A stretch of DNA of 64,000 nucleotides from an uncultured bacterium (GTDB taxonomy: Bacteria > Planctomycetota > UBA1135 > GCA-002686595). Position 1 is the first letter of the stretch. Every line of letters starts with the position of its first letter. Shown piece after piece: positions 1 through 64,000 of the stretch. The stretch covers positions 62,001 to 126,000 of the forward strand of contig CALBMX010000025.1 of assembly GCA_937896235.1 (NCBI GenBank). The letters run 5' to 3'. The position numbers were made by a program, and so were the translations under genes. The notes below the pieces were generated by a model that saw only the letters and a program-made list of their open reading frames with translations, had not been told where the DNA came from and did no database searches.

Positions 1-1455
1 AGTCGTGAAGGAGTCGTCGGGAGCGCCGCCGGAGACGTCTATCTTGCCAGCGCCTTGGATCACAGCGTTTCCACGAGCGAATAGACGGGCGGGGTTGGAA
101 CCTTTGAAAATCAACTGGGAGCCAGGCCCGATCGAGATGCTGGAAAATTCAAAGACACCGTCTGTTATCGTTGCCTCGGGAGGACTTGTACTCGGCGGGA
201 ATGCGGCGCTACCTTCAGTTATGACGTTGAAGTTAGCCCAAACCTGAGCGTCGGTGTCTAAAATCATCGGAGAGACGCTGGAATCCACAACGAGTGGGCC
301 CAGCCGTCCTGAGCCGCCAAGGTCGCCTCGTAGCAGCGCGCCGCCACCCCAAGATGCACCTGAGTTGTCAGCGTCCAGGTAAGTGGTCGAGACAAATTGC
401 TCACCGTTGGGCCCGGGCATTACCACAGAGGGGAACTGAACGAATTCTGGAGTGAAGACTACCACTCCCCCGTTGATCAAAGGGTTCGAGCCAAGGTCGG
501 AAACGGTCGATGGAATCTCAACTACGATTGCGCGCGGGATCAGTCCGCTACCCGAGGAGGGCAAGCCGACAGAGGGCTTGAACGTAACGCTGGTGGTAAA
601 GTTATTCTCGTCAATACTGATCGAGTACTTACCGAATAGCTCCACTCGGTCCGAAGGATCGTTGATGTTGCCATCGGGGTCTACGAACACTTTCAGCGTT
701 GCAGAGGCGCCCGTTACAGGGTTCACCAAAGTCGCTGGGTTCATGATGTCATTGAACATCATGCGAATCTCGGTGTCGTGCCAAACGTCATGCAAGAAGG
801 CCCCTCCACTTGCGATTTGGCTCTCAACGACATAGGGGTCTTTCGATTGGACCACATCTACGCTTACGGTTACGGAAGGAGACCCAGGAACTGGGTCCAA
901 AATCCCTTTCGCCACGACAGTGCAGGACATACGTGCGAGGTTTTCCTTGCCGCTAATTCCACGGATGTACGTGCCGCCCGGGTCTTGGTTCTCCCCGGGA
1001 AGGTAGACCTGATAGGAGCTGTCGTCCGTAAGTCCAAAAATGGGGTTGCCGCTGGCGTCGAACGTCATCTGCGGGCGAAAGATCAACACCTTATTGTTCA
1101 GGGGGTCAATCGAGAAGGTGCCCGACGGGGTCTTCCCCGTAGCGAGGTTGATCACTTGAAAGGTGTTCTTGTTCACCGAACTGAGATCCACAGCTTGGCT
1201 GAAGAGAATAGAGATCCCCTCGTTGACAGCCACCTGGTTGACACCACAGCTGATCTGAGAGCCAGCTTCGCCACCGTTGCACGACAGCGAACAAGACTGA
1301 ATGATCATGCTGCTCGAAGTTCCACCGGCAGGCAATGAACTTGAACCGCCTGAGCAGCTTGCGGAGAAGAGGGAGAGGCCTGCGAGCAGTGCAGCACTAG
1401 CGTTCGTCCGAGAACCTATTCGCATCCTAGAAATACCTTGGGAGGGGAGCTTCAT
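1..1455 (-). CDS. Ig-like surface lipoprotein, 3' end cut by window edge
   Basis: The minus frame is open from 1455 to the window edge, so the C-terminus lies outside. The start is either the ATG at 1455 or the in-frame ATG at 1425; neither has a clear Shine-Dalgarno. The N-terminus is a signal peptide (basic start, then ALLAGLSLFSASC) with a loose lipobox. After it comes an SbsA/Big_5-type bacterial Ig-like segment (INLATGKTPSGTFSID, then a LIFRP strand), a second similar segment (EIRMMFNDIMNPATLV) and, near the window edge, a stretch (FEFSSISIGPGSQLIFKGSN, GAGKIDVSGG) that resembles the beta-rich, Gly-rich region of the lipoprotein at 15367-18591. It is therefore probably a paralogue of that protein. 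Likely exported and anchored in the outer membrane; function unknown. No annotated family was searched. Confidence 0.75.
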   Translation of the reverse strand, partial: MKLPSQGISRMRIGSRTNASAALLAGLSLFSASCSGGSSSLPAGGTSSSMIIQSCSLSCNGGEAGSQISCGVNQVAVNEGISILFSQAVDLSSVNKNTFQVINLATGKTPSGTFSIDPLNNKVLIFRPQMTFDASGNPIFGLTDDSSYQVYLPGENQDPGGTYIRGISGKENLARMSCTVVAKGILDPVPGSPSVTVSVDVVQSKDPYVVESQIASGGAFLHDVWHDTEIRMMFNDIMNPATLVNPVTGASATLKVFVDPDGNINDPSDRVELFGKYSISIDENNFTTSVTFKPSVGLPSSGSGLIPRAIVVEIPSTVSDLGSNPLINGGVVVFTPEFVQFPSVVMPGPNGEQFVSTTYLDADNSGASWGGGALLRGDLGGSGRLGPLVVDSSVSPMILDTDAQVWANFNVITEGSAAFPPSTSPPEATITDGVFEFSSISIGPGSQLIFKGSNPARLFARGNAVIQGAGKIDVSGGAPDDSFTT

Positions 1456-1963
1456 CAATCAATGACAGAGAGGAGACATTCGATGGGCGCTGCACCGTCC
1501 GTCGAAGGCAGCGCCTGTCGAGGTTCGAAACAGCAGATCCTTAGCCGGGGGGGACCAGGCTACAGAGGGTAAGAACTATAGAACGGAACGGGCCTGTTGT
1601 TGCCAAGGAAACCTGTCCGCATTCGCCTGAACCTCACACTCACCCTACAAAAAGGGGGCCGAAGGTAAAAAAATCCACCCCAACCTCCCCCAAGATCCCC
1701 ACAAAGTAGATTCTCCGGCCGCCTCGGTCGCAGTCGTGCGATTCCGCTCTCTTTCGAACTGTGTAGAATCGCACGGCATGCAAAGTCAGATAGCCGATGC
1801 CGTTTCCTAGCCCGAGAGCGCTAACATCGCTGATATAGTGGCGCCCCAAAGAGCGTAATCCTCCATTCGGGTACGGGTTTTGCACTTGTAAGCGATCCTA
1901 AGCCCTACGCAAGCACGAGATCTATGGGGACAACCAAAGAGCTCCCAACCCAACAACCGCCCG
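1456..1963. other. Divergent intergenic region
   Basis: About 500 bases separate the minus-strand Ig-like lipoprotein from the plus-strand HEAT-like lipoprotein, so promoters for both must lie here. I see no convincing -35/-10 pair, no tRNA and no strong inverted repeat. The short open frames across it have no recognisable protein features. Confidence 0.4.
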
Positions 1964-2815
1964 ATGCATCGCCACTTTATCCTGATCGCTTTCCTCGCAT
2001 TCGCTTTCCTAAACTGCGGAGGAACCGAGGAAGTCGGAGCATCCAGCAAGGACGCCGATCGCCAGATCCGGGACCTGATCTCCGCTCTCACTCCTGCGTC
2101 CCCCACTGCAAACAGCGCCATCGTAAGTGATTGGGTGGATCACCGCCGGGAGGTGGAAGGTCGACTCGCAACCGCCGGCCCCGAAGTCGGGCAAGCAGCG
2201 CTCGACAAATTCCTGTCCGATGACGACATGATCCTCGACATACGTCGTGGTCTCCTGCGAGTCGCCGCCCGGAATATGCCAAAAGACACCATTGGCCTGT
2301 TGGAAACCCTCTTTGAGGAGTACGGCGAACAAATGGGCATCCGGACATGCGCTATCGAGCTGCTTGCCGAAAATTCCCCGCTGGATGCCATCCGCCTCAT
2401 TGGACCGATCCTGGAGGCGCGCCGACCCGGCAAAACGTATCCCTCCGCAGAGCGGCTTGTTGCCTGCTACGCCAACGCCGCAAAAATCGCTGGAATCGAC
2501 GAGGACGCGGCGATCGCACTCGCCGATTACGCGAGTAACCTCTTCCTAGATCAGGCCGGCCGGGTCGTCGCAGTCAAAGCTCTAAGTAACTATCCCGGAT
2601 CACGCACGCGCGCTACTTTGAGGACTGTGCTTGTTGAGTCTACTGGCGATGCCTACTTGCGCCGAATGGCTGGTGACTCCCTCGTGAGGCTGGCGAAGAT
2701 TGATCCGGAAACCGATGCCGTTCTCTGCGACATTTTGAATGAGATCATGAACAAGGAAGCCGACGTCAACTTCCAACTCTATCTTGTAAGCATGATCACC
2801 AAGTATTGCTCGTGA
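1964..2815 (+). CDS. HEAT-repeat-like lipoprotein
   Basis: A 283-residue protein with an N-terminal signal peptide (HFILIAFLAFAFLNCGG) whose Cys18 could be a lipidation site, although the lipobox (F-L-N-C) is weak. The remainder is almost entirely alpha-helical with repeated helix pairs of about 35 residues (for example GQAALDKFLSDDD and RRMAGDSLVRLAKIDP), the look of HEAT or armadillo-type repeats used for protein binding. It is probably periplasmic or attached to a membrane. Its stop codon overlaps the GTG start of tatD (GTGA), so the two are likely translated from one message. No specific function can be assigned. Confidence 0.7.
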   Translation: MHRHFILIAFLAFAFLNCGGTEEVGASSKDADRQIRDLISALTPASPTANSAIVSDWVDHRREVEGRLATAGPEVGQAALDKFLSDDDMILDIRRGLLRVAARNMPKDTIGLLETLFEEYGEQMGIRTCAIELLAENSPLDAIRLIGPILEARRPGKTYPSAERLVACYANAAKIAGIDEDAAIALADYASNLFLDQAGRVVAVKALSNYPGSRTRATLRTVLVESTGDAYLRRMAGDSLVRLAKIDPETDAVLCDILNEIMNKEADVNFQLYLVSMITKYCS

Positions 2816-3597
2816 TTACAGACTCCCATACCCACCTCTACTGGCCGACCTTTGACCAAGACCGCGCAGAAGTTCTCGAGCGTGCTCGGGCCGCAGGCGT
2901 CACGCGGATGATCGTTGTGGGGACGACTCTTGAGACGTCTCGCTCCGCCCTCGCTCTGGCTCACTCCGAAGAGGGAATCTTCGCCGCCGTCGGGATTCAC
3001 CCCAACGACTTGGGTGGACCCGAGGACGAGGGACCGAGCGCAGGAACGCTGGGAGCAATCGCTGAACTCGCACGCGATCCGCTCTGCGTCGCTGTGGGCG
3101 AGACGGGCTTGGACTTCTACTGGGACAGTGTCACGAAGGAACGCCAAATTGAAGGTTTCCGCTGGCACCTAGAGCTGTCTGCTGCCGTTGGCAAACCTGT
3201 CATCATCCACTCTCGCGATGCTCATCAGGAGACCCTTCGAATCCTAAAAGAGGACCTGTCCCCCACCGGCCCAGGTGGAGTGATGCACTGCTTTACGATG
3301 GGCGGTGAAGAGGCGTTAGCCTATGCCGAAATGGGCCTCTACATCTCATTTTCGGGCGTAGTCACCTTCAAGAAGAACGACGCCAATCGAGCTGCGGCAC
3401 GCTTGGTACCAGACGATCGGTTGCTCGTAGAAACAGACTGCCCCTTCCTCGCTCCGCAACACAAGCGCGGTAAACGGAACGAGCCGTCATTTGTTACCGG
3501 AGTCATCGAGTGCGTCGCCCGTGAACGAGGGTCCAATGAAGACACCATCGCTAGACTGACAACGGAAAACGCGGCTCGCCTCTTCGGATTAAAATGA
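2812..3597 (+). CDS. tatD: TatD-family metal-dependent DNase
   Basis: A complete TatD-family amidohydrolase-fold hydrolase, 261 residues. Metal-binding motifs are in order: the N-terminal DSHTHL pair of histidines, GETGLDFYWD (Glu bridging the metals), VIIHSRDAH, GVMHCFT and the final LVETDCPFLAP aspartate. Members are cytoplasmic 3'-5' deoxyribonucleases or D-aminoacyl-tRNA deacylase-like enzymes. The GTG at 2812 overlaps the upstream TGA in a GTGA junction and gives the typical short N-terminus; a TTG at 2806 is the alternative. The gene ends before a strong hairpin at 3602 and converges on the pilin gene. Confidence 0.9.
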   Translation: MITDSHTHLYWPTFDQDRAEVLERARAAGVTRMIVVGTTLETSRSALALAHSEEGIFAAVGIHPNDLGGPEDEGPSAGTLGAIAELARDPLCVAVGETGLDFYWDSVTKERQIEGFRWHLELSAAVGKPVIIHSRDAHQETLRILKEDLSPTGPGGVMHCFTMGGEEALAYAEMGLYISFSGVVTFKKNDANRAAARLVPDDRLLVETDCPFLAPQHKRGKRNEPSFVTGVIECVARERGSNEDTIARLTTENAARLFGLK

Positions 3598-3601
3598 GAA
3601 A

Positions 3602-3630
3602 CCCGGAGCTCCTTTGAAGAGAGCTCCGGG
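3602..3630. terminator. Hairpin terminator between tatD and pilA
   Basis: Perfect 10-bp stem CCCGGAGCTC/GAGCTCCGGG with a 9-base loop between convergent genes. Read on the minus strand it is followed by a T-rich tract (TTTCTCATTTT), so it can terminate pilA transcription, and it may act in both directions. Confidence 0.75.
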
Positions 3631-3638
3631 CTTCATGA

Positions 3639-3660
3639 CCTTGCCTTTCAGGAGGCAAGG
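3639..3660. terminator. Second hairpin downstream of pilA
   Basis: 8-bp stem CCTTGCCT/AGGCAAGG with a 6-base loop, lying 15 bases beyond the pilA stop and just ahead of the stronger hairpin at 3602. It may assist termination or protect the 3' end of an abundant pilin message. Confidence 0.5.
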
Positions 3661-3674
3661 CTCAGGCGGCTTGC

Positions 3675-4412
3675 CTACTGAACCGGAGTCCAGACGCCGG
3701 TGTCGATTGCTGCGACACCGTTGATGCCAAGGGGAGACCCCATGTCACCAGCGATAGAGAACGCCGCGTCAAAAGCGGGTCCGGCTGCAGTACCGTTGTA
3801 CGGTGCGGCTAGGCGGTTGTTCATCTGTAGGAGGTCGCCCTCTTGGTTGATGAAGAAAGCGCGGTTACCCGTTTTGTTGACATCCTTGGGCCAAGCGTAG
3901 GCAGCCCACAAGATCTCACAGTTGTCTGCATCCGGAAGGTTAGCAGCGTCTGCGCCACCGCCGATGGCTTCGGCCTCTCCATCGGTCACACCAGCGACGG
4001 TAGCCGCAGGAAGGAAGATTTGATAGACGTAACCCGAACGCTGAACCGTGCTGAGGTCGACGTCACCAAAGGCGCTCGACAACATAGCAGGGTTAAGTTC
4101 GTCGGTTCCGACAGCTCCTGCCGCAGGGACACCAGCCGCGCTGACGCGAAGCGGGAAAGCGCCGGAGAGTTCGCCAAAGAATGCGTACTCACCGCCACCG
4201 TCGGCGTCGGAGTCAACTGCCGCTGATGATTGAATCTGCGCTTGCGCAGAGGCAATCGAGCGAAGCGTGGAGATCGCCGCAGACTCGTTGGCTGCAAGAC
4301 GAGCGCTCATCAGCTTCGGAATAGCGATCGATGCGATAATGGCGATGATGGCGACAACGATCATCAATTCGATGAGCGTAAAGCCTGATTTTTTATTGTT
4401 CCTGATTTGCAC
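3675..4412 (-). CDS. pilA: Type IV major pilin / pseudopilin
   Basis: A 245-residue prepilin. The short basic leader ends in KKSG, followed by FTLIELMIVV, a canonical class III (prepilin peptidase) cleavage site: cut after Gly10, Phe11 methylated, Glu at mature position 5. A roughly 20-residue hydrophobic helix follows, then a globular domain of about 200 residues rich in Ala and Gly with few cysteines. The start is GTG at 4412 preceded by AAGGGA. It is the last gene of the pilT-pilB-pilC-pilA run and is separated from pilC by a hairpin, consistent with separate control of pilin dose. The size fits either a pilin or a T2SS-type pseudopilin; its place next to pilB/C favours the main fibre subunit. 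Confidence 0.9.
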   Translation of the reverse strand: MQIRNNKKSGFTLIELMIVVAIIAIIASIAIPKLMSARLAANESAAISTLRSIASAQAQIQSSAAVDSDADGGGEYAFFGELSGAFPLRVSAAGVPAAGAVGTDELNPAMLSSAFGDVDLSTVQRSGYVYQIFLPAATVAGVTDGEAEAIGGGADAANLPDADNCEILWAAYAWPKDVNKTGNRAFFINQEGDLLQMNNRLAAPYNGTAAGPAFDAAFSIAGDMGSPLGINGVAAIDTGVWTPVQ

Positions 4413-4542
4413 TGGTTTGATTCCCTTTGTGTTTTATGAAATTCGCCGGGAGGCGACGCTTCGTTCCCTTTTGAAGTGAGTAGTTCAAGGGGCCAAGAGT
4501 TTGAAGCTCTAGACCCGCCGGGGAGCCCGCTTCAAAAGAACA

Positions 4543-4576
4543 GGCCCGGCACTCCACTTATCGGGAGGGCCGGGCC
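4543..4576 (-). terminator. Intercistronic hairpin between pilC and pilA
   Basis: 8-bp stem GGCCCGGC/GCCGGGCC with an 18-base loop, followed on the minus strand by TGTTCTTTTG. It sits between the pilC stop and the pilA start and may be an attenuator or a 3' stabiliser, letting pilA be expressed at a different level from the motor genes. Confidence 0.5.
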
Positions 4577-4595
4577 CATGGCTTTAGGCGCTGAC

Positions 4596-5840
4596 TTATT
4601 TATCACCAAGTTGTCCGACAATATTGATGATCGGCAAGAACACGCTCATAACTACTCCACCGACGATGACACCCATTACGGAGATCAGAATCGGCTCAAT
4701 AAGGCTGGTAAGGGCCTTAATCTGCGCTTTCACCTCGCGGTCGTAGAACTCGGCGATCTTTTCGAGGAGCACCTCCAAAGCACCAGATCGCTCGCCAATA
4801 GCGATCATGCGAACGACCATAGGGGGGAACACCTTGCTCTCAGAGAGAGGCTCCGAAAGAAGGTCTCCGGACTTCACAGACTCACTAGCTGCACGAACCG
4901 CCTCGGCAACGACCTCGTTGCCGGCTGTTCGCGCAACGATGTCCAACGTGCCAAGGATGGGCACACCCGACTTGATCAGGGTTCCGAAGGTACGCGAGAA
5001 ACGAGCTAGCGCAACTTTTTGAAGGAGCGGCCCAAACACGGGGAGCTTCAACTGAAGGACGTCAAATGTTCTTTGCCCGCGCGGAGTTTTCTTGTACGAA
5101 GTGAGCCCCACGCCAATAGCGATGATGCCAAGAACTTGATACATGATGTTGGCCCGCATCCAGTCTGACAGGCCTAGAACAAACGATGTGAGTGCAGGTA
5201 AGTCCGCGTCCATCTCATCGAAAATCTGAGCGAAGGTCGGAACGATGTAGAGCATCAGGAATGCCGTAATGCCGAACACGAGGCACATCGAAATGACGGG
5301 GTAGGTCATCGCGGCTTTGACCTCCTTCACCAGCTCGTCGGACGCCTCTTGGTAGTCGGCTAGACGATCGAGAACTATGTCCATTTGGCCAGAGAGCTCA
5401 CCTGCGGCTACCATCGAGACGTATAAAGTGTTGAACACTTTTGGGCACGACTCAAGAGCTGCCGAGAGGTCAGAGCCTCCGCGCAACTCATCAGCTACCG
5501 TCTCACAAGTCAGCCGCATCCCTGGAGTCTCGGCTTGAGCTTTTAGCACATCGATCGCCTCCAAGAGGCTAATGCCAGCGCCAACCATGGTGGAGAGCTG
5601 TCGTGTGAAGATAACGAGCTCGATTCGCGACGCGCTAGGCTTCGCTCTTCCGAGAGTGAGCGAACTGAACCCGCCCCCTTTCTTCTTGGCCTTCTTTTTA
5701 GAAGCTCCTTCGTCGAGCGAAAGAACGATCAAGTTCTTCTTCTGAAGCTCGGCAACAGCCTCACCACGATCGGGAGCTGTCAGGTTTCCCAGAACCGTTT
5801 TGCCCTGCTTGTCTTTTGCCTTGTATGTCCAGTTGCTCAT
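4596..5840 (-). CDS. pilC: Type IV pilus inner-membrane platform protein PilC
   Basis: 414 residues, the usual PilC/GspF length. It opens with the typical WTYKAKDKQGKTV strand followed by a Lys-rich segment (ASKKKAKKKGGG), then two copies of the T2SSF domain. The first contains FTRQLSTMVGAGISLLEA and the second FSRTFGTLIKSGVPIL, each a family hallmark. Hydrophobic helices lie near residues 185-205 (VISMCLVFGITAFLMLYIV), 230-245 and at the C-terminus (GVIVGGVVMSVFLPII). It couples the PilB/PilT motors to the pilin pool in the inner membrane. It lies 24 bases downstream of pilB in the same operon. Confidence 0.95.
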   Translation of the reverse strand: MSNWTYKAKDKQGKTVLGNLTAPDRGEAVAELQKKNLIVLSLDEGASKKKAKKKGGGFSSLTLGRAKPSASRIELVIFTRQLSTMVGAGISLLEAIDVLKAQAETPGMRLTCETVADELRGGSDLSAALESCPKVFNTLYVSMVAAGELSGQMDIVLDRLADYQEASDELVKEVKAAMTYPVISMCLVFGITAFLMLYIVPTFAQIFDEMDADLPALTSFVLGLSDWMRANIMYQVLGIIAIGVGLTSYKKTPRGQRTFDVLQLKLPVFGPLLQKVALARFSRTFGTLIKSGVPILGTLDIVARTAGNEVVAEAVRAASESVKSGDLLSEPLSESKVFPPMVVRMIAIGERSGALEVLLEKIAEFYDREVKAQIKALTSLIEPILISVMGVIVGGVVMSVFLPIINIVGQLGDK

Positions 5841-5864
5841 TTGAAGGGTGCTCCAGTAGCTTTC

Positions 5865-7568
5865 CTAACGGTCGGGTGTTGTTACCCGAAGTATTTCTTC
5901 CAAAGACGTGAGGCCCCGCATCACGTTCATTAACCCCACCCGGCGAAGAGTGAGCATTCCACTTTCGATACCTTTTTGTTTAATGTCCGCTGCACTTGCT
6001 TTCTCCACCACCATGCGCCGAAGGTCCTTATTTAGCGAGAGTGTTTCGACAACGGCGAGCCTGCCCCGATAGCCACTCTTGCAGCGCGGGCACCCCTCGA
6101 CGCGCGGCCGATAGATAATCAAGTCAAGGGCTTCTTCCTTTGTGTAGCCGACACCGATCAGCTCTTCTTCCGGTAGCGTGTCCTCAATTTTGCAGGACGG
6201 GCAAAGACGGCGCACAAGTCTCTGCGCGACAACGCAGTTCACGGAACTCGAAACAAGGAAAGGGTCGATCCCCATGTCAACGAGACGCGTAATCGTGCTT
6301 GGCGCATCGTTTGTATGTAGGGTCGAAAGTACCATATGACCCGTAAGCGCGGCCTTTACTGCGATCTCTGCGGTCTCTGTATCTCGGATCTCACCGACCA
6401 AGACGACGTCGGGGTCCTGCCGAAGAATCGAGCGTAATGCACCCGCAAAGGTGAGCCCACGTTTCGGATTCACTGGCACCTGATTGATGCCATCCATCCG
6501 GTACTCAACGGGATCTTCAACCGTGACGATATTGATCTCCGGACTCGCCACCGTTTTGACGCAAGAGTAGAGCGTTGTTGATTTTCCAGAGCCTGTAGGA
6601 CCCGTCACGAGGAGCATGCCATGTGCAGCACCCGCCGCTTCCAGGATGTCCGCGAGGCAGGCCGGCTCTAATCCCATGCTGTCCAAACTAAGGGCGACAC
6701 CTGCCGAATCCAAGATACGCATGACTGCTTTCTCTCCACCGACAACGGGGAGAGTCGATAGTCGCAAATCGATGTTACGCCCCTCGTAACGAATCTGGAA
6801 CTTGCCATCTTGCGGTTTGAATCGCTCCGCAATGTCAAGGTCTGCCAGGATCTTCAGGCGTGACGAGAGCGAAGGTCCCAACCCTTTGGGGGGCCGCATC
6901 GCCTCAACAAGCCGCCCATCCACGCGATACCTGACACGCATGTGGTTTTCGCCCGGTTCGATATGGATGTCACTCGCTCGCTCTTTGAGAGCGCGAAGGA
7001 GGATCAGGTTCACAAGTTTCACAGCGGGCACATCATCGCCAGCCGCCAGCGCTTCTACGTCGAGTTCGGCCTCTTCTTCTTCTTGATTGCGAACCTCAAT
7101 CTCAGCGGAGTTCACGCCTTCCAGGAGCTGCTCAACCGCGGCGCTCCCATCGTCTTCCATGCCTTCCAGGAAGGCGCGAATCGCCGCTGGATGAGAGAGA
7201 ACGGGTCTTACCCGACAACCGGAAAGAAGAGAGAGATCGTCAAAAAGCAGGACGTCAAATGGATCCGAAACCGCGACGGTCAAGCTGTTCCCATTGCGGG
7301 CGAGAGGAATCACGCACATTTGTGCGCACACTTCCGCGGAGAGTGATTCCACCGCGCTCGAACTGGGAGTGCACTTGGTGAGGTCTACTGGAGCAACACC
7401 CGAAATCGCCCCAACAGTGCTTAGGAAGCGACTTCCGTCAAGACCCTCGCCATCTAGCAACACCTCGAGAATAGGCTTCCCCGTCTCAACGGCGGATGCC
7501 CATGACTCTGGTGTCACCAGTCCTTGATCAAGAAGGATGCGACGAATTTTTCCGGATACGCGAACCAT
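5865..7568 (-). CDS. pilB: Pilus extension ATPase PilB (GspE family)
   Basis: 567 residues. The N-terminal MshEN-like domain (about 1-150) is followed by an acidic linker (EEEEAELDVEALAAG). The catalytic core has the Asp/His-box segment ASDIHIEP, Walker A GPTGSGKST, the Walker B region DPDVVLVGEIRD and the His box STLHTNDA. A tetra-cysteine zinc motif (CPSC and CPRC, separated by a helical insert) marks it as an extension ATPase rather than a retraction ATPase. It forms a cytoplasmic hexamer driving pilin insertion through PilC. It begins 3 bases after the pilT stop, so the two are surely co-transcribed. Confidence 0.95.
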   Translation of the reverse strand: MVRVSGKIRRILLDQGLVTPESWASAVETGKPILEVLLDGEGLDGSRFLSTVGAISGVAPVDLTKCTPSSSAVESLSAEVCAQMCVIPLARNGNSLTVAVSDPFDVLLFDDLSLLSGCRVRPVLSHPAAIRAFLEGMEDDGSAAVEQLLEGVNSAEIEVRNQEEEEAELDVEALAAGDDVPAVKLVNLILLRALKERASDIHIEPGENHMRVRYRVDGRLVEAMRPPKGLGPSLSSRLKILADLDIAERFKPQDGKFQIRYEGRNIDLRLSTLPVVGGEKAVMRILDSAGVALSLDSMGLEPACLADILEAAGAAHGMLLVTGPTGSGKSTTLYSCVKTVASPEINIVTVEDPVEYRMDGINQVPVNPKRGLTFAGALRSILRQDPDVVLVGEIRDTETAEIAVKAALTGHMVLSTLHTNDAPSTITRLVDMGIDPFLVSSSVNCVVAQRLVRRLCPSCKIEDTLPEEELIGVGYTKEEALDLIIYRPRVEGCPRCKSGYRGRLAVVETLSLNKDLRRMVVEKASAADIKQKGIESGMLTLRRVGLMNVMRGLTSLEEILRVTTPDR

Positions 7569-7571
7569 GCT

Positions 7572-8636
7572 TTAGGCCGCGCCCAGGAGGGATCGGAATT
7601 CTGTGGGATCGGAGAGGACGCGCTCTGCGTCCTTTGTATCCACGCGGCCCGCGCGAACGTGGGTTGCCAGAGCTGAGCTCATCGTCTGCATGCCAAGGCG
7701 CGCACCGGTCTGGATTTGGGAGTAGATCTGGTGCGCTTTGCCGTCTCGAATGAGCGCCCGAATACCGGGTGTCATGCGCAGTAGTTCTGCGGTGAGAGCA
7801 CGGCCGCGCCCCGAAGCAAGGGGAAGAAGCTGCTGGCAAAAAACAGCCTCCAGACTAAAGCTAAGCTGTGTGCGAACCTGATGCTGTTGGTGAGGCGGGA
7901 AGACGTCAATAACGCGGTTGATCGTCTGGACGGCGTCGGAGGTGTGAAGTGTGGCAAAGGTTAGGTGACCTGTCTCAGCCAGCGTTAGAGCCGCCTCCAC
8001 TGTCTCGCGGTCGCGAAGCTCACCAATCAGAACGATGTCTGGGTCTTGGCGAAGCACACTGCGCAGGGCGTTGTGAAAGTTGTGAGAGTCCGTACCAATC
8101 TCTCGCTGGGTCACGAGGCACTCCCGACTCTGGTGCACGAACTCGACAGGATCTTCGATCGTGACAATGTGCTCTTTACGAGTGCGATTGACGTAGTCCA
8201 CCATCGCAGCGAGGGTGGTTGACTTGCCGGAACCCGTTGCGCCCGTTACCAAGATTAGCCCCGAGCGCAAACCGCAAATCGACTTGCAGAATTTGATCGG
8301 TAAGCGAAGCTCCTCGAATCCAGCGATCTCGTGCGGAACGAGGCGCAACACACAGCCCATCGAGCCTTGCTCGTTAAAAACGTTCGCCCGGAAGCGTCCC
8401 TGCCCCTCCAAGCCGAATGAGCAGTCGAGCTCTAGGTCCTTGTCGAGCCTTGCGATCTGATCTGCGGTCAAGAAACTTGTAGCCAACCGTCGCACGTCCT
8501 CGCCGGCCATGATTCCCGCGTCCACGGGCTCAAGAACGCCGTCGATGCGGATACGTGGAGGACCGCCTGCCCTCAAGTGGAGGTCTGAGCCTCCTTTCCG
8601 GACCATAAGGGCCAGAAGGTCTTCAATAACGATCAT
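7572..8636 (-). CDS. pilT: Pilus retraction ATPase PilT
   Basis: 354 residues, a normal PilT length. It starts at the N-terminal GGSDLHLRAGGPP motif and contains Walker A GATGSGKST, the Asp box TIEDPVEFVHQ, the Walker B-like DPDIVLIGELRD and the His box ATLHTSDA. It lacks the tetra-cysteine zinc motif of PilB, as expected for a retraction motor. The C-terminal helical region (MTPGIRALIRDGKAHQI) matches the AIRNLIRE-type element of PilT. It is the first gene of the pilT-pilB-pilC-pilA run. A second PilT-like ATPase is encoded at 30378-31517. Confidence 0.95.
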   Translation of the reverse strand: MIVIEDLLALMVRKGGSDLHLRAGGPPRIRIDGVLEPVDAGIMAGEDVRRLATSFLTADQIARLDKDLELDCSFGLEGQGRFRANVFNEQGSMGCVLRLVPHEIAGFEELRLPIKFCKSICGLRSGLILVTGATGSGKSTTLAAMVDYVNRTRKEHIVTIEDPVEFVHQSRECLVTQREIGTDSHNFHNALRSVLRQDPDIVLIGELRDRETVEAALTLAETGHLTFATLHTSDAVQTINRVIDVFPPHQQHQVRTQLSFSLEAVFCQQLLPLASGRGRALTAELLRMTPGIRALIRDGKAHQIYSQIQTGARLGMQTMSSALATHVRAGRVDTKDAERVLSDPTEFRSLLGAA

Positions 8637-8812
8637 GATGCGGAGCGCTCCAGATATGGGTGGGCAGCTGAACTAGGACTTGGTGCACGAAGTCCTGATG
8701 CGGATAGGCATTAGGTAACCTCCCGCATGGGCTTCTGCTTCTGTTTCGGCGGAACATGCCCCTTGGCCTGAGCCGAAAACTGCGTTCCCTCGTTCTTTCG
8801 AGCCCCTCAATT

Positions 8813-8854
8813 GAGAGCATGCCCCGGGAGACAGCTCTCCCGGGGCACGCTCTC
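8813..8854 (-). terminator. Strong hairpin after the EF-G-like gene
   Basis: An 11-bp perfect stem GCCCCGGGAGA/TCTCCCGGGGC with a CAGC loop is extended by an outer GAGAGC/GCTCTC stem. It lies 20 bases after the EF-G-like stop. There is no clear T-run on either side, so termination may be weak, Rho-assisted, or the element may only stabilise RNA. Confidence 0.55.
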
Positions 8855-8873
8855 TAGCCAACCAGCACCTTTC

Positions 8874-10886
8874 TTAGTCGTCGTCGTGCTCAAGCGTGGC
8901 CGCCGCCAGAATCCGGGTCTGCTCCCCTTTTGGCATCGCCGAGTAGTCCAAAGGCTCGACCGAATACGTCCCCTCGCCTGCGGTTTGTGACTTCAAGTCC
9001 CGCTGGTAGGTTTGCATGCACGCAAGCGGAACAGTGGCTTCAATCACAGTTGTGTGACCATCATCCTCACTAGTTTGATCGACAACATGCCCGCGACGTT
9101 GACTGGTGATGTCCGCGAAGATTACGCCGGCATCATTCGCAGGAACATGGATCTCCACCTTCAGGATGGGTTCGAGCAAAACAGGACTCGCCTTTTCGAA
9201 ACCGTCCCGGAACGCTCGCGCACCAGCACGCCTAAAGCTAGCTTCGTCAGAGTCTACAGCGTGGAACTTGCCGTCGCAGAGTTCGACTTCAACGTCGACG
9301 ACGCGGCTTTGCGTAAGGATCCCGATCTCGCAAACCTCGCGAATTCCCTTCTCTACTGCGGGGATGAAGTTCCGCGGGATCGCCCCGCCAACGACTTTAT
9401 CAACAAATACGATTCCCGAGCCGGGAACCGCAGGCTTGACGCGCAGGGAGACCTCGGCGAACTGCCCGCGACCGCCCGACTGCTTGCGATGGCGAAAGTG
9501 CCCCTCGGCAGACTTCGAGATCGTCTCTTGGTAAGCGATCCGCGGTAGACGCGTCTCGATTTGCACGCCATACCTCCGCTCGAGGCGCGCCTCCAATACC
9601 TGGAGATGCAGCTCGCTCATTCCGCTGATCACCAGCTCATGGGTGAGCGCATCGTGGGTCGTCACAAAGGATGGATCCTCTGTCTCAAGCTTCCGAAGCG
9701 CCTCTCCGATCTTTTGCTCGTCTTTGATCGTCTTTGGCGTAACGGCGGCAGAGACAGAGGGTCGTGGCATTTTTGGAAACACGACCTCGTGCATCGGGTC
9801 CCCCTCCAAAGCGAAGACCTCGTGATGCCCGACATGCTCAACCTTCGTGAAGGCAACGATATCCCCTGCTCTTGCAGATTCGACTGCGACGCGATCTTTG
9901 CCCCCGATCAAGGCGAACAAACCTCCGATCTTTTCAGCCTTCGCCTCACCGTTCGCGATCACTGCTCCTGAGTGAATCGTACCGCGCAAGACCCGTGCAG
10001 TGCATATTCTGCCGACGTGAGGGTCAGACCTTACGCCGAATACCATTCCGAGCAGGCCCCCTTCGTCATCTGGAATGACAACCTTCCCGTCCACTTCAAA
10101 GCGCGGGTTCGAGACGGGGGTTGGGGCGAATTCCTCAAGGAATTCGAGCACGTCCTTCACGCCCAAACCCGAGTCGGGATTGCAGCAAAGGATTGGGATC
10201 AAAGTACCTTTTGCTATGGCTGGTGGCATTTGCGCATCTAGTTGTGCGCGAGTAAGAGTGCCGCCTTCCATGTAGCTCAGCATCAGCTCTTCATCATCGC
10301 AGTTGTCCATCACACGATCCATGACACGTGTTCGCCAATCCGCCACCTCTTCATCAAGAACGCAGCGAACTCTAGAGAACCCCGGACCACTCTGGTCCGG
10401 GACATCAAGAGGCACGCAGGTATGCCCGATTTTCTCTCTCAGCTCCTCCACCAGTCCGTCAAAGTCGGCGTTGTCGCCGTCAACATGGGTCACAACAAGG
10501 ATGCGTCCTAGCCCCATTTTCTCTGCGGCCTCGAGCTTCTTGCGAAGGTTGAACGTCAGTCCGCTCGCGCAGCTAACCACGGCAACAGCACAGTCCGAGG
10601 CGTGCATTCCCGACAGGGCCTCCGCCATAAAATCGGGGTATCCGGGAGTGTCGATCAAGTTCCAGGCTTTCCCGTCCTTGTTCGCGTGGACCACACTCAG
10701 TTGGAGCGTATGCCCCTTCGCTTGCTCTTCCGGCTCAGTGTCGCAAATGCTCGTTTTGTCGGCCACCGAACCTTTACGGTTCGTCGCGCCGAGTTCAAAA
10801 GCAAGGGCGTCCACCAAGGTGGTCTTACCGGAAGAGGGATGTCCCACAAAGGAAAGGTTCCTAAGGGTGGCAGGATTCGTCTTCAA
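8874..10886 (-). CDS. EF-G-like translational GTPase
   Basis: 670 residues, about 30 shorter than canonical EF-G. Domain order is G domain, domain II, then III-V (domain IV core HRKQSGGRGQFAEV; domain V around EPILKVEIHVP). The GTPase motifs are GHPSSGKT (15-22), DTPG (79-82) and THVD (133-136) in place of NKxD. The G1 sequence (HPSSGKT rather than HVDAGKT) and the short insert point to the EF-G-like (FusA2) group, not the housekeeping EF-G; these are often linked to stress or alternate ribosome handling. The start is TTG at 10886 with a very strong AGGAGG eight bases upstream. It stands alone between hairpins. Confidence 0.85.
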   Translation of the reverse strand: MKTNPATLRNLSFVGHPSSGKTTLVDALAFELGATNRKGSVADKTSICDTEPEEQAKGHTLQLSVVHANKDGKAWNLIDTPGYPDFMAEALSGMHASDCAVAVVSCASGLTFNLRKKLEAAEKMGLGRILVVTHVDGDNADFDGLVEELREKIGHTCVPLDVPDQSGPGFSRVRCVLDEEVADWRTRVMDRVMDNCDDEELMLSYMEGGTLTRAQLDAQMPPAIAKGTLIPILCCNPDSGLGVKDVLEFLEEFAPTPVSNPRFEVDGKVVIPDDEGGLLGMVFGVRSDPHVGRICTARVLRGTIHSGAVIANGEAKAEKIGGLFALIGGKDRVAVESARAGDIVAFTKVEHVGHHEVFALEGDPMHEVVFPKMPRPSVSAAVTPKTIKDEQKIGEALRKLETEDPSFVTTHDALTHELVISGMSELHLQVLEARLERRYGVQIETRLPRIAYQETISKSAEGHFRHRKQSGGRGQFAEVSLRVKPAVPGSGIVFVDKVVGGAIPRNFIPAVEKGIREVCEIGILTQSRVVDVEVELCDGKFHAVDSDEASFRRAGARAFRDGFEKASPVLLEPILKVEIHVPANDAGVIFADITSQRRGHVVDQTSEDDGHTTVIEATVPLACMQTYQRDLKSQTAGEGTYSVEPLDYSAMPKGEQTRILAAATLEHDDD

Positions 10887-11240
10887 AGTAATAGCCTCCT
10901 AATGGGCTAATGGGGGGTTAGAGGGCCCTCCCCATGCCGATGGCACGGTGTGATCAGGTCGAAGGGCCGGTGGGTATTGTGGCTTCCTCACCTATAGGAC
11001 GGTGGCGTCCGAGACTCTAGGCATACAGCCACATTTAGCCTCGTGGGACAGACTTCGCTCCCGGACAGACCCGATTGAGATTCCGATCCCTACGAACAAG
11101 GCGACCTGCCCTCACCATAAGCGCCACTGAAGTGGCCCATCTGGCAAAGGCAGGTCGCCTAGTCTTGTAGAGACCTTCGGAGAAGACCTCTACGGCTCAC
11201 TCGAGGTGAGCTTCTGAATCTCAGAGCTACCGAAGTGCGT
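10887..11240 (-). other. Intergenic region with three tandem hairpins
   Basis: About 350 bases between the OmpA-like gene and the EF-G-like gene, both on minus. Next to the OmpA-like stop are three inverted repeats in a row: GCTCAC/GTGAGC at 11195-11211; GTAGAG/CTCTAC with an inner CTTC/GAAG at 11167-11193; and a 12-bp AGGCGACCTGCC/GGCAGGTCGCCT stem at 11099-11160 with a small hairpin inside its loop. None has a clean T-run. The remaining part up to the TTG start shows no motif I recognise. It could be an elaborate 3' end, a leader or a small structured RNA. Confidence 0.4.
11099..11160 (-). terminator. Branched 12-bp hairpin, possible terminator
   Basis: Perfect 12-bp stem enclosing 38 bases, which themselves contain a GCCAC/GTGGC hairpin. 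On the minus strand it is followed by TGTTCG, only mildly T-rich. It is the most stable element downstream of the OmpA-like gene; whether it ends transcription or is a structured RNA cannot be told from sequence alone. Confidence 0.35.
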
Positions 11241-11882
11241 TTACTCGTGGACTACGATCTCAACACGACGGTTTTGGGCTTTGCCACTTTTGGAGTCGTT
11301 ACTTGTCACGGGGCTATACTCACCGTGTCCAACGACGACACATGAGGAATCCTCGATGCCACAATTCGAGACGAAATAGTTCAGAACACTCATCGCGCGT
11401 TTTTGTGAGAGCTCACGGTTTGAAGCGAACTTCGACTTGGAGATCCGATCGTTGTCCGTATGCCCTTCGATCCAAAACTGGCCGTTAGGGTGCTCGCGAC
11501 GGAGTAGGTCCGCAACTCCATCAAGCGCGCTTTTGCCGGCGTTCGACAAGGAGTCTTGCCCCGAGGCAAAGGAGATCGAGGAGGGGATCATGATGACCAA
11601 GTTACCGTTGCGCATGCCGACTTCCACGCCGTTGTCGAACGTGGGCAATACGGGTGCGCTGGCGACCTGAACCCTGGCGTTTTCCAGCTCGCCGTTGGTG
11701 TTCGAAAGAGCCATTTGCGTCTGGTCGAGTTGACTGCGCAGGTTTTGATTTTCGCCCATCAAGGCGGTGCGCTCTTCACGGAGAGCGCCGAGTTCAGCCT
11801 CGTAGTCATCGAGAACTTTTTGGGATGCGCAGCTGCCCAGGAGCGGGAGCAACGCGAGCAAAGCAAGGGCGTTGAATTTCAT
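11241..11882 (-). CDS. OmpA/Pal-family peptidoglycan-binding lipoprotein
   Basis: 213 residues from the ATG at 11882, which gives a clean lipoprotein signal (MKFNALALLALLPLLGSC, lipobox L-G-S-C); an upstream in-frame start at 11909 would precede the basic n-region. Residues about 20-70 form a coiled coil (heptads through YEAELGALREERTALMGEN). The C-terminal OmpA domain carries the peptidoglycan-contact motif EGHTDNDR, the NRELSQKRA helix and the closing NRRVEIVV strand. It probably tethers the outer membrane to the cell wall as Pal does. Two Cys in the OmpA domain (NCGIEDSSC) may form a disulfide. No tol genes are nearby. Confidence 0.88.
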   Translation of the reverse strand: MKFNALALLALLPLLGSCASQKVLDDYEAELGALREERTALMGENQNLRSQLDQTQMALSNTNGELENARVQVASAPVLPTFDNGVEVGMRNGNLVIMIPSSISFASGQDSLSNAGKSALDGVADLLRREHPNGQFWIEGHTDNDRISKSKFASNRELSQKRAMSVLNYFVSNCGIEDSSCVVVGHGEYSPVTSNDSKSGKAQNRRVEIVVHE

Positions 11883-11991
11883 GGTGGTGCTAGGGGCTAA
11901 AGGCGCCATTCTAAGGCCGATATCAGACGGCGCTTGTAGAGTCGAAAAGAGAACGTGAGCCGCCTACTATCGCCAAAATCCAGGTGGTTTT

Positions 11992-12966
11992 CTAGTAGGC
12001 GAAGAACCGCTCCACTACATTCTTCCAAGCGAGCAGGACGACTCCAATACCTATTCCCAAATAGGGACCGAAAGGCAGGTATCGACCTGCAATTCTTGCG
12101 GCGGCAAGGCTCCGACGGAAGGGTTTACCGTTTCCTCGCTCCCTTGTCCGCTTCCGAAGCAGGCACAGAAAGCGCAGAACATTCCCGAGTCCAGCGAGAC
12201 TCGCTGCAAAAGACGCCACCAGTAGGGCCAAGAGTGCGCCGCCCGGGCCGATGAAGCCTCCGGCTGCGGCCAGGAGCTTCACGTCTCCAAAGCCCATGGC
12301 GTCCCGCTTGTAGATGAGCCGTCCTAGCCATGAAATGCCAATCAGGACTCCACCCCCTACAGCCATACCGGCGAAGCAAGCGATGAGTGAGGAGACCCGG
12401 TCTACGCCTCCGGTTGCCAAGGCTTCATCGCCGGTCAAGACTTGAGCGATCCACGTCTCTTGGTGTAAGGCCGGCACAAGGAATGCACACAACGGTGCCA
12501 GGAACATCCCACCAATAGAGATCTCATCCGGAATCTCTAAGAAATCGAAATCGACAAACGTGGCGACAACGATGCCGGCCAAGACCACACACCGGACGGC
12601 CAAGAGGAGCGAAGGGGGTGGCCCAGTGACATAGGCCGATGCAAAAAACAGAGCGGCCGTAATGACCTCAACAAGCGGGTAGCGCCAAGCGATCGGTGCT
12701 TTGCAGGAGCGGCAGCGCCCTCGCTGTAGGAGCCACGAAAACAGAGGGACATTCTCCTTCCAAGTCAGTGTCGCATCGCACTTTGGACAAACCGAGCGCT
12801 TGGGGTGGGATATCGTCATTCCCTCACGCGGCAGCCTGTGAATGGCTGCATTGAGGAACGACCCGACGATCAAACCCAATAGGATCCAAGTCACGTACCA
12901 GAATGAATCTGGAATGGCGACGTCCCCCTCCGGTCTCCACAAGCCTAAAACGTGTTGCACAACCAC
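11992..12966 (-). CDS. pilD: Prepilin peptidase (leader peptidase/methyltransferase)
   Basis: 324 residues from a GTG at 12966 whose first base is the last base of the upstream TAG stop, with AGAGGG just before it. A bitopic family-A24 aspartyl protease: first TM and GSFLNAAIHRLP motif, zinc-binding CPKC/CRSC pairs (Cys60, 63, 85, 88), catalytic Asp in VDFDFLEIPDE (Asp139/141) and the GFGDVK motif (Asp228), with about seven membrane helices. It cleaves the KKSG-FTLIE leader of PilA and methylates the new N-terminus. It is co-transcribed with an Ig-like lipoprotein gene instead of lying beside pilB/pilC. Residues 50-100, the cytoplasmic methyltransferase loop, are complete. Confidence 0.93.
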   Translation of the reverse strand: MVVQHVLGLWRPEGDVAIPDSFWYVTWILLGLIVGSFLNAAIHRLPREGMTISHPKRSVCPKCDATLTWKENVPLFSWLLQRGRCRSCKAPIAWRYPLVEVITAALFFASAYVTGPPPSLLLAVRCVVLAGIVVATFVDFDFLEIPDEISIGGMFLAPLCAFLVPALHQETWIAQVLTGDEALATGGVDRVSSLIACFAGMAVGGGVLIGISWLGRLIYKRDAMGFGDVKLLAAAGGFIGPGGALLALLVASFAASLAGLGNVLRFLCLLRKRTRERGNGKPFRRSLAAARIAGRYLPFGPYLGIGIGVVLLAWKNVVERFFAY

Positions 12967-14939
12967 TAGTCCCTCTTGTCCTCGTTCCAACTGATCTCCA
13001 CGAAGTCCACCATCGGCGGATCCCAAGCTTGACCGGGGCCAATTTCCAATTCAATCCACAAACGTACAGCGCCGCACCGATCAAGTAGGCTGAGATCGTC
13101 CACCGGTCCGACATTTTCAACGCGCCCACCCGCCAGATCTCTCTCTCCCAGATACCGAACCCGCAGGCTCCCGGCCCCCGATCTAGCCCCGATGGCCGCC
13201 GCCCGCCATTGGATGTTGTCTCCACTCGGACGAATAGGTGCCGAGAGGACACCCACTCGCAAAATCTCCTTCAGTGGATTCCTCTCCGGCTCATCGAAAT
13301 GGAGCATGGCCAGGCCCTCGCCGCTTCGCACGTAAGCACTCTTCGACGGTGGCTGAAGCGATGCGCCTCCGCCATCCCCGAGTATCCAAATCTCCCTTGC
13401 CTCGACTTTGCCACTGATACGGATTCGCCCACCCGCGGCGAGAAGAAGAGGACCGTCCAAGGTTAGGTCCCCATCGATTACGAGGTCGCTGCCAGCTACG
13501 AGAATCGTCCACTTGTGCTGGCTCTCTCGCGCCTCTTCAATCCACCGATCTAGGCTCATTCCTCCGGGGAATGACATCCTCTCCGCCTGTGTCAATTGAG
13601 GATCCGAACTGACGCGACCGTACCACACCCCCCAAGGTTCTCCATCTGTCCGAGTACCCTCGCCAGATTCAACCATGCGAGTCATGTTTCCGGAGATCTC
13701 CATCCGTCCTTGAGAGCGAACGACTAAGCAGCCTTCCAAATCACTGAGATCGAGCGTCCTCTTCGGTTCCAGTGTCAACGAACTGCTGTGCAGGTCTCCA
13801 CCGGCGGCTCGAAGCGGAGTGGCGTCGTCGCTTAGGACCATAGCACCTGCCCGCCCATCACCTGCGGCTTTGGGCAATCGGATGCCAACAAATCCACGGC
13901 CGTCCCACATGGCCATACCGCGGCCACCGGGCATCTCTGCGGGTGAGCGTAAGCTTTGTGACAAGAACTCGAAGCGGTGGAAACGGTTCCCTCCTGCGCC
14001 ACGATAGGGGATGACTTCAAGGGGGAACGGCATCTGAGAGAGTGCCCACGCCGAGCGAACAGGGTGGCCCCCAAAATCCATCAAGCCATTCTCAACACGA
14101 TCTTCTTGCGGCTCGCGAACAACGAGGTGGTACTCACCTTGCTCAAGGATCCTAGGCAGAACACTGTCTCCGCTAACGCCGAGGCCCTCGACGGCTCGCA
14201 ATTCAATTCGTGCTCCGTCCCGCCGATTGGACACAAGGACGGCATGAACTGCGATATCTTCGAGAGTGGCCCCGCTGTCCTCCGGGCCTTCCTCGCCTTC
14301 GCGAAAATACCGCAAGACGAAGTCACCATCAAAAACGGTTCGCGGGTCTAACGGCTCACTCGAGATCAGCTCGATGGGTTCGGCTCCACCAAAAGCACTC
14401 TCAACGACCGAGAGTGAAGCGGCCCCACCGGGGGTATCATCAAAAAAAACACGCTCCCCTTGGGAGCCGGAGACCGTAGAGAATACGGAGCGATAGCAGG
14501 ACTCGAGCACCCTTCCGTCGCGCGCACGCAACCCAGAGACCAACGGAAAACCACCAAGCTCGCAGCTGTAGGTCTCCTTGGGCCGAAAGCCACCGTCCAA
14601 TAAATCTTTGGCCAAAGCTAGAGCCGGTCGAAAAAGGAGCTGGTCTCTTCGAACCTCAAACTCACCCGGCACGGAGTGCCCATGAGCATCCGAAATTCGG
14701 GCACTGGCCATCGTTACCGAGGACGGGTCGAGCTCCTCCGAGAAGTGAAAGACAAGGGTCTCATTAAGCAGAACTCCGCTCTGACCTTCTTGATCAAAGC
14801 GCTCGAGCGTGAACTCCTTGGCTTCCGTCTGATCCTTCACACAGGAAGCAACCAGAACAACACAACCGGCAGTGAATACGAGGTTCCTCCAAAGCAAAGC
14901 AAGAGATGTGAATGTCGAGTCGGGCACCATGTCCGACAT
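12966..14939 (-). CDS. Large Ig-like lipoprotein upstream of prepilin peptidase
   Basis: 657 residues. The signal peptide ends in VVLVASC, a usable lipobox; the start is the ATG at 14939 or 14930. The N-terminal third has an SbsA/Big_5-like Ig module (LNETLVFHFSEELDPSSV, then LFRPALAL) and a second, weaker one (EPIELISSEPLDPRTV). The middle carries short beta-strand repeats with VIDGDLTLDGPLLLAAGG, similar in kind to the strands before the Gly-rich part of the 15367 protein. It ends in the shared C-terminal motif (GAVRLWIELEIGPG, then a Pro-led strand to the terminus). Probably an outer-membrane lipoprotein exposed on one face; function unknown. Its stop overlaps the prepilin peptidase start, implying translational coupling. 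Confidence 0.8.
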   Translation of the reverse strand: MSDMVPDSTFTSLALLWRNLVFTAGCVVLVASCVKDQTEAKEFTLERFDQEGQSGVLLNETLVFHFSEELDPSSVTMASARISDAHGHSVPGEFEVRRDQLLFRPALALAKDLLDGGFRPKETYSCELGGFPLVSGLRARDGRVLESCYRSVFSTVSGSQGERVFFDDTPGGAASLSVVESAFGGAEPIELISSEPLDPRTVFDGDFVLRYFREGEEGPEDSGATLEDIAVHAVLVSNRRDGARIELRAVEGLGVSGDSVLPRILEQGEYHLVVREPQEDRVENGLMDFGGHPVRSAWALSQMPFPLEVIPYRGAGGNRFHRFEFLSQSLRSPAEMPGGRGMAMWDGRGFVGIRLPKAAGDGRAGAMVLSDDATPLRAAGGDLHSSSLTLEPKRTLDLSDLEGCLVVRSQGRMEISGNMTRMVESGEGTRTDGEPWGVWYGRVSSDPQLTQAERMSFPGGMSLDRWIEEARESQHKWTILVAGSDLVIDGDLTLDGPLLLAAGGRIRISGKVEAREIWILGDGGGASLQPPSKSAYVRSGEGLAMLHFDEPERNPLKEILRVGVLSAPIRPSGDNIQWRAAAIGARSGAGSLRVRYLGERDLAGGRVENVGPVDDLSLLDRCGAVRLWIELEIGPGQAWDPPMVDFVEISWNEDKRD

Positions 14940-15296
14940 TGAACCAGACGCGAGGCCCTCGCTCCTAGCAGCCCGGCAGAAAAAGTCGCGTTGTAAGGAA
15001 CTGCCCGTAATTCACCGCTTCCATCTAGCCTTCCCTAAGAGACACCAAGAGCCCCTCGACAAGTCACCCCAAGCTGGACGTGAGCACATGGTGTGGCCCC
15101 ATCTTCCCTCCATGGATGGAGCTGAGGCCCCACAGGTCGTAGACGAGGGAGTCTGCACTAGACCCAAGGTAGCCCACCTGGTCAGGTGTCCCGGGCACCC
15201 CTCCAGCCAAACCACACCGCATCGGGACGCCGCTTTGCCAGGTGAGTGTCTCTTCTCCCACCTTACCATCCGCCCCGAGGAAGAACCCCGAAACAG
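14940..15296. other. Intergenic region upstream of the 12966 lipoprotein
   Basis: About 350 bases between the start of the 12966-14939 gene and the hairpin after the 15367 gene. It should hold a promoter for the lipoprotein-prepilin peptidase pair, but I see no clear -35/-10 or sigma-54 site. A 111-codon open frame (15012-15347, minus) starts inside the hairpin and has no protein-like features. Confidence 0.35.
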
Positions 15297-15336
15297 AATC
15301 GGCCCCGATTCGCCTTTTGGCGAATCGGGGCCGATT
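15297..15336 (-). terminator. 18-bp perfect hairpin after the Gly-rich lipoprotein gene
   Basis: Stem AATCGGCCCCGATTCGCC paired with its exact complement across a TTTT loop, 30 bases beyond the stop at 15367. The minus-strand side continues CTGTTTC, only partly T-rich. The perfect 18-bp stem makes it the likely transcription end for the upstream tandem lipoprotein genes. Confidence 0.7.
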
Positions 15337-15366
15337 GAAGAAGGCATTACGCCTTTGGATTGCGAC

Positions 15367-18300
15367 TTAGAAGCGCCAGGTCACCCGGGAGAAGTCCAAA
15401 CTTGGTCGCGGGCTAGTAGCCGAAAGGCCTGCCCCCAGTGCGTCCAAGTCAAAGAGGACTTCAAAGCGGATGAACTCGACAGTTCCAGCACCCTTTGCGT
15501 TGATCAGTCCAATGTCGGACGTCCAATCTTGGAAGCCCAAAGCGGTGACATCAGGAGCACCACTTGCGTCCACTCCTGCAGATTGGAATGTGAACTGAAC
15601 ATCAACACTATCCGGTAGGAAGCGATCGGTCCCACTTGTGGAGACCAAGAACGAAACGGGGTGCAAGCTAAAGTCCACGCCAGCGGGAGGGTTGAAGCTA
15701 GTCATAGCAAGTGACGGTGCACCGCTCACTTCCAAAACCAACTGCATGGTCCCAATGTCAAAGGAGGCCGAGGCGACATTGAAGCGCGCTAGGTTCGTTG
15801 GATTCCCAGTTTCGCTTAGCACCAAGAGGCTATCACGCAGAAGCTGCGGATTGCGCAGATAGAGGTCATCTGGCGTACCCGCCAGAGCAGCCGCGTCAAC
15901 CGTCAACGTCCGACCATCGACACTGATGTTCGGCAGCGCCGGACCGGCAACAACAGTAGTCGGGCCAAGCACTGAGTCTAAGTCATCTTGGAAGTCGTCG
16001 CTGTTCAGATCAAGCGCGCTGCCCGTCGTGGTGTTGATACCAGCGAAACCGAACAGAAGAGGATCCGCAGGCAAACCGGGATTGATGGCTGCTTGACCAA
16101 CTGCGATCCACTTGGTACGGGCACGTGAGCGCGCACCAAATGAAGGCACTAGGGTCATCGCATCGGGGAACGTAACCTCGGGAAGAGAGTTTGCAGAACC
16201 TACAGGGTTAACAAACTGAATATCACCAGAAGGGTCAAGGACATGAATCTGAATGATACCCGGTCCGCCGGATCCCCCCGCATTGATGCTGGAGACCCCT
16301 GACTTACCATTTCCGCCTTTGCCACCTTGTGCAGAGATGCACTTCGCGACGACTGAGTCGAAAATAAGAGCAGAGCCCGCTTCAATAATGATATGACCAC
16401 CAGATCCGCCACCGGAGCCGCCACCTAGGTGGTCGTTTCCGATCGTGTTCTCGCCAGCGCCTCCCTTGCCACCTTGAGCAAGGATGGTACCTTCATCGCG
16501 GATGGTTACGGTACCAAGGCTAAGGATATGCAGGCTACCGCCACCACCAGCGCCGCCACAGCCCTTCTCATCAGAGGCCGGGGCCCAGTTCTTGTGTGGG
16601 AATACGTTGTCACCTACCGCGTCGCCACCGGCACCACCGCCGCCGCCAGCCCATGGCTTGGTCAACTCGCCGACAATCACTTTGCCGAGTCCAGCACTGA
16701 ACTGAGTTCCATAGAAATCGTTGTCGGTTTCACTGTCAAAGAACGGCTGGTTGCCGGGAGGACCCCCCAATGGGGGTTTATTACCATAAACGGCGCCCGT
16801 GGCCAGTGGACCACCATCCCAACCAGAGTCTGCAATCATGCCGAAAGTGACGCCGGACAAGTCCGTGGACCCCGTAGCGTCGGCACCTAGTTTGCCACCA
16901 CCGCCGCCGCCCGGTCGGCGTTGATCTTTTCCGCCTAGGCCAAAGCCACTCTCGCCGCCTTTGCCGCCGAAGTTAGCTTGAGAGAAAGGACCAAACCCGT
17001 TGCCGCCTTGTGGCGTTGATGTGGTCGTCAGGAAACTAGCAGTGCCGCCACTACCACCACCTGCTGAACCGGCCGAACCGACTTCAGGTTGGTTACCAGT
17101 CTGCAAGGTCGCAACGTCGGGCCGGTCGAAACCGCTTAGGTCAATTTTGCCTTCAATGACGATATTACCCGACGCTTGGATTCTTACTGGGTTCACACCT
17201 TGAGCTTTAATCGTCGCCCCCGCTTCCACCACAAGGTGACGAACGTTGACTTGACCACCGACTACCGGTTGATCTTTGGTGTGAACAAAAGGCAGAGACA
17301 TATCGGCGCCAATATCGCCACCTTCAATCGTGAGGGCACCGCTTGTATCGAGCAGGATGACCACGCCGCCAGGGATAACCCAGTCAAATGCGCCGTCACT
17401 TCCACCGGTACCTGAGAAGCTAAATGCTGCACTTAGGGAACCATTTTCCCAGATTGCAAGAGGCTCTGCGAAGGGGGCCGTTGTGTCCTCAAGGCTGTTG
17501 AAGTCTTCACCCGACAGATCGTAGTCGAGCTTGACCTCGTCGGCCATGTCGGTGGTCGGGACCAACCCGGGAAAGTCCACAATCGTGGTTTGAAAGTGAG
17601 CGAAGTTATTGACTTCAAGTTGGTTGCGGTCACCGACGAGGTCCTCGAACTCCGTGGTGACGACAGCTCGTATCTCACTGGACTGGGGAAGCATACCGAG
17701 TGGCTGCAACCGCAAGGTCGCACCGGTCTCGCTGCAGTTGCGCTCAAGGAGCACGTCGGTAGCGACGGGAACCCAGTTGTTGGGGCCGCCCGCTATGTCG
17801 AGGTACTCCAAGAATACCCGCTTGCTTGAGATGTTCGCATTGGCCGGATTGACAGGCTGGTTGAACTCAATCAAGACCGAAACCTTTGTCATTTCGTCGC
17901 TGTAGAGGTTCAGTCCCTGTCCAACGGGAACACTAAACGTCTGCGACACGGTGTCAAAAGTAAATTCGACATCAGACCCTGCGCCAGCGGCCACTTCAAT
18001 ATGAGTGACCTCATCTTCAGGATTGATAGCCGCCCCGCCACCATCGAGTTGGCGAACAACTGGTGTCGCGGGACCGGTTTGGGTATCGATGAATGCAACG
18101 GCGGGCACGGAGGATAAAGGCGTAACAAAGGTACGAACTTGAGCATCCTTAAGGCCGACTCCGGCGGTGGACTTGACCGTCAGGCCACTTCCAGAAGCAG
18201 ATCCGAAAACCGCAATCTGATAGTTGATTCCACCAATTTTCAAGCCCGAATCCGACAAGTCGTCAAGCACAGGGCAAGTCGGCTGGAAGCGAACTTTGGT

Positions 18301-18591
18301 CGGGTTCAGCAAGGTGAACGCGCCCGATGCAGGCAGTCCGTTCAAGTCACGAATTGAGATCGTATTTAGGCTGACGCTGGAGAACTCCACCGGCGAACTA
18401 AACACAAAATCAATGGGACGGTTCACTTGCCAGATGGCGGCCTGTTGGACCGACATCGAAATCAGTTGAAAGCCGTTCCCAACAAGAGGCCCACCGGAAG
18501 TGCTGGAACCACCACAGGCAACGGGTAAGAAAGAGAGAGCAGCAAGCGCTGTCAGACGAATAGGATTCATGAGTGACTTGGTTTGGGCCAT
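15367..18591 (-). CDS. Very large Gly-rich Ig-like lipoprotein
   Basis: 1074 residues from the ATG at 18591 (GGAG upstream; the ATG at 18570 is the alternative). The frame extends up to 18672 but that part overlaps the neighbouring gene and lacks a signal peptide. The signal peptide ends in SFLPVACGG. It has Big_5-like Ig modules near the N-terminus (NRPIDFVFSSPVEFSSVSL; VSVLIEFNQPVNPANANI). Residues roughly 500-775 are a run of short beta strands alternating with Gly-rich turns (GGGGGGKLG, GGGGAGGDAVG, GGSGGGSGGHIIIEAGS), resembling beta-helix/adhesin-type stalks. The C-terminus has the shared motif (EFIRFEVLFDLDA, PSLDFSRVTW). Probably exported and surface-exposed; adhesion or matrix role is inference. 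Close relative of the truncated gene at 1-1455. Confidence 0.8.
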   Translation of the reverse strand: MAQTKSLMNPIRLTALAALSFLPVACGGSSTSGGPLVGNGFQLISMSVQQAAIWQVNRPIDFVFSSPVEFSSVSLNTISIRDLNGLPASGAFTLLNPTKVRFQPTCPVLDDLSDSGLKIGGINYQIAVFGSASGSGLTVKSTAGVGLKDAQVRTFVTPLSSVPAVAFIDTQTGPATPVVRQLDGGGAAINPEDEVTHIEVAAGAGSDVEFTFDTVSQTFSVPVGQGLNLYSDEMTKVSVLIEFNQPVNPANANISSKRVFLEYLDIAGGPNNWVPVATDVLLERNCSETGATLRLQPLGMLPQSSEIRAVVTTEFEDLVGDRNQLEVNNFAHFQTTIVDFPGLVPTTDMADEVKLDYDLSGEDFNSLEDTTAPFAEPLAIWENGSLSAAFSFSGTGGSDGAFDWVIPGGVVILLDTSGALTIEGGDIGADMSLPFVHTKDQPVVGGQVNVRHLVVEAGATIKAQGVNPVRIQASGNIVIEGKIDLSGFDRPDVATLQTGNQPEVGSAGSAGGGSGGTASFLTTTSTPQGGNGFGPFSQANFGGKGGESGFGLGGKDQRRPGGGGGGKLGADATGSTDLSGVTFGMIADSGWDGGPLATGAVYGNKPPLGGPPGNQPFFDSETDNDFYGTQFSAGLGKVIVGELTKPWAGGGGGAGGDAVGDNVFPHKNWAPASDEKGCGGAGGGGSLHILSLGTVTIRDEGTILAQGGKGGAGENTIGNDHLGGGSGGGSGGHIIIEAGSALIFDSVVAKCISAQGGKGGNGKSGVSSINAGGSGGPGIIQIHVLDPSGDIQFVNPVGSANSLPEVTFPDAMTLVPSFGARSRARTKWIAVGQAAINPGLPADPLLFGFAGINTTTGSALDLNSDDFQDDLDSVLGPTTVVAGPALPNISVDGRTLTVDAAALAGTPDDLYLRNPQLLRDSLLVLSETGNPTNLARFNVASASFDIGTMQLVLEVSGAPSLAMTSFNPPAGVDFSLHPVSFLVSTSGTDRFLPDSVDVQFTFQSAGVDASGAPDVTALGFQDWTSDIGLINAKGAGTVEFIRFEVLFDLDALGAGLSATSPRPSLDFSRVTWRF

Positions 18592-18652
18592 GTCGGCCCG
18601 ACTCCAAAATTGAAGGCGGGCCCTTTTGGGGGGGAGTTGAGAGGAGACCATT

Positions 18653-21600
18653 TTACAGGCGCTCGTAGGCAAAGCCGAGTCCTGACAGTTCCGGGAAGGT
18701 CCCGGCTGCGGCGTTATTGATAAGGGTCATGCGCACTTGGTAGAAGCGCATCGAGTTAAGCTCGCTGAGGTTCTCGGTCCAGCGCTGGCCTAAAGTCGTG
18801 TCAAAGGTAATCGCGCCATTGTCCGCAGCAGGGTCACCAAAGACCAAGGGATCACCAGAGGCCGGAACGTTGCCGTACATGTTAAGCTGCTCGGCATCGG
18901 TCGTTGCCACTCCACCCGCGACCTGGATGGCCCCACGGAAGTGCAAGTTGACGCTCGTGCCTGCTGGCTGATTCTCATTACGAGGTTCGATCACGGGCTC
19001 TGCGTAGGTAGGGGTTGCAATCGCAGTTTGGTGCCAGACCGTGTGGATGCGACTGACGCGAATCACGAAGTCGAGTTGGCCCATGTAGAAAATATTATCC
19101 GCAGAACCGGTGGCGACACCTAGAGGCGCAAGTAGTGGCTCGTAGTTGAAGCCACCAGAAGGGATCGGTTCAAGGTCCGGGTCCTTGTAGACATCATTAC
19201 CGCTGGTGTCGGCACCACCTGAGGAGAAGATGCGCTGGAAAGGTCGGTTCGTCCCGAACACTAGGCCCGTCACTCCACCACCAGTCCAACTGGGATCCAT
19301 CGCAAGAGATGTATCTAAGCGGTTGATGCCGATCGCCTCGTCCGAAGAGTAACAGCGGAACTCGGTGAGAATCGGAAGTCCGAAGGAAGGGATCACCAAG
19401 CCTGGAGAGATTTGGTAGTCCGAAATGATCGGAACGCCATTTTCATCCAATTCAACTGTGATCGTAGAGGACCCCGCACCAAGCGGCAACAGCGGGTCCT
19501 GGAGGGAGCCGAGTGGGGTGTCATAAAGCACAGGTTGTTCAAGACCAATCTCGATATCGCTACCACCGACAGCGGTAATAGCCGTATCTCGGTAGGTCCA
19601 GTAGAGGAAGTCATCCGGCTGACGATACTTGTTCATCGGGTACGGGAACATCAGCGTCTGTGAATCCGACTTGAACTTCTCGATAGGATCGATGAAATAG
19701 CCCTCCTCCTTTTGGTGAACTGTAGTGAGAGGATTGTTCGCATCGAGGAGGATGTTCTCGTTATAGGACGCAGTCAGAAACCCCGAATTAGGGAAGATCA
19801 GGGTGTTCGGAGGTGCGACCCAAGTCTCATCAGGCGTACGATTGCTAGTAGCAAACGAAATCGAGAAATCGGGGTAATATTCGCTGATTACCTTGGTGCC
19901 AATCGGAGCCCAGTTTACGTGCTCAACATCGATGTTCACGAAGGCTTCGTCGACCACATCCAACCCCATGTCGAAATAACGCCAAAGGGTCATCATTTTG
20001 CAACCAAGGGGATTGAGGGGCTCTTGGAAAGTTCCAATGAGCTGCCCTGGGTTCTTTACGACTTCCGCGTTCGGAACCATCCAGCCGGGGACTCCAACGT
20101 TTCTGTCAATCGTTTGGGAGAAGCGGTCAACGGGACGAGGCTTCACTTTGCCACGTACGGAGTCATAAACAAACTGCCCACGCATATCTGCGAGGCTGTT
20201 GCCATCGTCGTCAATGACTTTCCCACCCAAAGGCTGATCGAAGAACGTTCCAAAACGGAAAGCTTCGTGATCTGTGTCGTAGGTGGGCGCGTCCGCATCC
20301 ATAAAGAACGGAACGGCTGGGAAGGGGTTCGCCAGCTCGTTACCTGCGAGGTCGACGACGCCCTCTTCCTCGAAGATGTGGACATAGAAGTCCTCCGTAG
20401 CGCCGACGCTATGTTCCATAGGCACCCTTGAGGTGAACCTATAAAGCTTAAGGTCTGGTGAGGGGAAGGCTTCCCCTATAACAAACGTTCGCGTGCCCAT
20501 ATCTTTGAGGGCTAAATCCTGGCGCGAAACAACGAAAGCATCAAACGTGCTCATCCATTCCGGGTCCATGGGTTCGCTAAAGCGCAAGATCACAGAGGCC
20601 GTAGGATCCACGTCGACGTTGGTACCCAGTCCAGCCGGAGGATCGAACTCAACAAAGCAGTCCGCGCCGATAGGGCCACTCGGTTGCCAAGTTGTGAAGT
20701 AGTTGCCACCAGAAGGGAACGGTACTCCGGAGTCGGTAGTGAGAAGGCGAACCTTCACGCCGCTTACACTTCCGCCTACAGGGGACGAGCCGGCGGCGGT
20801 CACCTCTGCAAATACACCTGGTTGGGTGAGGATGTCTCCGACCTTGGCGGCGATGGAGCAGTTTGCATTAGCATAAGTCAGGCCGACAAGATAGTTGCCG
20901 GCAGGGGCACCGATGTCGATGGCGATTGAGTCGATTGTGATCGACTGGTTACCGACCACTTGAGGAGCTATGCCATCGGGTAGGAAGCCGTTGTTGGGAT
21001 CTTGAACTTTGTCGGTCGGCCCACCTGTTCGCAAAGCTCGGATGACGTCACTCGTGGGTGAATCGTAATCAATGGGCTGGTTGCCCGCGCCGTTAAGGGC
21101 GTGACTCGTAATGTTCTCAAGACGACTAAACTGCCCCACACCAAAATCCAATTTTGTTGGAATCCGGATGGCCAAGTTGGGCGAACCGGTATTGATCGCG
21201 CCAGGCAGACCCAAACCGTTTATTGGAAGGCCCGTAGCCTGAGACTCCATTTCAGAGACCACGGGGTCAATGAGCACTCGGGTTGAGTAGAACGTTCCCG
21301 CAACAGATGCGCCAAAGTTCACATCAGGCACCATGCGCGATGAGAATGGGGTTGTCGGGGTATAACCTGACAAGACGCGAATATTGTCTTGAGTCACCGT
21401 TGCTGGATCAAGCAGATCAGAGAACCGCAGTACGATCACCGAGTTCCGTGGAACCATTGAATAAGGCGGCAACTCAAAGGAGGCTAGGCTCTTCGGAAGA
21501 AGATCATCCATGCCCAAGAACAGTGCCTCAAAAGCTGCAGAGTAATCGGTCGTGCCGAAGTTGTGCAGAATGGTGAGGGTCGTGCGCTGGCTGATCGGAT

Positions 21601-21937
21601 TCGTAGACACCTGATAGTCCAAACCGTCCGAATCGATGTCCGGCCCGATAGCGAGATCGCGGTGAACCAAAGTTCCGGCGGCGTCGTAGACCTCATCAAT
21701 CAAGCGGCCCCAGCTCACGCTGAGCAAAGTCATATTGGATGCCGCGCCCGCAGAGTTGTTTTCCACAACGTAATGGGTCCCGTCTGCGTGCGGAAGGGTC
21801 GCTCCAATTAGGTCGAGAGCCGCTGACTTACCTGCGGATGGACCGCAAGCTGGCAAAAGGGTGGCAGCACAAACTGCGAAGGCAAAGGCCTTGAGATGAG
21901 TAGAGGTCATTTTGAGATCAAAGTAGCTGGGGAGCAT
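18653..21937 (-). CDS. Large Ig-like lipoprotein, second of tandem pair
   Basis: 1094 residues. The ATG at 21937 sits in a TGATG junction with the upstream gene and has GAGGAAT upstream, so translation is coupled; a later ATG at 21910 gives a shorter n-region. The lipobox LLPACG is good. The N-terminal segment (WGRLIDEVYD, HRDLAIGPDIDSDGLDYQ, LTILHNFGT) is closely similar to the next gene upstream. At least two Big_5-like Ig modules follow (VIVLRFSDLLDPATV; VILRFSEPMDPEWM), then a long region of unassigned beta-rich sequence and a closing RFYQVRMTLINN...PELSGLGFAY motif. Function unknown; probably exported. Confidence 0.82.
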   Translation of the reverse strand: MLPSYFDLKMTSTHLKAFAFAVCAATLLPACGPSAGKSAALDLIGATLPHADGTHYVVENNSAGAASNMTLLSVSWGRLIDEVYDAAGTLVHRDLAIGPDIDSDGLDYQVSTNPISQRTTLTILHNFGTTDYSAAFEALFLGMDDLLPKSLASFELPPYSMVPRNSVIVLRFSDLLDPATVTQDNIRVLSGYTPTTPFSSRMVPDVNFGASVAGTFYSTRVLIDPVVSEMESQATGLPINGLGLPGAINTGSPNLAIRIPTKLDFGVGQFSRLENITSHALNGAGNQPIDYDSPTSDVIRALRTGGPTDKVQDPNNGFLPDGIAPQVVGNQSITIDSIAIDIGAPAGNYLVGLTYANANCSIAAKVGDILTQPGVFAEVTAAGSSPVGGSVSGVKVRLLTTDSGVPFPSGGNYFTTWQPSGPIGADCFVEFDPPAGLGTNVDVDPTASVILRFSEPMDPEWMSTFDAFVVSRQDLALKDMGTRTFVIGEAFPSPDLKLYRFTSRVPMEHSVGATEDFYVHIFEEEGVVDLAGNELANPFPAVPFFMDADAPTYDTDHEAFRFGTFFDQPLGGKVIDDDGNSLADMRGQFVYDSVRGKVKPRPVDRFSQTIDRNVGVPGWMVPNAEVVKNPGQLIGTFQEPLNPLGCKMMTLWRYFDMGLDVVDEAFVNIDVEHVNWAPIGTKVISEYYPDFSISFATSNRTPDETWVAPPNTLIFPNSGFLTASYNENILLDANNPLTTVHQKEEGYFIDPIEKFKSDSQTLMFPYPMNKYRQPDDFLYWTYRDTAITAVGGSDIEIGLEQPVLYDTPLGSLQDPLLPLGAGSSTITVELDENGVPIISDYQISPGLVIPSFGLPILTEFRCYSSDEAIGINRLDTSLAMDPSWTGGGVTGLVFGTNRPFQRIFSSGGADTSGNDVYKDPDLEPIPSGGFNYEPLLAPLGVATGSADNIFYMGQLDFVIRVSRIHTVWHQTAIATPTYAEPVIEPRNENQPAGTSVNLHFRGAIQVAGGVATTDAEQLNMYGNVPASGDPLVFGDPAADNGAITFDTTLGQRWTENLSELNSMRFYQVRMTLINNAAAGTFPELSGLGFAYERL

Positions 21938-24900
21938 CAGGAATTCCTCAAGTAGGCAAGGCCAAACGCTGAGAGTTCCGGGGTTAGCCCGGTCTCCGTA
22001 TTGCCGATCAAAGAAAAGCGCACCTGGATGTATTGTCCACCGTCGACACTGTCAACGCTGTCTTGCCACGGGGCAATCTTACTCACTGGATCTTGCTGCA
22101 AGAAGCCGTTGATGTGCGGGTTCTTGCTTACAGTAGCACCGTATTGAATCGGTGCGGGAGCGGGGGGGGCGCCGGCGTGAAGTTCATCACCATAAGCGTC
22201 GAGACTACTAGCATTCAGCAGAGGGTCTTTGGACTTGTCGGTCACCGTGCCTATTGCCGTAGAACCACGGTACGCCAGGACAAGCTGGCTTCCGGAGGGC
22301 TGCTCACTCGGACGAGGCTCCAGTACCGGCGACAAGAAGTCTGGGTTCGACTCGTCGGTATCAAGCCAGCGGGTATAAGAGCGACTCACACGGATGACCA
22401 AGTCAAGCTGGCCAAAGTAGAAGACGTTGTCTTGCTTCGGAGTAGGCGCGCCAATCGGCAACCCAGAGGTCGAGCTTTGGTTATAGCCACCGCTTGGACC
22501 GGGCTGCGTATCAGGGTTCTTAATGATTGGGTTTCCGCCAGGATCGTATCCGCCCGTCGAGAAGATCCGGAAGGTCGGCTTGGAGGAAGAGTTAATCGCG
22601 ATTGCGCAATCAAGAGAGTTGAGACCAATACCCGTGTCGGACGGGTAGCACTTGAACTCCATGAGGAGGGGCAGGCCAATGGTTGGCACGTTGCCCTGGC
22701 CGGCGACGGTGCCCGTGTCGGCCGTACTCGTCAAGCCAACCACAGCCTCGATAGCTGCGGGGACACCAAAGCTGGAGACGCCGCCAACAGCCTGAACGGA
22801 AGTGTCGCGCCAAGTGAAGTAAGCAAACTCGGAAACCGGCAGGTTGCGATTCATGGGGTACGGCATGAACTTCGCGCCAGACGCACCGATGAACAGCTCT
22901 GCCGGGTCAATCAAGTAACCAAGCGCCTTTGGGTGGACCGAATCGCCCGTGGCCGCCGGATCGGGGAGTATGTTTTCTGCAAACGTGCTCGAAAGAAGGC
23001 CGGAGGTCGGCTTGGCCGGAAGCAGGGCCGAGTTGCGCTGCTCGTCAGGCATCTTGAGGCAATGAGAGAGGTTGATCTCAAACTCCTCGAAGAAGTCAGC
23101 TTGCAACTGACCCGCCAATGGCGCCCAGTTCAGCCCTTCGATATCCATGTTGTAACCAGACGAATCGGTCACGGAGAGTCCGACGTCAAAGTAACGGTAG
23201 ACATCCATCATACGGCTCCCCAGTGGTGACAGAGGAGTCTGCACGCCAGCGGGCAGAGCAATCATAATACTCGGCACGGCCTGTGATGGATCCGCGACGG
23301 CCGCTGTACGTTCAACGGGACGAGCGCGAATCAAGCCGCGGATAGGATCAAGCAAGAACTGTCCCGCGTATTCCGTCAGCGGAACCGTCCCCAAGAAGTC
23401 GCCATCTTCGTTCGGGTTGTTGAACCTCAAGACAATGCTTCCATTGCGTTCGGTCGCTGCATCGACTTTCATGTCGAACACGACTTGATCCAGACTTTCG
23501 GACAGGGCGTTCCCGGCGAGGTCCGTTAGGCCGAACTCGCCATCGAGCAAGTTCATGAAGTAAGACTCGCCTGAGCCCTGGCTGTGCGCCAACGGCAACG
23601 ATGGAATAAAACGAAACTCTTTCAGGTCCGCGGAGGGGCTGATGTCCCCCACTACAAACCCAGTAATGCCCGGATTCGTCGAGAGGCGTGTCACCGTGAA
23701 CGTGTCAAAGGGACGGACGCTGCTCGGGTCCATAGGTTCACTAAAGCGAACGACCATGTGCGCGTCAGGTGAGACCCCTGTGCTAGGCAGACTCGTCGCC
23801 AAGGGCGAGAAGGTCATAAAACAATCCGAGAAATCCCCGCCCGCCTTATCAAAGGTGGAGAGCACTTGCCCCGAACCGGTGTGGAAGTCGATCGGATCGC
23901 CCGCAAGAAGTTTCACTCGAACGTCCGCAAGCAGGCCAAGCGATGGAGGTGAAGACGGTGCCGTAGCTTCCGCGAAGACCCCAGGTAGGCTGAGGACATC
24001 ACCGATTTCAATCGCCGCTGCACACGCTAAAGACGCGTACTCGAACGACACGACGTAATCGCCGGGCCCCCCCGAGACGTCGGCGACGACACTAAGAATA
24101 GTCACCGGCTGGGAGCCGACGATTTGAGGTGCGTTGAGGTCGAGAAGGAAGCCATTGTTCGTGTCGCCCGTCGTGAGCGCATCACCACCGGAGCGCATCG
24201 CGCGGATGACCTCCTTGGTTGGCAGAGAGAAGTCAACCGGACCATTCCCAGAAGACGAAAGTCCGTTGCCGACTAGGTTGGTGAGGACTTGAAACTGGCC
24301 CGTGCTGAAGTCGAGAATGCTGGGGATACGCAGCGAGACGTTGGGCAGTGCAGTGGTCTTACTTGGAGGAAGGCCTAGCGAGTTCAAAGGCAAGAGGCTC
24401 TCCCCCGCCTCGAGCTCCGAAACCGTCGTGTCGAGCAGAACACGGGTGGGATAAAAGACCCCGCCCACCGTGTCCCCGTAATTGGGGTCGACCGTCAGGC
24501 GCGCCTCGAAGGGAAGCTCCGGTGGGTTTCCCACAAGTAGTTTCAACGTAGAGGAGTTGATCGTCCCCGGCTTGATCAAGTCCGAAAAGCGAACGCCAAT
24601 CGTCGCGTTGCGCGGTACGAATGAGAACGGAGGTGCCGAACCGGAATCCGACTTGGGTAGGATCGGCCCCAAGTTCTGATCGAGGCGATCGAATGCCAAA
24701 GTGTAGAGGCCCGTTCCGTGCGGGTGCAGGATCGTCAGCGACGCCTGCTCCGTGACCGCGTTGATGTCGAGTTGATAGTCAACACCATCGGAGCGAATAT
24801 CCTCGCCAATCAAGTAATCGCGGTGGCGAAGGTTGCCATTCCCGTCAAATACGTTGACGAGCCGCCCCCAAAAAACGTCGGTGATATACAGCTTGGAAGC

Positions 24901-25101
24901 CGAACCGCCGAAGTTCGCCTCGGTAAACCACCCCGTGCCGTCTGGATTCGCGTGCTCGGAACCAACCGAGGTGCCGGAGCTACCGCCAGAAGGAGAACTA
25001 CCACCGCAAGCAGTCATGCTTACCGCGAGGAGCAGTGAGGTCAAGGACGCGCCAAATAGGCTGCGCGAACGCTTTGGTTGGGTATCGAGAATCTTTTTCA
25101 T
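21937..25101 (-). CDS. Large Ig-like lipoprotein, first of tandem pair
   Basis: 1054 residues from the ATG at 25101, chosen because it directly precedes a basic n-region and hydrophobic core ending in SMTACGG; the frame stays open to 25209 but the extra residues are unlike a signal peptide. The organisation parallels the downstream gene: WGRLVNVFDGNGNLRHRDYL start, Big_5-like modules (IGVRFSDLIKPGTI; HMVVRFSEPMDPSSV), a conserved block containing RYFDVGLSVTD and GLNWAPL, then FGQLDLVIRVSRSYTRW, and the terminal QYIQVRFSLIGN...PELSAFGLAY motif. The gene heads a run reaching 15367. Likely a recent duplication partner of the 18653 gene, though divergent. Role not known. Confidence 0.82.
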   Translation of the reverse strand: MKKILDTQPKRSRSLFGASLTSLLLAVSMTACGGSSPSGGSSGTSVGSEHANPDGTGWFTEANFGGSASKLYITDVFWGRLVNVFDGNGNLRHRDYLIGEDIRSDGVDYQLDINAVTEQASLTILHPHGTGLYTLAFDRLDQNLGPILPKSDSGSAPPFSFVPRNATIGVRFSDLIKPGTINSSTLKLLVGNPPELPFEARLTVDPNYGDTVGGVFYPTRVLLDTTVSELEAGESLLPLNSLGLPPSKTTALPNVSLRIPSILDFSTGQFQVLTNLVGNGLSSSGNGPVDFSLPTKEVIRAMRSGGDALTTGDTNNGFLLDLNAPQIVGSQPVTILSVVADVSGGPGDYVVSFEYASLACAAAIEIGDVLSLPGVFAEATAPSSPPSLGLLADVRVKLLAGDPIDFHTGSGQVLSTFDKAGGDFSDCFMTFSPLATSLPSTGVSPDAHMVVRFSEPMDPSSVRPFDTFTVTRLSTNPGITGFVVGDISPSADLKEFRFIPSLPLAHSQGSGESYFMNLLDGEFGLTDLAGNALSESLDQVVFDMKVDAATERNGSIVLRFNNPNEDGDFLGTVPLTEYAGQFLLDPIRGLIRARPVERTAAVADPSQAVPSIMIALPAGVQTPLSPLGSRMMDVYRYFDVGLSVTDSSGYNMDIEGLNWAPLAGQLQADFFEEFEINLSHCLKMPDEQRNSALLPAKPTSGLLSSTFAENILPDPAATGDSVHPKALGYLIDPAELFIGASGAKFMPYPMNRNLPVSEFAYFTWRDTSVQAVGGVSSFGVPAAIEAVVGLTSTADTGTVAGQGNVPTIGLPLLMEFKCYPSDTGIGLNSLDCAIAINSSSKPTFRIFSTGGYDPGGNPIIKNPDTQPGPSGGYNQSSTSGLPIGAPTPKQDNVFYFGQLDLVIRVSRSYTRWLDTDESNPDFLSPVLEPRPSEQPSGSQLVLAYRGSTAIGTVTDKSKDPLLNASSLDAYGDELHAGAPPAPAPIQYGATVSKNPHINGFLQQDPVSKIAPWQDSVDSVDGGQYIQVRFSLIGNTETGLTPELSAFGLAYLRNS

Positions 25102-25665
25102 AGCGGGGAGTTGTTTCGCTTCTGGCTTCTCTGAAGGTGGGGAGAGACTTCTAGGGGGGAGGTGGAGAGGCCGGACTACGGCGACTAGGTGATTAGTCCT
25201 AATCATCAAGACCCGAAGACAGATAAGCGCGCCACGCGGGCGGAGCCTGTTCTGAGTTCGTGGTCGTGAACCATAGCGGGGAAGACTGTGATTGTTTCAT
25301 TTATAAGCGACTCGGGCAAGAACAAGGCCGAAAGGACTGCCTGATGCCGTCCAAAAGGACCCACAAAACACGAGTCGACTAACTAAGTACAAGTAGCGTG
25401 CCAAATAGCGTTTGAGGCCTAACCTGCAGGGTCCGGGCAACCGGAGAAAGGTTGGGATATGGCCCTAAAAGTGACCTGAGGGCCCATTCCCACGGGAACC
25501 GGAAGATATTTCCAAAACTTCCAGGAATAGCTCTCCGAGCGATTCCGCTCAAGTGGGTTAGGTGAAGTCGAACATCTCTGTGCCGTAGCGGTAATCCCGA
25601 GAAATTTGGAGCGTTGAGTGGCCCCCACCCTTGGCTGCATAGCTCCCCACGGGGGAATCGACGGG
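25102..25665 (-). other. Long leader/intergenic region upstream of the lipoprotein run
   Basis: Over 550 bases separate the pyrB stop from the first lipoprotein start. It contains a sigma-54-like element at 25388-25404 and an AT-rich TATAAA about 80-90 bases further downstream (minus, near 25304), which could be a sigma-70 -10 box. Apart from these I see no gene, tRNA or strong terminator after pyrB. Confidence 0.4.
25388..25404 (-). promoter_or_regulatory. Candidate sigma-54 promoter
   Basis: On the minus strand the sequence TTGGCACGCTACTTGTA matches the -24 TGGCACG element exactly and the -12 TTGCA element with one change (TTGTA), at the normal spacing of ten bases between GG and the -12 pair. 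It lies about 285 bases upstream of the lipoprotein start at 25101. rpoN is encoded in this window. The altered -12 and the distance keep confidence modest. Confidence 0.35.
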
Positions 25666-27003
25666 CTAGACACCGGTACCAACGGTAAAGCCAGCGCTTG
25701 CAGCCTCGGCCAAATCCCGGAAGAAGACGAGCTCCGCTGGCTCGATTCGTCGGGCCTCAGCCGCATCCGGACGAAAGGCGACCGGCCGACCGACCGCGCC
25801 GACTAGCGTGAGGTTCAGCTCTCTAGAGCAGTAGGCGCAAATGGCTCGCACCGGAAATCTTGAGACGATCCGATAAGAGGCGGGAGCCTGGCGGACCTCT
25901 GTGTGAGAGACGCACCCCATGTTTGGGCAGGGATTCCCCATGGCGTTCACCGGATAGGTCGCCTCGAGGTGGCGTCTTGGTGAGTGCGTAAAATCGAGTC
26001 TTCCAAGCAGCATGCCTAAAATGGCCATGCGAATGGGAACGCCTCGAGCGGCCTGCTTGAAGTAGATGCTACGAGGGTCCGCGTCGAACTCCGGAGAGAT
26101 CTCGTCGCGACGGGGAAGCGGGTGCATCACCACCGCCTCGCGGAGTGCTTCTCCCGACATGATGTCCGTATCGAGATGGATGTAGCCTGTGGCGGAATCG
26201 GCTTCACCAAAGCGTTCGGTCTGCGGCCGTGTCATGTAAACCGCGTCGACGTGATCAACGAGGCGTAATCCGCGCTGCGCCTCGGTGTAAAGCGAGAGCT
26301 GGTGAGGCTTAGTCGGCGTGATGTATACAGCGTCTGAAGAAGACGCCAAGTCCCCCAAGCACGATGCATCCGCAGCTTGTGGCTCGGCCCCGTATTCCTC
26401 GCGGAGGCGCTTTACTACGTAATCGGGAAGCTCAAGCCCTTGGTGAGGAACACAAACCAAGTTGGCGCCAAATCGTGCGAGCGCGTAGACGAACGAGTGA
26501 ATCGTACGGCTATACCGAAGGTCGCCGGAGAGTACGATGTCGAGCCCTTCCAGCCGGCCTTTCTCGATCCAAAGTGTGTAGAGATCGCACAGAGTCTGAG
26601 TCGGGTGTTCGTGACTTCCATCCCCTGCGTTGATTACGGGCACCTCCGAATACTGAGCAGCCAAACGCGCCGCCCCCTCACTCGGATGGCGCAGAATAAG
26701 GACATCTGCATAAGCCCCACTCACAACACGCACGGTGTCTGCGAGCGACTCACCTTTTGAAGCACTAGAAACACTCATGTCCGCGGCCGTAATCACCCCT
26801 CCACCAAGGCGAAGCATAGCGGATTCGAAAGACAATCGCGTTCGAGTTGAAGGCTCGTAAAAGATGCTCGCCGCGATCAGCCCCCGGCAGGTTTCAGCAG
26901 AGTCCCGGAGGTTCTCTGAAAAAATTCTAGCGTGCTCAAAAAGCTGCGAGATCTCCGCGAGGGAGAGGTCGTCGATCGAGACGAGGTGGCGCAGACCAGG
27001 CAT
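25666..27003 (-). CDS. pyrB: Aspartate carbamoyltransferase with fused PyrI-like zinc domain
   Basis: 445 residues, about 130 longer than a catalytic chain. Residues 1-335 form a full PyrB with the carbamoyl-phosphate loop YEPSTRTRLSFE (from 49), HPTQTL (133-138) and MHPLPRRDEIS (from 293). The C-terminal part after about 355 carries CPNMGCVSHTEV and CAYC with cysteines at 359, 364, 389 and 392. This C-X4-C-X24-C-X2-C pattern, with CPNxxC-[IV]-SH wording, matches the zinc domain of the regulatory chain PyrI. No PyrI allosteric nucleotide-binding domain is present: only about 24 residues lie between the two parts. A further 50-residue tail follows. It makes carbamoyl aspartate for pyrimidine synthesis. 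Confidence 0.9.
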   Translation of the reverse strand: MPGLRHLVSIDDLSLAEISQLFEHARIFSENLRDSAETCRGLIAASIFYEPSTRTRLSFESAMLRLGGGVITAADMSVSSASKGESLADTVRVVSGAYADVLILRHPSEGAARLAAQYSEVPVINAGDGSHEHPTQTLCDLYTLWIEKGRLEGLDIVLSGDLRYSRTIHSFVYALARFGANLVCVPHQGLELPDYVVKRLREEYGAEPQAADASCLGDLASSSDAVYITPTKPHQLSLYTEAQRGLRLVDHVDAVYMTRPQTERFGEADSATGYIHLDTDIMSGEALREAVVMHPLPRRDEISPEFDADPRSIYFKQAARGVPIRMAILGMLLGRLDFTHSPRRHLEATYPVNAMGNPCPNMGCVSHTEVRQAPASYRIVSRFPVRAICAYCSRELNLTLVGAVGRPVAFRPDAAEARRIEPAELVFFRDLAEAASAGFTVGTGV

Positions 27004-27151
27004 GATGGACTTAGCTTGAAGGAAAAGCGGTCAGGGACAGTCAGGGGTGAATCCTTGCCCTCGCCCCTATGGATGCGGGAGGCACAGTCACTAGGCAGAG
27101 GATACACCTCAAATGCACGGGATCCACAGTAGTTTGTCCCCCCGGGTAAAA

Positions 27152-28309
27152 TCAGGAGAGAAGCAGGTTGGCCAGTGCCGCTTGGAAGCTCGCTTCGTCC
27201 TTGAGTGCCGCCAGCTCCGCAACACACTCCCTAAGAGGAATATCGAAGGGCGCTGGGGCGCCCGGCTTCCATGGACTCCTCGGGAGCCCCAGGGCCTGGC
27301 GAAATGCGCCTTCGACGAGCTCTCTGGCCCCAACCGGGTCGCGATGGGAGGAGATTCGGAGGGCGTCGACTGCTGACTCTCCCCCTTCGGCTTTGGAAGA
27401 AAGGCGAATCAGGGGCGCATGGGAGAAATTACGGGGATCGGGGGCTTCCCCGTTGCTGGACAGCCAGATCACAACGTCGGCCGCAGACGCTTCCGTTTGA
27501 CCTTGGGCTTGCCCGTCGCGCTCGACTTCCGCCGCTACCCCTGTGGCTTCGCGTGCTCCGGCCGTATCCACCAGATCCACGGCGTATGCACCAAACCGAA
27601 CACGCGCCTGTACAGCGTCGCGTGTTGTCCCCTCCTCATGGGAGACAACGACCCGCTCTTGGCCGACGAGTAAATTGAATAGTGTCGATTTCCCCGCATT
27701 GACCGGCCCCGCAAGCACGACTCGTGGAACGTCGATCAGGCGTGCGGCGACACGACCATTTTCAACAAGCTCTTGGAGTCTTTCCGCCCGGGCAGCCGGC
27801 TCAATGATTGCGAGTTGAGCCAGCGCACTCATCAGCGCTCCGCTCGCCTGGTCTAGCAAAGTTCGAGCGGCCGAATCGCTTGGTGCGCTGGCGAGCAGCA
27901 GCTCTGCACGCTGCTCAAATCTCATCCCAAAACGAGAGGACACCTGCCCTTTAGAGGCGGGTGTCGCCCTTGTGCTCTGCGGCCCCTCCAAGAGAGTAAT
28001 CACTCGCTCCAAGAGAACGGGACTCCCGTGCAAGTGTAACTCAAAGCAATCGTCAGCCCGCTGCCAGACGAGGGCCTCATCCAGATCCTCCTCGACGGGC
28101 CCACCGTCCCCGCAAGGGACTCGAAGACGTACGAGTGTGGCATTTCGAAGCGAATCTACACTTTTGCCAAGTAGCTCGGGTGCCAGTCGAGACAGCTGAA
28201 TGAGGGCGCCACGACCTTCGATCTCCAGGATCGAAACCCCGCCTCGGCCACGCGGAGTCAACTCCCGAATGAGAACGGGACTAGGCCTTGATGTCGAAGT
28301 TGCGTTCAC
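27152..28309 (-). CDS. Reduced MnmE/TrmE-like GTPase
   Basis: 385 residues from the GTG at 28309, which overlaps the coaX TGA in a GTGA junction; the longer upstream frame runs through coaX and is not credible. The N-terminal half shows the MnmE tetrahydrofolate-domain signature (LTPRGRGGVSILEIEG, DDCFELHLHG). The G domain has GPVNAGKST (201-209), EGTTRD (227-231) and DTAG (248-251), but the G4 position reads SKAE instead of NKxD. The C-terminal CxGK motif with the catalytic cysteine of MnmE is absent; the protein ends in a different helix. It may be a divergent MnmE or a relative with another role; the wobble-uridine modification cannot be assumed. Confidence 0.75.
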   Translation of the reverse strand: MNATSTSRPSPVLIRELTPRGRGGVSILEIEGRGALIQLSRLAPELLGKSVDSLRNATLVRLRVPCGDGGPVEEDLDEALVWQRADDCFELHLHGSPVLLERVITLLEGPQSTRATPASKGQVSSRFGMRFEQRAELLLASAPSDSAARTLLDQASGALMSALAQLAIIEPAARAERLQELVENGRVAARLIDVPRVVLAGPVNAGKSTLFNLLVGQERVVVSHEEGTTRDAVQARVRFGAYAVDLVDTAGAREATGVAAEVERDGQAQGQTEASAADVVIWLSSNGEAPDPRNFSHAPLIRLSSKAEGGESAVDALRISSHRDPVGARELVEGAFRQALGLPRSPWKPGAPAPFDIPLRECVAELAALKDEASFQAALANLLLS

Positions 28310-29112
28310 GCTCTGCCCTGCTCGAGTTCGCTCCAAAGTGAGGCCAAAAGGCCGCGGTGAACCAAGTCCTCTTCGACGCGTAAAATTGCGTCTACAAAGG
28401 GCTCGGGCTCCATCAAAAAATGCCTTGCGCCACCTGTCAAAAAGACGGAGTAAGAAGAGCTGCCAAGCATTGCCGCATCCGCGAGCTGGCAACGCACCAG
28501 CTCCTTTGCGGCGCCGCGGAATCCGACGACCACGCCGGCTTCGAGCGCCTCTCGGCTCTCCCGCCCTAGCGCTGAGACTCCGGGAACCGGAACGACACCA
28601 AACAACAGGGCCCCTCCTCCTGCAAGCGCTTCGCTGAGAAGCAAAGGACCCGGCGCAATCGCACCTCCTAAGAATACACCGTCACGTACACAGTCCACGG
28701 TGAGTGCCGTTCCCGCGTCGACGACGATTAGCGCACCCTCGGTGGAGCCAACCAACTCGACCGCCCCACGTGCCGCAAAGAGCCTGTCCGTGCCGATGGT
28801 TTCAGGGTGTCGAACCTCCAGTGCAAGTCCGCAGCTCGGGCGGACGATAGGCCCCAATCCGTCCAGGCAGCGAAGGAGCGCTTCGAGGTCTGATTCGCCC
28901 GCCACCGAGGAGAGAGCGATGCCCTGAAACCTACTCCGCGTAAAGGTTGCCGGCAGCCCGCCGCGCAATAGATCGCAGTGCTTGATCGTCGCGCGCTCTT
29001 CCACGCAAGGAGCGCCCGAGCTTCCCCTCCAAGTCACCAACTTCGTCGTTGAGTTACCTTGATCTACGGTCAGCCACTCGCCCGAGCTGAGTCCTATGCT
29101 TTCAGCATCCAT
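28306..29112 (-). CDS. coaX: Type III pantothenate kinase
   Basis: 268 residues from the ATG at 29112 (a TTG at 29118 is possible). It has the ASKHA-fold motifs of CoaX in order: N-terminal TVDQGNSTTK phosphate loop, IGTDRLFAARGA, the VVDAGTALTVD second phosphate loop, FLGGAIAPG and a late TGGARHF. It phosphorylates pantothenate in the first step of coenzyme A synthesis, is insensitive to CoA feedback and needs a monovalent cation. The stop overlaps the start of the MnmE-like gene, so the two share an operon. Length is typical of the family. Confidence 0.92.
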   Translation of the reverse strand: MDAESIGLSSGEWLTVDQGNSTTKLVTWRGSSGAPCVEERATIKHCDLLRGGLPATFTRSRFQGIALSSVAGESDLEALLRCLDGLGPIVRPSCGLALEVRHPETIGTDRLFAARGAVELVGSTEGALIVVDAGTALTVDCVRDGVFLGGAIAPGPLLLSEALAGGGALLFGVVPVPGVSALGRESREALEAGVVVGFRGAAKELVRCQLADAAMLGSSSYSVFLTGGARHFLMEPEPFVDAILRVEEDLVHRGLLASLWSELEQGRA

Positions 29113-29152
29113 GGCCAAGAGAATAACAGTAAGGGCGTCCCCGGAAACGAGA

Positions 29153-29188
29153 ATACGGCTTCCGAGCGAGGTCGCCCAGAAGCCGTAT
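29153..29188 (-). terminator. Hairpin after the PDZ-protein gene
   Basis: 10-bp perfect stem ATACGGCTTC/GAAGCCGTAT with a 16-base loop, 20 bases beyond the stop at 29211. The minus strand continues TCTCGTTTCC, moderately T-rich. It likely ends the transcript of the PDZ protein before coaX. Confidence 0.55.
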
Positions 29189-29210
29189 GTCTAAAGACTC
29201 CGTCGAGGAG

Positions 29211-30236
29211 CTACTCCTCGGGAACTTCGTAGTAGACCGTCCGCTCGACACCCTGGTTCTCCACGAGGATCTCCCAAGTGCTGTACTTCTCAGCATTGTT
29301 TTGCGCGTACTTGATGGCCTCTTGGGTCGTGGTGACCGCATGGCCGTTCACGCTCTTGATGATGTCGCCCTCTTTCGCGCCATGCTTTGCCGCGATTGAG
29401 CCGCCTGGGACCTTCGTGAGCTCAATACCGTCCGGCTGACGAGTGTTTGGGTCGCGGTGCTGACGGTGGTCGGTATTGGCGATAATCGACGCAAAGTTAT
29501 CCCGAAACTGCTTCGCGTCATCCGTGCCAACCAAGAAACGGTCTGGCCCCGTCTGGATGGTCTCTAGTGGATTGTAGGCAGGTGCGTTGAGACCTGGGCC
29601 AAAGAGAGATTCAACGGTCGGGGCAAGCGCCCCGTCTGGCCCCGCTTCGACGATTACGATCCCTGAATCGAGCTCGGGGGTGGAGAGAAGCTCGGGCTCA
29701 CGCGGGTCCTCGCCTTCGGCGACCTCGAAACCAAAAAGCACTCCCTTACCAAGAATCTTCTTCACGAAAATCGCCTGGTGGGGCTCGGGTAGGTGGTCAC
29801 CGATGTTCAGCTGCGCCATGCCATCTTTGGCCTTACGCTTTAGCCCTTGATCGGTATAACTGACCAAAGCCAGACTTTGAGCTGAATCGAAATTCGCAGA
29901 CCTAATAAACAAAACGTCCAGAAGAGATGCCACGCTAATCTTCGGCCGCTCGACGGTCACCGGACCTTCCACTGCGGCCTCAACGACCTTGGGCTTGGGC
30001 TTGCCGGTCCAGTTCATCTGGTGGTAGAGCAGCTCGACTATCGGGAAATCAAAGTCCGCCGTATCGATGGGGTCGGGTCGAACCACGTTGGTCAGAGCCG
30101 CCTCAAAAATCGAGTTGGGCTGCACCGACAGACGCTCAAACTGGTGCTGTTTGAAATCGAATAAGTACCAGCCAAGGTACCCCGCCAGAGCGGCAGAGCC
30201 AAGCCAAGCGACATTTTGAATCAGAGAGAGGTTCAT
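29211..30236 (-). CDS. GspC-like inner-membrane protein with C-terminal PDZ domain
   Basis: 341 residues. One N-terminal membrane helix (residues about 8-26, SLIQNVAWLGSAALAGYLGWYLF is the region) leaves the rest in the periplasm. The middle (about 90-170) is a beta-rich homology-region-like segment (SVASLLDVLFIR, QAIFVKKILGKGVLFG). Residues 265-341 form a PDZ-like fold (LTKVPGGSIAAKHGAKEGDIIKSVNGHAV, then a WEILVENQG strand). TM, homology region and PDZ is the order of T2SS GspC, which binds the secretin. It is not a strict match, so GspC-like is the limit. It lies between a second PilT-like ATPase gene and coaX, and has its own terminator. Confidence 0.65.
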   Translation of the reverse strand: MNLSLIQNVAWLGSAALAGYLGWYLFDFKQHQFERLSVQPNSIFEAALTNVVRPDPIDTADFDFPIVELLYHQMNWTGKPKPKVVEAAVEGPVTVERPKISVASLLDVLFIRSANFDSAQSLALVSYTDQGLKRKAKDGMAQLNIGDHLPEPHQAIFVKKILGKGVLFGFEVAEGEDPREPELLSTPELDSGIVIVEAGPDGALAPTVESLFGPGLNAPAYNPLETIQTGPDRFLVGTDDAKQFRDNFASIIANTDHRQHRDPNTRQPDGIELTKVPGGSIAAKHGAKEGDIIKSVNGHAVTTTQEAIKYAQNNAEKYSTWEILVENQGVERTVYYEVPEE

Positions 30237-30377
30237 AGGGCTTCCATGCTAGCAAAGGAAAACACACCAGAGCGACATAGGAATCTCGCTTCCGGTGGAT
30301 GAACGCCCCGCTTACCCAGAATCGCGGCTGTGGGGCTTCCGACCTATAGACGCTCGGAGCCCTTTTCCCTTCCCGCT

Positions 30378-31517
30378 TTACGCCATTCGTAGACGAGATT
30401 TTGTGCCCGTAGAGAACCCACGCAAAGCTAGGGTCAGCTCTTCGGGTCGATCGCTAGCCGCCAAGGCGACATCCATCTCGACCAATCCCTGCTCTACAAG
30501 ACGTGCTAGGGACTCGTTAAAAGAGATCAAGCCCTCCAAACCGCCCTTGGCAAGGAGTCGGTCGATCTCGACCGTCTCGCCCTCAAGGAGGATCTCTTTC
30601 ACCCTGGGGACCGAGGTCAGCAGCTCGATCGCTGGAATCAAGCCCGCTACGTTTCTACGTGGTACTAGCCTCTGGGACACGATACCGGCCAGATTGTCCG
30701 AAAGACGCATACAGATCTGGGAATGCTGGCGAGACGGGAAGAACGATAGGATTCGATCCAGTGTGCGGGCCGCATTGACCGTGTGCAGCGTCGACAAGAC
30801 GAGGTGCCCGGTTTCGGCCGCATCCAAGGCTGCCGCAACGGTCTCAGCATCTCGCATTTCGCCGATCAAGATCACATCTGGGCTCTGGCGGAGCGCGTGG
30901 CTAAGGCCCTGTTGGAATTCGTCAAAATCCGTTCCCAGCTCGCGTTGGCTAATCACGCAGCGCTCTTCCCGGTAGATGATCTCAACAGGATCTTCCAACG
31001 TGATCACGTGGCGGGATTTGCTTACGTTGAGGTGCTGAATCATGGACGAGAGTGTCGTCGACTTACCAGACCCAGCAATCCCGGTCACCAAGACCAAGCC
31101 ACGCTTTCGCTCAACTAGCTTCGAAAGGTATTTCGTTGGCAGGTCGAGGGAGCGCAGCTCCGGTGCATCGCTCGCAACACGCCGTAAAACGGCGGCAGGC
31201 TCACCTAGCTGCCGAAATGCATTCAGGCGATAGCGTCCGTAGAGAGGATGCGAAACCGAAGCATCGAGGTTACCTGTTCTCATCCAGATATCCATGTTGC
31301 GACTACCTAGATAAGGCCGAAGCGTCTCAACCAATCCCTCTGCGGGGGGGACATCTCCTTTCAGGAAGGTGACTTCGCCGTCGATTCGGCAGCATGCTCG
31401 CTTGCCTGATCGAAGAATCAGATCGCTCGCCTCGCTGTCGACGACGGCCTTCAGCCAAAACTCGAGTAGGTCTAACGCCTCACCAGCGTTCTCCTTGTTC
31501 ACTTCTATTGCGCCCAT
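30378..31517 (-). CDS. Second PilT/PilU-like retraction ATPase
   Basis: 379 residues. It has the N-terminal SDLILRSGKRACCRIDG segment, Walker A GIAGSGKST (the first residue after Gly is Ile rather than Pro/Ala), Asp box TLEDPVEI, Walker B region SPDVILIGEMRD and His box STLHTVNA. No zinc tetracysteine motif is present, so it is a retraction-type motor or its accessory, like PilU. It is more diverged from pilT at 7572-8636 than the motif core suggests, particularly in the N- and C-terminal thirds. It stands 141 bases upstream of the GspC-like gene on the same strand, so the two may be expressed together. Confidence 0.88.
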   Translation of the reverse strand: MGAIEVNKENAGEALDLLEFWLKAVVDSEASDLILRSGKRACCRIDGEVTFLKGDVPPAEGLVETLRPYLGSRNMDIWMRTGNLDASVSHPLYGRYRLNAFRQLGEPAAVLRRVASDAPELRSLDLPTKYLSKLVERKRGLVLVTGIAGSGKSTTLSSMIQHLNVSKSRHVITLEDPVEIIYREERCVISQRELGTDFDEFQQGLSHALRQSPDVILIGEMRDAETVAAALDAAETGHLVLSTLHTVNAARTLDRILSFFPSRQHSQICMRLSDNLAGIVSQRLVPRRNVAGLIPAIELLTSVPRVKEILLEGETVEIDRLLAKGGLEGLISFNESLARLVEQGLVEMDVALAASDRPEELTLALRGFSTGTKSRLRMA

Positions 31518-31655
31518 TTATGATGCCCCTTTCGGCTTGCAAAATGAGTCTTCGATTAGACCTCCACCGGCGGGGGCCCATAGGACTCATCCACCTTCCT
31601 AATCGACACTCCAGCGGCTCGAACTTGGCCTCATCTGGAGAATGGCGCAGAATAT

Positions 31656-32687
31656 TTAGGCTTTGGCTGCCGCTTCCGCAGCATCTGCCTCGCGGACAAG
31701 TTTTTGCGCAGCTGTGAGCAGCTCGGTCAATCCGTCGCCACGCAAAGAGGAGATCCGGAACACCTTGTGGCCCGTCGCCGCTTCCAAAAGGGCGATGCCT
31801 TCATCGGCCCCCTCGTCCTCGCACTTCGTCGCCACAATGAGATTCGGACGACCGGACAAATCCACTTCGTAGTTTCTCAACTCGGCTTCAATCACGCGCC
31901 AAGCCTCGTCCGGACCTTGCCCTCCACGACCTTCATTTGCAGCGGCGGAGACATCGACAAGGTGCAGAAGAACTCGGCAACGCTCTACATGGCGAAGGAA
32001 CTGATGGCCTAGCCCAATACCCTCTGCAGCACCTTCAATCAGTCCCGGCAAGTCGGCGATACAGAGCGTGTCGTAGTCTCCAACTTGCGCAATGCCGACC
32101 TGGGGTTCGAGGGTGGTGAAGGGGTAGTCGGCGATCTTAGGCCGGGCCGCACTCACGCGCGATAAGAACGTAGACTTACCTGCGTTTGGCAGACCGATCA
32201 GACCGACCTCAGCTACGATTTTGAGCACGAGGCGAAGCTCGCGGACCTCACCTTCACGGCCCAGCTCGTGGTGCCGTGGAGCTTGTACGATCGAGTTTGC
32301 GAATTGAGAGTTTCCGCGGCCGCCGCGACCTCCTTGCGCAATCACAATCTCATCACCGAGTTCCGTCAGGTCACGGAGTACGTGCCCACGCTTGGCGTCG
32401 CAGACCTCCGTCCCCACAGGCACTTCGATACGCAGGTCCTCTCCGCGAGCACCAGCGCAGTTGCGTGTGGATCCCGGGCGACCTTTGTCACCGCGATAAG
32501 TCCTGCGCCTTCCAACGTCTAATAGCGAATTAACGCGATCCGACGTGTAGAGAACAATACTGCCGCCGTCGCCGCCATCTCCCCCATCGGGACCGCCGCG
32601 TTGCACGTACTTCTCACGACGGAACGACATCATGCCGTCACCGCCTTTGCCGGCGCGGACTTCGATTTCACACTCGTCGCGAAACAT
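31656..32687 (-). CDS. obg: Ribosome-assembly GTPase Obg
   Basis: 343 residues, standard Obg length. The N-terminal Gly-rich Obg fold (GKGGDGMMSFRREKYVQRGG) is followed by the G domain with GLPNAGKST, DLPG and a G4 segment reading VATKCED where most members have NKxD. No long C-terminal extension follows the G domain; it ends in an Ala-rich helix. It acts in late 50S assembly and stress signalling. It follows rpmA, keeping the rplU-rpmA-obg order common to many bacteria, though a terminator hairpin separates it from rpmA. The atypical G4 deserves checking. Confidence 0.93.
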   Translation of the reverse strand: MFRDECEIEVRAGKGGDGMMSFRREKYVQRGGPDGGDGGDGGSIVLYTSDRVNSLLDVGRRRTYRGDKGRPGSTRNCAGARGEDLRIEVPVGTEVCDAKRGHVLRDLTELGDEIVIAQGGRGGRGNSQFANSIVQAPRHHELGREGEVRELRLVLKIVAEVGLIGLPNAGKSTFLSRVSAARPKIADYPFTTLEPQVGIAQVGDYDTLCIADLPGLIEGAAEGIGLGHQFLRHVERCRVLLHLVDVSAAANEGRGGQGPDEAWRVIEAELRNYEVDLSGRPNLIVATKCEDEGADEGIALLEAATGHKVFRISSLRGDGLTELLTAAQKLVREADAAEAAAKA

Positions 32688-32722
32688 GGAAAATGGGCTT
32701 GGGTAGCTGGAAAACTAGAAAG

Positions 32723-32749
32723 AGGGGCAGCCTGTTTGCGGCTGCCCCT
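32723..32749 (-). terminator. Rho-independent terminator after rpmA
   Basis: 10-bp stem AGGGGCAGCC/GGCTGCCCCT with a 7-base loop, followed on the minus strand by CTTTCTAGTTTTCC. It ends the rplU-rpmA transcript ahead of obg, or lets part of it read through. Confidence 0.75.
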
Positions 32750-32782
32750 CCTATATGTACGACTTCAAGCGGAGGCTTGGAG

Positions 32783-33025
32783 TTAGGCGGGGTCAACCGT
32801 AATACGGCGACGGCTCTGGAAGCGAACGGTCCCGTTCACAAGAGCGAAGAGCGTGTAATCGTTGCCCATGCCGACGTTCTCACCTGGGTGGAACTTCGTG
32901 CCGCATTGGCGAACGAGAATATTGCCGGGAACAACGGACTCACCGCCGTAGCGCTTGACGCCGCGGAATTGAGGGTTGGAGGTACGACCGTTGCGGGTTG
33001 AACCCTGTCCTTTCTTATGTGCCAT
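32783..33025 (-). CDS. rpmA: 50S ribosomal protein L27
   Basis: 80 residues beginning [14 protein letters not shown], the unprocessed short N-terminus typical of Gram-negative L27, with the invariant GGE and [21 protein letters not shown] segment. The N-terminal tail reaches the peptidyl-transferase centre. It lies 15 bases after rplU, in the usual pair, and both precede the terminator at 32723. Confidence 0.97.
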
Positions 33026-33040
33026 GGAATCGTTCCTCGG

Positions 33041-33355
33041 TTAGGCGTTGATGCTTGTGATACGCACTGCGACGTAAGCTTGACGGTGACCGCGCTTGAC
33101 ACGGACGTTCTTGCGACGCTTGAAGCGGAAGACCACAAGCTTAGGACCCTTAGTCAAGGCGATGACCTCGGCGGTCACGGTAGCACCTTTCACTTGAGGG
33201 GTACCGAGAGTGACGTTGCCTTCGTTTGACACGAGAAGAACGTTGTCGAAAGTGATCGTCGAGCCGGGCTCGAATGTGGACTCGGAGTCACACTGGATCA
33301 CATCGCCCTCGCGGACTGTGATCTGGCGGCTGCGGTCAGAGATGATTGCGTACAA
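33041..33355 (-). CDS. rplU: 50S ribosomal protein L21
   Basis: 104 residues starting at a TTG codon. The N-terminal YAIISDRSRQITVREGD and the central KVVVFRFKRR-like basic loop (KLVVFRFKRRKNVRVKRGHRQ) are the L21 signature. It binds 23S rRNA next to L20. The leader upstream (33356-33480) has small inverted repeats but no strong regulatory motif I can name. It is co-transcribed with rpmA. Confidence 0.95.
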   Translation of the reverse strand: MYAIISDRSRQITVREGDVIQCDSESTFEPGSTITFDNVLLVSNEGNVTLGTPQVKGATVTAEVIALTKGPKLVVFRFKRRKNVRVKRGHRQAYVAVRITSINA

Positions 33356-33502
33356 AGTATTCGTATGGGTTGGCCGCGGTGGAAACCCTCCCGCGGGGAC
33401 CTAGATGTGTGCCAACTGCAGACTGCAGCGGCCTCCCCCACTCGAGGAATAGGGGCGAAAAGCATATCAGGGAGCTAGCTGGAAGGCAAGCAATCTGCGC
33501 GA

Positions 33503-36091
33503 TTAGCGCTTCTTGCGTCGCCCACCAGGTCGGACCTCTCGCCCATCAGTCCTCAGATAGCGCAAAACGCTCTCCTCGATCTGATCGGCCATCTCAACAA
33601 ACACCAGCTCGCGTCCATGAGTTTGTGAGAGCGTGTCCAATTCCGGCTTGCAGTTCCGATTGAGGAACTCGATGACATCCAGCTGAGTTCGAATTTCGAC
33701 CCTAGAAAAGCCCTTTTGCGTAAGCGCAGAGCCCAACCGGCGCACAATACTTTGCGCGCGGGCTTCGGGGGTACGCTGCCGGCCCGTCCCTTTGCAGTGC
33801 GGACAGCCCGTGTACAGCAGCTTGGATATGCCGGGGCCGAGGCGCTGGCGAGTGAGCTCGAGCAAACCAAACTGGGAGATGCGCCCGACCTTGTGGCGAG
33901 CGCGATCCCCATGCAGGGCTTCTCTCAAGCAGCGCTCAACTTTGAGGCGACTGCTCTTGCGCATCATGTCGATGAAGTCGAGTACAAGAATGCCGCCAAG
34001 ATCTCGCAAGCGGATCTGGAGGGCGATCTCCTCGACGGCCTCGAGGTTGGCCTTCAGTGCGATGTCTTCAAAAACAGCGCCGTCCTCACGGGTTCTCCCC
34101 GAGTTGACGTCAATGGCGACAAGCGCCTCGGTCTGGTCGATCACAATCGAGCCGCCCGAGGGGAGCTCCACCCGCCGGTTGAAGATCTTTTCGTAGTCCT
34201 GCTCGACCTCATACGTGTGGAACAAAGGCCTAGGGCCTTCATGCCGCACGATCCGCTCAACGTGCTCAGGCATGAGCTTCTTGGCGAACCCACGCATGCG
34301 CTCGCAAACCTCGTCGTCGTCCACTACCACCTTCTCGGTGCGGCGCGAAAACAGGTCGCGCATCGTACGCACTGCCAAATCGTTCTCTTGGTAGAGGGGG
34401 GTCGGAGTCTTTCCTTGCAAGAGTTTCTTGGAGAAGCTCTCCCACAGGGCCAGCAGGTACTCCAGGTCGCGGCGTAGGTCATCTGCGGCCTTGCCGATTC
34501 CAGCGGTCCGCACGATGAGCCCCATCCCTCCGGGGATGTCGAAAGACTTGAGGATTTTCCTCAGTCGACGGCGCTCCTTTTCCTCTTCGATTTTACGGCT
34601 TACACCCACCATCTCAAGCGACGGCATCAACACGAGGTACCGTCCAGGGATCGAGACGTAGGTCGTCAGCGCGGGCCCTTTATCCCCGATTGCGTCTTTG
34701 GTGATCTGCACGGCGACCTTGTCACCGACCTTTAGGAGGTCGCCGATTGCAGGCCGCTTACCAGAGCGCTCCGCACGGCCCCGGCCACGCTTTCCGTTCG
34801 ATTTCTCATCGTCATCGTCACTTTCGACACCGGAGAGATCGACGTCTTCGTGATCGCCCTCGCGAGCTTCGAGCAATTTTGAGAGATCCCAACCCTTCTC
34901 CCCGTACTCGGGAAGGACGTCAGAGACGTGAAGGAAACCGTTCTTTCCCTGACCGAAGTCGACAAATGCAGCCCCAATAGCCGCCTCGATATTGACAACC
35001 TTGCCACGGTAGATGTTGTGCACAAAAGACTGCACACGGTTCACTTCCAGGTAGAGGTCATGAATGCGCTCCTCGTAAACGAGCGCCACGCGTGACTCGA
35101 GCTTGTCCACGGCGTTCACCAGGATGATCTGGTCTCGCTTAACCTCTTGCACCGTGGACTCCACGGTGCTCTTCTCGCCTTTCTTTTTTGTCAGACGGCG
35201 GCCTTTGCGGCCGACCGAATCGACGAGCTCCGCGTCCGGCGGCAGCTCAGAGAGCTCGGGGAAATCATCGTCTTCGCCCGGAAGGATCTCCACCGCAACG
35301 GGCCCATCGAGACGAGGCGCTTTCGGCGAATGACGTCCCCGACTGGATTTGCGCTCGCCGGACTCGGAGGCACCACCCTTTTCAGCCGAAGCTTTCTTAC
35401 GGCGACCACCACGGGCACCGCGACGTCTGCGCGGGCCGTCCGTTTTCTCGTCGGAATCCCGTGACTCGTCGGACTCGACTTCGGGTCGGTCCTCTCTCTT
35501 TGCCTCGGGTTCGGCTTTCTTCCCGCGGCTTCCGCCACGTGACCTGCGTTTGCGTGTTGCCCCACCCTCCTGGGGTTCAGGTTCTCGCTTCACATCCATC
35601 ACCGCTGTCGCCTCGCCAGAGGTGTCGACTTCAGCAGCAGCGCTTTCGGCCACCGGCTTCTTGCGTGTTCGGCGTGGTCTTTTAGGCTTCTCGCCCCCCT
35701 CGTCGTTGTCGCTTTTGGACGCGGGCCGCTTCGTGGCCTTTACCTTACGGCGATCCACCCTTGGCTCGGGCTTGCTCTGAAGATCAGAGCTACCTTCCGC
35801 TTTGCTAAGGGGAGTCTCCGTCGTGGGGGCATCCTTGGCCTTAGGATTGGTCCTTCGAGGCCTGCGACGAGGCTTCGCATCTTTAGGCGAGCCTGAGTTT
35901 GCTGCGGCGGCGCCTGCGACGCCCTCTCCAAAGGAGGTAGAGGCTGAAGAGCCCTGGGCGGGCCTCCGGCTTGTGGAAGCGCGATCCTCGCGGGGTACGG
36001 CGGTTTCACCGCCCCCTGGATTCGAGGTGTCCTTCATGGGAATAATCGGGTTGTAAGTCCGAGGTCTCGACCCTGCTGTCCCGTGGCTCAT
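33503..36091 (-). CDS. RNase E/G family endoribonuclease with long N-terminal tail
   Basis: 862 residues. Residues 1 to about 318 are low-complexity, alternating basic (PRRRPRRT, RRTRKKP, PRRRRGARGGRRKK) and acidic stretches, and look disordered. The catalytic part follows: S1 domain interrupted by an acidic-then-basic insert near 410-445, 5'-sensor and RNase H-like region, DNase I-like active site with VAIDVNSG (Asp661) and VLDFIDM (Asp705, Asp708), and the Zn-link CPHCKGTG (Cys763, 766). In enterobacterial RNase E the disordered scaffold is C-terminal, whereas here it is N-terminal. The gene precedes rplU-rpmA, a known order. The start may be the ATG at 36037 instead. Confidence 0.88.
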   Translation of the reverse strand: MSHGTAGSRPRTYNPIIPMKDTSNPGGGETAVPREDRASTSRRPAQGSSASTSFGEGVAGAAAANSGSPKDAKPRRRPRRTNPKAKDAPTTETPLSKAEGSSDLQSKPEPRVDRRKVKATKRPASKSDNDEGGEKPKRPRRTRKKPVAESAAAEVDTSGEATAVMDVKREPEPQEGGATRKRRSRGGSRGKKAEPEAKREDRPEVESDESRDSDEKTDGPRRRRGARGGRRKKASAEKGGASESGERKSSRGRHSPKAPRLDGPVAVEILPGEDDDFPELSELPPDAELVDSVGRKGRRLTKKKGEKSTVESTVQEVKRDQIILVNAVDKLESRVALVYEERIHDLYLEVNRVQSFVHNIYRGKVVNIEAAIGAAFVDFGQGKNGFLHVSDVLPEYGEKGWDLSKLLEAREGDHEDVDLSGVESDDDDEKSNGKRGRGRAERSGKRPAIGDLLKVGDKVAVQITKDAIGDKGPALTTYVSIPGRYLVLMPSLEMVGVSRKIEEEKERRRLRKILKSFDIPGGMGLIVRTAGIGKAADDLRRDLEYLLALWESFSKKLLQGKTPTPLYQENDLAVRTMRDLFSRRTEKVVVDDDEVCERMRGFAKKLMPEHVERIVRHEGPRPLFHTYEVEQDYEKIFNRRVELPSGGSIVIDQTEALVAIDVNSGRTREDGAVFEDIALKANLEAVEEIALQIRLRDLGGILVLDFIDMMRKSSRLKVERCLREALHGDRARHKVGRISQFGLLELTRQRLGPGISKLLYTGCPHCKGTGRQRTPEARAQSIVRRLGSALTQKGFSRVEIRTQLDVIEFLNRNCKPELDTLSQTHGRELVFVEMADQIEESVLRYLRTDGREVRPGGRRKKR

Positions 36092-36428
36092 CGATGAGCG
36101 CTCGCGGACGCGGGGGAGGCGTTCGGTAGTGTGCGAGTCCTGCAGGTCAGCCCGAAAATCGGAAGACAGCCGCCTGAACCCGTTGAAAGTGCGTTTGGGT
36201 TAAGGGAAACAACGATTCATCGTCGCTCCGTTGGTTTCCAAAGTACGTGCAGGCAACGATTGAGCCGCTGCATGAGCTTTGTCCTAGCCCTAGTGAAACC
36301 AATATCACGGCCTAGGGCGAGCGCAGATTCTAAAAAGAAAGAAACCGGCTCCCCGAAGTCGATCGGGGAGCCGGCTCACCCCCTCTGAGGGGGCCTAGGG
36401 GGCCGTTGGGCCCCAGCGTCCACGTGGA
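36092..36428. other. Intergenic region between pilQ and the RNase E/G gene
   Basis: About 340 bases with the pilQ terminator at 36345-36374 and two short GC-rich inverted repeats after it (CCCCCTC/GAGGGGG near 36379-36393; GGGGCC near 36397-36414). The part from 36092 to about 36300 should contain the RNase E/G promoter and leader; I see nothing specific in it. Confidence 0.4.
36345..36374 (-). terminator. Rho-independent terminator of the pilMNOQ operon
   Basis: 12-bp perfect stem CCGGCTCCCCGA/TCGGGGAGCCGG with a 6-base loop, followed on the minus strand by a T-rich tract TTTCTTTCTTTTTAG. This is the best intrinsic terminator in the pilus loci and closes the pilM-pilN-pilO/P-pilQ operon. 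Confidence 0.85.
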
Positions 36429-38243
36429 CTATTCGTCCTTGCCTACATAGTTGCGGCTTAGACCTAAGTCCTCTTCGAGGAGTGAGATAAGGCCGCCATC
36501 CACTGCGCGACGGCGCTCTTCTAGCTCCGCTTGGAGTAGGGCTGCTGAATCTTCACTCGAACGCAAAATCGTGGGCGTGATGAACACGATCAGGCTGCGC
36601 CGCTCTTGCGTCGACGATTCATGCTTGAAGAGCTCGCCGAGGAACGGGATAGCTGCCAAGAATGGGATTCGGCTTTCGCTGTCGACGTTCGTATCCGTGG
36701 TCAGTCCGCCGATCACCGCAGTTTGTCCCGACTCGAGAATCATCGATGTCACGATGGTTGACGAGCGCTTACGGGGCAGAGCAATCGAACCCTCAAGTCC
36801 GCTTGCACCGATGGTGAAGACATCGAAGCCTGCTGGTGCAAGGCTCGAATCGCCAGTTCCGGAGAGACTGGTCTCCTTCGGAATGACGTCGAGCATCAGT
36901 CGGTCCGTACCGGGCACGACATGCGGAACCACAAGCAACTGGAAGCCGACCTCTACGGGAGACGAGCTTGCCTCGACGACAGAGAGAGAGAGTCCACCGG
37001 CTTGGCCCTGCTCCGTCTTTGCCTCTGCGTAGCGGATGGTCTCACCCACAAAGATTGTGGCGGCCTTTCCGTCAAGGGCGATCAACTTCGGGGCTTGCAC
37101 GACTTCGGTGGACGTGTCCCGCTGCATCATGCGCAACGTCGCGGCCACTTGAGTGAAGGAGAGCGCTCCGAAGACTGTATCGGGAATCGAAGTGGAGCCA
37201 CCGTTGCCGGCTCCGACAAAGGGGCCGTTTCCAGACTCCGTGGCAATCAAGGAGTCTTCAAATCCGCCGTTCCCGATATCAAAGGGGAACGTGATAGGGA
37301 TCTGTCCACCTGAAGCGGAGATGCCAATACCGTTGTCGCCATAGTCGACCCCGAGGTCGTAGAGGTCTGCATTCGTAGTCGAGACAAACTTGACGTCGAT
37401 AAAGACCTGGGCAGGCTCGATGTCAATCTCTTTAATAATCTCGCCAATGCGCTTATGCATCTGGACCGTGTCGCGAATCAAAAGGGTATTTGCCGATTGA
37501 ACGTAGTCGAGCTTGGCGCCTTCGCTGAGCACGTTTCGCAGGGCGGCCAGCAGTGGGAAGTCCTTCTCGACATCACCGCTCGGGGCCTGTGATCCACCCA
37601 TTACAAACTCGGAAGTCATCACCGGAACCCACTCGCGTGGGGGGCGCACGTACTTCAGGCGATAGGAGTGAGTCTCCATCTGCGCCTGGAGCGACAGGGG
37701 GTCGACGACGCGCAAGATTCCGCGCGCCTCCTCCACCACCGTGTATCCAAGAGTCTTCGTGGCGACCTCTAGGGCATCGCGCCATGGAATCTCGTTGAGA
37801 CGCAAGGAGATCGTTCCGGAGACCTCGGGTGCCCAAACAATATTGGCACCGCTCATTTTACCGATGAGGTCAATCACCTCACGGATGTCTTGGTCTTGTA
37901 GCTGGAAGGAGATCTTCGGAGGACGAGAGACGAACAGAATGTCCATCTCCCCCTCTTCGATCACACATCCGGCAAGCTCGGCGGCTAGGTCCAGGGCTTT
38001 GCGCCATGGGACGTTATCCACTTGGATGCGCTCAATCATGAGCTTGCTGAGTGGCTCTTCGCCTTCCGGCGTACGGTACAGAATATTTGCGCCTGAGATC
38101 TCACGGATCCGGTCGACGATCGCCTCAAGAGGAATCTCCTCTTGGGCCATTGTCAGTCGGGCGTGATCACTTTGGGCGACGGCGAAACTACCTGTAAAAA
38201 AGATAGCTCCGAGCGCAAAAGCGACTCGCAATGGGTGGTTCAT
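36429..38243 (-). CDS. pilQ: Type IV pilus secretin PilQ
   Basis: 604 residues from the ATG at 38243, with AGGGAG six bases upstream and a signal peptide (VAFALGAIFFTGSFAVAQ). The longer frame to 38582 overlaps pilO/P and is not used. The N-terminal part has two STN-like/AMIN-type repeats (EEIPLEAIVDRIREISG; QDIREVIDLIGKMSG, each followed by a WR-A-L segment), then an N-domain (QSANTLLIRDT) and the secretin core with VPLLSDIPFLGELFK-type ending (RIPFLAAIPFLGELFKHE) and LIVFITPTIL. It forms the outer-membrane ring for pilus passage. The N-domain count is lower than in enterobacterial PilQ. No separate pilP gene lies between pilO and pilQ. Confidence 0.93.
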   Translation of the reverse strand: MNHPLRVAFALGAIFFTGSFAVAQSDHARLTMAQEEIPLEAIVDRIREISGANILYRTPEGEEPLSKLMIERIQVDNVPWRKALDLAAELAGCVIEEGEMDILFVSRPPKISFQLQDQDIREVIDLIGKMSGANIVWAPEVSGTISLRLNEIPWRDALEVATKTLGYTVVEEARGILRVVDPLSLQAQMETHSYRLKYVRPPREWVPVMTSEFVMGGSQAPSGDVEKDFPLLAALRNVLSEGAKLDYVQSANTLLIRDTVQMHKRIGEIIKEIDIEPAQVFIDVKFVSTTNADLYDLGVDYGDNGIGISASGGQIPITFPFDIGNGGFEDSLIATESGNGPFVGAGNGGSTSIPDTVFGALSFTQVAATLRMMQRDTSTEVVQAPKLIALDGKAATIFVGETIRYAEAKTEQGQAGGLSLSVVEASSSPVEVGFQLLVVPHVVPGTDRLMLDVIPKETSLSGTGDSSLAPAGFDVFTIGASGLEGSIALPRKRSSTIVTSMILESGQTAVIGGLTTDTNVDSESRIPFLAAIPFLGELFKHESSTQERRSLIVFITPTILRSSEDSAALLQAELEERRRAVDGGLISLLEEDLGLSRNYVGKDE

Positions 38244-38266
38244 TTGGTGCTCCCTAAATGTTGAGT

Positions 38267-38290
38267 ACACGCCGGCTCCATCCGGCGTGT
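38267..38290 (-). terminator. Intercistronic hairpin between pilO/P and pilQ
   Basis: 9-bp stem ACACGCCGG/CCGGCGTGT with a 6-base loop in the 155-base gap before pilQ, next to another imperfect hairpin at 38294-38312. There is no T-run, so it is more likely a processing or stabilising element than a terminator. Confidence 0.35.
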
Positions 38291-38397
38291 AGCGAGAGGC
38301 AAGGGGCCTCTCTACTCGATGGTGTGAACGGTGATTTGGTACTTGACGTTGTCCCCTTGCCCGCTCGAACTTGGGGACAACGCGTTCGTGATTTGCT

Positions 38398-39810
38398 CTA
38401 GTCTTCGACGTAGCGCGCCAAGACGATTCCGCGGAAGATGAACTCCACTTGATCGGCCCCGATGCTCCGCACGAAGAGTTCAGGCCCAACCATCTCCCCT
38501 TCAGAAACGGACTTGCCGTTGATGAGGGCGACGGAGTAGTCGCCGACGATGACGCCTCCCAGATCCAGGCCGAGGTTGTCAAAATCCATCGCCGTACGGG
38601 CGCGCATCTCTAGGTCGCGCAGGCCCGCAACAAGCCCCGCTCTCTCCTCGTCTTCCGCAGCTCGATCCAGCCCGGACTCCAAAGGAAGGAACGCTGCAAG
38701 TGCTTGCTCGAAATCGCCAACATCTAGGTGGTTTGCCATCACGCGCTGGGCCTCTTCAAGAAGCTCGAAACTGGGCCCCTCGCCGTATTGAGACTCCCCC
38801 ATTGCAATGCGCAGCTCATCCATGACGGGTACGACTTCATCCCTAAAGCGCCGCTCCGCAGGCATGTGGTTGAGGCTCCCCTCCGTCTTGATGACGCGGA
38901 CGTCTTCTTCGAGGACAAACATCATCTCTTCGAACGTCGAGCTCGCGACCATGCGCGCCTGGAAGTCGTCGAGCAGACTGTAGTCGGCCCAAAGCTCGCG
39001 CAACTCTTCAGCGCGCGCCGCGAGGAGCGCGACGGCTTCCATTTGCTGGTCCACCGACATCATTGGCCCGATCAGGTCTTCCGCCGGAGTGCGTGGGTCG
39101 ATGAATGGGTCACGGCGACCACGACGGCCGAGGTACTCGTAGCGCGGAATGAGAATCTCCGCCTTGCGCTTATCAATTTCGGCGGCGAGCTGGTCAACGC
39201 GACGGTCGTAGCCGTCGATTTTGATTGCTGCTGGGCCGTCTTTGGGCTCATAGACGTAAGTCTCGACATCAAGGGTGACTTTGTGAGCGACCTTGTCTCC
39301 GTTCAATCCGCCATCAGATCGAGAGGAGGCCAACTTGAAGTCGGGGATGCTCATGAAGCGCTGGTCACTTTCAACTTGATGCATGAAGGACAGAAGCTCG
39401 AAGGCGTCGCCCTCAAACGTCAGCTGATAGACGACACGATCGAAATCTTTCTTTTCGCGCGTACCCAACTTCTTCTTCTTGACGGCAGTGATGCGAACAC
39501 CCGAACCCTCTTCGAAAGTGCGCAGAGTGCGGACGAAGTTGTTGATGTCCTCTTCATTGGGAAGGATCTCAGCGACCATCGCGTCCGTTTCGCGCTGAAG
39601 CACGACTTTTTCGACGAGGTCCGGAGTCCCCTTTACAAGCGCGCGCGCCGCCGTGATCTGCCCGGTTACTCCAGCGACTTCGGCTTCAACTTCGGCGATG
39701 TGCTCCATCTCGAAATAGATCCCGCCGCCAAAAAATCCCGTCAGCAGAACGCCACCGGCAATGGAGAGGAACAGTTTGTTCCTTATCAACTCACTTAGTT
39801 CCATCGTCAT
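38398..39810 (-). CDS. PilO-PilP fusion, alignment-complex protein
   Basis: 470 residues, over twice a normal PilO. Residues 12-32 are one membrane helix, 38-105 a coiled coil and 105-190 a PilO-like ferredoxin-fold domain (VVYQLTFEGDAFELLSFMHQ). A RRDPFIDP segment (232-239) is typical of the PilP/GspB linker. About 170 helical residues follow, then a small C-terminal beta domain from about 418 (GGVIVGDYSVALINGKSVSEGE, FVRSIGADQVEFIFRG) like the PilP/GspC homology region. So one chain appears to carry PilO and PilP roles, joining PilN to the secretin. The start overlaps the pilN stop. Confidence 0.78.
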   Translation of the reverse strand: MTMELSELIRNKLFLSIAGGVLLTGFFGGGIYFEMEHIAEVEAEVAGVTGQITAARALVKGTPDLVEKVVLQRETDAMVAEILPNEEDINNFVRTLRTFEEGSGVRITAVKKKKLGTREKKDFDRVVYQLTFEGDAFELLSFMHQVESDQRFMSIPDFKLASSRSDGGLNGDKVAHKVTLDVETYVYEPKDGPAAIKIDGYDRRVDQLAAEIDKRKAEILIPRYEYLGRRGRRDPFIDPRTPAEDLIGPMMSVDQQMEAVALLAARAEELRELWADYSLLDDFQARMVASSTFEEMMFVLEEDVRVIKTEGSLNHMPAERRFRDEVVPVMDELRIAMGESQYGEGPSFELLEEAQRVMANHLDVGDFEQALAAFLPLESGLDRAAEDEERAGLVAGLRDLEMRARTAMDFDNLGLDLGGVIVGDYSVALINGKSVSEGEMVGPELFVRSIGADQVEFIFRGIVLARYVED

Positions 39811-40435
39811 TGCGCTCCTCAGGTGATTTCAGGGATAACTCAACAGGGAAGCTCCAGACCTCGGACGGGACGAGCTCTTCGTCCACCTTGCTCTGGGAAC
39901 CTTCGGGGGGTGCTGGCGGGTTAAACCCGCGTGCAAAACTGGACTCCTCGAGGTCTTCGAGGAAGTTGGCCACATTGGCAAAGTTGCCGGTGCCGGAGAA
40001 GCCGTCGGCCCGCAGGCTGCCAAAGTCCTTACGGCGGGCGTCGCTGACCTGAGTCACGTTTAGGTTTCCAAACCAAACAAGATATTGGCTGGTATCACTT
40101 CCAATGTGCGCCAGGTCGATGAACTCATCGAGCTTCTTCGTCCACGAGATTCGCTCGCCTGTGATGGTGTCGAGCGTGGTTTCGCGAGACACGTACACAC
40201 GGTGCTCGGTCTCGAGGCCGCGGTGATAGTTCACCTGCGGAGTCAGGCCCGCCATTTGCTCCTTCACCTGCTCCAGTTCAGCGTCTACACGCTGCCCCAC
40301 GCCGATGGCGAGCCAACCCCACCATGCGAGTAGCGAGGCGTTGACAAGCGCGCCGATGGCGATTGCCGCGGCTTTTTTAGGTGTAATCCCCGGCTGAGGC
40401 CGGAGCTCTTCTGGGAGTAAGTTGATGAGGATCAT
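39791..40435 (-). CDS. pilN: Type IV pilus assembly protein PilN
   Basis: 214 residues. The conserved cytoplasmic start INLLPEELRPQ (binds PilM) is followed by a membrane helix at about 25-50 (AIAIGALVNASLLAWWGWLAI) and a periplasmic domain with a coiled coil and a ferredoxin-like fold (FANVANFLEDLEESSFA). A Pro/Ser-rich tail ends the protein. It is translationally coupled to pilM through an ATGA overlap. The C-terminal end overlaps the pilO/P start by about 20 bases. Confidence 0.88.
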   Translation of the reverse strand: MILINLLPEELRPQPGITPKKAAAIAIGALVNASLLAWWGWLAIGVGQRVDAELEQVKEQMAGLTPQVNYHRGLETEHRVYVSRETTLDTITGERISWTKKLDEFIDLAHIGSDTSQYLVWFGNLNVTQVSDARRKDFGSLRADGFSGTGNFANVANFLEDLEESSFARGFNPPAPPEGSQSKVDEELVPSEVWSFPVELSLKSPEERNDDGTK

Positions 40436-41706
40436 GCTGCCACCACCCGAGCGGCAAGGCCGATTGCGACTGCTAAAGTCGCGCCAAATTGCTCAAGCTC
40501 CTCTTTGTCGACAGCTTCTTCGTCAACCTTGATATTTTCAAACAGGCTCCACAGGGCCACTTCGCATTCCGTGCTCTGCACAATGGCTTCAAACAAGCCG
40601 GGCGTTGAGGCCCCGCCCCCCGTCAGAAGGATCTTGCCAACGCTGAGACCCTCGTGGCTCTCTACGAAATCAAGCGACATCGAGAGCTCACCAACCAGAT
40701 CGTCGATAACCGACTCCAGGGCTTCCCGCACTTCATCGGCATGCTCTGAAGGCATGCGCTTGACTTGCTCTGCCTCTTCCGTTTCAACCGAAAGGCGCCT
40801 CGCGATGGCTTGGGTCATATCCGCACCACCAACGCCGATGTCACGGCTGAAGCAGGTCTCGCCTCCAATCAAAACGGAGATCTGCGTACGTGTAGACCCG
40901 ACATCGGCGATCGCGACCGCACAACCGGAGAGTGGCGGAGGCGTGGAAGGTTCGATCGTCCCGGTCCCTGTATAGGGATCGTAGAGCTCGTCTTCATCCT
41001 CGTACTCGTCTTCGATGGTGTCGTACGACTCGTAGGCGCTATCGGTGTGAGCTTTTGCTGCGATTTGCTGCTCGTCCACCCCCTCCCCTTCCTCAACTCC
41101 GTCGGTCTCAACAGGGGCAGTGTTGGCGAGCTCCCCGTTGCAAAACTCGTAGGCATTGACGAGGGCAAAGACCTCGGCGTCGATTGCGATAGGGGTTAGC
41201 CCCGCGGCAACTAGCATTCGGTAGAGCTCTTCGACGACGGTATTCCGGCAGGCAGCAAGGGCCACGCCGATGGTCTCTGTCCGCCCATCATCATCTTCGC
41301 CACCAAGCTGTGGCTGACGCTGGAGGCGCTCACAGTCCATAAGCACTTCACTTGACTCATAGGGAAGGAACTTATCCGCCTCAAAGCGCATTGCCTGAGA
41401 GAGCTCCTCGTCCGTCATGTTCGCCGTGGAGAGGTGCCTTACGACTACGGATTTACCGGAGATCGCTGTAGCGACCTCCTTGGCCGCAAACCCGGCGTCT
41501 GCCAAGAGGGCCAGCAGCGTTTCGGATAAGTCCTCGCCCGGTTTGAGCTCACGGCTGGCCACGCCAGTGACTACCGGCTGGTCATCTTCATCTAAAGTGA
41601 CCTCCACTGCTTTGATCACTGTGGTGCCTAGGTCTAGCCCTATCAGGCTACGACTGCGCTTCCGAGCAAATTGGCTCCTCAGCTTTTCTTTCCAACGCTT
41701 CATCAT
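40432..41706 (-). CDS. pilM: Type IV pilus actin-like ATPase PilM
   Basis: 424 residues, about 70 longer than most PilM. The SLIGLDLGTTVIKAVEV phosphate-1 motif, RFEADKFLPYESSEV, an ALVNAYEF segment and IADVGSTRTQISVLI phosphate-2 motif, and LLTGGGASTPGL give an intact FtsA-like actin fold. The extra length is a strongly acidic insert near residues 195-260 (EEGEGVDE, DEYEDEDELYDPY) placed in the subdomain that faces partners. It forms a cytoplasmic platform holding the N-terminal peptide of PilN. It is first in the pilM-pilN-pilO/P-pilQ operon. Confidence 0.92.
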   Translation of the reverse strand: MMKRWKEKLRSQFARKRSRSLIGLDLGTTVIKAVEVTLDEDDQPVVTGVASRELKPGEDLSETLLALLADAGFAAKEVATAISGKSVVVRHLSTANMTDEELSQAMRFEADKFLPYESSEVLMDCERLQRQPQLGGEDDDGRTETIGVALAACRNTVVEELYRMLVAAGLTPIAIDAEVFALVNAYEFCNGELANTAPVETDGVEEGEGVDEQQIAAKAHTDSAYESYDTIEDEYEDEDELYDPYTGTGTIEPSTPPPLSGCAVAIADVGSTRTQISVLIGGETCFSRDIGVGGADMTQAIARRLSVETEEAEQVKRMPSEHADEVREALESVIDDLVGELSMSLDFVESHEGLSVGKILLTGGGASTPGLFEAIVQSTECEVALWSLFENIKVDEEAVDKEELEQFGATLAVAIGLAARVVAA

Positions 41707-41901
41707 CCTGGAACTCCCAAAGGTTAAACGCTGTCCAATTCACGCAGGTGCATACGTGACATGGGGCAGCCTTCAATCCTTCGGATTCAGGACGGGGGGA
41801 AGTTGAAGGAAGGATCGGATTCTTCCCAAGATGATTCGATCTTGCCCGCCTAAGTCCCGTAAAAACGCAACCTAGGCCCTCTGGGCTCATTGGCCGGACG
41901 G

Positions 41902-42195
41902 CTAGAGTTCGTCGAAACCGGCTTCCACCAGGCTGACCAAACTTAGCACGGCCGCTGCCGCTCCCTCTCCAACCGCGCGGATAGAGAGCGATTCGCCACA
42001 GCTGGCGGCCAGGGTAAGCACCTCCAGAATGCTCTTGGCGCTCGCCCGCAAGGTGCGACATTGGATTTCGATCTCACAATCAAAGTCGAGCGCTATCGTC
42101 ACGAGCATGTGACTGGGACGAGCGTGGAGCCCCTTCAGATTAGCGATCACGACCGTACCCGTGGCCTCTATGCGGTCTTGGGAGTCTTCGTCCAC
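41902..42195 (-). CDS. HPr-family phosphocarrier (NPr-like)
   Basis: 97 residues starting at GTG. The active-site histidine lies in NLKGLHARPSHMLV and the regulatory-serine region is ASAKSILEVLTL, so both hallmarks of HPr are intact. It follows ptsN by 47 bases and belongs to a set (rpoN, hpf, ptsN, HPr) like the nitrogen-related PTS of proteobacteria, where the carrier is NPr. No enzyme I gene is seen here. It probably passes phosphate to PtsN rather than to sugar permeases. The Ser region could also be an HPr-kinase target. Confidence 0.85.
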   Translation of the reverse strand: MDEDSQDRIEATGTVVIANLKGLHARPSHMLVTIALDFDCEIEIQCRTLRASAKSILEVLTLAASCGESLSIRAVGEGAAAAVLSLVSLVEAGFDEL

Positions 42196-42242
42196 GGCAC
42201 TTTCGTTCAGCTTGCGGCCCCGCGAGTTAAGCCTTGGGCCGG

Positions 42243-42764
42243 CTAGACTCCGGCCTTCTCTTTGAGGAGCGCCCGAAGCTCTTTTTTGTTCTTAAGCCGC
42301 AGGGAGAAGCACCGGAAGTCCTCGTCTTGACCGAGTCTCGAGATCCAACGCATGGTCTCGATGTGGCTCTCGGGATTGTGGAGCTCCGTAGCGCGCTCGG
42401 GACGGAGCACCGTGAAGATCAGGTGCATCGGGCTGCGATCGAGCGACTGCCAATCGAGTCCCTCGTTGTGGATGGAAATACTGAGGAGAGCCTCTTCGAG
42501 ACCCTTTACCTTGACGTGGGCGATGGCGACCCCCCTTCCAATCCCTGTCGATGCGATTTTCTCTCGCTCGAGAAGCGCGCTAAGGGCGGCCGCGCCGACC
42601 TCGTCGTTGAGGACTTCAGCGGACTTGAAGTTCTCCACAACCTCAGTCAAAATCTCTTCCTGGTCGGTTCCCTTGAGGCGCATGCTGCAGCTCTTGAGGT
42701 CAATCAGTTTCCAGAATTCGGCGGGGCGTGTTCGCATGGTCGCGGCAGCAAGGGGGTGAATCAT
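42243..42764 (-). CDS. ptsN: PTS enzyme IIA of the PtsN/fructose type
   Basis: 173 residues. EIIA-Ntr/fru domain: LKGTDQEEILTEVVE start, LSALLEREKIASTGIGRGVAIAHVKV with the phosphorylated His in VAIAH (most have VAIPH), and HLIFTVLRPERA-type closing strands. The C-terminal segment ends in a Lys-rich helix. The start at 42764 may be replaced by the internal Met10. It lies between hpf and an HPr gene, so it should receive phosphate from HPr and act in regulation rather than transport, as no IIB or IIC is present. Confidence 0.85.
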   Translation of the reverse strand: MIHPLAAATMRTRPAEFWKLIDLKSCSMRLKGTDQEEILTEVVENFKSAEVLNDEVGAAALSALLEREKIASTGIGRGVAIAHVKVKGLEEALLSISIHNEGLDWQSLDRSPMHLIFTVLRPERATELHNPESHIETMRWISRLGQDEDFRCFSLRLKNKKELRALLKEKAGV

Positions 42765-42883
42765 CTCGAAACGGTGCTAAGAGACAATCAAAGTGCAAAA
42801 GAAGCCCCAAGGTTTTCGGGGCCTCGAATCGGGAGTTTTGGAGGTTTCCTTGAACCTCAGAGCCAAATAGCATAACAAAAAGG

Positions 42884-42915
42884 AGGCCACCCCGGAATCC
42901 CTCCTGGAGTGGCCT
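42884..42915 (-). terminator. Rho-independent terminator after hpf
   Basis: Stem AGGCCAC/GTGGCCT with extended partial pairing. On the minus strand it is followed by TTTTTGTTATG. It lies 94 bases after the hpf stop; a weaker GCCCC/GGGGC hairpin (42804-42822) with a TTCTTTTG tail is found just before ptsN. Confidence 0.7.
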
Positions 42916-43009
42916 TTGACTCAAACTCGTCCGAATCCGGCTTTTTGGTCCCTGCGAGGGGGCGCTCTGGGTTATGTCGGCTTGTTCGGGTTCGAAAAGA
43001 TGCGGTCGT

Positions 43010-43309
43010 TTACTGGTGTTTTGCGTCCAGGAACTTGGTCCGATTGCGCTTCAGCGACTTTACAAGGCCATCTAGGGCCTGCCTAAACGCGACTTGCGGG
43101 GTGCCGGCAGTCGTCTCGACAACGACTGGCGGCCGGCCTCCGATGCTCGCGATCAGCTCGACCTTATGGTTGTTGTGCTGTCGATCGAACACGGCCCGGA
43201 CGGCGGTCATTCGCTCGTTGAACTTAGTGAGCGGATTCAGCCGCTCCTCAACATATTGGCGCAGGTTAGAGGGGTAATCCCTATGCAAAAGAGCTACTTC
43301 AGTTTTCAT
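43010..43309 (-). CDS. hpf: Ribosome hibernation-promoting factor (short form)
   Basis: 99 residues from the ATG at 43309 (AGGA a few bases upstream); the frame extends to 43426 without homology-like features. The HPF/RaiA fold is shown by LLHRDYPSNLRQYVEERLNPLTKF, AVRAVFDRQHNNHKVEL and the basic DGLVKSLKRNRTKF helix. It lacks the long C-terminal dimerisation domain, so it is the short type that inactivates 70S ribosomes, perhaps with a partner. It precedes ptsN, as in proteobacterial rpoN operons. Confidence 0.88.
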   Translation of the reverse strand: MKTEVALLHRDYPSNLRQYVEERLNPLTKFNERMTAVRAVFDRQHNNHKVELIASIGGRPPVVVETTAGTPQVAFRQALDGLVKSLKRNRTKFLDAKHQ

Positions 43310-43459
43310 GGAGTCCTGTTGATTAGAGGGCGCGGGAGCAAACTCGCAGGGTGCTCCCCTTTGGGTCAAGTGGGAGCACTTCACAAGGCCCCCCTTGCCT
43401 AAATTTTCGGCAATCCGAACCTGCAATCTGAAACCTAAAAGACAGGGGCTCGAGCCGAC

Positions 43460-44260
43460 CTAACCAAGCTCCATGGGAGCGCCCTTCCGGTCGCGCCTCA
43501 GGATCCAATCCATCCCGCCAGGATACTGCACAGAGACCATGTAGAGGCCCGCCGCCGGCCCTGTCTCTCCGGCATCCCCACGCTCTTGGGAGGCAATCAA
43601 CCCGGGAATCGACTCTGGCTTGCGCCGACCGAGCCCAACGTCGATCAGCGTGCCGGAGAGGGTGCGCACCATGTTGTAGAGGAACCCGTTCCCCCCCACA
43701 ACAATCGCCAGTCCACCGCGGCGCTCGATGACGTGCACACCAAAAATGCGGCGCACGTTACTCGCACGCTCAGATCCCGAAGTGACTAGGCATGAGAAGT
43801 CGTGCTCTCCAACAAAGTGAAGTGCGGCCTCGCGCATCGCCGGGACATCCAGAAGACCCCGCACGAAGTGCGCCCGATCCGGGGCGAATGGTGACTGGAA
43901 GCGAGCCGTCTCCATCACATAGGCGTACCGCTTCCCACAGGCGCTGCGCTGCGCGTGGAATTCGCCCTCACATGATTGAAGGGCCCGAATCACTGCGCCA
44001 CATCGTCCGAGGTGAGCGTTGAGTCCATGCCAAAGCTGGTTGTCTGACAAGGGCGTTTCCACGTGGAAGTTAGCCACCTGACCCAAGGCGTGAACGCCGG
44101 CGTCCGTCCGACCGGAGCCGCGCACCGTCACCGAGCAGCCTGTCAAACCGAGTAGGGCCTCTTCGATCGCCTCTTGTACAGACCAAAACCCCTCCTGGCG
44201 CTGCCAGCCAAAAAAGCGGGCGCCATCATAGGAGATCAGGATTCGAACATTGCGCAACAT
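43460..44260 (-). CDS. truA: tRNA pseudouridine(38-40) synthase TruA
   Basis: 266 residues, the normal TruA length. ILISYDGARFFGWQRQ opens the protein, VRGSGRTDAGVHALGQVANF holds the catalytic Asp, and the second half has the RNA-binding FLYNMVRTLSGTLIDVG motif. It makes pseudouridine in the anticodon arm of several tRNAs. It stands between rpoN and hpf, an insertion into what resembles a proteobacterial rpoN-hpf-ptsN run. A C-terminal extension of about 20 residues carries several charged residues. Confidence 0.96.
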   Translation of the reverse strand: MLRNVRILISYDGARFFGWQRQEGFWSVQEAIEEALLGLTGCSVTVRGSGRTDAGVHALGQVANFHVETPLSDNQLWHGLNAHLGRCGAVIRALQSCEGEFHAQRSACGKRYAYVMETARFQSPFAPDRAHFVRGLLDVPAMREAALHFVGEHDFSCLVTSGSERASNVRRIFGVHVIERRGGLAIVVGGNGFLYNMVRTLSGTLIDVGLGRRKPESIPGLIASQERGDAGETGPAAGLYMVSVQYPGGMDWILRRDRKGAPMELG

Positions 44261-44307
44261 GGCGCAAAGGGTACAGGGCGCAGGAGTCCCACGGAATGGG
44301 TGGAGCC

Positions 44308-44325
44308 CCGATTCCTAAGAATCGG
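44308..44325 (-). terminator. Weak hairpin after rpoN
   Basis: 7-bp stem CCGATTC/GAATCGG with a CTAA loop right after the rpoN stop. No T-run follows on the minus strand, so read-through into truA is likely. Confidence 0.35.
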
Positions 44326-44331
44326 CCTGGA

Positions 44332-45807
44332 TTAGGAGGTGTAGCACCGGCGCAGATAAGAGCTCGGAATACCGAGCTCCCGACGATATTTCGCGACGGT
44401 TCGGCGCGCGAGCGAAAAGCCCCTGGCCCCCATGGCGAGCACGATGTCCTCATCGGAGAGCGGCGCGGCGGGCTCCTCCGCCTCGACGACAGAGCGAACG
44501 ATTTCACGCACATCGCCGCGGGCCGTAACCTCGGAATCTCCGGCGGCGCCTTGAAAGAAATGGCGCAGCGGCAAGACACCCCAAGGTGTCCATGCGTACT
44601 TGCCCGCGATTGCGCGGCTGACCGTACTGCGGTGGATCCCGACAACATGTGCGAGGGTCGCCATGCGAAGCGGGGTAAGGTGTCCGGGCCCGTGCTCTAG
44701 GAAAGCGCGCTGATGCGCAAAGAGCGCGCGCGAGACACGAAGCAGAGTCGTGCGCCGCTGCTCGACGGCATCGACAACAAGGCGCGCGGAGTCGATTTTT
44801 GCACGCAGGTAGGACCGAAGTTCGGAGTCTTGCGTCCGGTCCTTGGCTAACGCGCGAATGTCCTCGTCGATCCCAACCTTGGGCATGATGGCGCCGTCGA
44901 CTAGAACGGAGAAGCTGCCGGACTCCTCTTCGACAATCACGTCGGGGTGAATCGCGGGGGCAAGGCGGCCCGAAGTCGCCTCATGCTGCTCAGCCTTCCT
45001 TGCATCAAGCTGTGAGAGGCGCCCCAGCAAGCGAACGACCTCGTCAACTTCAATGCCAATCGACGCCGCGATTTTGGGGAGCTTGTTCCTGCTTAGCTCT
45101 TCGAGAAAGTCGATGAGGAGGCGATGCAGCAGGACGAAGTCTTCATCCTCTGGGTCGACCTGGAAGAGGAGCGCTTCGACTGCGGAGCGGGCCCCGACAC
45201 CAAGCGGCGAGAAGCCACGCAGAATGTTGAGGCCTGCCGCGAGGGCTCGCTCGGGATCGGGTCCAAAGTCCAGGCCTAGCTGCACAGCGCTTGCGAAGAG
45301 CTGCTCATCCGTCTGGAGTAAGAGGCCGCGTTCATCGAGCTCTTCCACGAGAAAGTGTGTGATCGTCTGTAGCTTCAGGCTGCACTCAGCATCGGGTTCA
45401 AGTCCCCTAAAATCCACGAAGGCAAGCTGTTCGAGAAGGCTCTCGCCGAAACTGCGGCCAGGGGCAGGCTGGCTTTCGAGCCACTCCGCGTGGCGATCTG
45501 TCGCCTCGGCACTCCCCCTTTTCATCCGCGTCGGTTCAAAGAGGTCGGTATCGGCTCCCCCATCAAGGGTTCTGTCCAGGCTGCCATCTCGGGCGGCCTC
45601 GGCGGCAGTCTGAGGCGCGTCCGGCGAGTCCTGGGTGCGGCGGGGCTCTTCAAGTGTGAGTGCCTCGTTGGACTCAAAAGCCTCGCGAAGATAGCTGGAG
45701 AGCTCCATGCTCGGGAGCTCTAAAATCGCGAGTGCAGGCAACATGCGCGCTGTGAGCTGCTGCTCTTGACGCTGACCTGTAGTCTGCCGGAAGGATATTG
45801 CTGCCAT
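44332..45807 (-). CDS. rpoN: RNA polymerase sigma-54 factor
   Basis: 491 residues. Region I has the Gln-rich activator-responsive start (RQTTGQRQEQQLTARMLPALAILELP). An acidic region II follows. The core-binding domain, the HTH (MATLAHVVGIHRSTVSRAIAGKYAWTP starts it) and the RpoN box (ARRTVAKYRRELGIPSS) are present in order; the box is an exact fit to the diagnostic ARRTVxKYR pattern. It recognises -24/-12 promoters and depends on an AAA+ activator, not encoded in the window. Its place upstream of truA, hpf and ptsN recalls the proteobacterial rpoN operon. Confidence 0.96.
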   Translation of the reverse strand: MAAISFRQTTGQRQEQQLTARMLPALAILELPSMELSSYLREAFESNEALTLEEPRRTQDSPDAPQTAAEAARDGSLDRTLDGGADTDLFEPTRMKRGSAEATDRHAEWLESQPAPGRSFGESLLEQLAFVDFRGLEPDAECSLKLQTITHFLVEELDERGLLLQTDEQLFASAVQLGLDFGPDPERALAAGLNILRGFSPLGVGARSAVEALLFQVDPEDEDFVLLHRLLIDFLEELSRNKLPKIAASIGIEVDEVVRLLGRLSQLDARKAEQHEATSGRLAPAIHPDVIVEEESGSFSVLVDGAIMPKVGIDEDIRALAKDRTQDSELRSYLRAKIDSARLVVDAVEQRRTTLLRVSRALFAHQRAFLEHGPGHLTPLRMATLAHVVGIHRSTVSRAIAGKYAWTPWGVLPLRHFFQGAAGDSEVTARGDVREIVRSVVEAEEPAAPLSDEDIVLAMGARGFSLARRTVAKYRRELGIPSSYLRRCYTS

Positions 45808-46074
45808 GGGGGGATCGTCTGTTTGTGTTCTCGACGAGGGCTATTCCCCCCGCGTAGACTGACGTATCGTCCCGACCCCGGAAAAGATTTAGGGCCGAAC
45901 TCGCATTCGGAAAACCTTTCCGTGCCAAGTGTTCAAAATCTCTGGCCGCCGGTCTAATAGCGAGAACATGCGAGCGAGTTTACTTACCTGCAAGGAGCCG
46001 AGCGGGGCTTGGTGTAGTCAGTCCTCAGGCCGAGAGAAGCGAAGTCGAGTCGGTCCACCCTCAAGAGAGGCCAG

Positions 46075-46704
46075 CTAGTAAAAAGACGGGCCGTCTTGGC
46101 GGCGGCGAACCGGACGACGATCTTCGATTGCATCCTCAAGTACACCACGGTGCAGGTATTCAATACCACTTCCCGCGGGAAGACCACGCGAGAGGCGCGA
46201 GACGCGCACCGTAATCCCAGCGCTCTCGATTGCCTCAAGTACTAAGAGCAGCGTTGCCTCGCCCTCTTTGTCAGGGTCCATCCCTAGCACGACCTCCTCC
46301 ACTTCGGTCTTCGAGCGCAAACGATCGATCAGGCCGCCAACTGCCAAATGGCGAGCTTCGGTTCCCTCTGCAGGATTAAAGGAACCGAGTAAGACGTGGT
46401 AGCGGCCCTGCCAAACACCTGCGCGCTCCACGCTCTCTACGTGGGCGGGCTCTTCGACAACCAATAATCGAGACACATCCCTCTTCGAATCTGCACAGAT
46501 CGCGCAAGGTTCGATCTCGCATACGTTTTGGCAAAGCGAGCAGCGCTTGGTATCCCTCACAGCGACATCGATCGCGCGGCTGAGTGCGCGCGCTTTGGAG
46601 TCGCGCAGGATATGAAGAGCCAACCGCTCGGCGGTGCGGCGACCGATACCTGGCAGGACTTGAAAAGCCTCAACTAAGGCTTCGAGGGGAGCGGGATAGG
46701 CCAT
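46075..46704 (-). CDS. recR: Recombination protein RecR
   Basis: 209 residues. HhH region (FQVLPGIGRRTAERLALH), a C4 zinc motif (CSLC and CAIC, with two extra cysteines between), and a Toprim domain (LLVVEEPAHVESVERAG, LGMDPDKEGEAT). The Toprim acidic pair reads DPDKEGE, nearer to topoisomerases than the NPTVEGE usual in RecR. It loads RecA onto gaps with RecO/RecF. It starts 9 bases after ybaB, in the classical dnaX-ybaB-recR operon. Confidence 0.95.
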   Translation of the reverse strand: MAYPAPLEALVEAFQVLPGIGRRTAERLALHILRDSKARALSRAIDVAVRDTKRCSLCQNVCEIEPCAICADSKRDVSRLLVVEEPAHVESVERAGVWQGRYHVLLGSFNPAEGTEARHLAVGGLIDRLRSKTEVEEVVLGMDPDKEGEATLLLVLEAIESAGITVRVSRLSRGLPAGSGIEYLHRGVLEDAIEDRRPVRRRQDGPSFY

Positions 46705-46713
46705 TTTTGCCCT

Positions 46714-47037
46714 CTACATCAAACCGGGTAGATTCAGGCCACCTGTGACCTTACCGATCTCATCCGACGAGATGGATTCCACCTGACCGAGTGCATCGCG
46801 CAAGGCGACAAGGACCATCTCCTGGATCGTCCCCCTGTCCCCGACTTTAGCGAGCTCCTCGCTGATCTCGACGGAAATGACCTCTCGCGAACCAGTCAAC
46901 GTGATCACGGCGGCGCGCCCCCCAGCCGTACCTTCAATTTTTCTAGACGAGAGCTCCTCTCGGACCTTGTCCATCTCACGCTGCATCTGCTGGGCTTGCT
47001 TTAGCAAGCTGCCCATATCTCCAAGGGGTCCGCTCAT
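46714..47037 (-). CDS. ybaB: YbaB/EbfC nucleoid-associated protein
   Basis: 107 residues. Features QAQQMQREMDKVREEL helix and an ITLTGSREVISVEI beta-strand pair with a later VGDRGTIQEMVLVALRDAL helix, as in EbfC. It binds DNA as a tweezer-shaped dimer. It lies between dnaX and recR, its normal place. A Gly/Leu-rich end (TGGLNLPGLM) is typical. Confidence 0.93.
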   Translation of the reverse strand: MSGPLGDMGSLLKQAQQMQREMDKVREELSSRKIEGTAGGRAAVITLTGSREVISVEISEELAKVGDRGTIQEMVLVALRDALGQVESISSDEIGKVTGGLNLPGLM

Positions 47038-47094
47038 ATTTTGGGTTTGTGTGCCGGGGGGGTGGCGACAAAGTGATTGTTTCGCAGGTCTAGC

Positions 47095-48798
47095 CTAACG
47101 TCCAAGGCGATCATCGTCGCGCTCCAAAGTCCCGCCAAAGATCGCGGCGACTTCATCTGCGAACTGATCACCTTCCTCCTTTTCCGGAGAGGGAGGTGGC
47201 GGCGGAGGCGCTTCCGCCTTGCCAATAAGGATTTCAGGCACGATCTCGCGACCAAACGCCTTGCTCAAGGCACGGGAGAGAGCAGCTAACCCACGCGGGT
47301 CTTTCAACATGCGCTCCTCGTGATCCGGTAGCGCCCCCAGTTGGATGCAGACGCTCTCGCCTGCCTCGGCCAGGCGACCCTTCCGGCTAAGAAGCTGTGC
47401 GAGGGCCCCGTGCCGTAACTTCAACTCGTTGAGAGTGTTGGGCCAAGCCTGACCAGGTTGGGGGTCCGGAGGCGGGCTCGGGGCCGCGGGTTGCGCCTGC
47501 GCACCGGGGCTCGTGTCCGGGCGAAGCATCGAAGGACGCCGAACTTCTTGGGGGCGGCCACTTGTCTGCCCAGAGGGAGGCCGGTCCCCTGGGCGTCGGC
47601 TTTGTACGTCTGGAGCGCCTGGTCGGGTTGGGCTGGGCGGTGCTGCCGCGACTCCAGAGGCCAAGCGCGCCTCGAGTCCAAGGAGTCTCTTTTCGAGCTC
47701 TGCTAGGGGCCAATCGCCGCCGGGCCGCGCTAGATCGAGTAGGGCGACTTCGAGCGCGAGGCGAGCTTGCATCGGAAGTATCCGCATACGCTCGCGCGCG
47801 GAGAGCAGCTCCTCAAGCCAAATCTGAAGGCGAGCCACGCCAAGGCGTTTGGCGCGGGCACTTAGGATGACGCGCTCCTCGGCACTCGCCTCGAGCATCG
47901 GTGCTTCGGCCCCGCAAACCGCGACGACCAACGCCGAGCGCAGGTGAGTCAGAAGACGGCCGAGAAAGTCGGCCTCGCCTCCTTCGCGAGAGGGCAGGCC
48001 TTCAAAAATGCCGGCCTGATTGGACTCCTCAACCGCGGTGAGAAGCTCGTCGAGCTCGCGCATTCCGCCTTCGCCGCCCAGGCGGCCAACGTCATCCACC
48101 GTTGGGCTCGTCCCCACCAACGCGATCAATTGGTCCGTCATCGAGAGCGCGTCGCGCATGCCGCCGCGAGCGAGACGCGCGACCTCATACGAGACACCGG
48201 CTTCGGGGGTGAATCCCTCTGCCGCCATGACAAAGTCCAAGCGACCCGCTATGTCCGCCTCGGAAATCGGCGAGAGGCGCAGCGTCTGGCAGCGGGAGAG
48301 GATCGTGTCGGGTAGCTTCTGAGGCTCCGTTGTTGCGAATAGGAACTTGACGTGGGGCGGCGGCTCTTCAAGTGTCTTCAACAGTGCGTTGAAGGCACTT
48401 TTGGAGAGCATGTGCACCTCGTCAATGATGTAGACCTTATAGCGCGCGCGCATCGGCGCGTAGGCGGCCTGATCTCGCAGCTCGCGGATGTCGCCAACGC
48501 CGGTGTGGGATGCGGCGTCGATCTCTATAATGTCGAGTTCCCGGCCGGCGTCAGCAGCGACGCAACGGTCGCAGGTCCCACAGGGGTGCGCCGTTGGACC
48601 CTGCTCGCAGTTGAGCGCTTTCGCGAAAATACGGGCGGTTGTCGTCTTGCCCGTGCCCCGCGGGCCACAGAAGAGGTACGCGTGGCCGACTCGATTGTCG
48701 TTGATAGCCCCTCGCAACACTCCGGTTAGGGTCGTTTGACCGACGACCTCTTCGAAGTTGCCGGGTCGGTATTTGCGCGCAAGGACAAGGTAGGACAT
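47095..48798 (-). CDS. dnaX: DNA polymerase III tau/gamma subunit
   Basis: 567 residues. Begins SYLVLARKYRPGNFEEVVG, followed by Walker A CGPRGTGKTT, a zinc finger (Cys in CEQG, CGTCDRC), the DELH-type IIDEVHML, and sensor SRCQTL. A Pro/Gly-rich linker (about 375-450) and a short C-terminal domain (ALAQLLSRKGRLAEAGE) follow. No clear slippery heptamer is seen by eye, so gamma production cannot be claimed. The tau tail is short compared with E. coli and may lack the DnaB-binding portion. First protein gene of the dnaX-ybaB-recR operon; SRP RNA lies just upstream. Confidence 0.95.
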   Translation of the reverse strand: MSYLVLARKYRPGNFEEVVGQTTLTGVLRGAINDNRVGHAYLFCGPRGTGKTTTARIFAKALNCEQGPTAHPCGTCDRCVAADAGRELDIIEIDAASHTGVGDIRELRDQAAYAPMRARYKVYIIDEVHMLSKSAFNALLKTLEEPPPHVKFLFATTEPQKLPDTILSRCQTLRLSPISEADIAGRLDFVMAAEGFTPEAGVSYEVARLARGGMRDALSMTDQLIALVGTSPTVDDVGRLGGEGGMRELDELLTAVEESNQAGIFEGLPSREGGEADFLGRLLTHLRSALVVAVCGAEAPMLEASAEERVILSARAKRLGVARLQIWLEELLSARERMRILPMQARLALEVALLDLARPGGDWPLAELEKRLLGLEARLASGVAAAPPSPTRPGAPDVQSRRPGDRPPSGQTSGRPQEVRRPSMLRPDTSPGAQAQPAAPSPPPDPQPGQAWPNTLNELKLRHGALAQLLSRKGRLAEAGESVCIQLGALPDHEERMLKDPRGLAALSRALSKAFGREIVPEILIGKAEAPPPPPPSPEKEEGDQFADEVAAIFGGTLERDDDRLGR

Positions 48799-48883
48799 AC
48801 CTGAAGTCTAACGAGGGATCTGCGCCGGCGCGAGGTGCATCCTCTCTAGGTGCTCCACGCCCGTAAAAAACATCGGGCAAACG

Positions 48884-48920
48884 AAAGAAGGGGCGAGCAT
48901 CAAATGCTCGCCCCTTCTTT
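48884..48920 (-). terminator. Rho-independent terminator after SRP RNA
   Basis: 17-bp perfect stem (48884-48900/48904-48920) with a CAA loop. The flanks are T-rich on both strands (CGTTTGC on minus; TGTTGGG on plus). It stands between the SRP RNA and the dnaX start and most likely ends the SRP RNA transcript. Confidence 0.8.
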
Positions 48921-48966
48921 TGTTGGGAGTGATTGTTGGGAGTCTTGCGCTCACAGAGCAGATGCG

Positions 48967-49086
48967 GGAGCAGTAGAGGGCCCGGGCACCTCGCACATGA
49001 GAACACATCCTTAGGGCTGCTCCGTTCCCGGCCTGACCCGATTCGAATGGCGCCCATTGCAAGGGACCGAGCCCACTACTGCCTCC
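48967..49086 (-). ncRNA. ffs: Signal recognition particle RNA (4.5S, small type)
   Basis: On the minus strand a hairpin of about 120 nt whose ends pair (GGAGGCAGTAG with CTACTGCTCC, then GGGCTCGG with CCGGGCCC). Its tip carries the conserved Ffh-binding motif: GGGTCAGGCCGGGAACGGAG then CAGCC, matching the GGTCAGG, GGAA loop and GAGCAGCC symmetric-loop signature. It fits the small bacterial SRP RNA without the Alu domain. Ends are estimated from base pairing and may shift by a few bases. It sits between tRNA-Ser and dnaX, as scr does in Bacillus, and a strong terminator follows. It was not found by ORF analysis because it is noncoding. Confidence 0.88.
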
Positions 49087-49120
49087 GCCGTATTGACTGC
49101 GATTCCATTCGAAATAGGAA

Positions 49121-49210
49121 TGGCGGAGAGGGGGGGATTTGAACCCCCGGTACCCGTAAAGGCACACGCGCTTTCCAAGCGCGCTCCTTAAGCCACTCAG
49201 ACACCTCTCC
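49121..49210 (-). tRNA. tRNA-Ser (anticodon GGA)
   Basis: 90 nt on minus with a GGAGAGG/CCTCTCC acceptor stem, long variable arm and encoded CCA. The anticodon loop TTGGAAA sits on a GCGC(G)-type stem; anticodon GGA reads UCC/UCU. T-arm GGGGGTTCAAATCCCCC. Its 3' half is nearly identical to that of tRNA-Ser(CGA) 70 bases upstream, suggesting duplication. Confidence 0.95.
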
Positions 49211-49281
49211 GCACTTGATTCCTATTTGAACTCTTTCTTCAGACCGTGTCGCCTCCTCAGCGCCAGCAGTCTACGTGTTGA

Positions 49282-49371
49282 TGGCGGAGAAGGGGGGATT
49301 TGAACCCCCGGTACCCGTAAAGGCACGCTGGTTTTCGAAACCAGTCCGTTAAGCCGCTCTGGCACCTCTCC
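49282..49371 (-). tRNA. tRNA-Ser (anticodon CGA)
   Basis: 90 nt on minus. Stem CTGGT/ACCAG carries loop TTCGAAA, so anticodon CGA reading UCG. Acceptor GGAGAGG pairs with CTTCTCC through one G-U pair. Variable arm and T-arm match the neighbouring tRNA-Ser(GGA) almost exactly. CCA is encoded. It lies between tadA and tRNA-Ser(GGA). Confidence 0.95.
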
Positions 49372-49393
49372 GCTCTGAATCTTGATGCTTTGG

Positions 49394-49936
49394 CTACTTT
49401 CGCCGGCGCTCCCGAAAGAAGCCCACTAAAAGTTCGCGAACCTCGTCAGCAAGCACGCCTTCGGTGAGTCGGGCCCTATGGTTGAGGCGCGAGTCCGAGA
49501 GCACATTCCCCAGGGAGACGCAGGCCCCAAACTTGGGGTCGCGCACGCCCCACACCACACGGGCCACGCGGGCGTGGACTAGGGCGCCGGCACACATGAA
49601 GCAAGGCTCCACGGTGACGTAGGCTGTGCAGCCGAGCAGCCGCTCATATGCGACGGACTCGGCGGCGGCTTCGATTGCGACGAGCTCGGCATGGCCGAGC
49701 GGAGTTCGCTTGTTACGCGTCAGGTTGTGACCCCGTGCAATGATCTGCTCTTCGAGAGAGCTGGATTCTGCAAGGGAGGGATCGACAATCACGCAACCGA
49801 TTGGGACCTCACCGAGGTCACTAGCGCGGTGCGCTTCCTCTAGCGCCTTCCCCATGAAATACACGTCGTCGGCAGTTGCCGACGAGGCGGGGCTCACAGG
49901 GCCAGGCCCGAGGTTGTCTTTCCGTTCACGTTCCAT
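49394..49936 (-). CDS. tadA: tRNA adenosine(34) deaminase TadA
   Basis: 180 residues. The zinc deaminase motifs are GHAELVAI (His and Glu) and VEPCFMCAGAL (two Cys), within a typical TadA frame (MGKALEEAHRASDLGEVPIGCV). It converts A34 to inosine in tRNA-Arg(ACG). A tRNA-Arg with anticodon ACG is encoded 120 bases upstream. The N-terminal 20 residues before the first helix are Pro/Ser-rich and may not be part of the start. It precedes the tRNA-Ser genes, SRP RNA and dnaX. Confidence 0.94.
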   Translation of the reverse strand: MERERKDNLGPGPVSPASSATADDVYFMGKALEEAHRASDLGEVPIGCVIVDPSLAESSSLEEQIIARGHNLTRNKRTPLGHAELVAIEAAAESVAYERLLGCTAYVTVEPCFMCAGALVHARVARVVWGVRDPKFGACVSLGNVLSDSRLNHRARLTEGVLADEVRELLVGFFRERRRK

Positions 49937-50000
49937 GACGTGCCAAAGCTACGGTTCCTTGTTTTCAAAGTCTCGGACGAAGCGCCAGCCCCGGCCGAAT

Positions 50001-50047
50001 AAAAAAAGAACCTAGCGTGTGCCGCAAGGGCACGGCGAGGTTCTTTT
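50001..50047 (-). terminator. Rho-independent terminator after tRNA-Arg
   Basis: Stem with outer arms AAAAGAACCT/AGGTTCTTTT and an inner GC-rich hairpin (GTGCC/GGCAC), followed on minus by TTTATT. It is placed 6 bases past the tRNA-Arg 3' end, so the tRNA is a separate unit from tadA. Confidence 0.85.
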
Positions 50048-50052
50048 AGAGG

Positions 50053-50129
50053 TGGTACACCCTACAGGATTCGAACCTGTAACCTCCTGATCCGTAGTCA
50101 GGTGCTCTATCCAGTTGAGCTAAGGGTGC
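50053..50129 (-). tRNA. tRNA-Arg (anticodon ACG)
   Basis: 77 nt on minus with encoded CCA. Anticodon stem CCTGA/TCAGG carries CTACGGA, so anticodon ACG, the substrate of TadA (A34 to I34, reading CGU/CGC/CGA). Acceptor GCACCCT pairs with AGGGTGT, leaving G1 opposite U72. T-arm ACAGG-TTCGAAT-CCTGT. It lies next to tadA. Confidence 0.94.
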
Positions 50130-50358
50130 ACGCGTTTGGGGCAGAGGTTTTATGCGCTCAGCGGAGCCATGTCAACTAAGACCGGCAATCAATTCCCGTT
50201 TCCTCAAAGTTGGTGAAGATTCTCCCTCGGCCTCAGGGGAAATATCATGCTCCCGTTCGGGTTGCCGGGTTTCCCCGTGAGCCCGGGCGCCGACGCGATT
50301 ATCTTGGGTGGGAGCGGCCCCTTCATCCGCCTCCATGTCCCCCACTCCATCCCATCCG

Positions 50359-51375
50359 ATGTCCTCCTCGACCCATCCTCGTCACCTCGTGCGCCTGCAC
50401 GACCTCAACGCCGACGAGCTCAACGATCTACTCGATCTCTCCGCACGGATTCGCGCCCGCACGGGGATTGCAACCCAGCGCCCCCTAGATGGGCGGGCAA
50501 TCGGTCTGCTCTTTTTCCGAGGCTCCCTGCGAACGCGCGTCTCCCTTGAGGCTGCCGTACACAGCCTGGGTGGGCACCCGATCAACCTGAATGCGGAGAG
50601 CGACTTCTGGGAGCTTGAGCACACCGAAGGCGTCGTGATGGACGGGCGCGCCCCCGAACACATTCGCGATGCGGCCGCTGTGATCTCGAAGTACGTCGAT
50701 GCGATCGCCATCCGAACGGCGATTGGTCACCGAAGCTGGAAAGAGGAGCGCCGCGACTTGGCCATCGAGGCGTGGACTCGCTATGCGGACGTCCCCGTGA
50801 TCAACATGGAGAGCGCTCTTTGGCACCCGCTTCAAGCGCTTGCCGACCTGCTCACTTTGCGCGACGAGCTGGGAGAGCTACGCGGGAAGCGACTCGCCAT
50901 CTCTTGGGTGCAATCTCCCCAGCCGCTGAGCCCTGCGCCGATTCACTCCCTCGTCTCCGCCGCGATGCGGATGGGAATGGATGTCAATATCGCTCACCCC
51001 CCGGGCTACGAACTCGATCCGGGTGTACTCGAAGACGCGCGTCAAAACAGTGATTCAGAACTGCGCACAGGACTCACCCAAAAAGATGCCGCGGAGGGCG
51101 CGCGCATCATCTACGCCCGCTCGTGGCGCAGCCTAGAGACATGGGACAACCCCACGCTCTCCGCGTCGCGTCTTGCCAAACATGCAGACTGGCGCATCAC
51201 CGAAGATCTGATGGCGACTGGCGAAGAGGCTCGCTTGATGCACGCTATGCCTGTACGGCGAAACGTCGAGGTCACCGACGAGGTCCTCGACGGAGAGCGC
51301 AGCTTGATTCTGCGTCAGGCCGAAAACCGACTGCACACTCAAAAGGCGCTATTGTCGCGCTTTCTTCGCCCCTAA
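50359..51375 (+). CDS. N-acetyl/N-succinyl-ornithine-type carbamoyltransferase
   Basis: 338 residues from the ATG at 50359; in-frame upstream ATGs at 50308 and 50335 exist, but the family start HLVRLHDLNADEL lies just after this one. The carbamoyl-phosphate loop is RGSLRTRVS, not the STRTR of PyrB/ArgF. MESALWHPLQALADL and HAMPVRRNVEVTDEVL are close to acetylornithine or succinylornithine carbamoyltransferases (in true ornithine enzymes the second motif is HCLP). It should carbamoylate an acylated ornithine in arginine synthesis. Acetyl or succinyl specificity cannot be fixed from this sequence alone. It lies next to dnaE with a 53-base gap. Confidence 0.85.
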   Translation: MSSSTHPRHLVRLHDLNADELNDLLDLSARIRARTGIATQRPLDGRAIGLLFFRGSLRTRVSLEAAVHSLGGHPINLNAESDFWELEHTEGVVMDGRAPEHIRDAAAVISKYVDAIAIRTAIGHRSWKEERRDLAIEAWTRYADVPVINMESALWHPLQALADLLTLRDELGELRGKRLAISWVQSPQPLSPAPIHSLVSAAMRMGMDVNIAHPPGYELDPGVLEDARQNSDSELRTGLTQKDAAEGARIIYARSWRSLETWDNPTLSASRLAKHADWRITEDLMATGEEARLMHAMPVRRNVEVTDEVLDGERSLILRQAENRLHTQKALLSRFLRP

Positions 51376-51428
51376 TCGCTGAGCACCCCCCTCTCCGCCA
51401 CCCCCATCCATCTGCCAAAAGAAACCGC

Positions 51429-54400
51429 ATGAGTCGGCCCGACTTCGTCCACCTACACGTCCACTCCGAGTACAGCTTGCTCGATGGAGCGAACCGTATT
51501 TCGGACCTGGTAAAAGCATGCCAAGCTGACGGCCAAGGCGCGATAGCCCTAACCGATCACGGGAACATGTTTGGGGCGATCGAACTCCATCAGAAATGCA
51601 AGAGAGGTGGTATCAAGCCGCTAATCGGATGCGAAGTTTATATCGCAAAACACTCGCGGCATCAGCCCCACAGTCGGCGCGACAATCGCTACCACCACCT
51701 CACTTTGATCGCTCGCAACGAAGAGGGGCACGACAACCTGATCAAGCTCGCGACTCTGGCCTATACGGAAGGTTTCCATTATCGGCCGCGGATCGACAAG
51801 GAGCTGCTCGAGCAATACGGCGGCGGAATCAACTGCCTGTCCGGCTGCTTGGGAGGCGAAATCAACCAACTGTATTTGGCGGGCAAGCATCAAGAGGCCG
51901 AACAAGTTGCAGGCGAGCTGCGCGACATTTTTGGACCCGAGCATTTCTGGCTTGAGCTCCAGCGAAATGGGATCAAAGAACAAGACGACGTCAACGAGCA
52001 CCTGATCCGTCTCTCGGACCAAACCAGCATTCCGCTCGTCGCAACGAATGACATTCACTACTTGCGTGCCGAGGATTGCGCGGCTCAAGATACCCTGCTA
52101 TGCATCAACACGGGGGCCCGTCGCGACGACCCGGACCGCTTCCGTTTCGATACGACAGAGCTCTTTTTCAAGACACGCGAAGAGATGGGGCACATGTTCC
52201 GCGACTTGCCGAAGTCCATTTCGGCAACGATGGATGTCACGGAGCAAATTGAGCTCGACATCTCGGGGCACTTTGCAGACACGCCGGATAAGTACCACTT
52301 ACCTGTGTATGTCTCCGATACAGGAGAGGAGCCCCTGGAGCTCTTTGACCGCCTTTGCGAAGAGGGAATCCAGAAGCTCTACGGCGGAAAAACGGCGAAG
52401 GGGAAGGACCTAGCGGCGGCCCGAGAGCGCCTAGCCTACGAGCGCAGGATCATCGTGAAGATGGGCTTCATCTCCTACTTCCTTATCGTATGGGACATTA
52501 TCAACTGGTCTCGCCGCAATGGGGTTTCCGTCGGTCCAGGCCGTGGTTCCGCGGCCGGCTCTTTGATCGCATACGCCCTCGACATCACGCGTGTATGCCC
52601 CTTGGAGTACGACCTTCTGTTCGAACGGTTCCTTAATGAAGAGCGCGTATCGATGCCCGATATCGATATCGACTTCTGCAAAGAGGGCCGTGAGCGCGTC
52701 ATCGCCTATACGCGGGAGCGGTACGGCGCCGAGCAGATCGCACAAATCGGCACCTTCGGGACCATGGCTTCGCGGACGGTCATTCGCGATGTGGGGCGTG
52801 TGCTAGACATTCCCCTCAAGGACGTCGACATGATCGCCAAGAAGATCCCCACGGGGCCGGGCGCTCCCAACCTGCGCAAGGCCCTCCTAGAAGACAAGGA
52901 CCTCATTGAGCTACAGAAAGAGCACCCCGAATGGACGGAGCTCTTCGAACTCGGGAAGTCCCTTGAGGGCCTAGCGCGCCACGTCTCGACCCATGCGGCC
53001 GGTATTGTGATTGCCGACAAGCCGATCGATCAATACGTCCCTTTGTGGACGCAAGATGGCATGGCAGCCACCCAGTGGCCAGGTCCACTCTTGGAGGAGC
53101 TTGGGCTCCTCAAGATGGACTATCTAGGACTTCGCACGTTGACCATCATCGACCGAGCCCTTGTCTATGTGGAGCGGCTCGGCTACGAAGTCCCCGACAT
53201 CAACAATCTGCCCCTCGACGACGCAAAGACTTACGAGCTCCTGATGCACGGTGACACAGAGGGCATCTTCCAGCTGGAGTCCGATGGCATGAAGCGCCTG
53301 ATCCAGGGAATCAAGCCGGACTGCTTTAACGATCTGATCGCTATTTTGGCGCTCTTCCGCCCAGGCCCGCTCGAGTCGGGCATGGCGGATATGTTCACAA
53401 ACCGCAAGCACGGCCGGGAGGAGATCGAGCTGTTGCACCCCTCGATTGACCCACTTCTTGCCGACACCTACGGGTGCATCGTGTACCAAGAGCAGGTCAT
53501 GTTGATCTCCAGTCAACTCTCCGGATTCTCCCTGAACCTTGCCGACAACTTGCGCAAGGCCATGGGTAAGAAGAAGCCCGAGATCATGGAGAAGTTCTCT
53601 GAGCAGTTTGTAGAGGGCGCCATCGCAAACAACTGCGACGAACAAGTCGCTCGGGACATCTGGGCCAACATCGTCAAGTTCGGTGGCTACGGATTTAACA
53701 AGTCCCACTCGACGGCATACGCTTTGATTAGCTACCAAACGGCCTACCTGAAAGCCCACTTCCGCACCTGCTTCCTAGCTGCCAACTTGTCCTGTGAGAT
53801 GCAGGACTCAGGCAAACTAAAGAAGCTGCTAGACGACGGTCGCCGCGCTGGTATCGAGGCCCTCACCCCCGATATGCGCCACTCCGAATGGCACTTTGTG
53901 CCCGAGGGGAAAAAGGCCATCCGCTTCGGCCTAGGAGGCGTCAAGGGGACAGGCCAAAAAGCTATCGACAGCGCGGTCCTCGGCCGAATCGCCCTGCAAA
54001 AGGACCTGGGAAAAACCGACATCGGATTCCATGAGCTCGTCGAATCGATCGACCCTCACGAGGTCAATAAGTCCACCTGGGAGGCGCTCGTAAAGGCGGG
54101 CTGCTTCGACTATACGGGTCACAACCGCGGGGCCGTACACGCCAGTCTGGGCGGAGCAATCGCTGACGCCTCACGCGGCGCCGTTGACCGCCGCGCTGGT
54201 CAGGGTGGCCTCTTCGGGGCAGAGCCGGAAGCAGCCAAAGGGGCCTCCGCGGACGACTCGATCAATGACGCCAAAGCTTGGGATGAGCGCGCCGTACTCA
54301 CTGCCGAGCACTCCGTACTCGGGTTTTACCTGTCAGGACACCCACTTCAGGAGAAAGAGGGCTTGTTTCGAATGCTCTCGAGTTGCAGTACGACCGATCT

Positions 54401-54980
54401 GGAGACCCGCGAGCCTGGCTCCCCCGTAGTCATCGCTGGCCTCTTGGTAAAGGTCGGCAAGAAAGTGACCAAGAAGGGACTCAAAATGGCTGACTTCAGA
54501 CTAGAGGATTTGGACGGAGGCGTGGACGGAACGGTCTTCCCAAAGACCTTTGAGAAGTTCGAAGAGGCCTTGGTGGAGGACACCATCGTAGTCTGCCGAG
54601 GGAAACTCGAAGAGCAGATCACCGGTGATGATTCCCCCGCCGAAGTGCGCATGCTTCTCGATGAGGTCATGAGTGTCGAGGACGCCCTTGGCCGCTTCGA
54701 GGGCTCTCTTGTCATAGCGTTGGAGCCCATTGACGCCCCTCTACTTCCCAAGCTAAAGGCACTCATCGACAAACACCCTGGCGACCGGCCTCTTTATCTA
54801 CGCGTTGAAGGCCGAGACGGCAAGAAGCGCCGTATTCGAACCAATGCGGATACCAATGTGGCCATCTCCGCCGAGCTCGCCCAGGAGATCGACCACTTGC
54901 TAGGGAAGGGCCGCGCCCACCTGGCACGCCAGGGCAGCAGGAAGGACTCACGCTCCACAAACGGAAGGCGACGTCGTTAG
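51429..54980 (+). CDS. dnaE: DNA polymerase III alpha subunit
   Basis: 1183 residues from the ATG at 51429; the frame stays open upstream through the carbamoyltransferase. N-terminal PHP domain (FVHLHVHSEYSLLDGANR), polymerase active site PDIDIDFC, VGPGRGSAAGSLI, HAAGIVI and YQEQVML motifs, and a C-terminal OB fold (VIAGLLVKVGKKVTKKGLKMA). It is the DnaE1 type, without the exonuclease of PolC. The N-terminal PHP metal-site residues seem largely kept. The C-terminal end is basic (RRRR). Replicative polymerase; no sliding-clamp motif was checked. Confidence 0.97.
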   Translation: MSRPDFVHLHVHSEYSLLDGANRISDLVKACQADGQGAIALTDHGNMFGAIELHQKCKRGGIKPLIGCEVYIAKHSRHQPHSRRDNRYHHLTLIARNEEGHDNLIKLATLAYTEGFHYRPRIDKELLEQYGGGINCLSGCLGGEINQLYLAGKHQEAEQVAGELRDIFGPEHFWLELQRNGIKEQDDVNEHLIRLSDQTSIPLVATNDIHYLRAEDCAAQDTLLCINTGARRDDPDRFRFDTTELFFKTREEMGHMFRDLPKSISATMDVTEQIELDISGHFADTPDKYHLPVYVSDTGEEPLELFDRLCEEGIQKLYGGKTAKGKDLAAARERLAYERRIIVKMGFISYFLIVWDIINWSRRNGVSVGPGRGSAAGSLIAYALDITRVCPLEYDLLFERFLNEERVSMPDIDIDFCKEGRERVIAYTRERYGAEQIAQIGTFGTMASRTVIRDVGRVLDIPLKDVDMIAKKIPTGPGAPNLRKALLEDKDLIELQKEHPEWTELFELGKSLEGLARHVSTHAAGIVIADKPIDQYVPLWTQDGMAATQWPGPLLEELGLLKMDYLGLRTLTIIDRALVYVERLGYEVPDINNLPLDDAKTYELLMHGDTEGIFQLESDGMKRLIQGIKPDCFNDLIAILALFRPGPLESGMADMFTNRKHGREEIELLHPSIDPLLADTYGCIVYQEQVMLISSQLSGFSLNLADNLRKAMGKKKPEIMEKFSEQFVEGAIANNCDEQVARDIWANIVKFGGYGFNKSHSTAYALISYQTAYLKAHFRTCFLAANLSCEMQDSGKLKKLLDDGRRAGIEALTPDMRHSEWHFVPEGKKAIRFGLGGVKGTGQKAIDSAVLGRIALQKDLGKTDIGFHELVESIDPHEVNKSTWEALVKAGCFDYTGHNRGAVHASLGGAIADASRGAVDRRAGQGGLFGAEPEAAKGASADDSINDAKAWDERAVLTAEHSVLGFYLSGHPLQEKEGLFRMLSSCSTTDLETREPGSPVVIAGLLVKVGKKVTKKGLKMADFRLEDLDGGVDGTVFPKTFEKFEEALVEDTIVVCRGKLEEQITGDDSPAEVRMLLDEVMSVEDALGRFEGSLVIALEPIDAPLLPKLKALIDKHPGDRPLYLRVEGRDGKKRRIRTNADTNVAISAELAQEIDHLLGKGRAHLARQGSRKDSRSTNGRRRR

Positions 54981-55366
54981 CTCCAAGAGGGGCTACCGAA
55001 TGCACGGTGTAGCGCACCCGTAAGCACTAACACCTTCTCTCCGGCGCTCCGGTATCCGGCGCTTCGGCGTTCGGCGTTCGGCGTCCTGTATTCGTAGGGA
55101 CTGACCGTGCTTCTCCCCACCAATGGCGTGCCTCACCGAACCGAGGGTGAGGGAATGCTCCTCGGTCCTAGACAATCCAACCGTGATGGGGAGTGCGCTA
55201 ACCGAGACTGGGGAATCCCCGCAACAACGAAGAAAGGGCGACTTCGAAGCACTGAGCAACCGCATGTTTTGACATGCAAATCCAGGATTCGGTTCGGGCA
55301 CGAACGAAGGCCGCCCCTCGCAAGTACAACTTGCAAGGGGCGGCCTTTAGCTAAACAGCCTGAGAG
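54981..55366. other. Convergent intergenic region dnaE-rplQ
   Basis: About 385 bases between the converging dnaE and rplQ genes. It carries the rplQ terminator at 55307-55347 and, near 55057-55083, a short tandem run of TTCGGCG (three copies). I see no gene in it. Confidence 0.45.
55307..55347 (-). terminator. Terminator of the alpha operon
   Basis: 19-bp near-perfect stem with an ACA loop, one mismatched pair in the middle, 20 bases past the rplQ stop. The minus strand continues CGTTCGTG, poor in T. Strong stem suggests it ends the alpha operon, possibly bidirectionally with dnaE. Confidence 0.7.
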
Positions 55367-55771
55367 TTACTCGGCTGTGGCTGTTTCAGCCACAGGAGCA
55401 GCATTCTCAACCGAGCGCTCTACGAACTCGATCAACACGCGCTGGCCATTGTCCCCGAGACGGGGCTTGGCAAGCCTTAGAATACGGCAGTAACCACCAG
55501 GACGGTTCACGAAACGAGGGCCGAGAACATCGAATAGCTTCGAAGTCATGGCTTTGTCGCGCAGATCGGCAAACGCTTGGCGGCGGTGCGCCATGCTGTC
55601 GACCTTGGACAAAGTGACAAGCTTCTCAATGATTGGCTTGATGTGCTTCGCCTTCTGGATGGTGGTAATAATACGTTCGTGCTCGATAATCGAGTTGCAC
55701 ATATTTTTTTCCATCGCATGGCGGTGACTTGTGGTGCGGCCGAGCTTTCGGCCTCTTTTACGGTGTCGCAT
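55367..55771 (-). CDS. rplQ: 50S ribosomal protein L17
   Basis: 134 residues. Starts MRHRKRGRKLGRTTSHRHAM, the L17 signature, followed by an ITTIQKAKHIKPIIEKL helix and GGYCRILRLAKPRLGDN. The tail is Ala/Glu-rich (about 12 residues past the family core). Last gene of the alpha operon, 14 bases after rpoA. Confidence 0.97.
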   Translation of the reverse strand: MRHRKRGRKLGRTTSHRHAMEKNMCNSIIEHERIITTIQKAKHIKPIIEKLVTLSKVDSMAHRRQAFADLRDKAMTSKLFDVLGPRFVNRPGGYCRILRLAKPRLGDNGQRVLIEFVERSVENAAPVAETATAE

Positions 55772-55785
55772 GATTCGTAACTAGG

Positions 55786-56781
55786 CTAGGACGTGAGCTT
55801 CATTCCGAGGGAAAGGCCCTGCTCGGTCAGCTTTGTCTTGATTTCGGTGAGGCTGGTTTTACCAAGGTTCTTGAGGTTCATAACCTCGTTTTCGCTCAGT
55901 GAGACCAAGTCGCCCAAGGTTTGCAGGTTGGCGCTATCCAGGCAGTTGCGTGCACGGACAGACAGGTCGAGTTCGGCAAGGGATCGTGTAAGCTGGCCTT
56001 CAAGGCGTTGCATTTCACGATTCCTGGCGTTGTACTCGGATTGGGAGGGATCTCCAACAACCGGGTGGTCAGACTTCGGATCGTCAAGCAATACAAACGG
56101 GTTGAGGTGCTTGCGATAGATCTTAGCGGACTCAATGAGAGCCAGCTTCGGATGGATCGTTCCATCCGTCCAGACTTCCATGACCAAGCGGTCGTAGTTA
56201 GTGAACTTACCAACACGTGTAGCCTCAACAGCGTAACGCACGCGGTGAATAGGCGAATAAATCGCGTCCACTGCAATGCAACCGATGTCCTGGTCACTGC
56301 TGGTGTTCTCCTCAGCCGGCACATACCCACGGCCTTTATCAACCGTAAGTTCACAGGTGAAGGTGTCGTCCAAAGTCAGGTTCGCGATAACAAGGTCTTT
56401 GTTAGTCACGACTGCGTCCCCAGGACAAATGACGTCTGCACCTGTGATTGGACCTTTACCGGTCTTCTCAATGCGGCATAGGATCTCACCCTTTCCAGGG
56501 TGGTTAATCCGCAGCTGCTTCAGGTTTAGAATGATGTCTGCGACGTCCTCGTAAACACCTTCCAGCGAGTCAAACTCGTGGTCGGCACCTTCGATGCGCA
56601 CAGAAGTAATGGCAGCCCCTTCAATCGAAGAGAGCAGCACGCGACGGATGCCGTTACCAATAGTGTGGCCAAAGCCACGCTCGAACGGTTCGACTACGAA
56701 CCGTCCGTAGGTGTTGGAAAGCGTGCTCTCGTCGGCGACGACGGAGCTTGGCAATTCAAAGTTGCGCCAGCGAATTCTCAT
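55786..56781 (-). CDS. rpoA: RNA polymerase alpha subunit
   Basis: 331 residues. N-terminal assembly domain (RFVVEPFERGFGHTIGNGIR, LLSSIEGAAITSV), flexible linker, and C-terminal domain with helix-hairpin LSENEVMNLKNLGKTSLTEI for UP-element and activator contact. Length is typical. It follows rpsD with a 21-base gap in the alpha operon. Confidence 0.98.
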   Translation of the reverse strand: MRIRWRNFELPSSVVADESTLSNTYGRFVVEPFERGFGHTIGNGIRRVLLSSIEGAAITSVRIEGADHEFDSLEGVYEDVADIILNLKQLRINHPGKGEILCRIEKTGKGPITGADVICPGDAVVTNKDLVIANLTLDDTFTCELTVDKGRGYVPAEENTSSDQDIGCIAVDAIYSPIHRVRYAVEATRVGKFTNYDRLVMEVWTDGTIHPKLALIESAKIYRKHLNPFVLLDDPKSDHPVVGDPSQSEYNARNREMQRLEGQLTRSLAELDLSVRARNCLDSANLQTLGDLVSLSENEVMNLKNLGKTSLTEIKTKLTEQGLSLGMKLTS

Positions 56782-56802
56782 CTGTAAATGCCTCAGGCAG
56801 TC

Positions 56803-57429
56803 TTACTTAGAGCAGATCTCAACGACCAGTTGCTCTTGGATAGGGTGCGGAACGTGCTCACGCCTTGGGAGCGTAAGAACCTTAGAGGACAAGCTGTCCC
56901 CTGAGACTTCAAGCCAGTCCGGAACGGACTGAGACTTGTTGAGCTCCTGTGCGTCCTTGACCATTTTGACGGTCTTATCCTTAGTGCACGGGGTGATCAC
57001 ATCACCCGGACGAACACGATAGGAAACAATGTCAACGCGGCGCCCGTTCACTTGGAAGTGACCGTGGTTCACGAGTTGGCGAGCATGGTTACGCGAAAAC
57101 GCGAAACCGCTTGCCAAGACTGCATTGTCAAGACGGCGTTCCAGGAGAACAAGCAGGTTGGCCCCGGTGTTTCCCTTTTGACGCTCGGCCTCTTTGAAGT
57201 AGAGACGGAACTGACGCTCAAGGATGCCGTAGATACGCTTCAACTTCTGCTTCTCGCGAAGGTGAAGGCCATAATCGGTCATCTTAGAACGGCGATGAGC
57301 GTGCACTCCAGGCGGGTAATCCCGGCGGGAGAGTGAACACTTGTCAATAAAGCAGCGCTGGCCTTTGAGGAACAACTTCATTCCCTCGCGGCGGCAGAGC
57401 CTGCATTTGTTTGCTGTGTAACGTGCCAT
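56803..57429 (-). CDS. rpsD: 30S ribosomal protein S4
   Basis: 208 residues. Zinc-binding (C+) form: Cys9, Cys12, Cys26 and Cys31 at the N-terminus. The S4 RNA-binding domain is LERRLDNAVLASGFAFSRNH and HFQVNGRRVDI. It primes 16S assembly and may repress its operon. Second-to-last block of the alpha operon, after rpsK. Confidence 0.98.
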   Translation of the reverse strand: MARYTANKCRLCRREGMKLFLKGQRCFIDKCSLSRRDYPPGVHAHRRSKMTDYGLHLREKQKLKRIYGILERQFRLYFKEAERQKGNTGANLLVLLERRLDNAVLASGFAFSRNHARQLVNHGHFQVNGRRVDIVSYRVRPGDVITPCTKDKTVKMVKDAQELNKSQSVPDWLEVSGDSLSSKVLTLPRREHVPHPIQEQLVVEICSK

Positions 57430-57443
57430 ATTGTGTATGTGGC

Positions 57444-57824
57444 CTAAGTGCGGCGACGCTTCTTAGCGCGGCAGCCATTATGCGGAAGGGGTGTCTTGTC
57501 TTCGATCTGAACGATCTTGAGGCCTGCGTTGCTGAGAGCACGGATAGACGACTCGCGCCCTGAACCCGTTCCCTTCACGCGGACTTCAATCTCCTTCACG
57601 CCGTGGCGCTTGGCCTCAGCGGCAGCACGATCAGCGGCGCGCTGAGCTGCAAAGGGTGTACTCTTACGAGTGCCCTTGAAGCCCATTGCACCAGCGGAAC
57701 CCCAGGCGATGGTGTCGCCATTGGGTGCCGTGATCGTGACGATCGTGTTGTTGAAGGTCGCGTTCACATGAGCGACGGCCTTCGAGATATTCTTGCGCGT
57801 TTTGCGCTTGTTGGACTTAGCCAT
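57444..57824 (-). CDS. rpsK: 30S ribosomal protein S11
   Basis: 126 residues. [21 protein letters not shown] start, [14 protein letters not shown] and the conserved C-terminus [15 protein letters not shown]. Forms the platform with S21/S18-type partners. Follows rpsM by 3 bases. Confidence 0.98.
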
Positions 57825-57827
57825 GGC

Positions 57828-58211
57828 TTACTTCATACCCTTGACGGACTTCTTGCCGGCAACCGTACGCTTCGGACCCTTACGGGTACGAGCATTCGTA
57901 CGAGTACGCTGGCCACGGACCGGAAGTCCGCGGCGGTGTCGGAGTCCCCGATAGCATCCGATATCACGCAAACGCCCAATGGCACTTGCGATCTCCCGAC
58001 GCAGGGATCCTTCCACCACATACTCACCCTGAAGGTGAGCAGCTAGAATTTGGATTTGTTCCTCATTGAGGTCGCCTGCAGGCATCGCCGGGTCGAAACC
58101 CAGGCTTTGACAGACTTTGGTACCGGTGGTTCGGCCCACCCCATATATATACGTCAACGATATATCCAGTCGCTTTCGCGGCGGGATGTCGACACCAATT
58201 ACGCGCGGCAT
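57828..58211 (-). CDS. rpsM: 30S ribosomal protein S13
   Basis: 127 residues. [21 protein letters not shown] start, RRDIGCYRG-type loop ([20 protein letters not shown]) and the basic [13 protein letters not shown] tail that reaches the tRNAs. Follows rpmJ by 24 bases. First of the S13-S11-S4-alpha-L17 block. Confidence 0.98.
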
Positions 58212-58235
58212 ATGCGTCTTCTCCTTAGTACAGGC

Positions 58236-58355
58236 TTACTTGCCCTGACGTTGCTTGTGAGTGGGTTCCGATTTGCATATCACGCGAACAACGCCTCGGC
58301 GTTTAACGATCTTGCAATGGACACACATACGGCGGACTGAACTTCGAACTTTCAT
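58236..58355 (-). CDS. rpmJ: 50S ribosomal protein L36 (zinc form)
   Basis: 39 codons on minus, read by hand from ATG at 58355 to TAA at 58236. It begins [15 protein letters not shown] and has the C-X2-C ... C ... H zinc pattern (Cys11, Cys14, Cys27, His33). Its ATG overlaps the infA TGA (ATGA), so it is translationally coupled. Too short for usual ORF cut-offs. Confidence 0.95.
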
Positions 58356-58597
58356 CGCTTGCTTCTACGTTTCCGTTCGCCCCTATAAACTATTCGACCC
58401 TTTGTCAGGTCGTACGGGGACATCTCAACAGTAATTGTGTCACCGGGCAGAATACGGATGTAGTGCATCCTCATCTTCCCGCTGACGTGAGCAAGGATCT
58501 CATGATCCTCTGCGTCGACGAGCCTAGCCCGAAACCGGGCATTCGGAAGGGATTCCGTAACGACAGCTTCGACGGTGATAGCTTCTTCTTTTGCCAT
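58352..58597 (-). CDS. infA: Translation initiation factor IF-1
   Basis: 81 residues, slightly longer than the usual 72. S1/OB fold: [53 protein letters not shown]. The C-terminal tail is basic (GERKRRSKR). It shares an adenine with the adk stop (TAATG) and overlaps rpmJ. The N-terminus AKEEAI is typical. Confidence 0.97.
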
Positions 58598-59271
58598 TAC
58601 TTGTCTCCCCCATTGTCACTGGAGTTGACAGCAGCAAGAGCTGACATCAACACCTCGGTAACCCGATCCGGCGTTTGCTCGCCATTAACACCGACCAGCA
58701 GGTTCCGCTTTGAGTAAAACTCAACTAGCGGGGCTGTCTCGGTATGATAAACATTCAGACGCTCTCGGACGACCACTTCTTGGTCATCCTCGCGCTGAAA
58801 TAATTCTCCGCCACATTCGTCACAGACACCGGAGGTGACTGGTGGACGGAAAGAGCGGTGATAGATAGCCGTGCAGCCACGGCATAGCAGTCGACCCGTA
58901 GCCCGACTGAGAATAGACTCTTCGCTGACTTCAAGATTCAACACTTGCACATCCGTGTTTGCCCCAAGGGCAGCTTCGAGAGCGACGGCCTGCGGAAGAG
59001 TCCTCGGAAAGCCGTCTAAAAGGTATCCGGATTTGCAATCGGGCTGTGCGACACGGTCGAACAACATCTCGAGTACTAATGCGTCTGGGACCAGTCGGCC
59101 CGAGTTCATGAACCCACGGGCCTTTTCACCAAGCACCGTATTGTTCTTGAGGTTCTCCCGAAAGAGATCGCCAGTCGCAATATGCGCAAGTCCTAAGCTG
59201 GTGCTCAGATTTGCCGCCTGGGTACCTTTCCCTGCACCAGGAGCGCCGAGTAGGATCACAACACGAGTCAT
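58597..59271 (-). CDS. adk: Adenylate kinase (zinc LID form)
   Basis: 224 residues from the ATG at 59271 (overlap ATGA with secY; a longer frame to 59298 lies within secY). P-loop [16 protein letters not shown], and a long-type LID with four cysteines (CRGC and CDEC) that bind zinc. It interconverts AMP, ADP and ATP. Placed between secY and infA, with no map (methionine aminopeptidase) gene. Confidence 0.96.
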
Positions 59272-60590
59272 GAGGATTTCTTTCCTCGTTTGGCCCAAGC
59301 TGCTCCGCCACCGGACTTCGTGAAGCCCTCGTAGTTGTGCATCGTCAGTTGAGAGTTCAACTTGTCGACCATGTCCATAGCTACCCCGACGACGATAAGA
59401 ACCGAAGTTCCACCAAGGAAGTAAGCAAGGGAACCGCGAAGCTCCGGGATATTGGCCGTCACGAAGTTAGGGATCACTGCGATCAGTGCGAGGAAGGCTG
59501 CGCCCGCCAAGGTGATACGCTTAAGAGAACCTTTGATGTAATCTGCAGTCCTGACCCCGGGACGAATCCCTGGGATGAAGGAGCCGTGCTCCCTAAGGTT
59601 GTCCGCGATCTCCGTCGGTTGGAACATGAGGTTGTTCCAGAAGAAGCAGAACCAGAAGACCATAAGCAGGTAAAGCGTCACATAGGTGAAGCCGTTCGAG
59701 GTCTGGAATACGTTGCTTAGGTAGGTGAAACCTAACAGCGAGAACAGAACGCCGGGGATCATGAACAGAGCGGAAGCAAAGATGATCGGCATCACACCGG
59801 CCATGTTGATCTTCAAGGGCAAGAAGTGCTTTTGACCGCCGTATACGCGGCGTCCCCTGGTGAGTCGTGCGTACTGGATCGGAATCCGACGCTCACCTTT
59901 CTGCATGTATACCACCACAACAACGATGGCAATCCAGATCGACACCAAGGTGAGCACTGTACCGTAGAAGTCCTGACCACTTTTGAAGATACCGTAGAGG
60001 GCGGACGGCATCGAAGAGATGATCCCCCCCATGATAATAAGAGAAGCGCCGTTTCCGATGCCGTGCTCCGTGATCAGCTCGCCGATCCACATCACGAGTA
60101 GCGCACCAGCCGTAAGCGAAAGGATCACCACAAGGGCCATCCCAGCCGTTGGCGCATTTCCAGCAAGGATATTTGGGGTCGTCGAAAAGACCCCGAACCA
60201 AACAAACAGAGCCTGAATCAAACAGATAGGGACAGTCGCAAGACGCGTCCACTGGTTGATCTTTTTCTGTCCGGAAGCGCCCTCCTTTTGGATAGCCTCG
60301 ATTGCCGGCGAGACCTTGCCCAGGACAGAGAAGATAATCGACGCCGAGATGTAAGGCATAATGCCCAACGAGAAGATCGCCGTTTGCCCGATTGCTCCGC
60401 CTGAGAAGGCGTTCATCACGCCGAAAACAGTACTCGCAGCCGACTCAGATGCCTCACGTAGAAACTCAGGACTCGTCCCGGGGATTGGGATGTGGAATCC
60501 CGCCCGATAAGCGAGCAGAAGCAAGAGCGTCGTAACGATCTTGTCTCGCGTCTCGGGGACGCCTAGCAGTTGTCTGAATTTCTGGATCAC
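59268..60590 (-). CDS. secY: Preprotein translocase subunit SecY
   Basis: 440 residues, ten membrane helices. RAGFHIPIPG near the N-terminus, GAIGQTAIFSLGIMPYISAS, the cytoplasmic loops with GERRIPIQYA and PTEIADNLREHGSFIPGIRPG are conserved. Forms the Sec channel for proteins such as the lipoproteins encoded here. Starts 15 bases after rplO. The C-terminal tail is short and basic. Confidence 0.98.
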   Translation of the reverse strand: MIQKFRQLLGVPETRDKIVTTLLLLLAYRAGFHIPIPGTSPEFLREASESAASTVFGVMNAFSGGAIGQTAIFSLGIMPYISASIIFSVLGKVSPAIEAIQKEGASGQKKINQWTRLATVPICLIQALFVWFGVFSTTPNILAGNAPTAGMALVVILSLTAGALLVMWIGELITEHGIGNGASLIIMGGIISSMPSALYGIFKSGQDFYGTVLTLVSIWIAIVVVVVYMQKGERRIPIQYARLTRGRRVYGGQKHFLPLKINMAGVMPIIFASALFMIPGVLFSLLGFTYLSNVFQTSNGFTYVTLYLLMVFWFCFFWNNLMFQPTEIADNLREHGSFIPGIRPGVRTADYIKGSLKRITLAGAAFLALIAVIPNFVTANIPELRGSLAYFLGGTSVLIVVGVAMDMVDKLNSQLTMHNYEGFTKSGGGAAWAKRGKKSS

Positions 60591-60605
60591 GAGCTAACCT
60601 GCGGC

Positions 60606-61076
60606 CTAAGCCGACAGCTCCCTGCCCTTTGCATCAAGAAGAACAACAGATCCGCCAGCGGCTTCAATCTTAGCCGTCGCGCTCTTGCTGAGTTTCTGGG
60701 CACGGATTGTGATTTTGGCTGCGCACTCGCCGTTGCCAAGAATCTTGAGAAGTGGCGTGTTGAGACTTACGAGACCCTTCTCGAGGATCGCGTTCAAGTC
60801 AACGACGTCACCATCCGCAAAGCCGACCAAGTCGCCTAAGTTGATTACGGTGTAATCCGTACGGAAACGAGCGTTGGTGAAACCACGCTTAGGCATCCGG
60901 CGATAGAGAGGCATTTGACCACCCTCGAAACCAGGCGAACGAGAGTAACCCGAACGAGAGGCCTGACCCTTATGGCCACGGCCACAAGTCTTGCCAGAGC
61001 CACTACCGATTCCGCGGCCGACGCGCTTGCGCGTCTTATACGGGACGCCTTTGCTACAAACTGTATGGAGATCCAT
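60606..61076 (-). CDS. rplO: 50S ribosomal protein L15
   Basis: 156 residues from the ATG at 61076 (a start at 61142 would lie inside rpsE). RKRVGRGIGSGSGKTCGRGHKGQ and SRSPGFEGGQMPLYRRMPKRGF are the L15 signature. It directly follows rpsE with no rpmD (L30) in between, an absence also known in some other bacteria. Confidence 0.97.
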   Translation of the reverse strand: MDLHTVCSKGVPYKTRKRVGRGIGSGSGKTCGRGHKGQASRSGYSRSPGFEGGQMPLYRRMPKRGFTNARFRTDYTVINLGDLVGFADGDVVDLNAILEKGLVSLNTPLLKILGNGECAAKITIRAQKLSKSATAKIEAAGGSVVLLDAKGRELSA

Positions 61077-61086
61077 GTGGGCCCTC

Positions 61087-61599
61087 TTAGAGTTCGACGC
61101 CGCGAAGAGCAGCGACTTGTTCCGCAGTGCGGAGTTGGGCAAGAGCGTTTAGAGTCGCCTTGACCAAGTTGATGGGGTTAGAAGAGCCGAACGACTTACT
61201 GAGGATGTTCCGGATACCGGCCATCTCACAGACTGCACGTACGGACTGACCAGCGATAAGGCCGGTACCGTCAGAAGCGGGGATCAAGCGGACATTAGCG
61301 CCGCAAAAATACCCTTGGACTTCATGGGGAATTGAGCCGGGTCCAACGACGGGGACGCGCATCAAATGCTTGCGCCCGTCTTTGCCGGCCTTTTCGATCG
61401 CCATCGGTACCTGGTTTGCTTTGCCAAACCCGTAACCGACAATGCCGTCACGGTTGCCAACAACAGTCAAACCTGAGAATGAGAAACGGCGACCACCCTT
61501 TGCAACCGCTGCACAGCGGTTGACGGTGATTAGCATCTCGTCAAGATTCTCGGTTTCCGACGCTTCAACGTGGTCGAGATATTGTATTTCAACTTTCAT
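61087..61599 (-). CDS. rpsE: 30S ribosomal protein S5
   Basis: 170 residues. DEMLITVNRCAAVAKGGRRFSFSGLTVVGN start, VGYGFGKANQVPMAIEKA, and GSIPHEVQG. Helps decoding fidelity. Follows rplR by 15 bases. Confidence 0.98.
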   Translation of the reverse strand: MKVEIQYLDHVEASETENLDEMLITVNRCAAVAKGGRRFSFSGLTVVGNRDGIVGYGFGKANQVPMAIEKAGKDGRKHLMRVPVVGPGSIPHEVQGYFCGANVRLIPASDGTGLIAGQSVRAVCEMAGIRNILSKSFGSSNPINLVKATLNALAQLRTAEQVAALRGVEL

Positions 61600-61614
61600 G
61601 GTTCTGGTCTGTGG

Positions 61615-61983
61615 CTAGAAGCTGAGGCCGCCTTCGCGGGCGGCATCGGCCAGGGCCTTGACCCGACCGTGATACTTGAAAGATCCGCGGTCGAATGCGA
61701 CCTTGGAAACACCGGCTTCGGTCGCGCGCTTGGCGATCTCTAGTCCGACAAGTGCTGCGCACTCGCTTTTGCCCTTGCCTTCCGCGCTGGCCAAAAAGAC
61801 CTTTGAGGTAGAGCTGCAGGCAGCCAAGGTACGACCATTTTTGTCGTCGATCACCTGAGCGTAAATGTGCTTGGAAGTACGGTGTACCGAAAGACGCGGA
61901 CGCTCGGTCGAAGTACTCAGGGCAGAGCGGTTCGAAAGACGACGACGGCTGGCCTGTTTGTTTTTGAGTCGAATGGGTTTCAT
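61615..61983 (-). CDS. rplR: 50S ribosomal protein L18
   Basis: 122 residues. [18 protein letters not shown] and [26 protein letters not shown] mark L18, which binds 5S rRNA. Follows rplF by 5 bases. Confidence 0.98.
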
Positions 61984-61988
61984 TAGGA

Positions 61989-62534
61989 TCAGCTACCGAA
62001 GCTCTTACCGGTCTTGCGACGAACGACTTCGCCCTTGTAACGAATTCCCTTACCTTTATAAGGCTCGGGCGGGCGTACCTTGCGGATACGCGCGGCGAAT
62101 TGACCAACAGCTTGCTTGTCAGGACCGGTGATCACTATTTGAGTCGGAGTAGGACACACCGTTTGAAGCCCCTCGGGGACTGCAAACAAAACAGGGTGGC
62201 AAAAACCAATGTTTAGAGTGAGTGTCGTGCCTTCGATTTTTGAGTTCCAACCGACACCAATGATGTCGAGGGTTTTTTCAAACCCAGTGGACACGCCCAG
62301 GACCATGTTGTTGACCAGGGCCCGAGTCATTCCGTGGAATGCGCGGGCAGCGCGGTTAGCACCGGAACCGTTAGGCTCAAAGGTGACTGTAGCGCCGTCA
62401 ACCGAAAGGTCAATCTCGGGGCGTAAGGTGAGCGTCAGGTTCCCTTTAGGGCCTTTCACCGCGACCTCGCGACCGATGAGGTCGAGGCTTACGCCGCTAG
62501 GCAGCGTGATGGGAGCTTTACCGATACGGGACAT
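61989..62534 (-). CDS. rplF: 50S ribosomal protein L6
   Basis: 181 residues. [15 protein letters not shown] start, [19 protein letters not shown] and the C-terminal [19 protein letters not shown] motif are all conserved. Starts 3 bases after rpsH. Confidence 0.98.
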
Positions 62535-62537
62535 GGC

Positions 62538-62933
62538 TTAGTAAACCTTGCAGAGGACTTCGCCGCCGACGTTAAGCTCACGAGCTTTCCGGTCGGAGAC
62601 CACGCCCTTGGGGGTGGACAGGATGAAGATGCCCAAGCCGCGAAGGACTTTGGGAAGCTGGCCGATGCTCGTATAACGACGGCAGCCAGGCTTGCTCACA
62701 CGGTCGATAGCGCGAATGAGGCGCTCGCCATCTGGGCCATACTTAAGAGTCAACTTGAGAGTGCTTTGAGGTTCACCCTCAATCACTTCAAAAGAAGTCA
62801 CAAAACCTTCGTCGACCAGCACAGAGGCGATCGAAACACGAAGCTTGGAGGCCGGCATCACAACTTTCCCTTGACGGATCGCATTCGCGTTCCGGATTCG
62901 GGTAAGCATGTCGGCTACGGGGTCGGTCATCAT
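62538..62933 (-). CDS. rpsH: 30S ribosomal protein S8
   Basis: 131 residues. DPVADMLTRIRNANAIRQGKVVMPASKLRVSI start region, and GLGIFILSTPKGVVSDRKAR closing motif with the TSI-type SIGQLPKVLRGLG. Central-domain 16S binder and spc-operon regulator in E. coli. Follows rpsN by about 60 bases. Confidence 0.98.
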   Translation of the reverse strand: MMTDPVADMLTRIRNANAIRQGKVVMPASKLRVSIASVLVDEGFVTSFEVIEGEPQSTLKLTLKYGPDGERLIRAIDRVSKPGCRRYTSIGQLPKVLRGLGIFILSTPKGVVSDRKARELNVGGEVLCKVY

Positions 62934-62993
62934 GGCAGTTTCTCCCCCACCGTTAGAGTGGGGGCATCAGTGATCCTTTAGTTAGGTAGGGAC

Positions 62994-63179
62994 TTACCAG
63001 GAAGCTTTGCGCATCCCGGGGATTTCCCCGAGGTGAGCACGTTCACGGAGACAGATACGGCAAATGCCGAATTTCTGATATACAGCACGCGCGCGGCCAC
63101 AGAAGTTGCAGCGCGTGTAAGCGCGGGTCGAAAATTTCGGCTTGCGCTTGGCTTTGGCGATTAGGCTGGTCTTGGCCAT
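62994..63179 (-). CDS. rpsN: 30S ribosomal protein S14, zinc type
   Basis: 61 residues, the short type (rpsZ-like). Cysteines in [12 protein letters not shown] and CRICLRE bind one zinc. Ends with PGMRKASW. Follows rplE by 4 bases in the spc operon. Confidence 0.98.
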
Positions 63180-63183
63180 CGGA

Positions 63184-63738
63184 TTAGTCCTTCTTCTTCT
63201 TTTCTTTGAACGGCATGCCGAGTCCCTTCAGAAGCGCATAGGCTTCCTCGTCGCTCGTAGCCGAAGTGACAAAAGTGATGTCCATTCCCTGAGAAAACTC
63301 GATGCGATCGAACTCAATCTCGGGGAACACCAACTGATCCGCCAATCCAAGGGTGTAGTTACCCGTACCGTCGAGCCTCGGCTTTACGCCGCCGAAGTCA
63401 CGAATACGAGGAAGGACGATAGAGATCAGGCGGTCAGCAAAAGCCCACATGCGCTCGTTGCGCAAGGTGACTGCGACGCCGATCGGCATGCCCTCACGTA
63501 GTTTGAAGCCAGAGATCGACTTGCGCGCAAGACGAATGGTGGGCTTTTGTCCAGTAATGATGGCCATGTCACGAGCTGCAGCGTCGACGCGGTTCTTGTT
63601 TTCAACCGCCCCTTTGCAACCCATATTGACAACGATTTTTTGAAGCTTTGGAACACGCATCGGGTTGACGATGCTGAAGCGTTCCCGCAGTTCACCAATT
63701 ACGGTGTCTTTGTACTTCTCTTGAAGACGGACAATCAT
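63184..63738 (-). CDS. rplE: 50S ribosomal protein L5
   Basis: 184 residues from the ATG at 63738, two bases past the rplX stop; the longer frame overlaps rpl[40 protein letters not shown] and [15 protein letters not shown] are L5 hallmarks. Binds 5S rRNA and P-site tRNA. The C-terminus is Lys-rich (EKKKKD). Confidence 0.97.
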
Positions 63739-63740
63739 GA

Positions 63741-64000
63741 CTAGCTCTCTTGGACCGGTCGCTTGCGAACGGCTTTGTTCTGCGAAGAGTCCCACAACAT
63801 CACGTTGCTCACGTGAATCGGCACTTCTTCTTGGATGCGCTCCCCTTTCGGGTTCTCTTGGGTGGCTTTCTTGTGCTTGGTGCGAAGGTTTACACCTGCA
63901 ACAAGGACGCGTTTAGCTTCCCGGAAGACCGCTAGAACGGTCTTGGGCTCAGAGGTGTTCTTGCTGTTTCCAGCAATCACGACAACCTGGTCACCCTTTT
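63741..64000 (-). CDS. rplX: 50S ribosomal protein L24, 5' end outside the window
   Basis: Reading continues to the edge: KGDQVVVIAGNS is encoded up to base 64000, matching the KOW motif of L24 whose start lies beyond the window. Conserved KRVLVAGVNLRTKHKK and a VHVSNVML-type strand (PIHVSNVMLWD) follow. Nominal GTG at 63980 is internal. It heads the visible part of the spc operon. Confidence 0.95.
   Translation of the reverse strand, partial: KGDQVVVIAGNSKNTSEPKTVLAVFREAKRVLVAGVNLRTKHKKATQENPKGERIQEEVPIHVSNVMLWDSSQNKAVRKRPVQES

Follow-up and report, generated by a model that had tools for sequence, protein, structure and literature searches.

Genomic context of the lipoprotein genes

The window analysed here, a 64,000-nucleotide stretch of a 4.26-Mb draft genome from an uncultured planctomycete (88.5% complete, with Planctomycetota MAGs and the isolate Pla86 as its closest named relatives), carries four large lipoprotein genes, here A to D, which lie on the minus strand in the transcription order A, B, C, D and are followed by the prepilin peptidase gene pilD (Table 1). 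The open reading frames (ORFs) of A and B overlap by 1 base and those of B and C by 20 bases (C counts 1,101 residues from a TTG, the ATG at 18591 being the likelier start), and the TAG stop of D (12968–12966) shares one base with the GTG start of pilD (12966–12964), giving TAGTG. A gap of 427 bp lies between C and D and contains a perfect 18-bp hairpin that, its T run being weak, may be an attenuator or a poor terminator; given the gap and the hairpin, a single transcript for all four lipoproteins is not a given.

At the left edge, the window cuts a fifth relative, E (Big_5 at 1.6e-6); the rest of E lies on the adjoining part of the contig, next to another C-type gene (L181), a sixth member just outside the window. 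Pilus genes flank the run on both sides, with PilT, PilB, PilC and PilA on one and PilT2, a GspC-like PDZ protein, PilQ, PilO and PilM on the other. The initial annotation had described four large minus-strand lipoprotein genes with lipoboxes, a fifth relative truncated by the edge, an overlap with the prepilin peptidase start and a position between two pilus loci, and this description was borne out: all of the ORFs are present, and each of A–D starts with a hydrophobic signal followed by a Cys.

Table 1. Positions within the window of the lipoprotein genes, the predicted promoter and the surrounding pilus backbone
Feature	Position	Strand	Details
Lipoprotein E, C-type, N-terminal part	1–1458	−	Remainder outside the window
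Downstream backbone	3675–10886	−	EF-G-like, PilT, PilB, PilC, PilA pilin
OmpA/Pal-type peptidoglycan-binding lipoprotein	11241–11909	−	In conserved pilD backbone
pilD prepilin peptidase	11992–12966	−	A24_N + Peptidase_A24; GTG start; ORF open to TTG 13026
Lipoprotein D	12966–14939	−	657 aa; lipobox VASC; adjoins pilD throughout the order
Perfect 18-bp inverted repeat	15297–15336		4-nt loop; just past the C stop
Lipoprotein C	15367–18672	−	About 1,075–1,101 aa; Big_5-like region; Obg-fold-like Gly-rich stretch; lipobox PVAC
Lipoprotein B	18653–21937	−	1,094 aa; paralogue of A; lipobox LPAC
Lipoprotein A	21937–25101	−	1,054 aa from ATG at 25101; lipobox MTAC; Big_5 at residues 440–541
Predicted sigma-54-type promoter, upstream of A	25388–25403	−	TGGCACG-CTAC-TTGTA; consensus scan
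Upstream backbone	25666–31517	−	PyrB, MnmE-like GTPase, type III pantothenate kinase, GspC-like TM+PDZ, PilT2
PilQ/GspD secretin, PilO, putative PilN, PilM	36429–41706	−	PilN by position only
rpoN (sigma-54)	44332–45807	−	

Sequence and structural features of the lipoproteins

The lipobox Cys is invariant or nearly so in alignments of the relatives of D, A/B and C, and the lipobox of C is unusual in having Pro at −3. As the N-termini of A–D carry lipoboxes and no prepilin motif, we rejected these proteins as PilD substrates. A and B are paralogues (41% identity), and genomes encode from 1 to about 10 A/B copies. Big_5-like modules had been ascribed to all four proteins; within the window, only A passes the gathering cut-off of Big_5 (PF13205; 2e-7, 32 bits versus 23.6), B, C and D each falling below it, and many relatives match (32/45 for A/B, 16/24 for C and 15/26 for D at E up to 0.01), several at E down to 1e-8 to 1e-10.

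In profile searches of A–D, Pfam yielded Big_5 and nothing else, and NCBIfam nothing reliable. Outside Big_5, no Pfam, NCBIfam or PDB sequence family was matched except in the Gly-rich part of C, which resembles Obg (PDB 1lnz, E 7e-5); searches of PDB sequences with profiles retrieved no relative of A/B and only chance-level matches for D. AlphaFold gives A a confident, compact model (pLDDT 88.6, pTM 0.80) and D one with a pLDDT of 79. A fold search with the model of A found no whole-chain match, with single domains resembling CopC and the S-layer protein SbsC; the model of D is partly similar, at low TM, to Ig-like modules of bacterial alpha-2-macroglobulin, L,D-transpeptidases and SbsC; neither search gave a structural match to pilus proteins. 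A–D are large, mostly beta, exported lipoproteins that fall outside every described family.

Conservation of the locus within the order

In our sample of the order (61 genomes from eight families), A/B, C, D and PilD are each present in 60 or 61 genomes. Gene order, followed by profiles through a GC-rich region with antisense ORFs, runs Obg, PilT2, GspC-like, CoaX, MnmE, PyrB, A(A), C, (A), D, PilD, OmpA/Pal, EF-G-like, PilT, PilB, PilC and PilA, beyond which lie TatD on the other strand and then more C-type lipoproteins; the block A(A)-C-(A)-D-pilD is conserved wherever both of its ends fall on a contig. The initial annotation had proposed a check for co-occurrence of the lipoproteins with pilD/pilB in relatives, and co-occurrence with pilD was found: D lies immediately upstream of pilD in 51 of the 53 judgeable loci, across eight families, with the two ORFs overlapping in 19 of these 51 (ORF starts are uncertain and MAG contigs break loci), and the adjacency is retained as D identity drops to about 20% across the order. 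Direct search placed PilD beside D in five additional loci in which the ORF filter had missed it. PilD itself is recognized by both of its domains (A24_N, 6.5e-32; Peptidase_A24, 2.5e-7).

As a control we followed argF and dnaE, which are neighbours in the window. Among the 15 genomes outside the home family (f1), this pair is directly adjacent in 1 (in seven others the two genes are about 3 kb apart or less), versus D–pilD adjacency in 22 of 24. Scattering of the family in relatives had been named at the outset as an argument against a pilus link; D stays beside pilD, whereas A/B and C paralogues also occur away from pilD in the same genomes and do without an adjacent pilD.

Two groups, f5 and, outside the order, f47, lack PilT, PilB and PilC at the locus and still have lipoproteins beside pilD. 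In both, D is shortened to 253–313 residues; they form separate lineages in the PilD tree, and f5 genomes retain other PilB/GspE-type ATPases. Shortening in two lineages is suggestive and would fit a pilus role of the C-terminal part of D.

In Acinetobacter and Klebsiella, lipoproteins depend on GspN for type II export. Its Pfam model (PF01203) scored over the cut-off in 0 of 41 genomes, a result compatible with a diverged AsmA-like protein; type II-like display of A–D, if it occurs, would thus use another part.

The PilD slot elsewhere in the phylum

Of 246 genomes of the phylum, 229 encode PilD, mostly as a single copy. Full-length A/B are confined to the order (16/16 sampled there); beyond it, about 31 genomes of the phylum show domain-level matches. 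In other families, represented by 60 PilD loci, the core of PilD, OmpA, EF-G-like, PilT, PilB and PilC recurs widely and is therefore probably ancestral. The slot before PilD differs between families: with the upstream backbone kept, it holds no recognized gene in f27, f41 and f71 and a small gene in f23, f70 and f77, and it is occupied by Big_5-type lipoproteins in f15, f24, f33, f43, f47 and f54. In f41 and f71, which have no lipoprotein before pilD, distant A/B relatives lie elsewhere in the genome. Given this variation by family, the lipoprotein–pilD association is recurrent or ancient, and not obligatory.

A sigma-54-type promoter motif before the first lipoprotein gene

A sigma-54 consensus scan of the window gave one near-perfect intergenic site, which lies before A (TGGCACGCTACTTGTA). 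Sites were scored against a published-type consensus (TGGCACG-N4-TTGCW, maximum 12) with dinucleotide shuffles as background. In the gap between PyrB and A, the mean best score over 26 loci of the order is 9.54 (versus 8.05 in shuffles and 7.54 on the opposite strand), 14 of the 26 reaching 10 or more; the corresponding Z of 12.2 overstates the significance, as related rows are not independent, a relatedness that the spacer and junction controls share. All other junction classes in the order lie at Z −1.7 to 2.8, none standing out, and the signal appears at the 4-base spacer only, any other spacer from 0 to 9 abolishing it. The motif was reproduced in 15 further loci (mean 9.47). The pattern derived from these sites is YGGCACG-N4-TTG(C/A/T)W, with each G of the GG in 22/23 and each base of the TTG in 22–23/23; genome-wide, it has 13 exact matches and its reverse 7.

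Outside the order, the motif precedes the slot lipoprotein in f15 (11/12), f43 (11/12) and f54 (10/12); the slot lipoproteins of f24, f33 and f47 have no such motif, nor do 13 unlinked A/B genes (mean 8.1). The predicted sigma-54-type promoter, which is new in this analysis and recurs before the first lipoprotein throughout the order, is accordingly a mark of pilD-linked lipoprotein copies only, as judged by these motif scores. No sigma-54 motif stands out upstream of PilA in the window. Two further candidates were rejected: a sigma-54 promoter immediately ahead of pilD in the rest of the phylum (mean 8.38 in 60 loci versus 8.53 in shuffles) and sigma-70-like promoters in the region (3 found versus 5.9 expected).

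A proposed surface operon and its alternatives

The genes from A through D into PilD probably form a transcription unit, as suggested by their overlap and tight spacing in most genomes. On the basis of the genes, lipoboxes, gene order and promoter motif read from these sequences, and of the conservation of each, we tentatively propose, with a confidence just short of even, that A–D and pilD are the core of a sigma-54-controlled surface operon that is functionally tied to the pilus or type II machine through use or contact. This proposal draws on the D–pilD adjacency and overlaps, the retained block order and the dispersal of the argF–dnaE control, and on the promoter motif with its fixed spacer, its occurrence in f15, f43 and f54, the presence of rpoN in the window and the precedent of PulA and InvL (see below). 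Speaking against it are the C–D gap with its hairpin, the A/B and C paralogues away from pilD, the failure to find GspN, and f5 and f47, in which lipoproteins adjoin pilD at loci devoid of PilT, PilB and PilC. In such an operon, sigma-54 RNA polymerase would start about 280 bases before A, from a −24/−12 promoter that needs an enhancer-binding activator. A–D would be exported by Sec, lipidated on the conserved Cys and transferred to the outer membrane; as large proteins of beta-sandwich type, they would most likely face the outside in an adhesive or coat role. PilD, whose translation comes last and is coupled to that of D, would mature the pilins and pseudopilins of the surrounding machine, and surface coat and pilus would appear together.

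It is possible, if on the unlikely side, that the link is regulatory only, with pilD co-expressed from the sigma-54 operon and the lipoproteins using Lol and a separate surface route without ever touching the pilus machine. The specificity of the motif for pilD-linked copies, the absence of GspN, the existence of unlinked paralogues and the loci of f5 and f47 without PilT, PilB and PilC would all be in keeping with this, but co-expression leaves unexplained why D and pilD remain adjacent, and often overlap, through eight families and why related genes occupy the same slot outside the order.

We regard as rather improbable the view that the pilus machine includes the lipoproteins as structural components (for example, a secretin collar in the outer membrane or a tip-adhesin carrier), a role to which D would come closest. 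The genes do lie within a long pilus region (PilM-N-O-Q, GspC-like and PilT2; PilT-B-C-A), and D is short precisely in the two separate lineages without local PilT, PilB and PilC; however, f27, f41 and f71 keep the pilD backbone with no lipoprotein in the slot, so that the proteins do not consistently accompany the machine, D and A match no pilus protein structurally, and an A/B copy number of 1 to about 10 per genome argues against a fixed component. Passive retention of lipoprotein genes that landed in a deeply conserved stretch and have no functional tie to pilD is very improbable: PyrB, MnmE, CoaX and EF-G-like genes, with no evident pilus role, are kept about equally, but the control genes have become separated in the same genomes, D and pilD overlap in over a third of the loci, and the promoter is kept on linked copies only, those of f15, f43 and f54 included.

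Returning to the sigma-54-controlled surface operon, a more specific version, which we consider speculative and unlikely as a whole, would make A–D a dedicated outer-surface structure (an adhesive coat or a pilus-port collar) whose display needs the PilD-matured pilus or type II machine, by a route that lacks GspN, and is switched on by sigma-54 with a change of lifestyle. The initial annotation had suggested a surface-lipoprotein system tied to pilus or type II-like export. The conserved pilD link and the promoter on pilD-linked copies favour such a tie, and the exceptions to the link (unlinked paralogues; f41 and f71) and the failure to find GspN weaken it; surface exposure and export of A–D by a pilus- or type II-like route may be entertained as a working view.

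The envelope of Planctomycetota is unusual, and descriptions of their pili and surface proteins are scarce. A set of lipoproteins that occurs almost universally across one order, belongs to no known family and has a fixed place before a usually single pilD offers, together with its conserved sigma-54-type promoter motif, a defined and testable entry to surface building in these cells, and possibly to lipoprotein display without GspN. The locus points to an uncharacterized cell-surface system whose construction or regulation is joined to that of the type IV pilus.

Comparison with known systems

Our literature search found no experiment on this order. The nearest precedents are PulA, the classical case, and the Ig-like adhesin InvL, lipoproteins that reach the surface through the type II system, InvL providing the precedent for an Ig-like lipoprotein that uses a type II machine (PMC9245377, PMC12802150). 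Like PulA of Klebsiella and InvL of Acinetobacter, A–D are large exported proteins with a lipobox, encoded near a secretin and a pilin-type machine, and they share Ig-like domains with InvL. Unlike either, they comprise four or more genes beside pilD in genomes from which GspN is absent by the Pfam model, they have no sequence or fold match, and their type II dependence would be by analogy. Proteins with Big_5/SbsA domains (PF13205) are a second point of comparison, as the Pfam cut-off is exceeded or approached by A and many relatives; the domain covers about 100 of the 650–1,100 residues of A–D.

Sigma-54 (RpoN) promoters are known, for example, from pilA in other bacteria. The motif described here has the same GG and TTG boxes and 4-base spacer, but it precedes the gene for lipoprotein A and not that of a pilin. 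Type IV pilus genes are also known in the operon arrangement pilB-pilC-pilD, which the present locus recalls in that pilD lies near pilT, pilB, pilC and pilA; it departs from that arrangement in the EF-G-like and OmpA/Pal genes that intervene and in the giant lipoproteins encoded ahead of pilD.

At least two further C-type lipoproteins (that is, relatives of C, one of the four large lipoproteins encoded 5' of the prepilin peptidase gene pilD) are encoded after PilA, past the left edge of the window, so that the PilT-PilB-PilC-PilA block has such genes at both ends. C itself carries GGGSGGGSGG runs in a Gly-rich region that matches the Obg fold (polyglycine helices), a likeness that is uncommon among exported proteins. 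Another of the four, D, is only 253-313 amino acids long in L155, L159, L166, L169, L172 and L175 (family f5, within the window's order) and in L284 and L285 (family f47, outside it), and these families are the two lineages without PilT, PilB and PilC at the locus.

Inside the pilus cluster, the EF-G-like gene (fusA2 type) lies between OmpA/Pal and PilT, an arrangement that recurs over much of the phylum. Elsewhere in the genome, 12 further sites resemble the sigma-54-type motif before A (contigs C2, C13, C23, C27, C30, C32, C34, C82, C93 and C94).

Coordinates of the features discussed
Feature	Position	Description
EF-G-like gene	8874-10886
Inverted repeat	11096-11163	imperfect, 33-nt; OmpA/Pal to EF-G-like gap
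C	15370-18594
Further C-type genes	L181:13912-20000; window 1-1458	L181, continuation of the contig
GspC/EpsC-like protein	29211-30236	N-terminal membrane segment, C-terminal PDZ; adjoins PilT2
Small SRP RNA, bacterial	48976-49073	between dnaX-like gene and two tRNA-Ser genes

The GspC/EpsC-like PDZ protein may stand in for PilP in the window's pilus machine.
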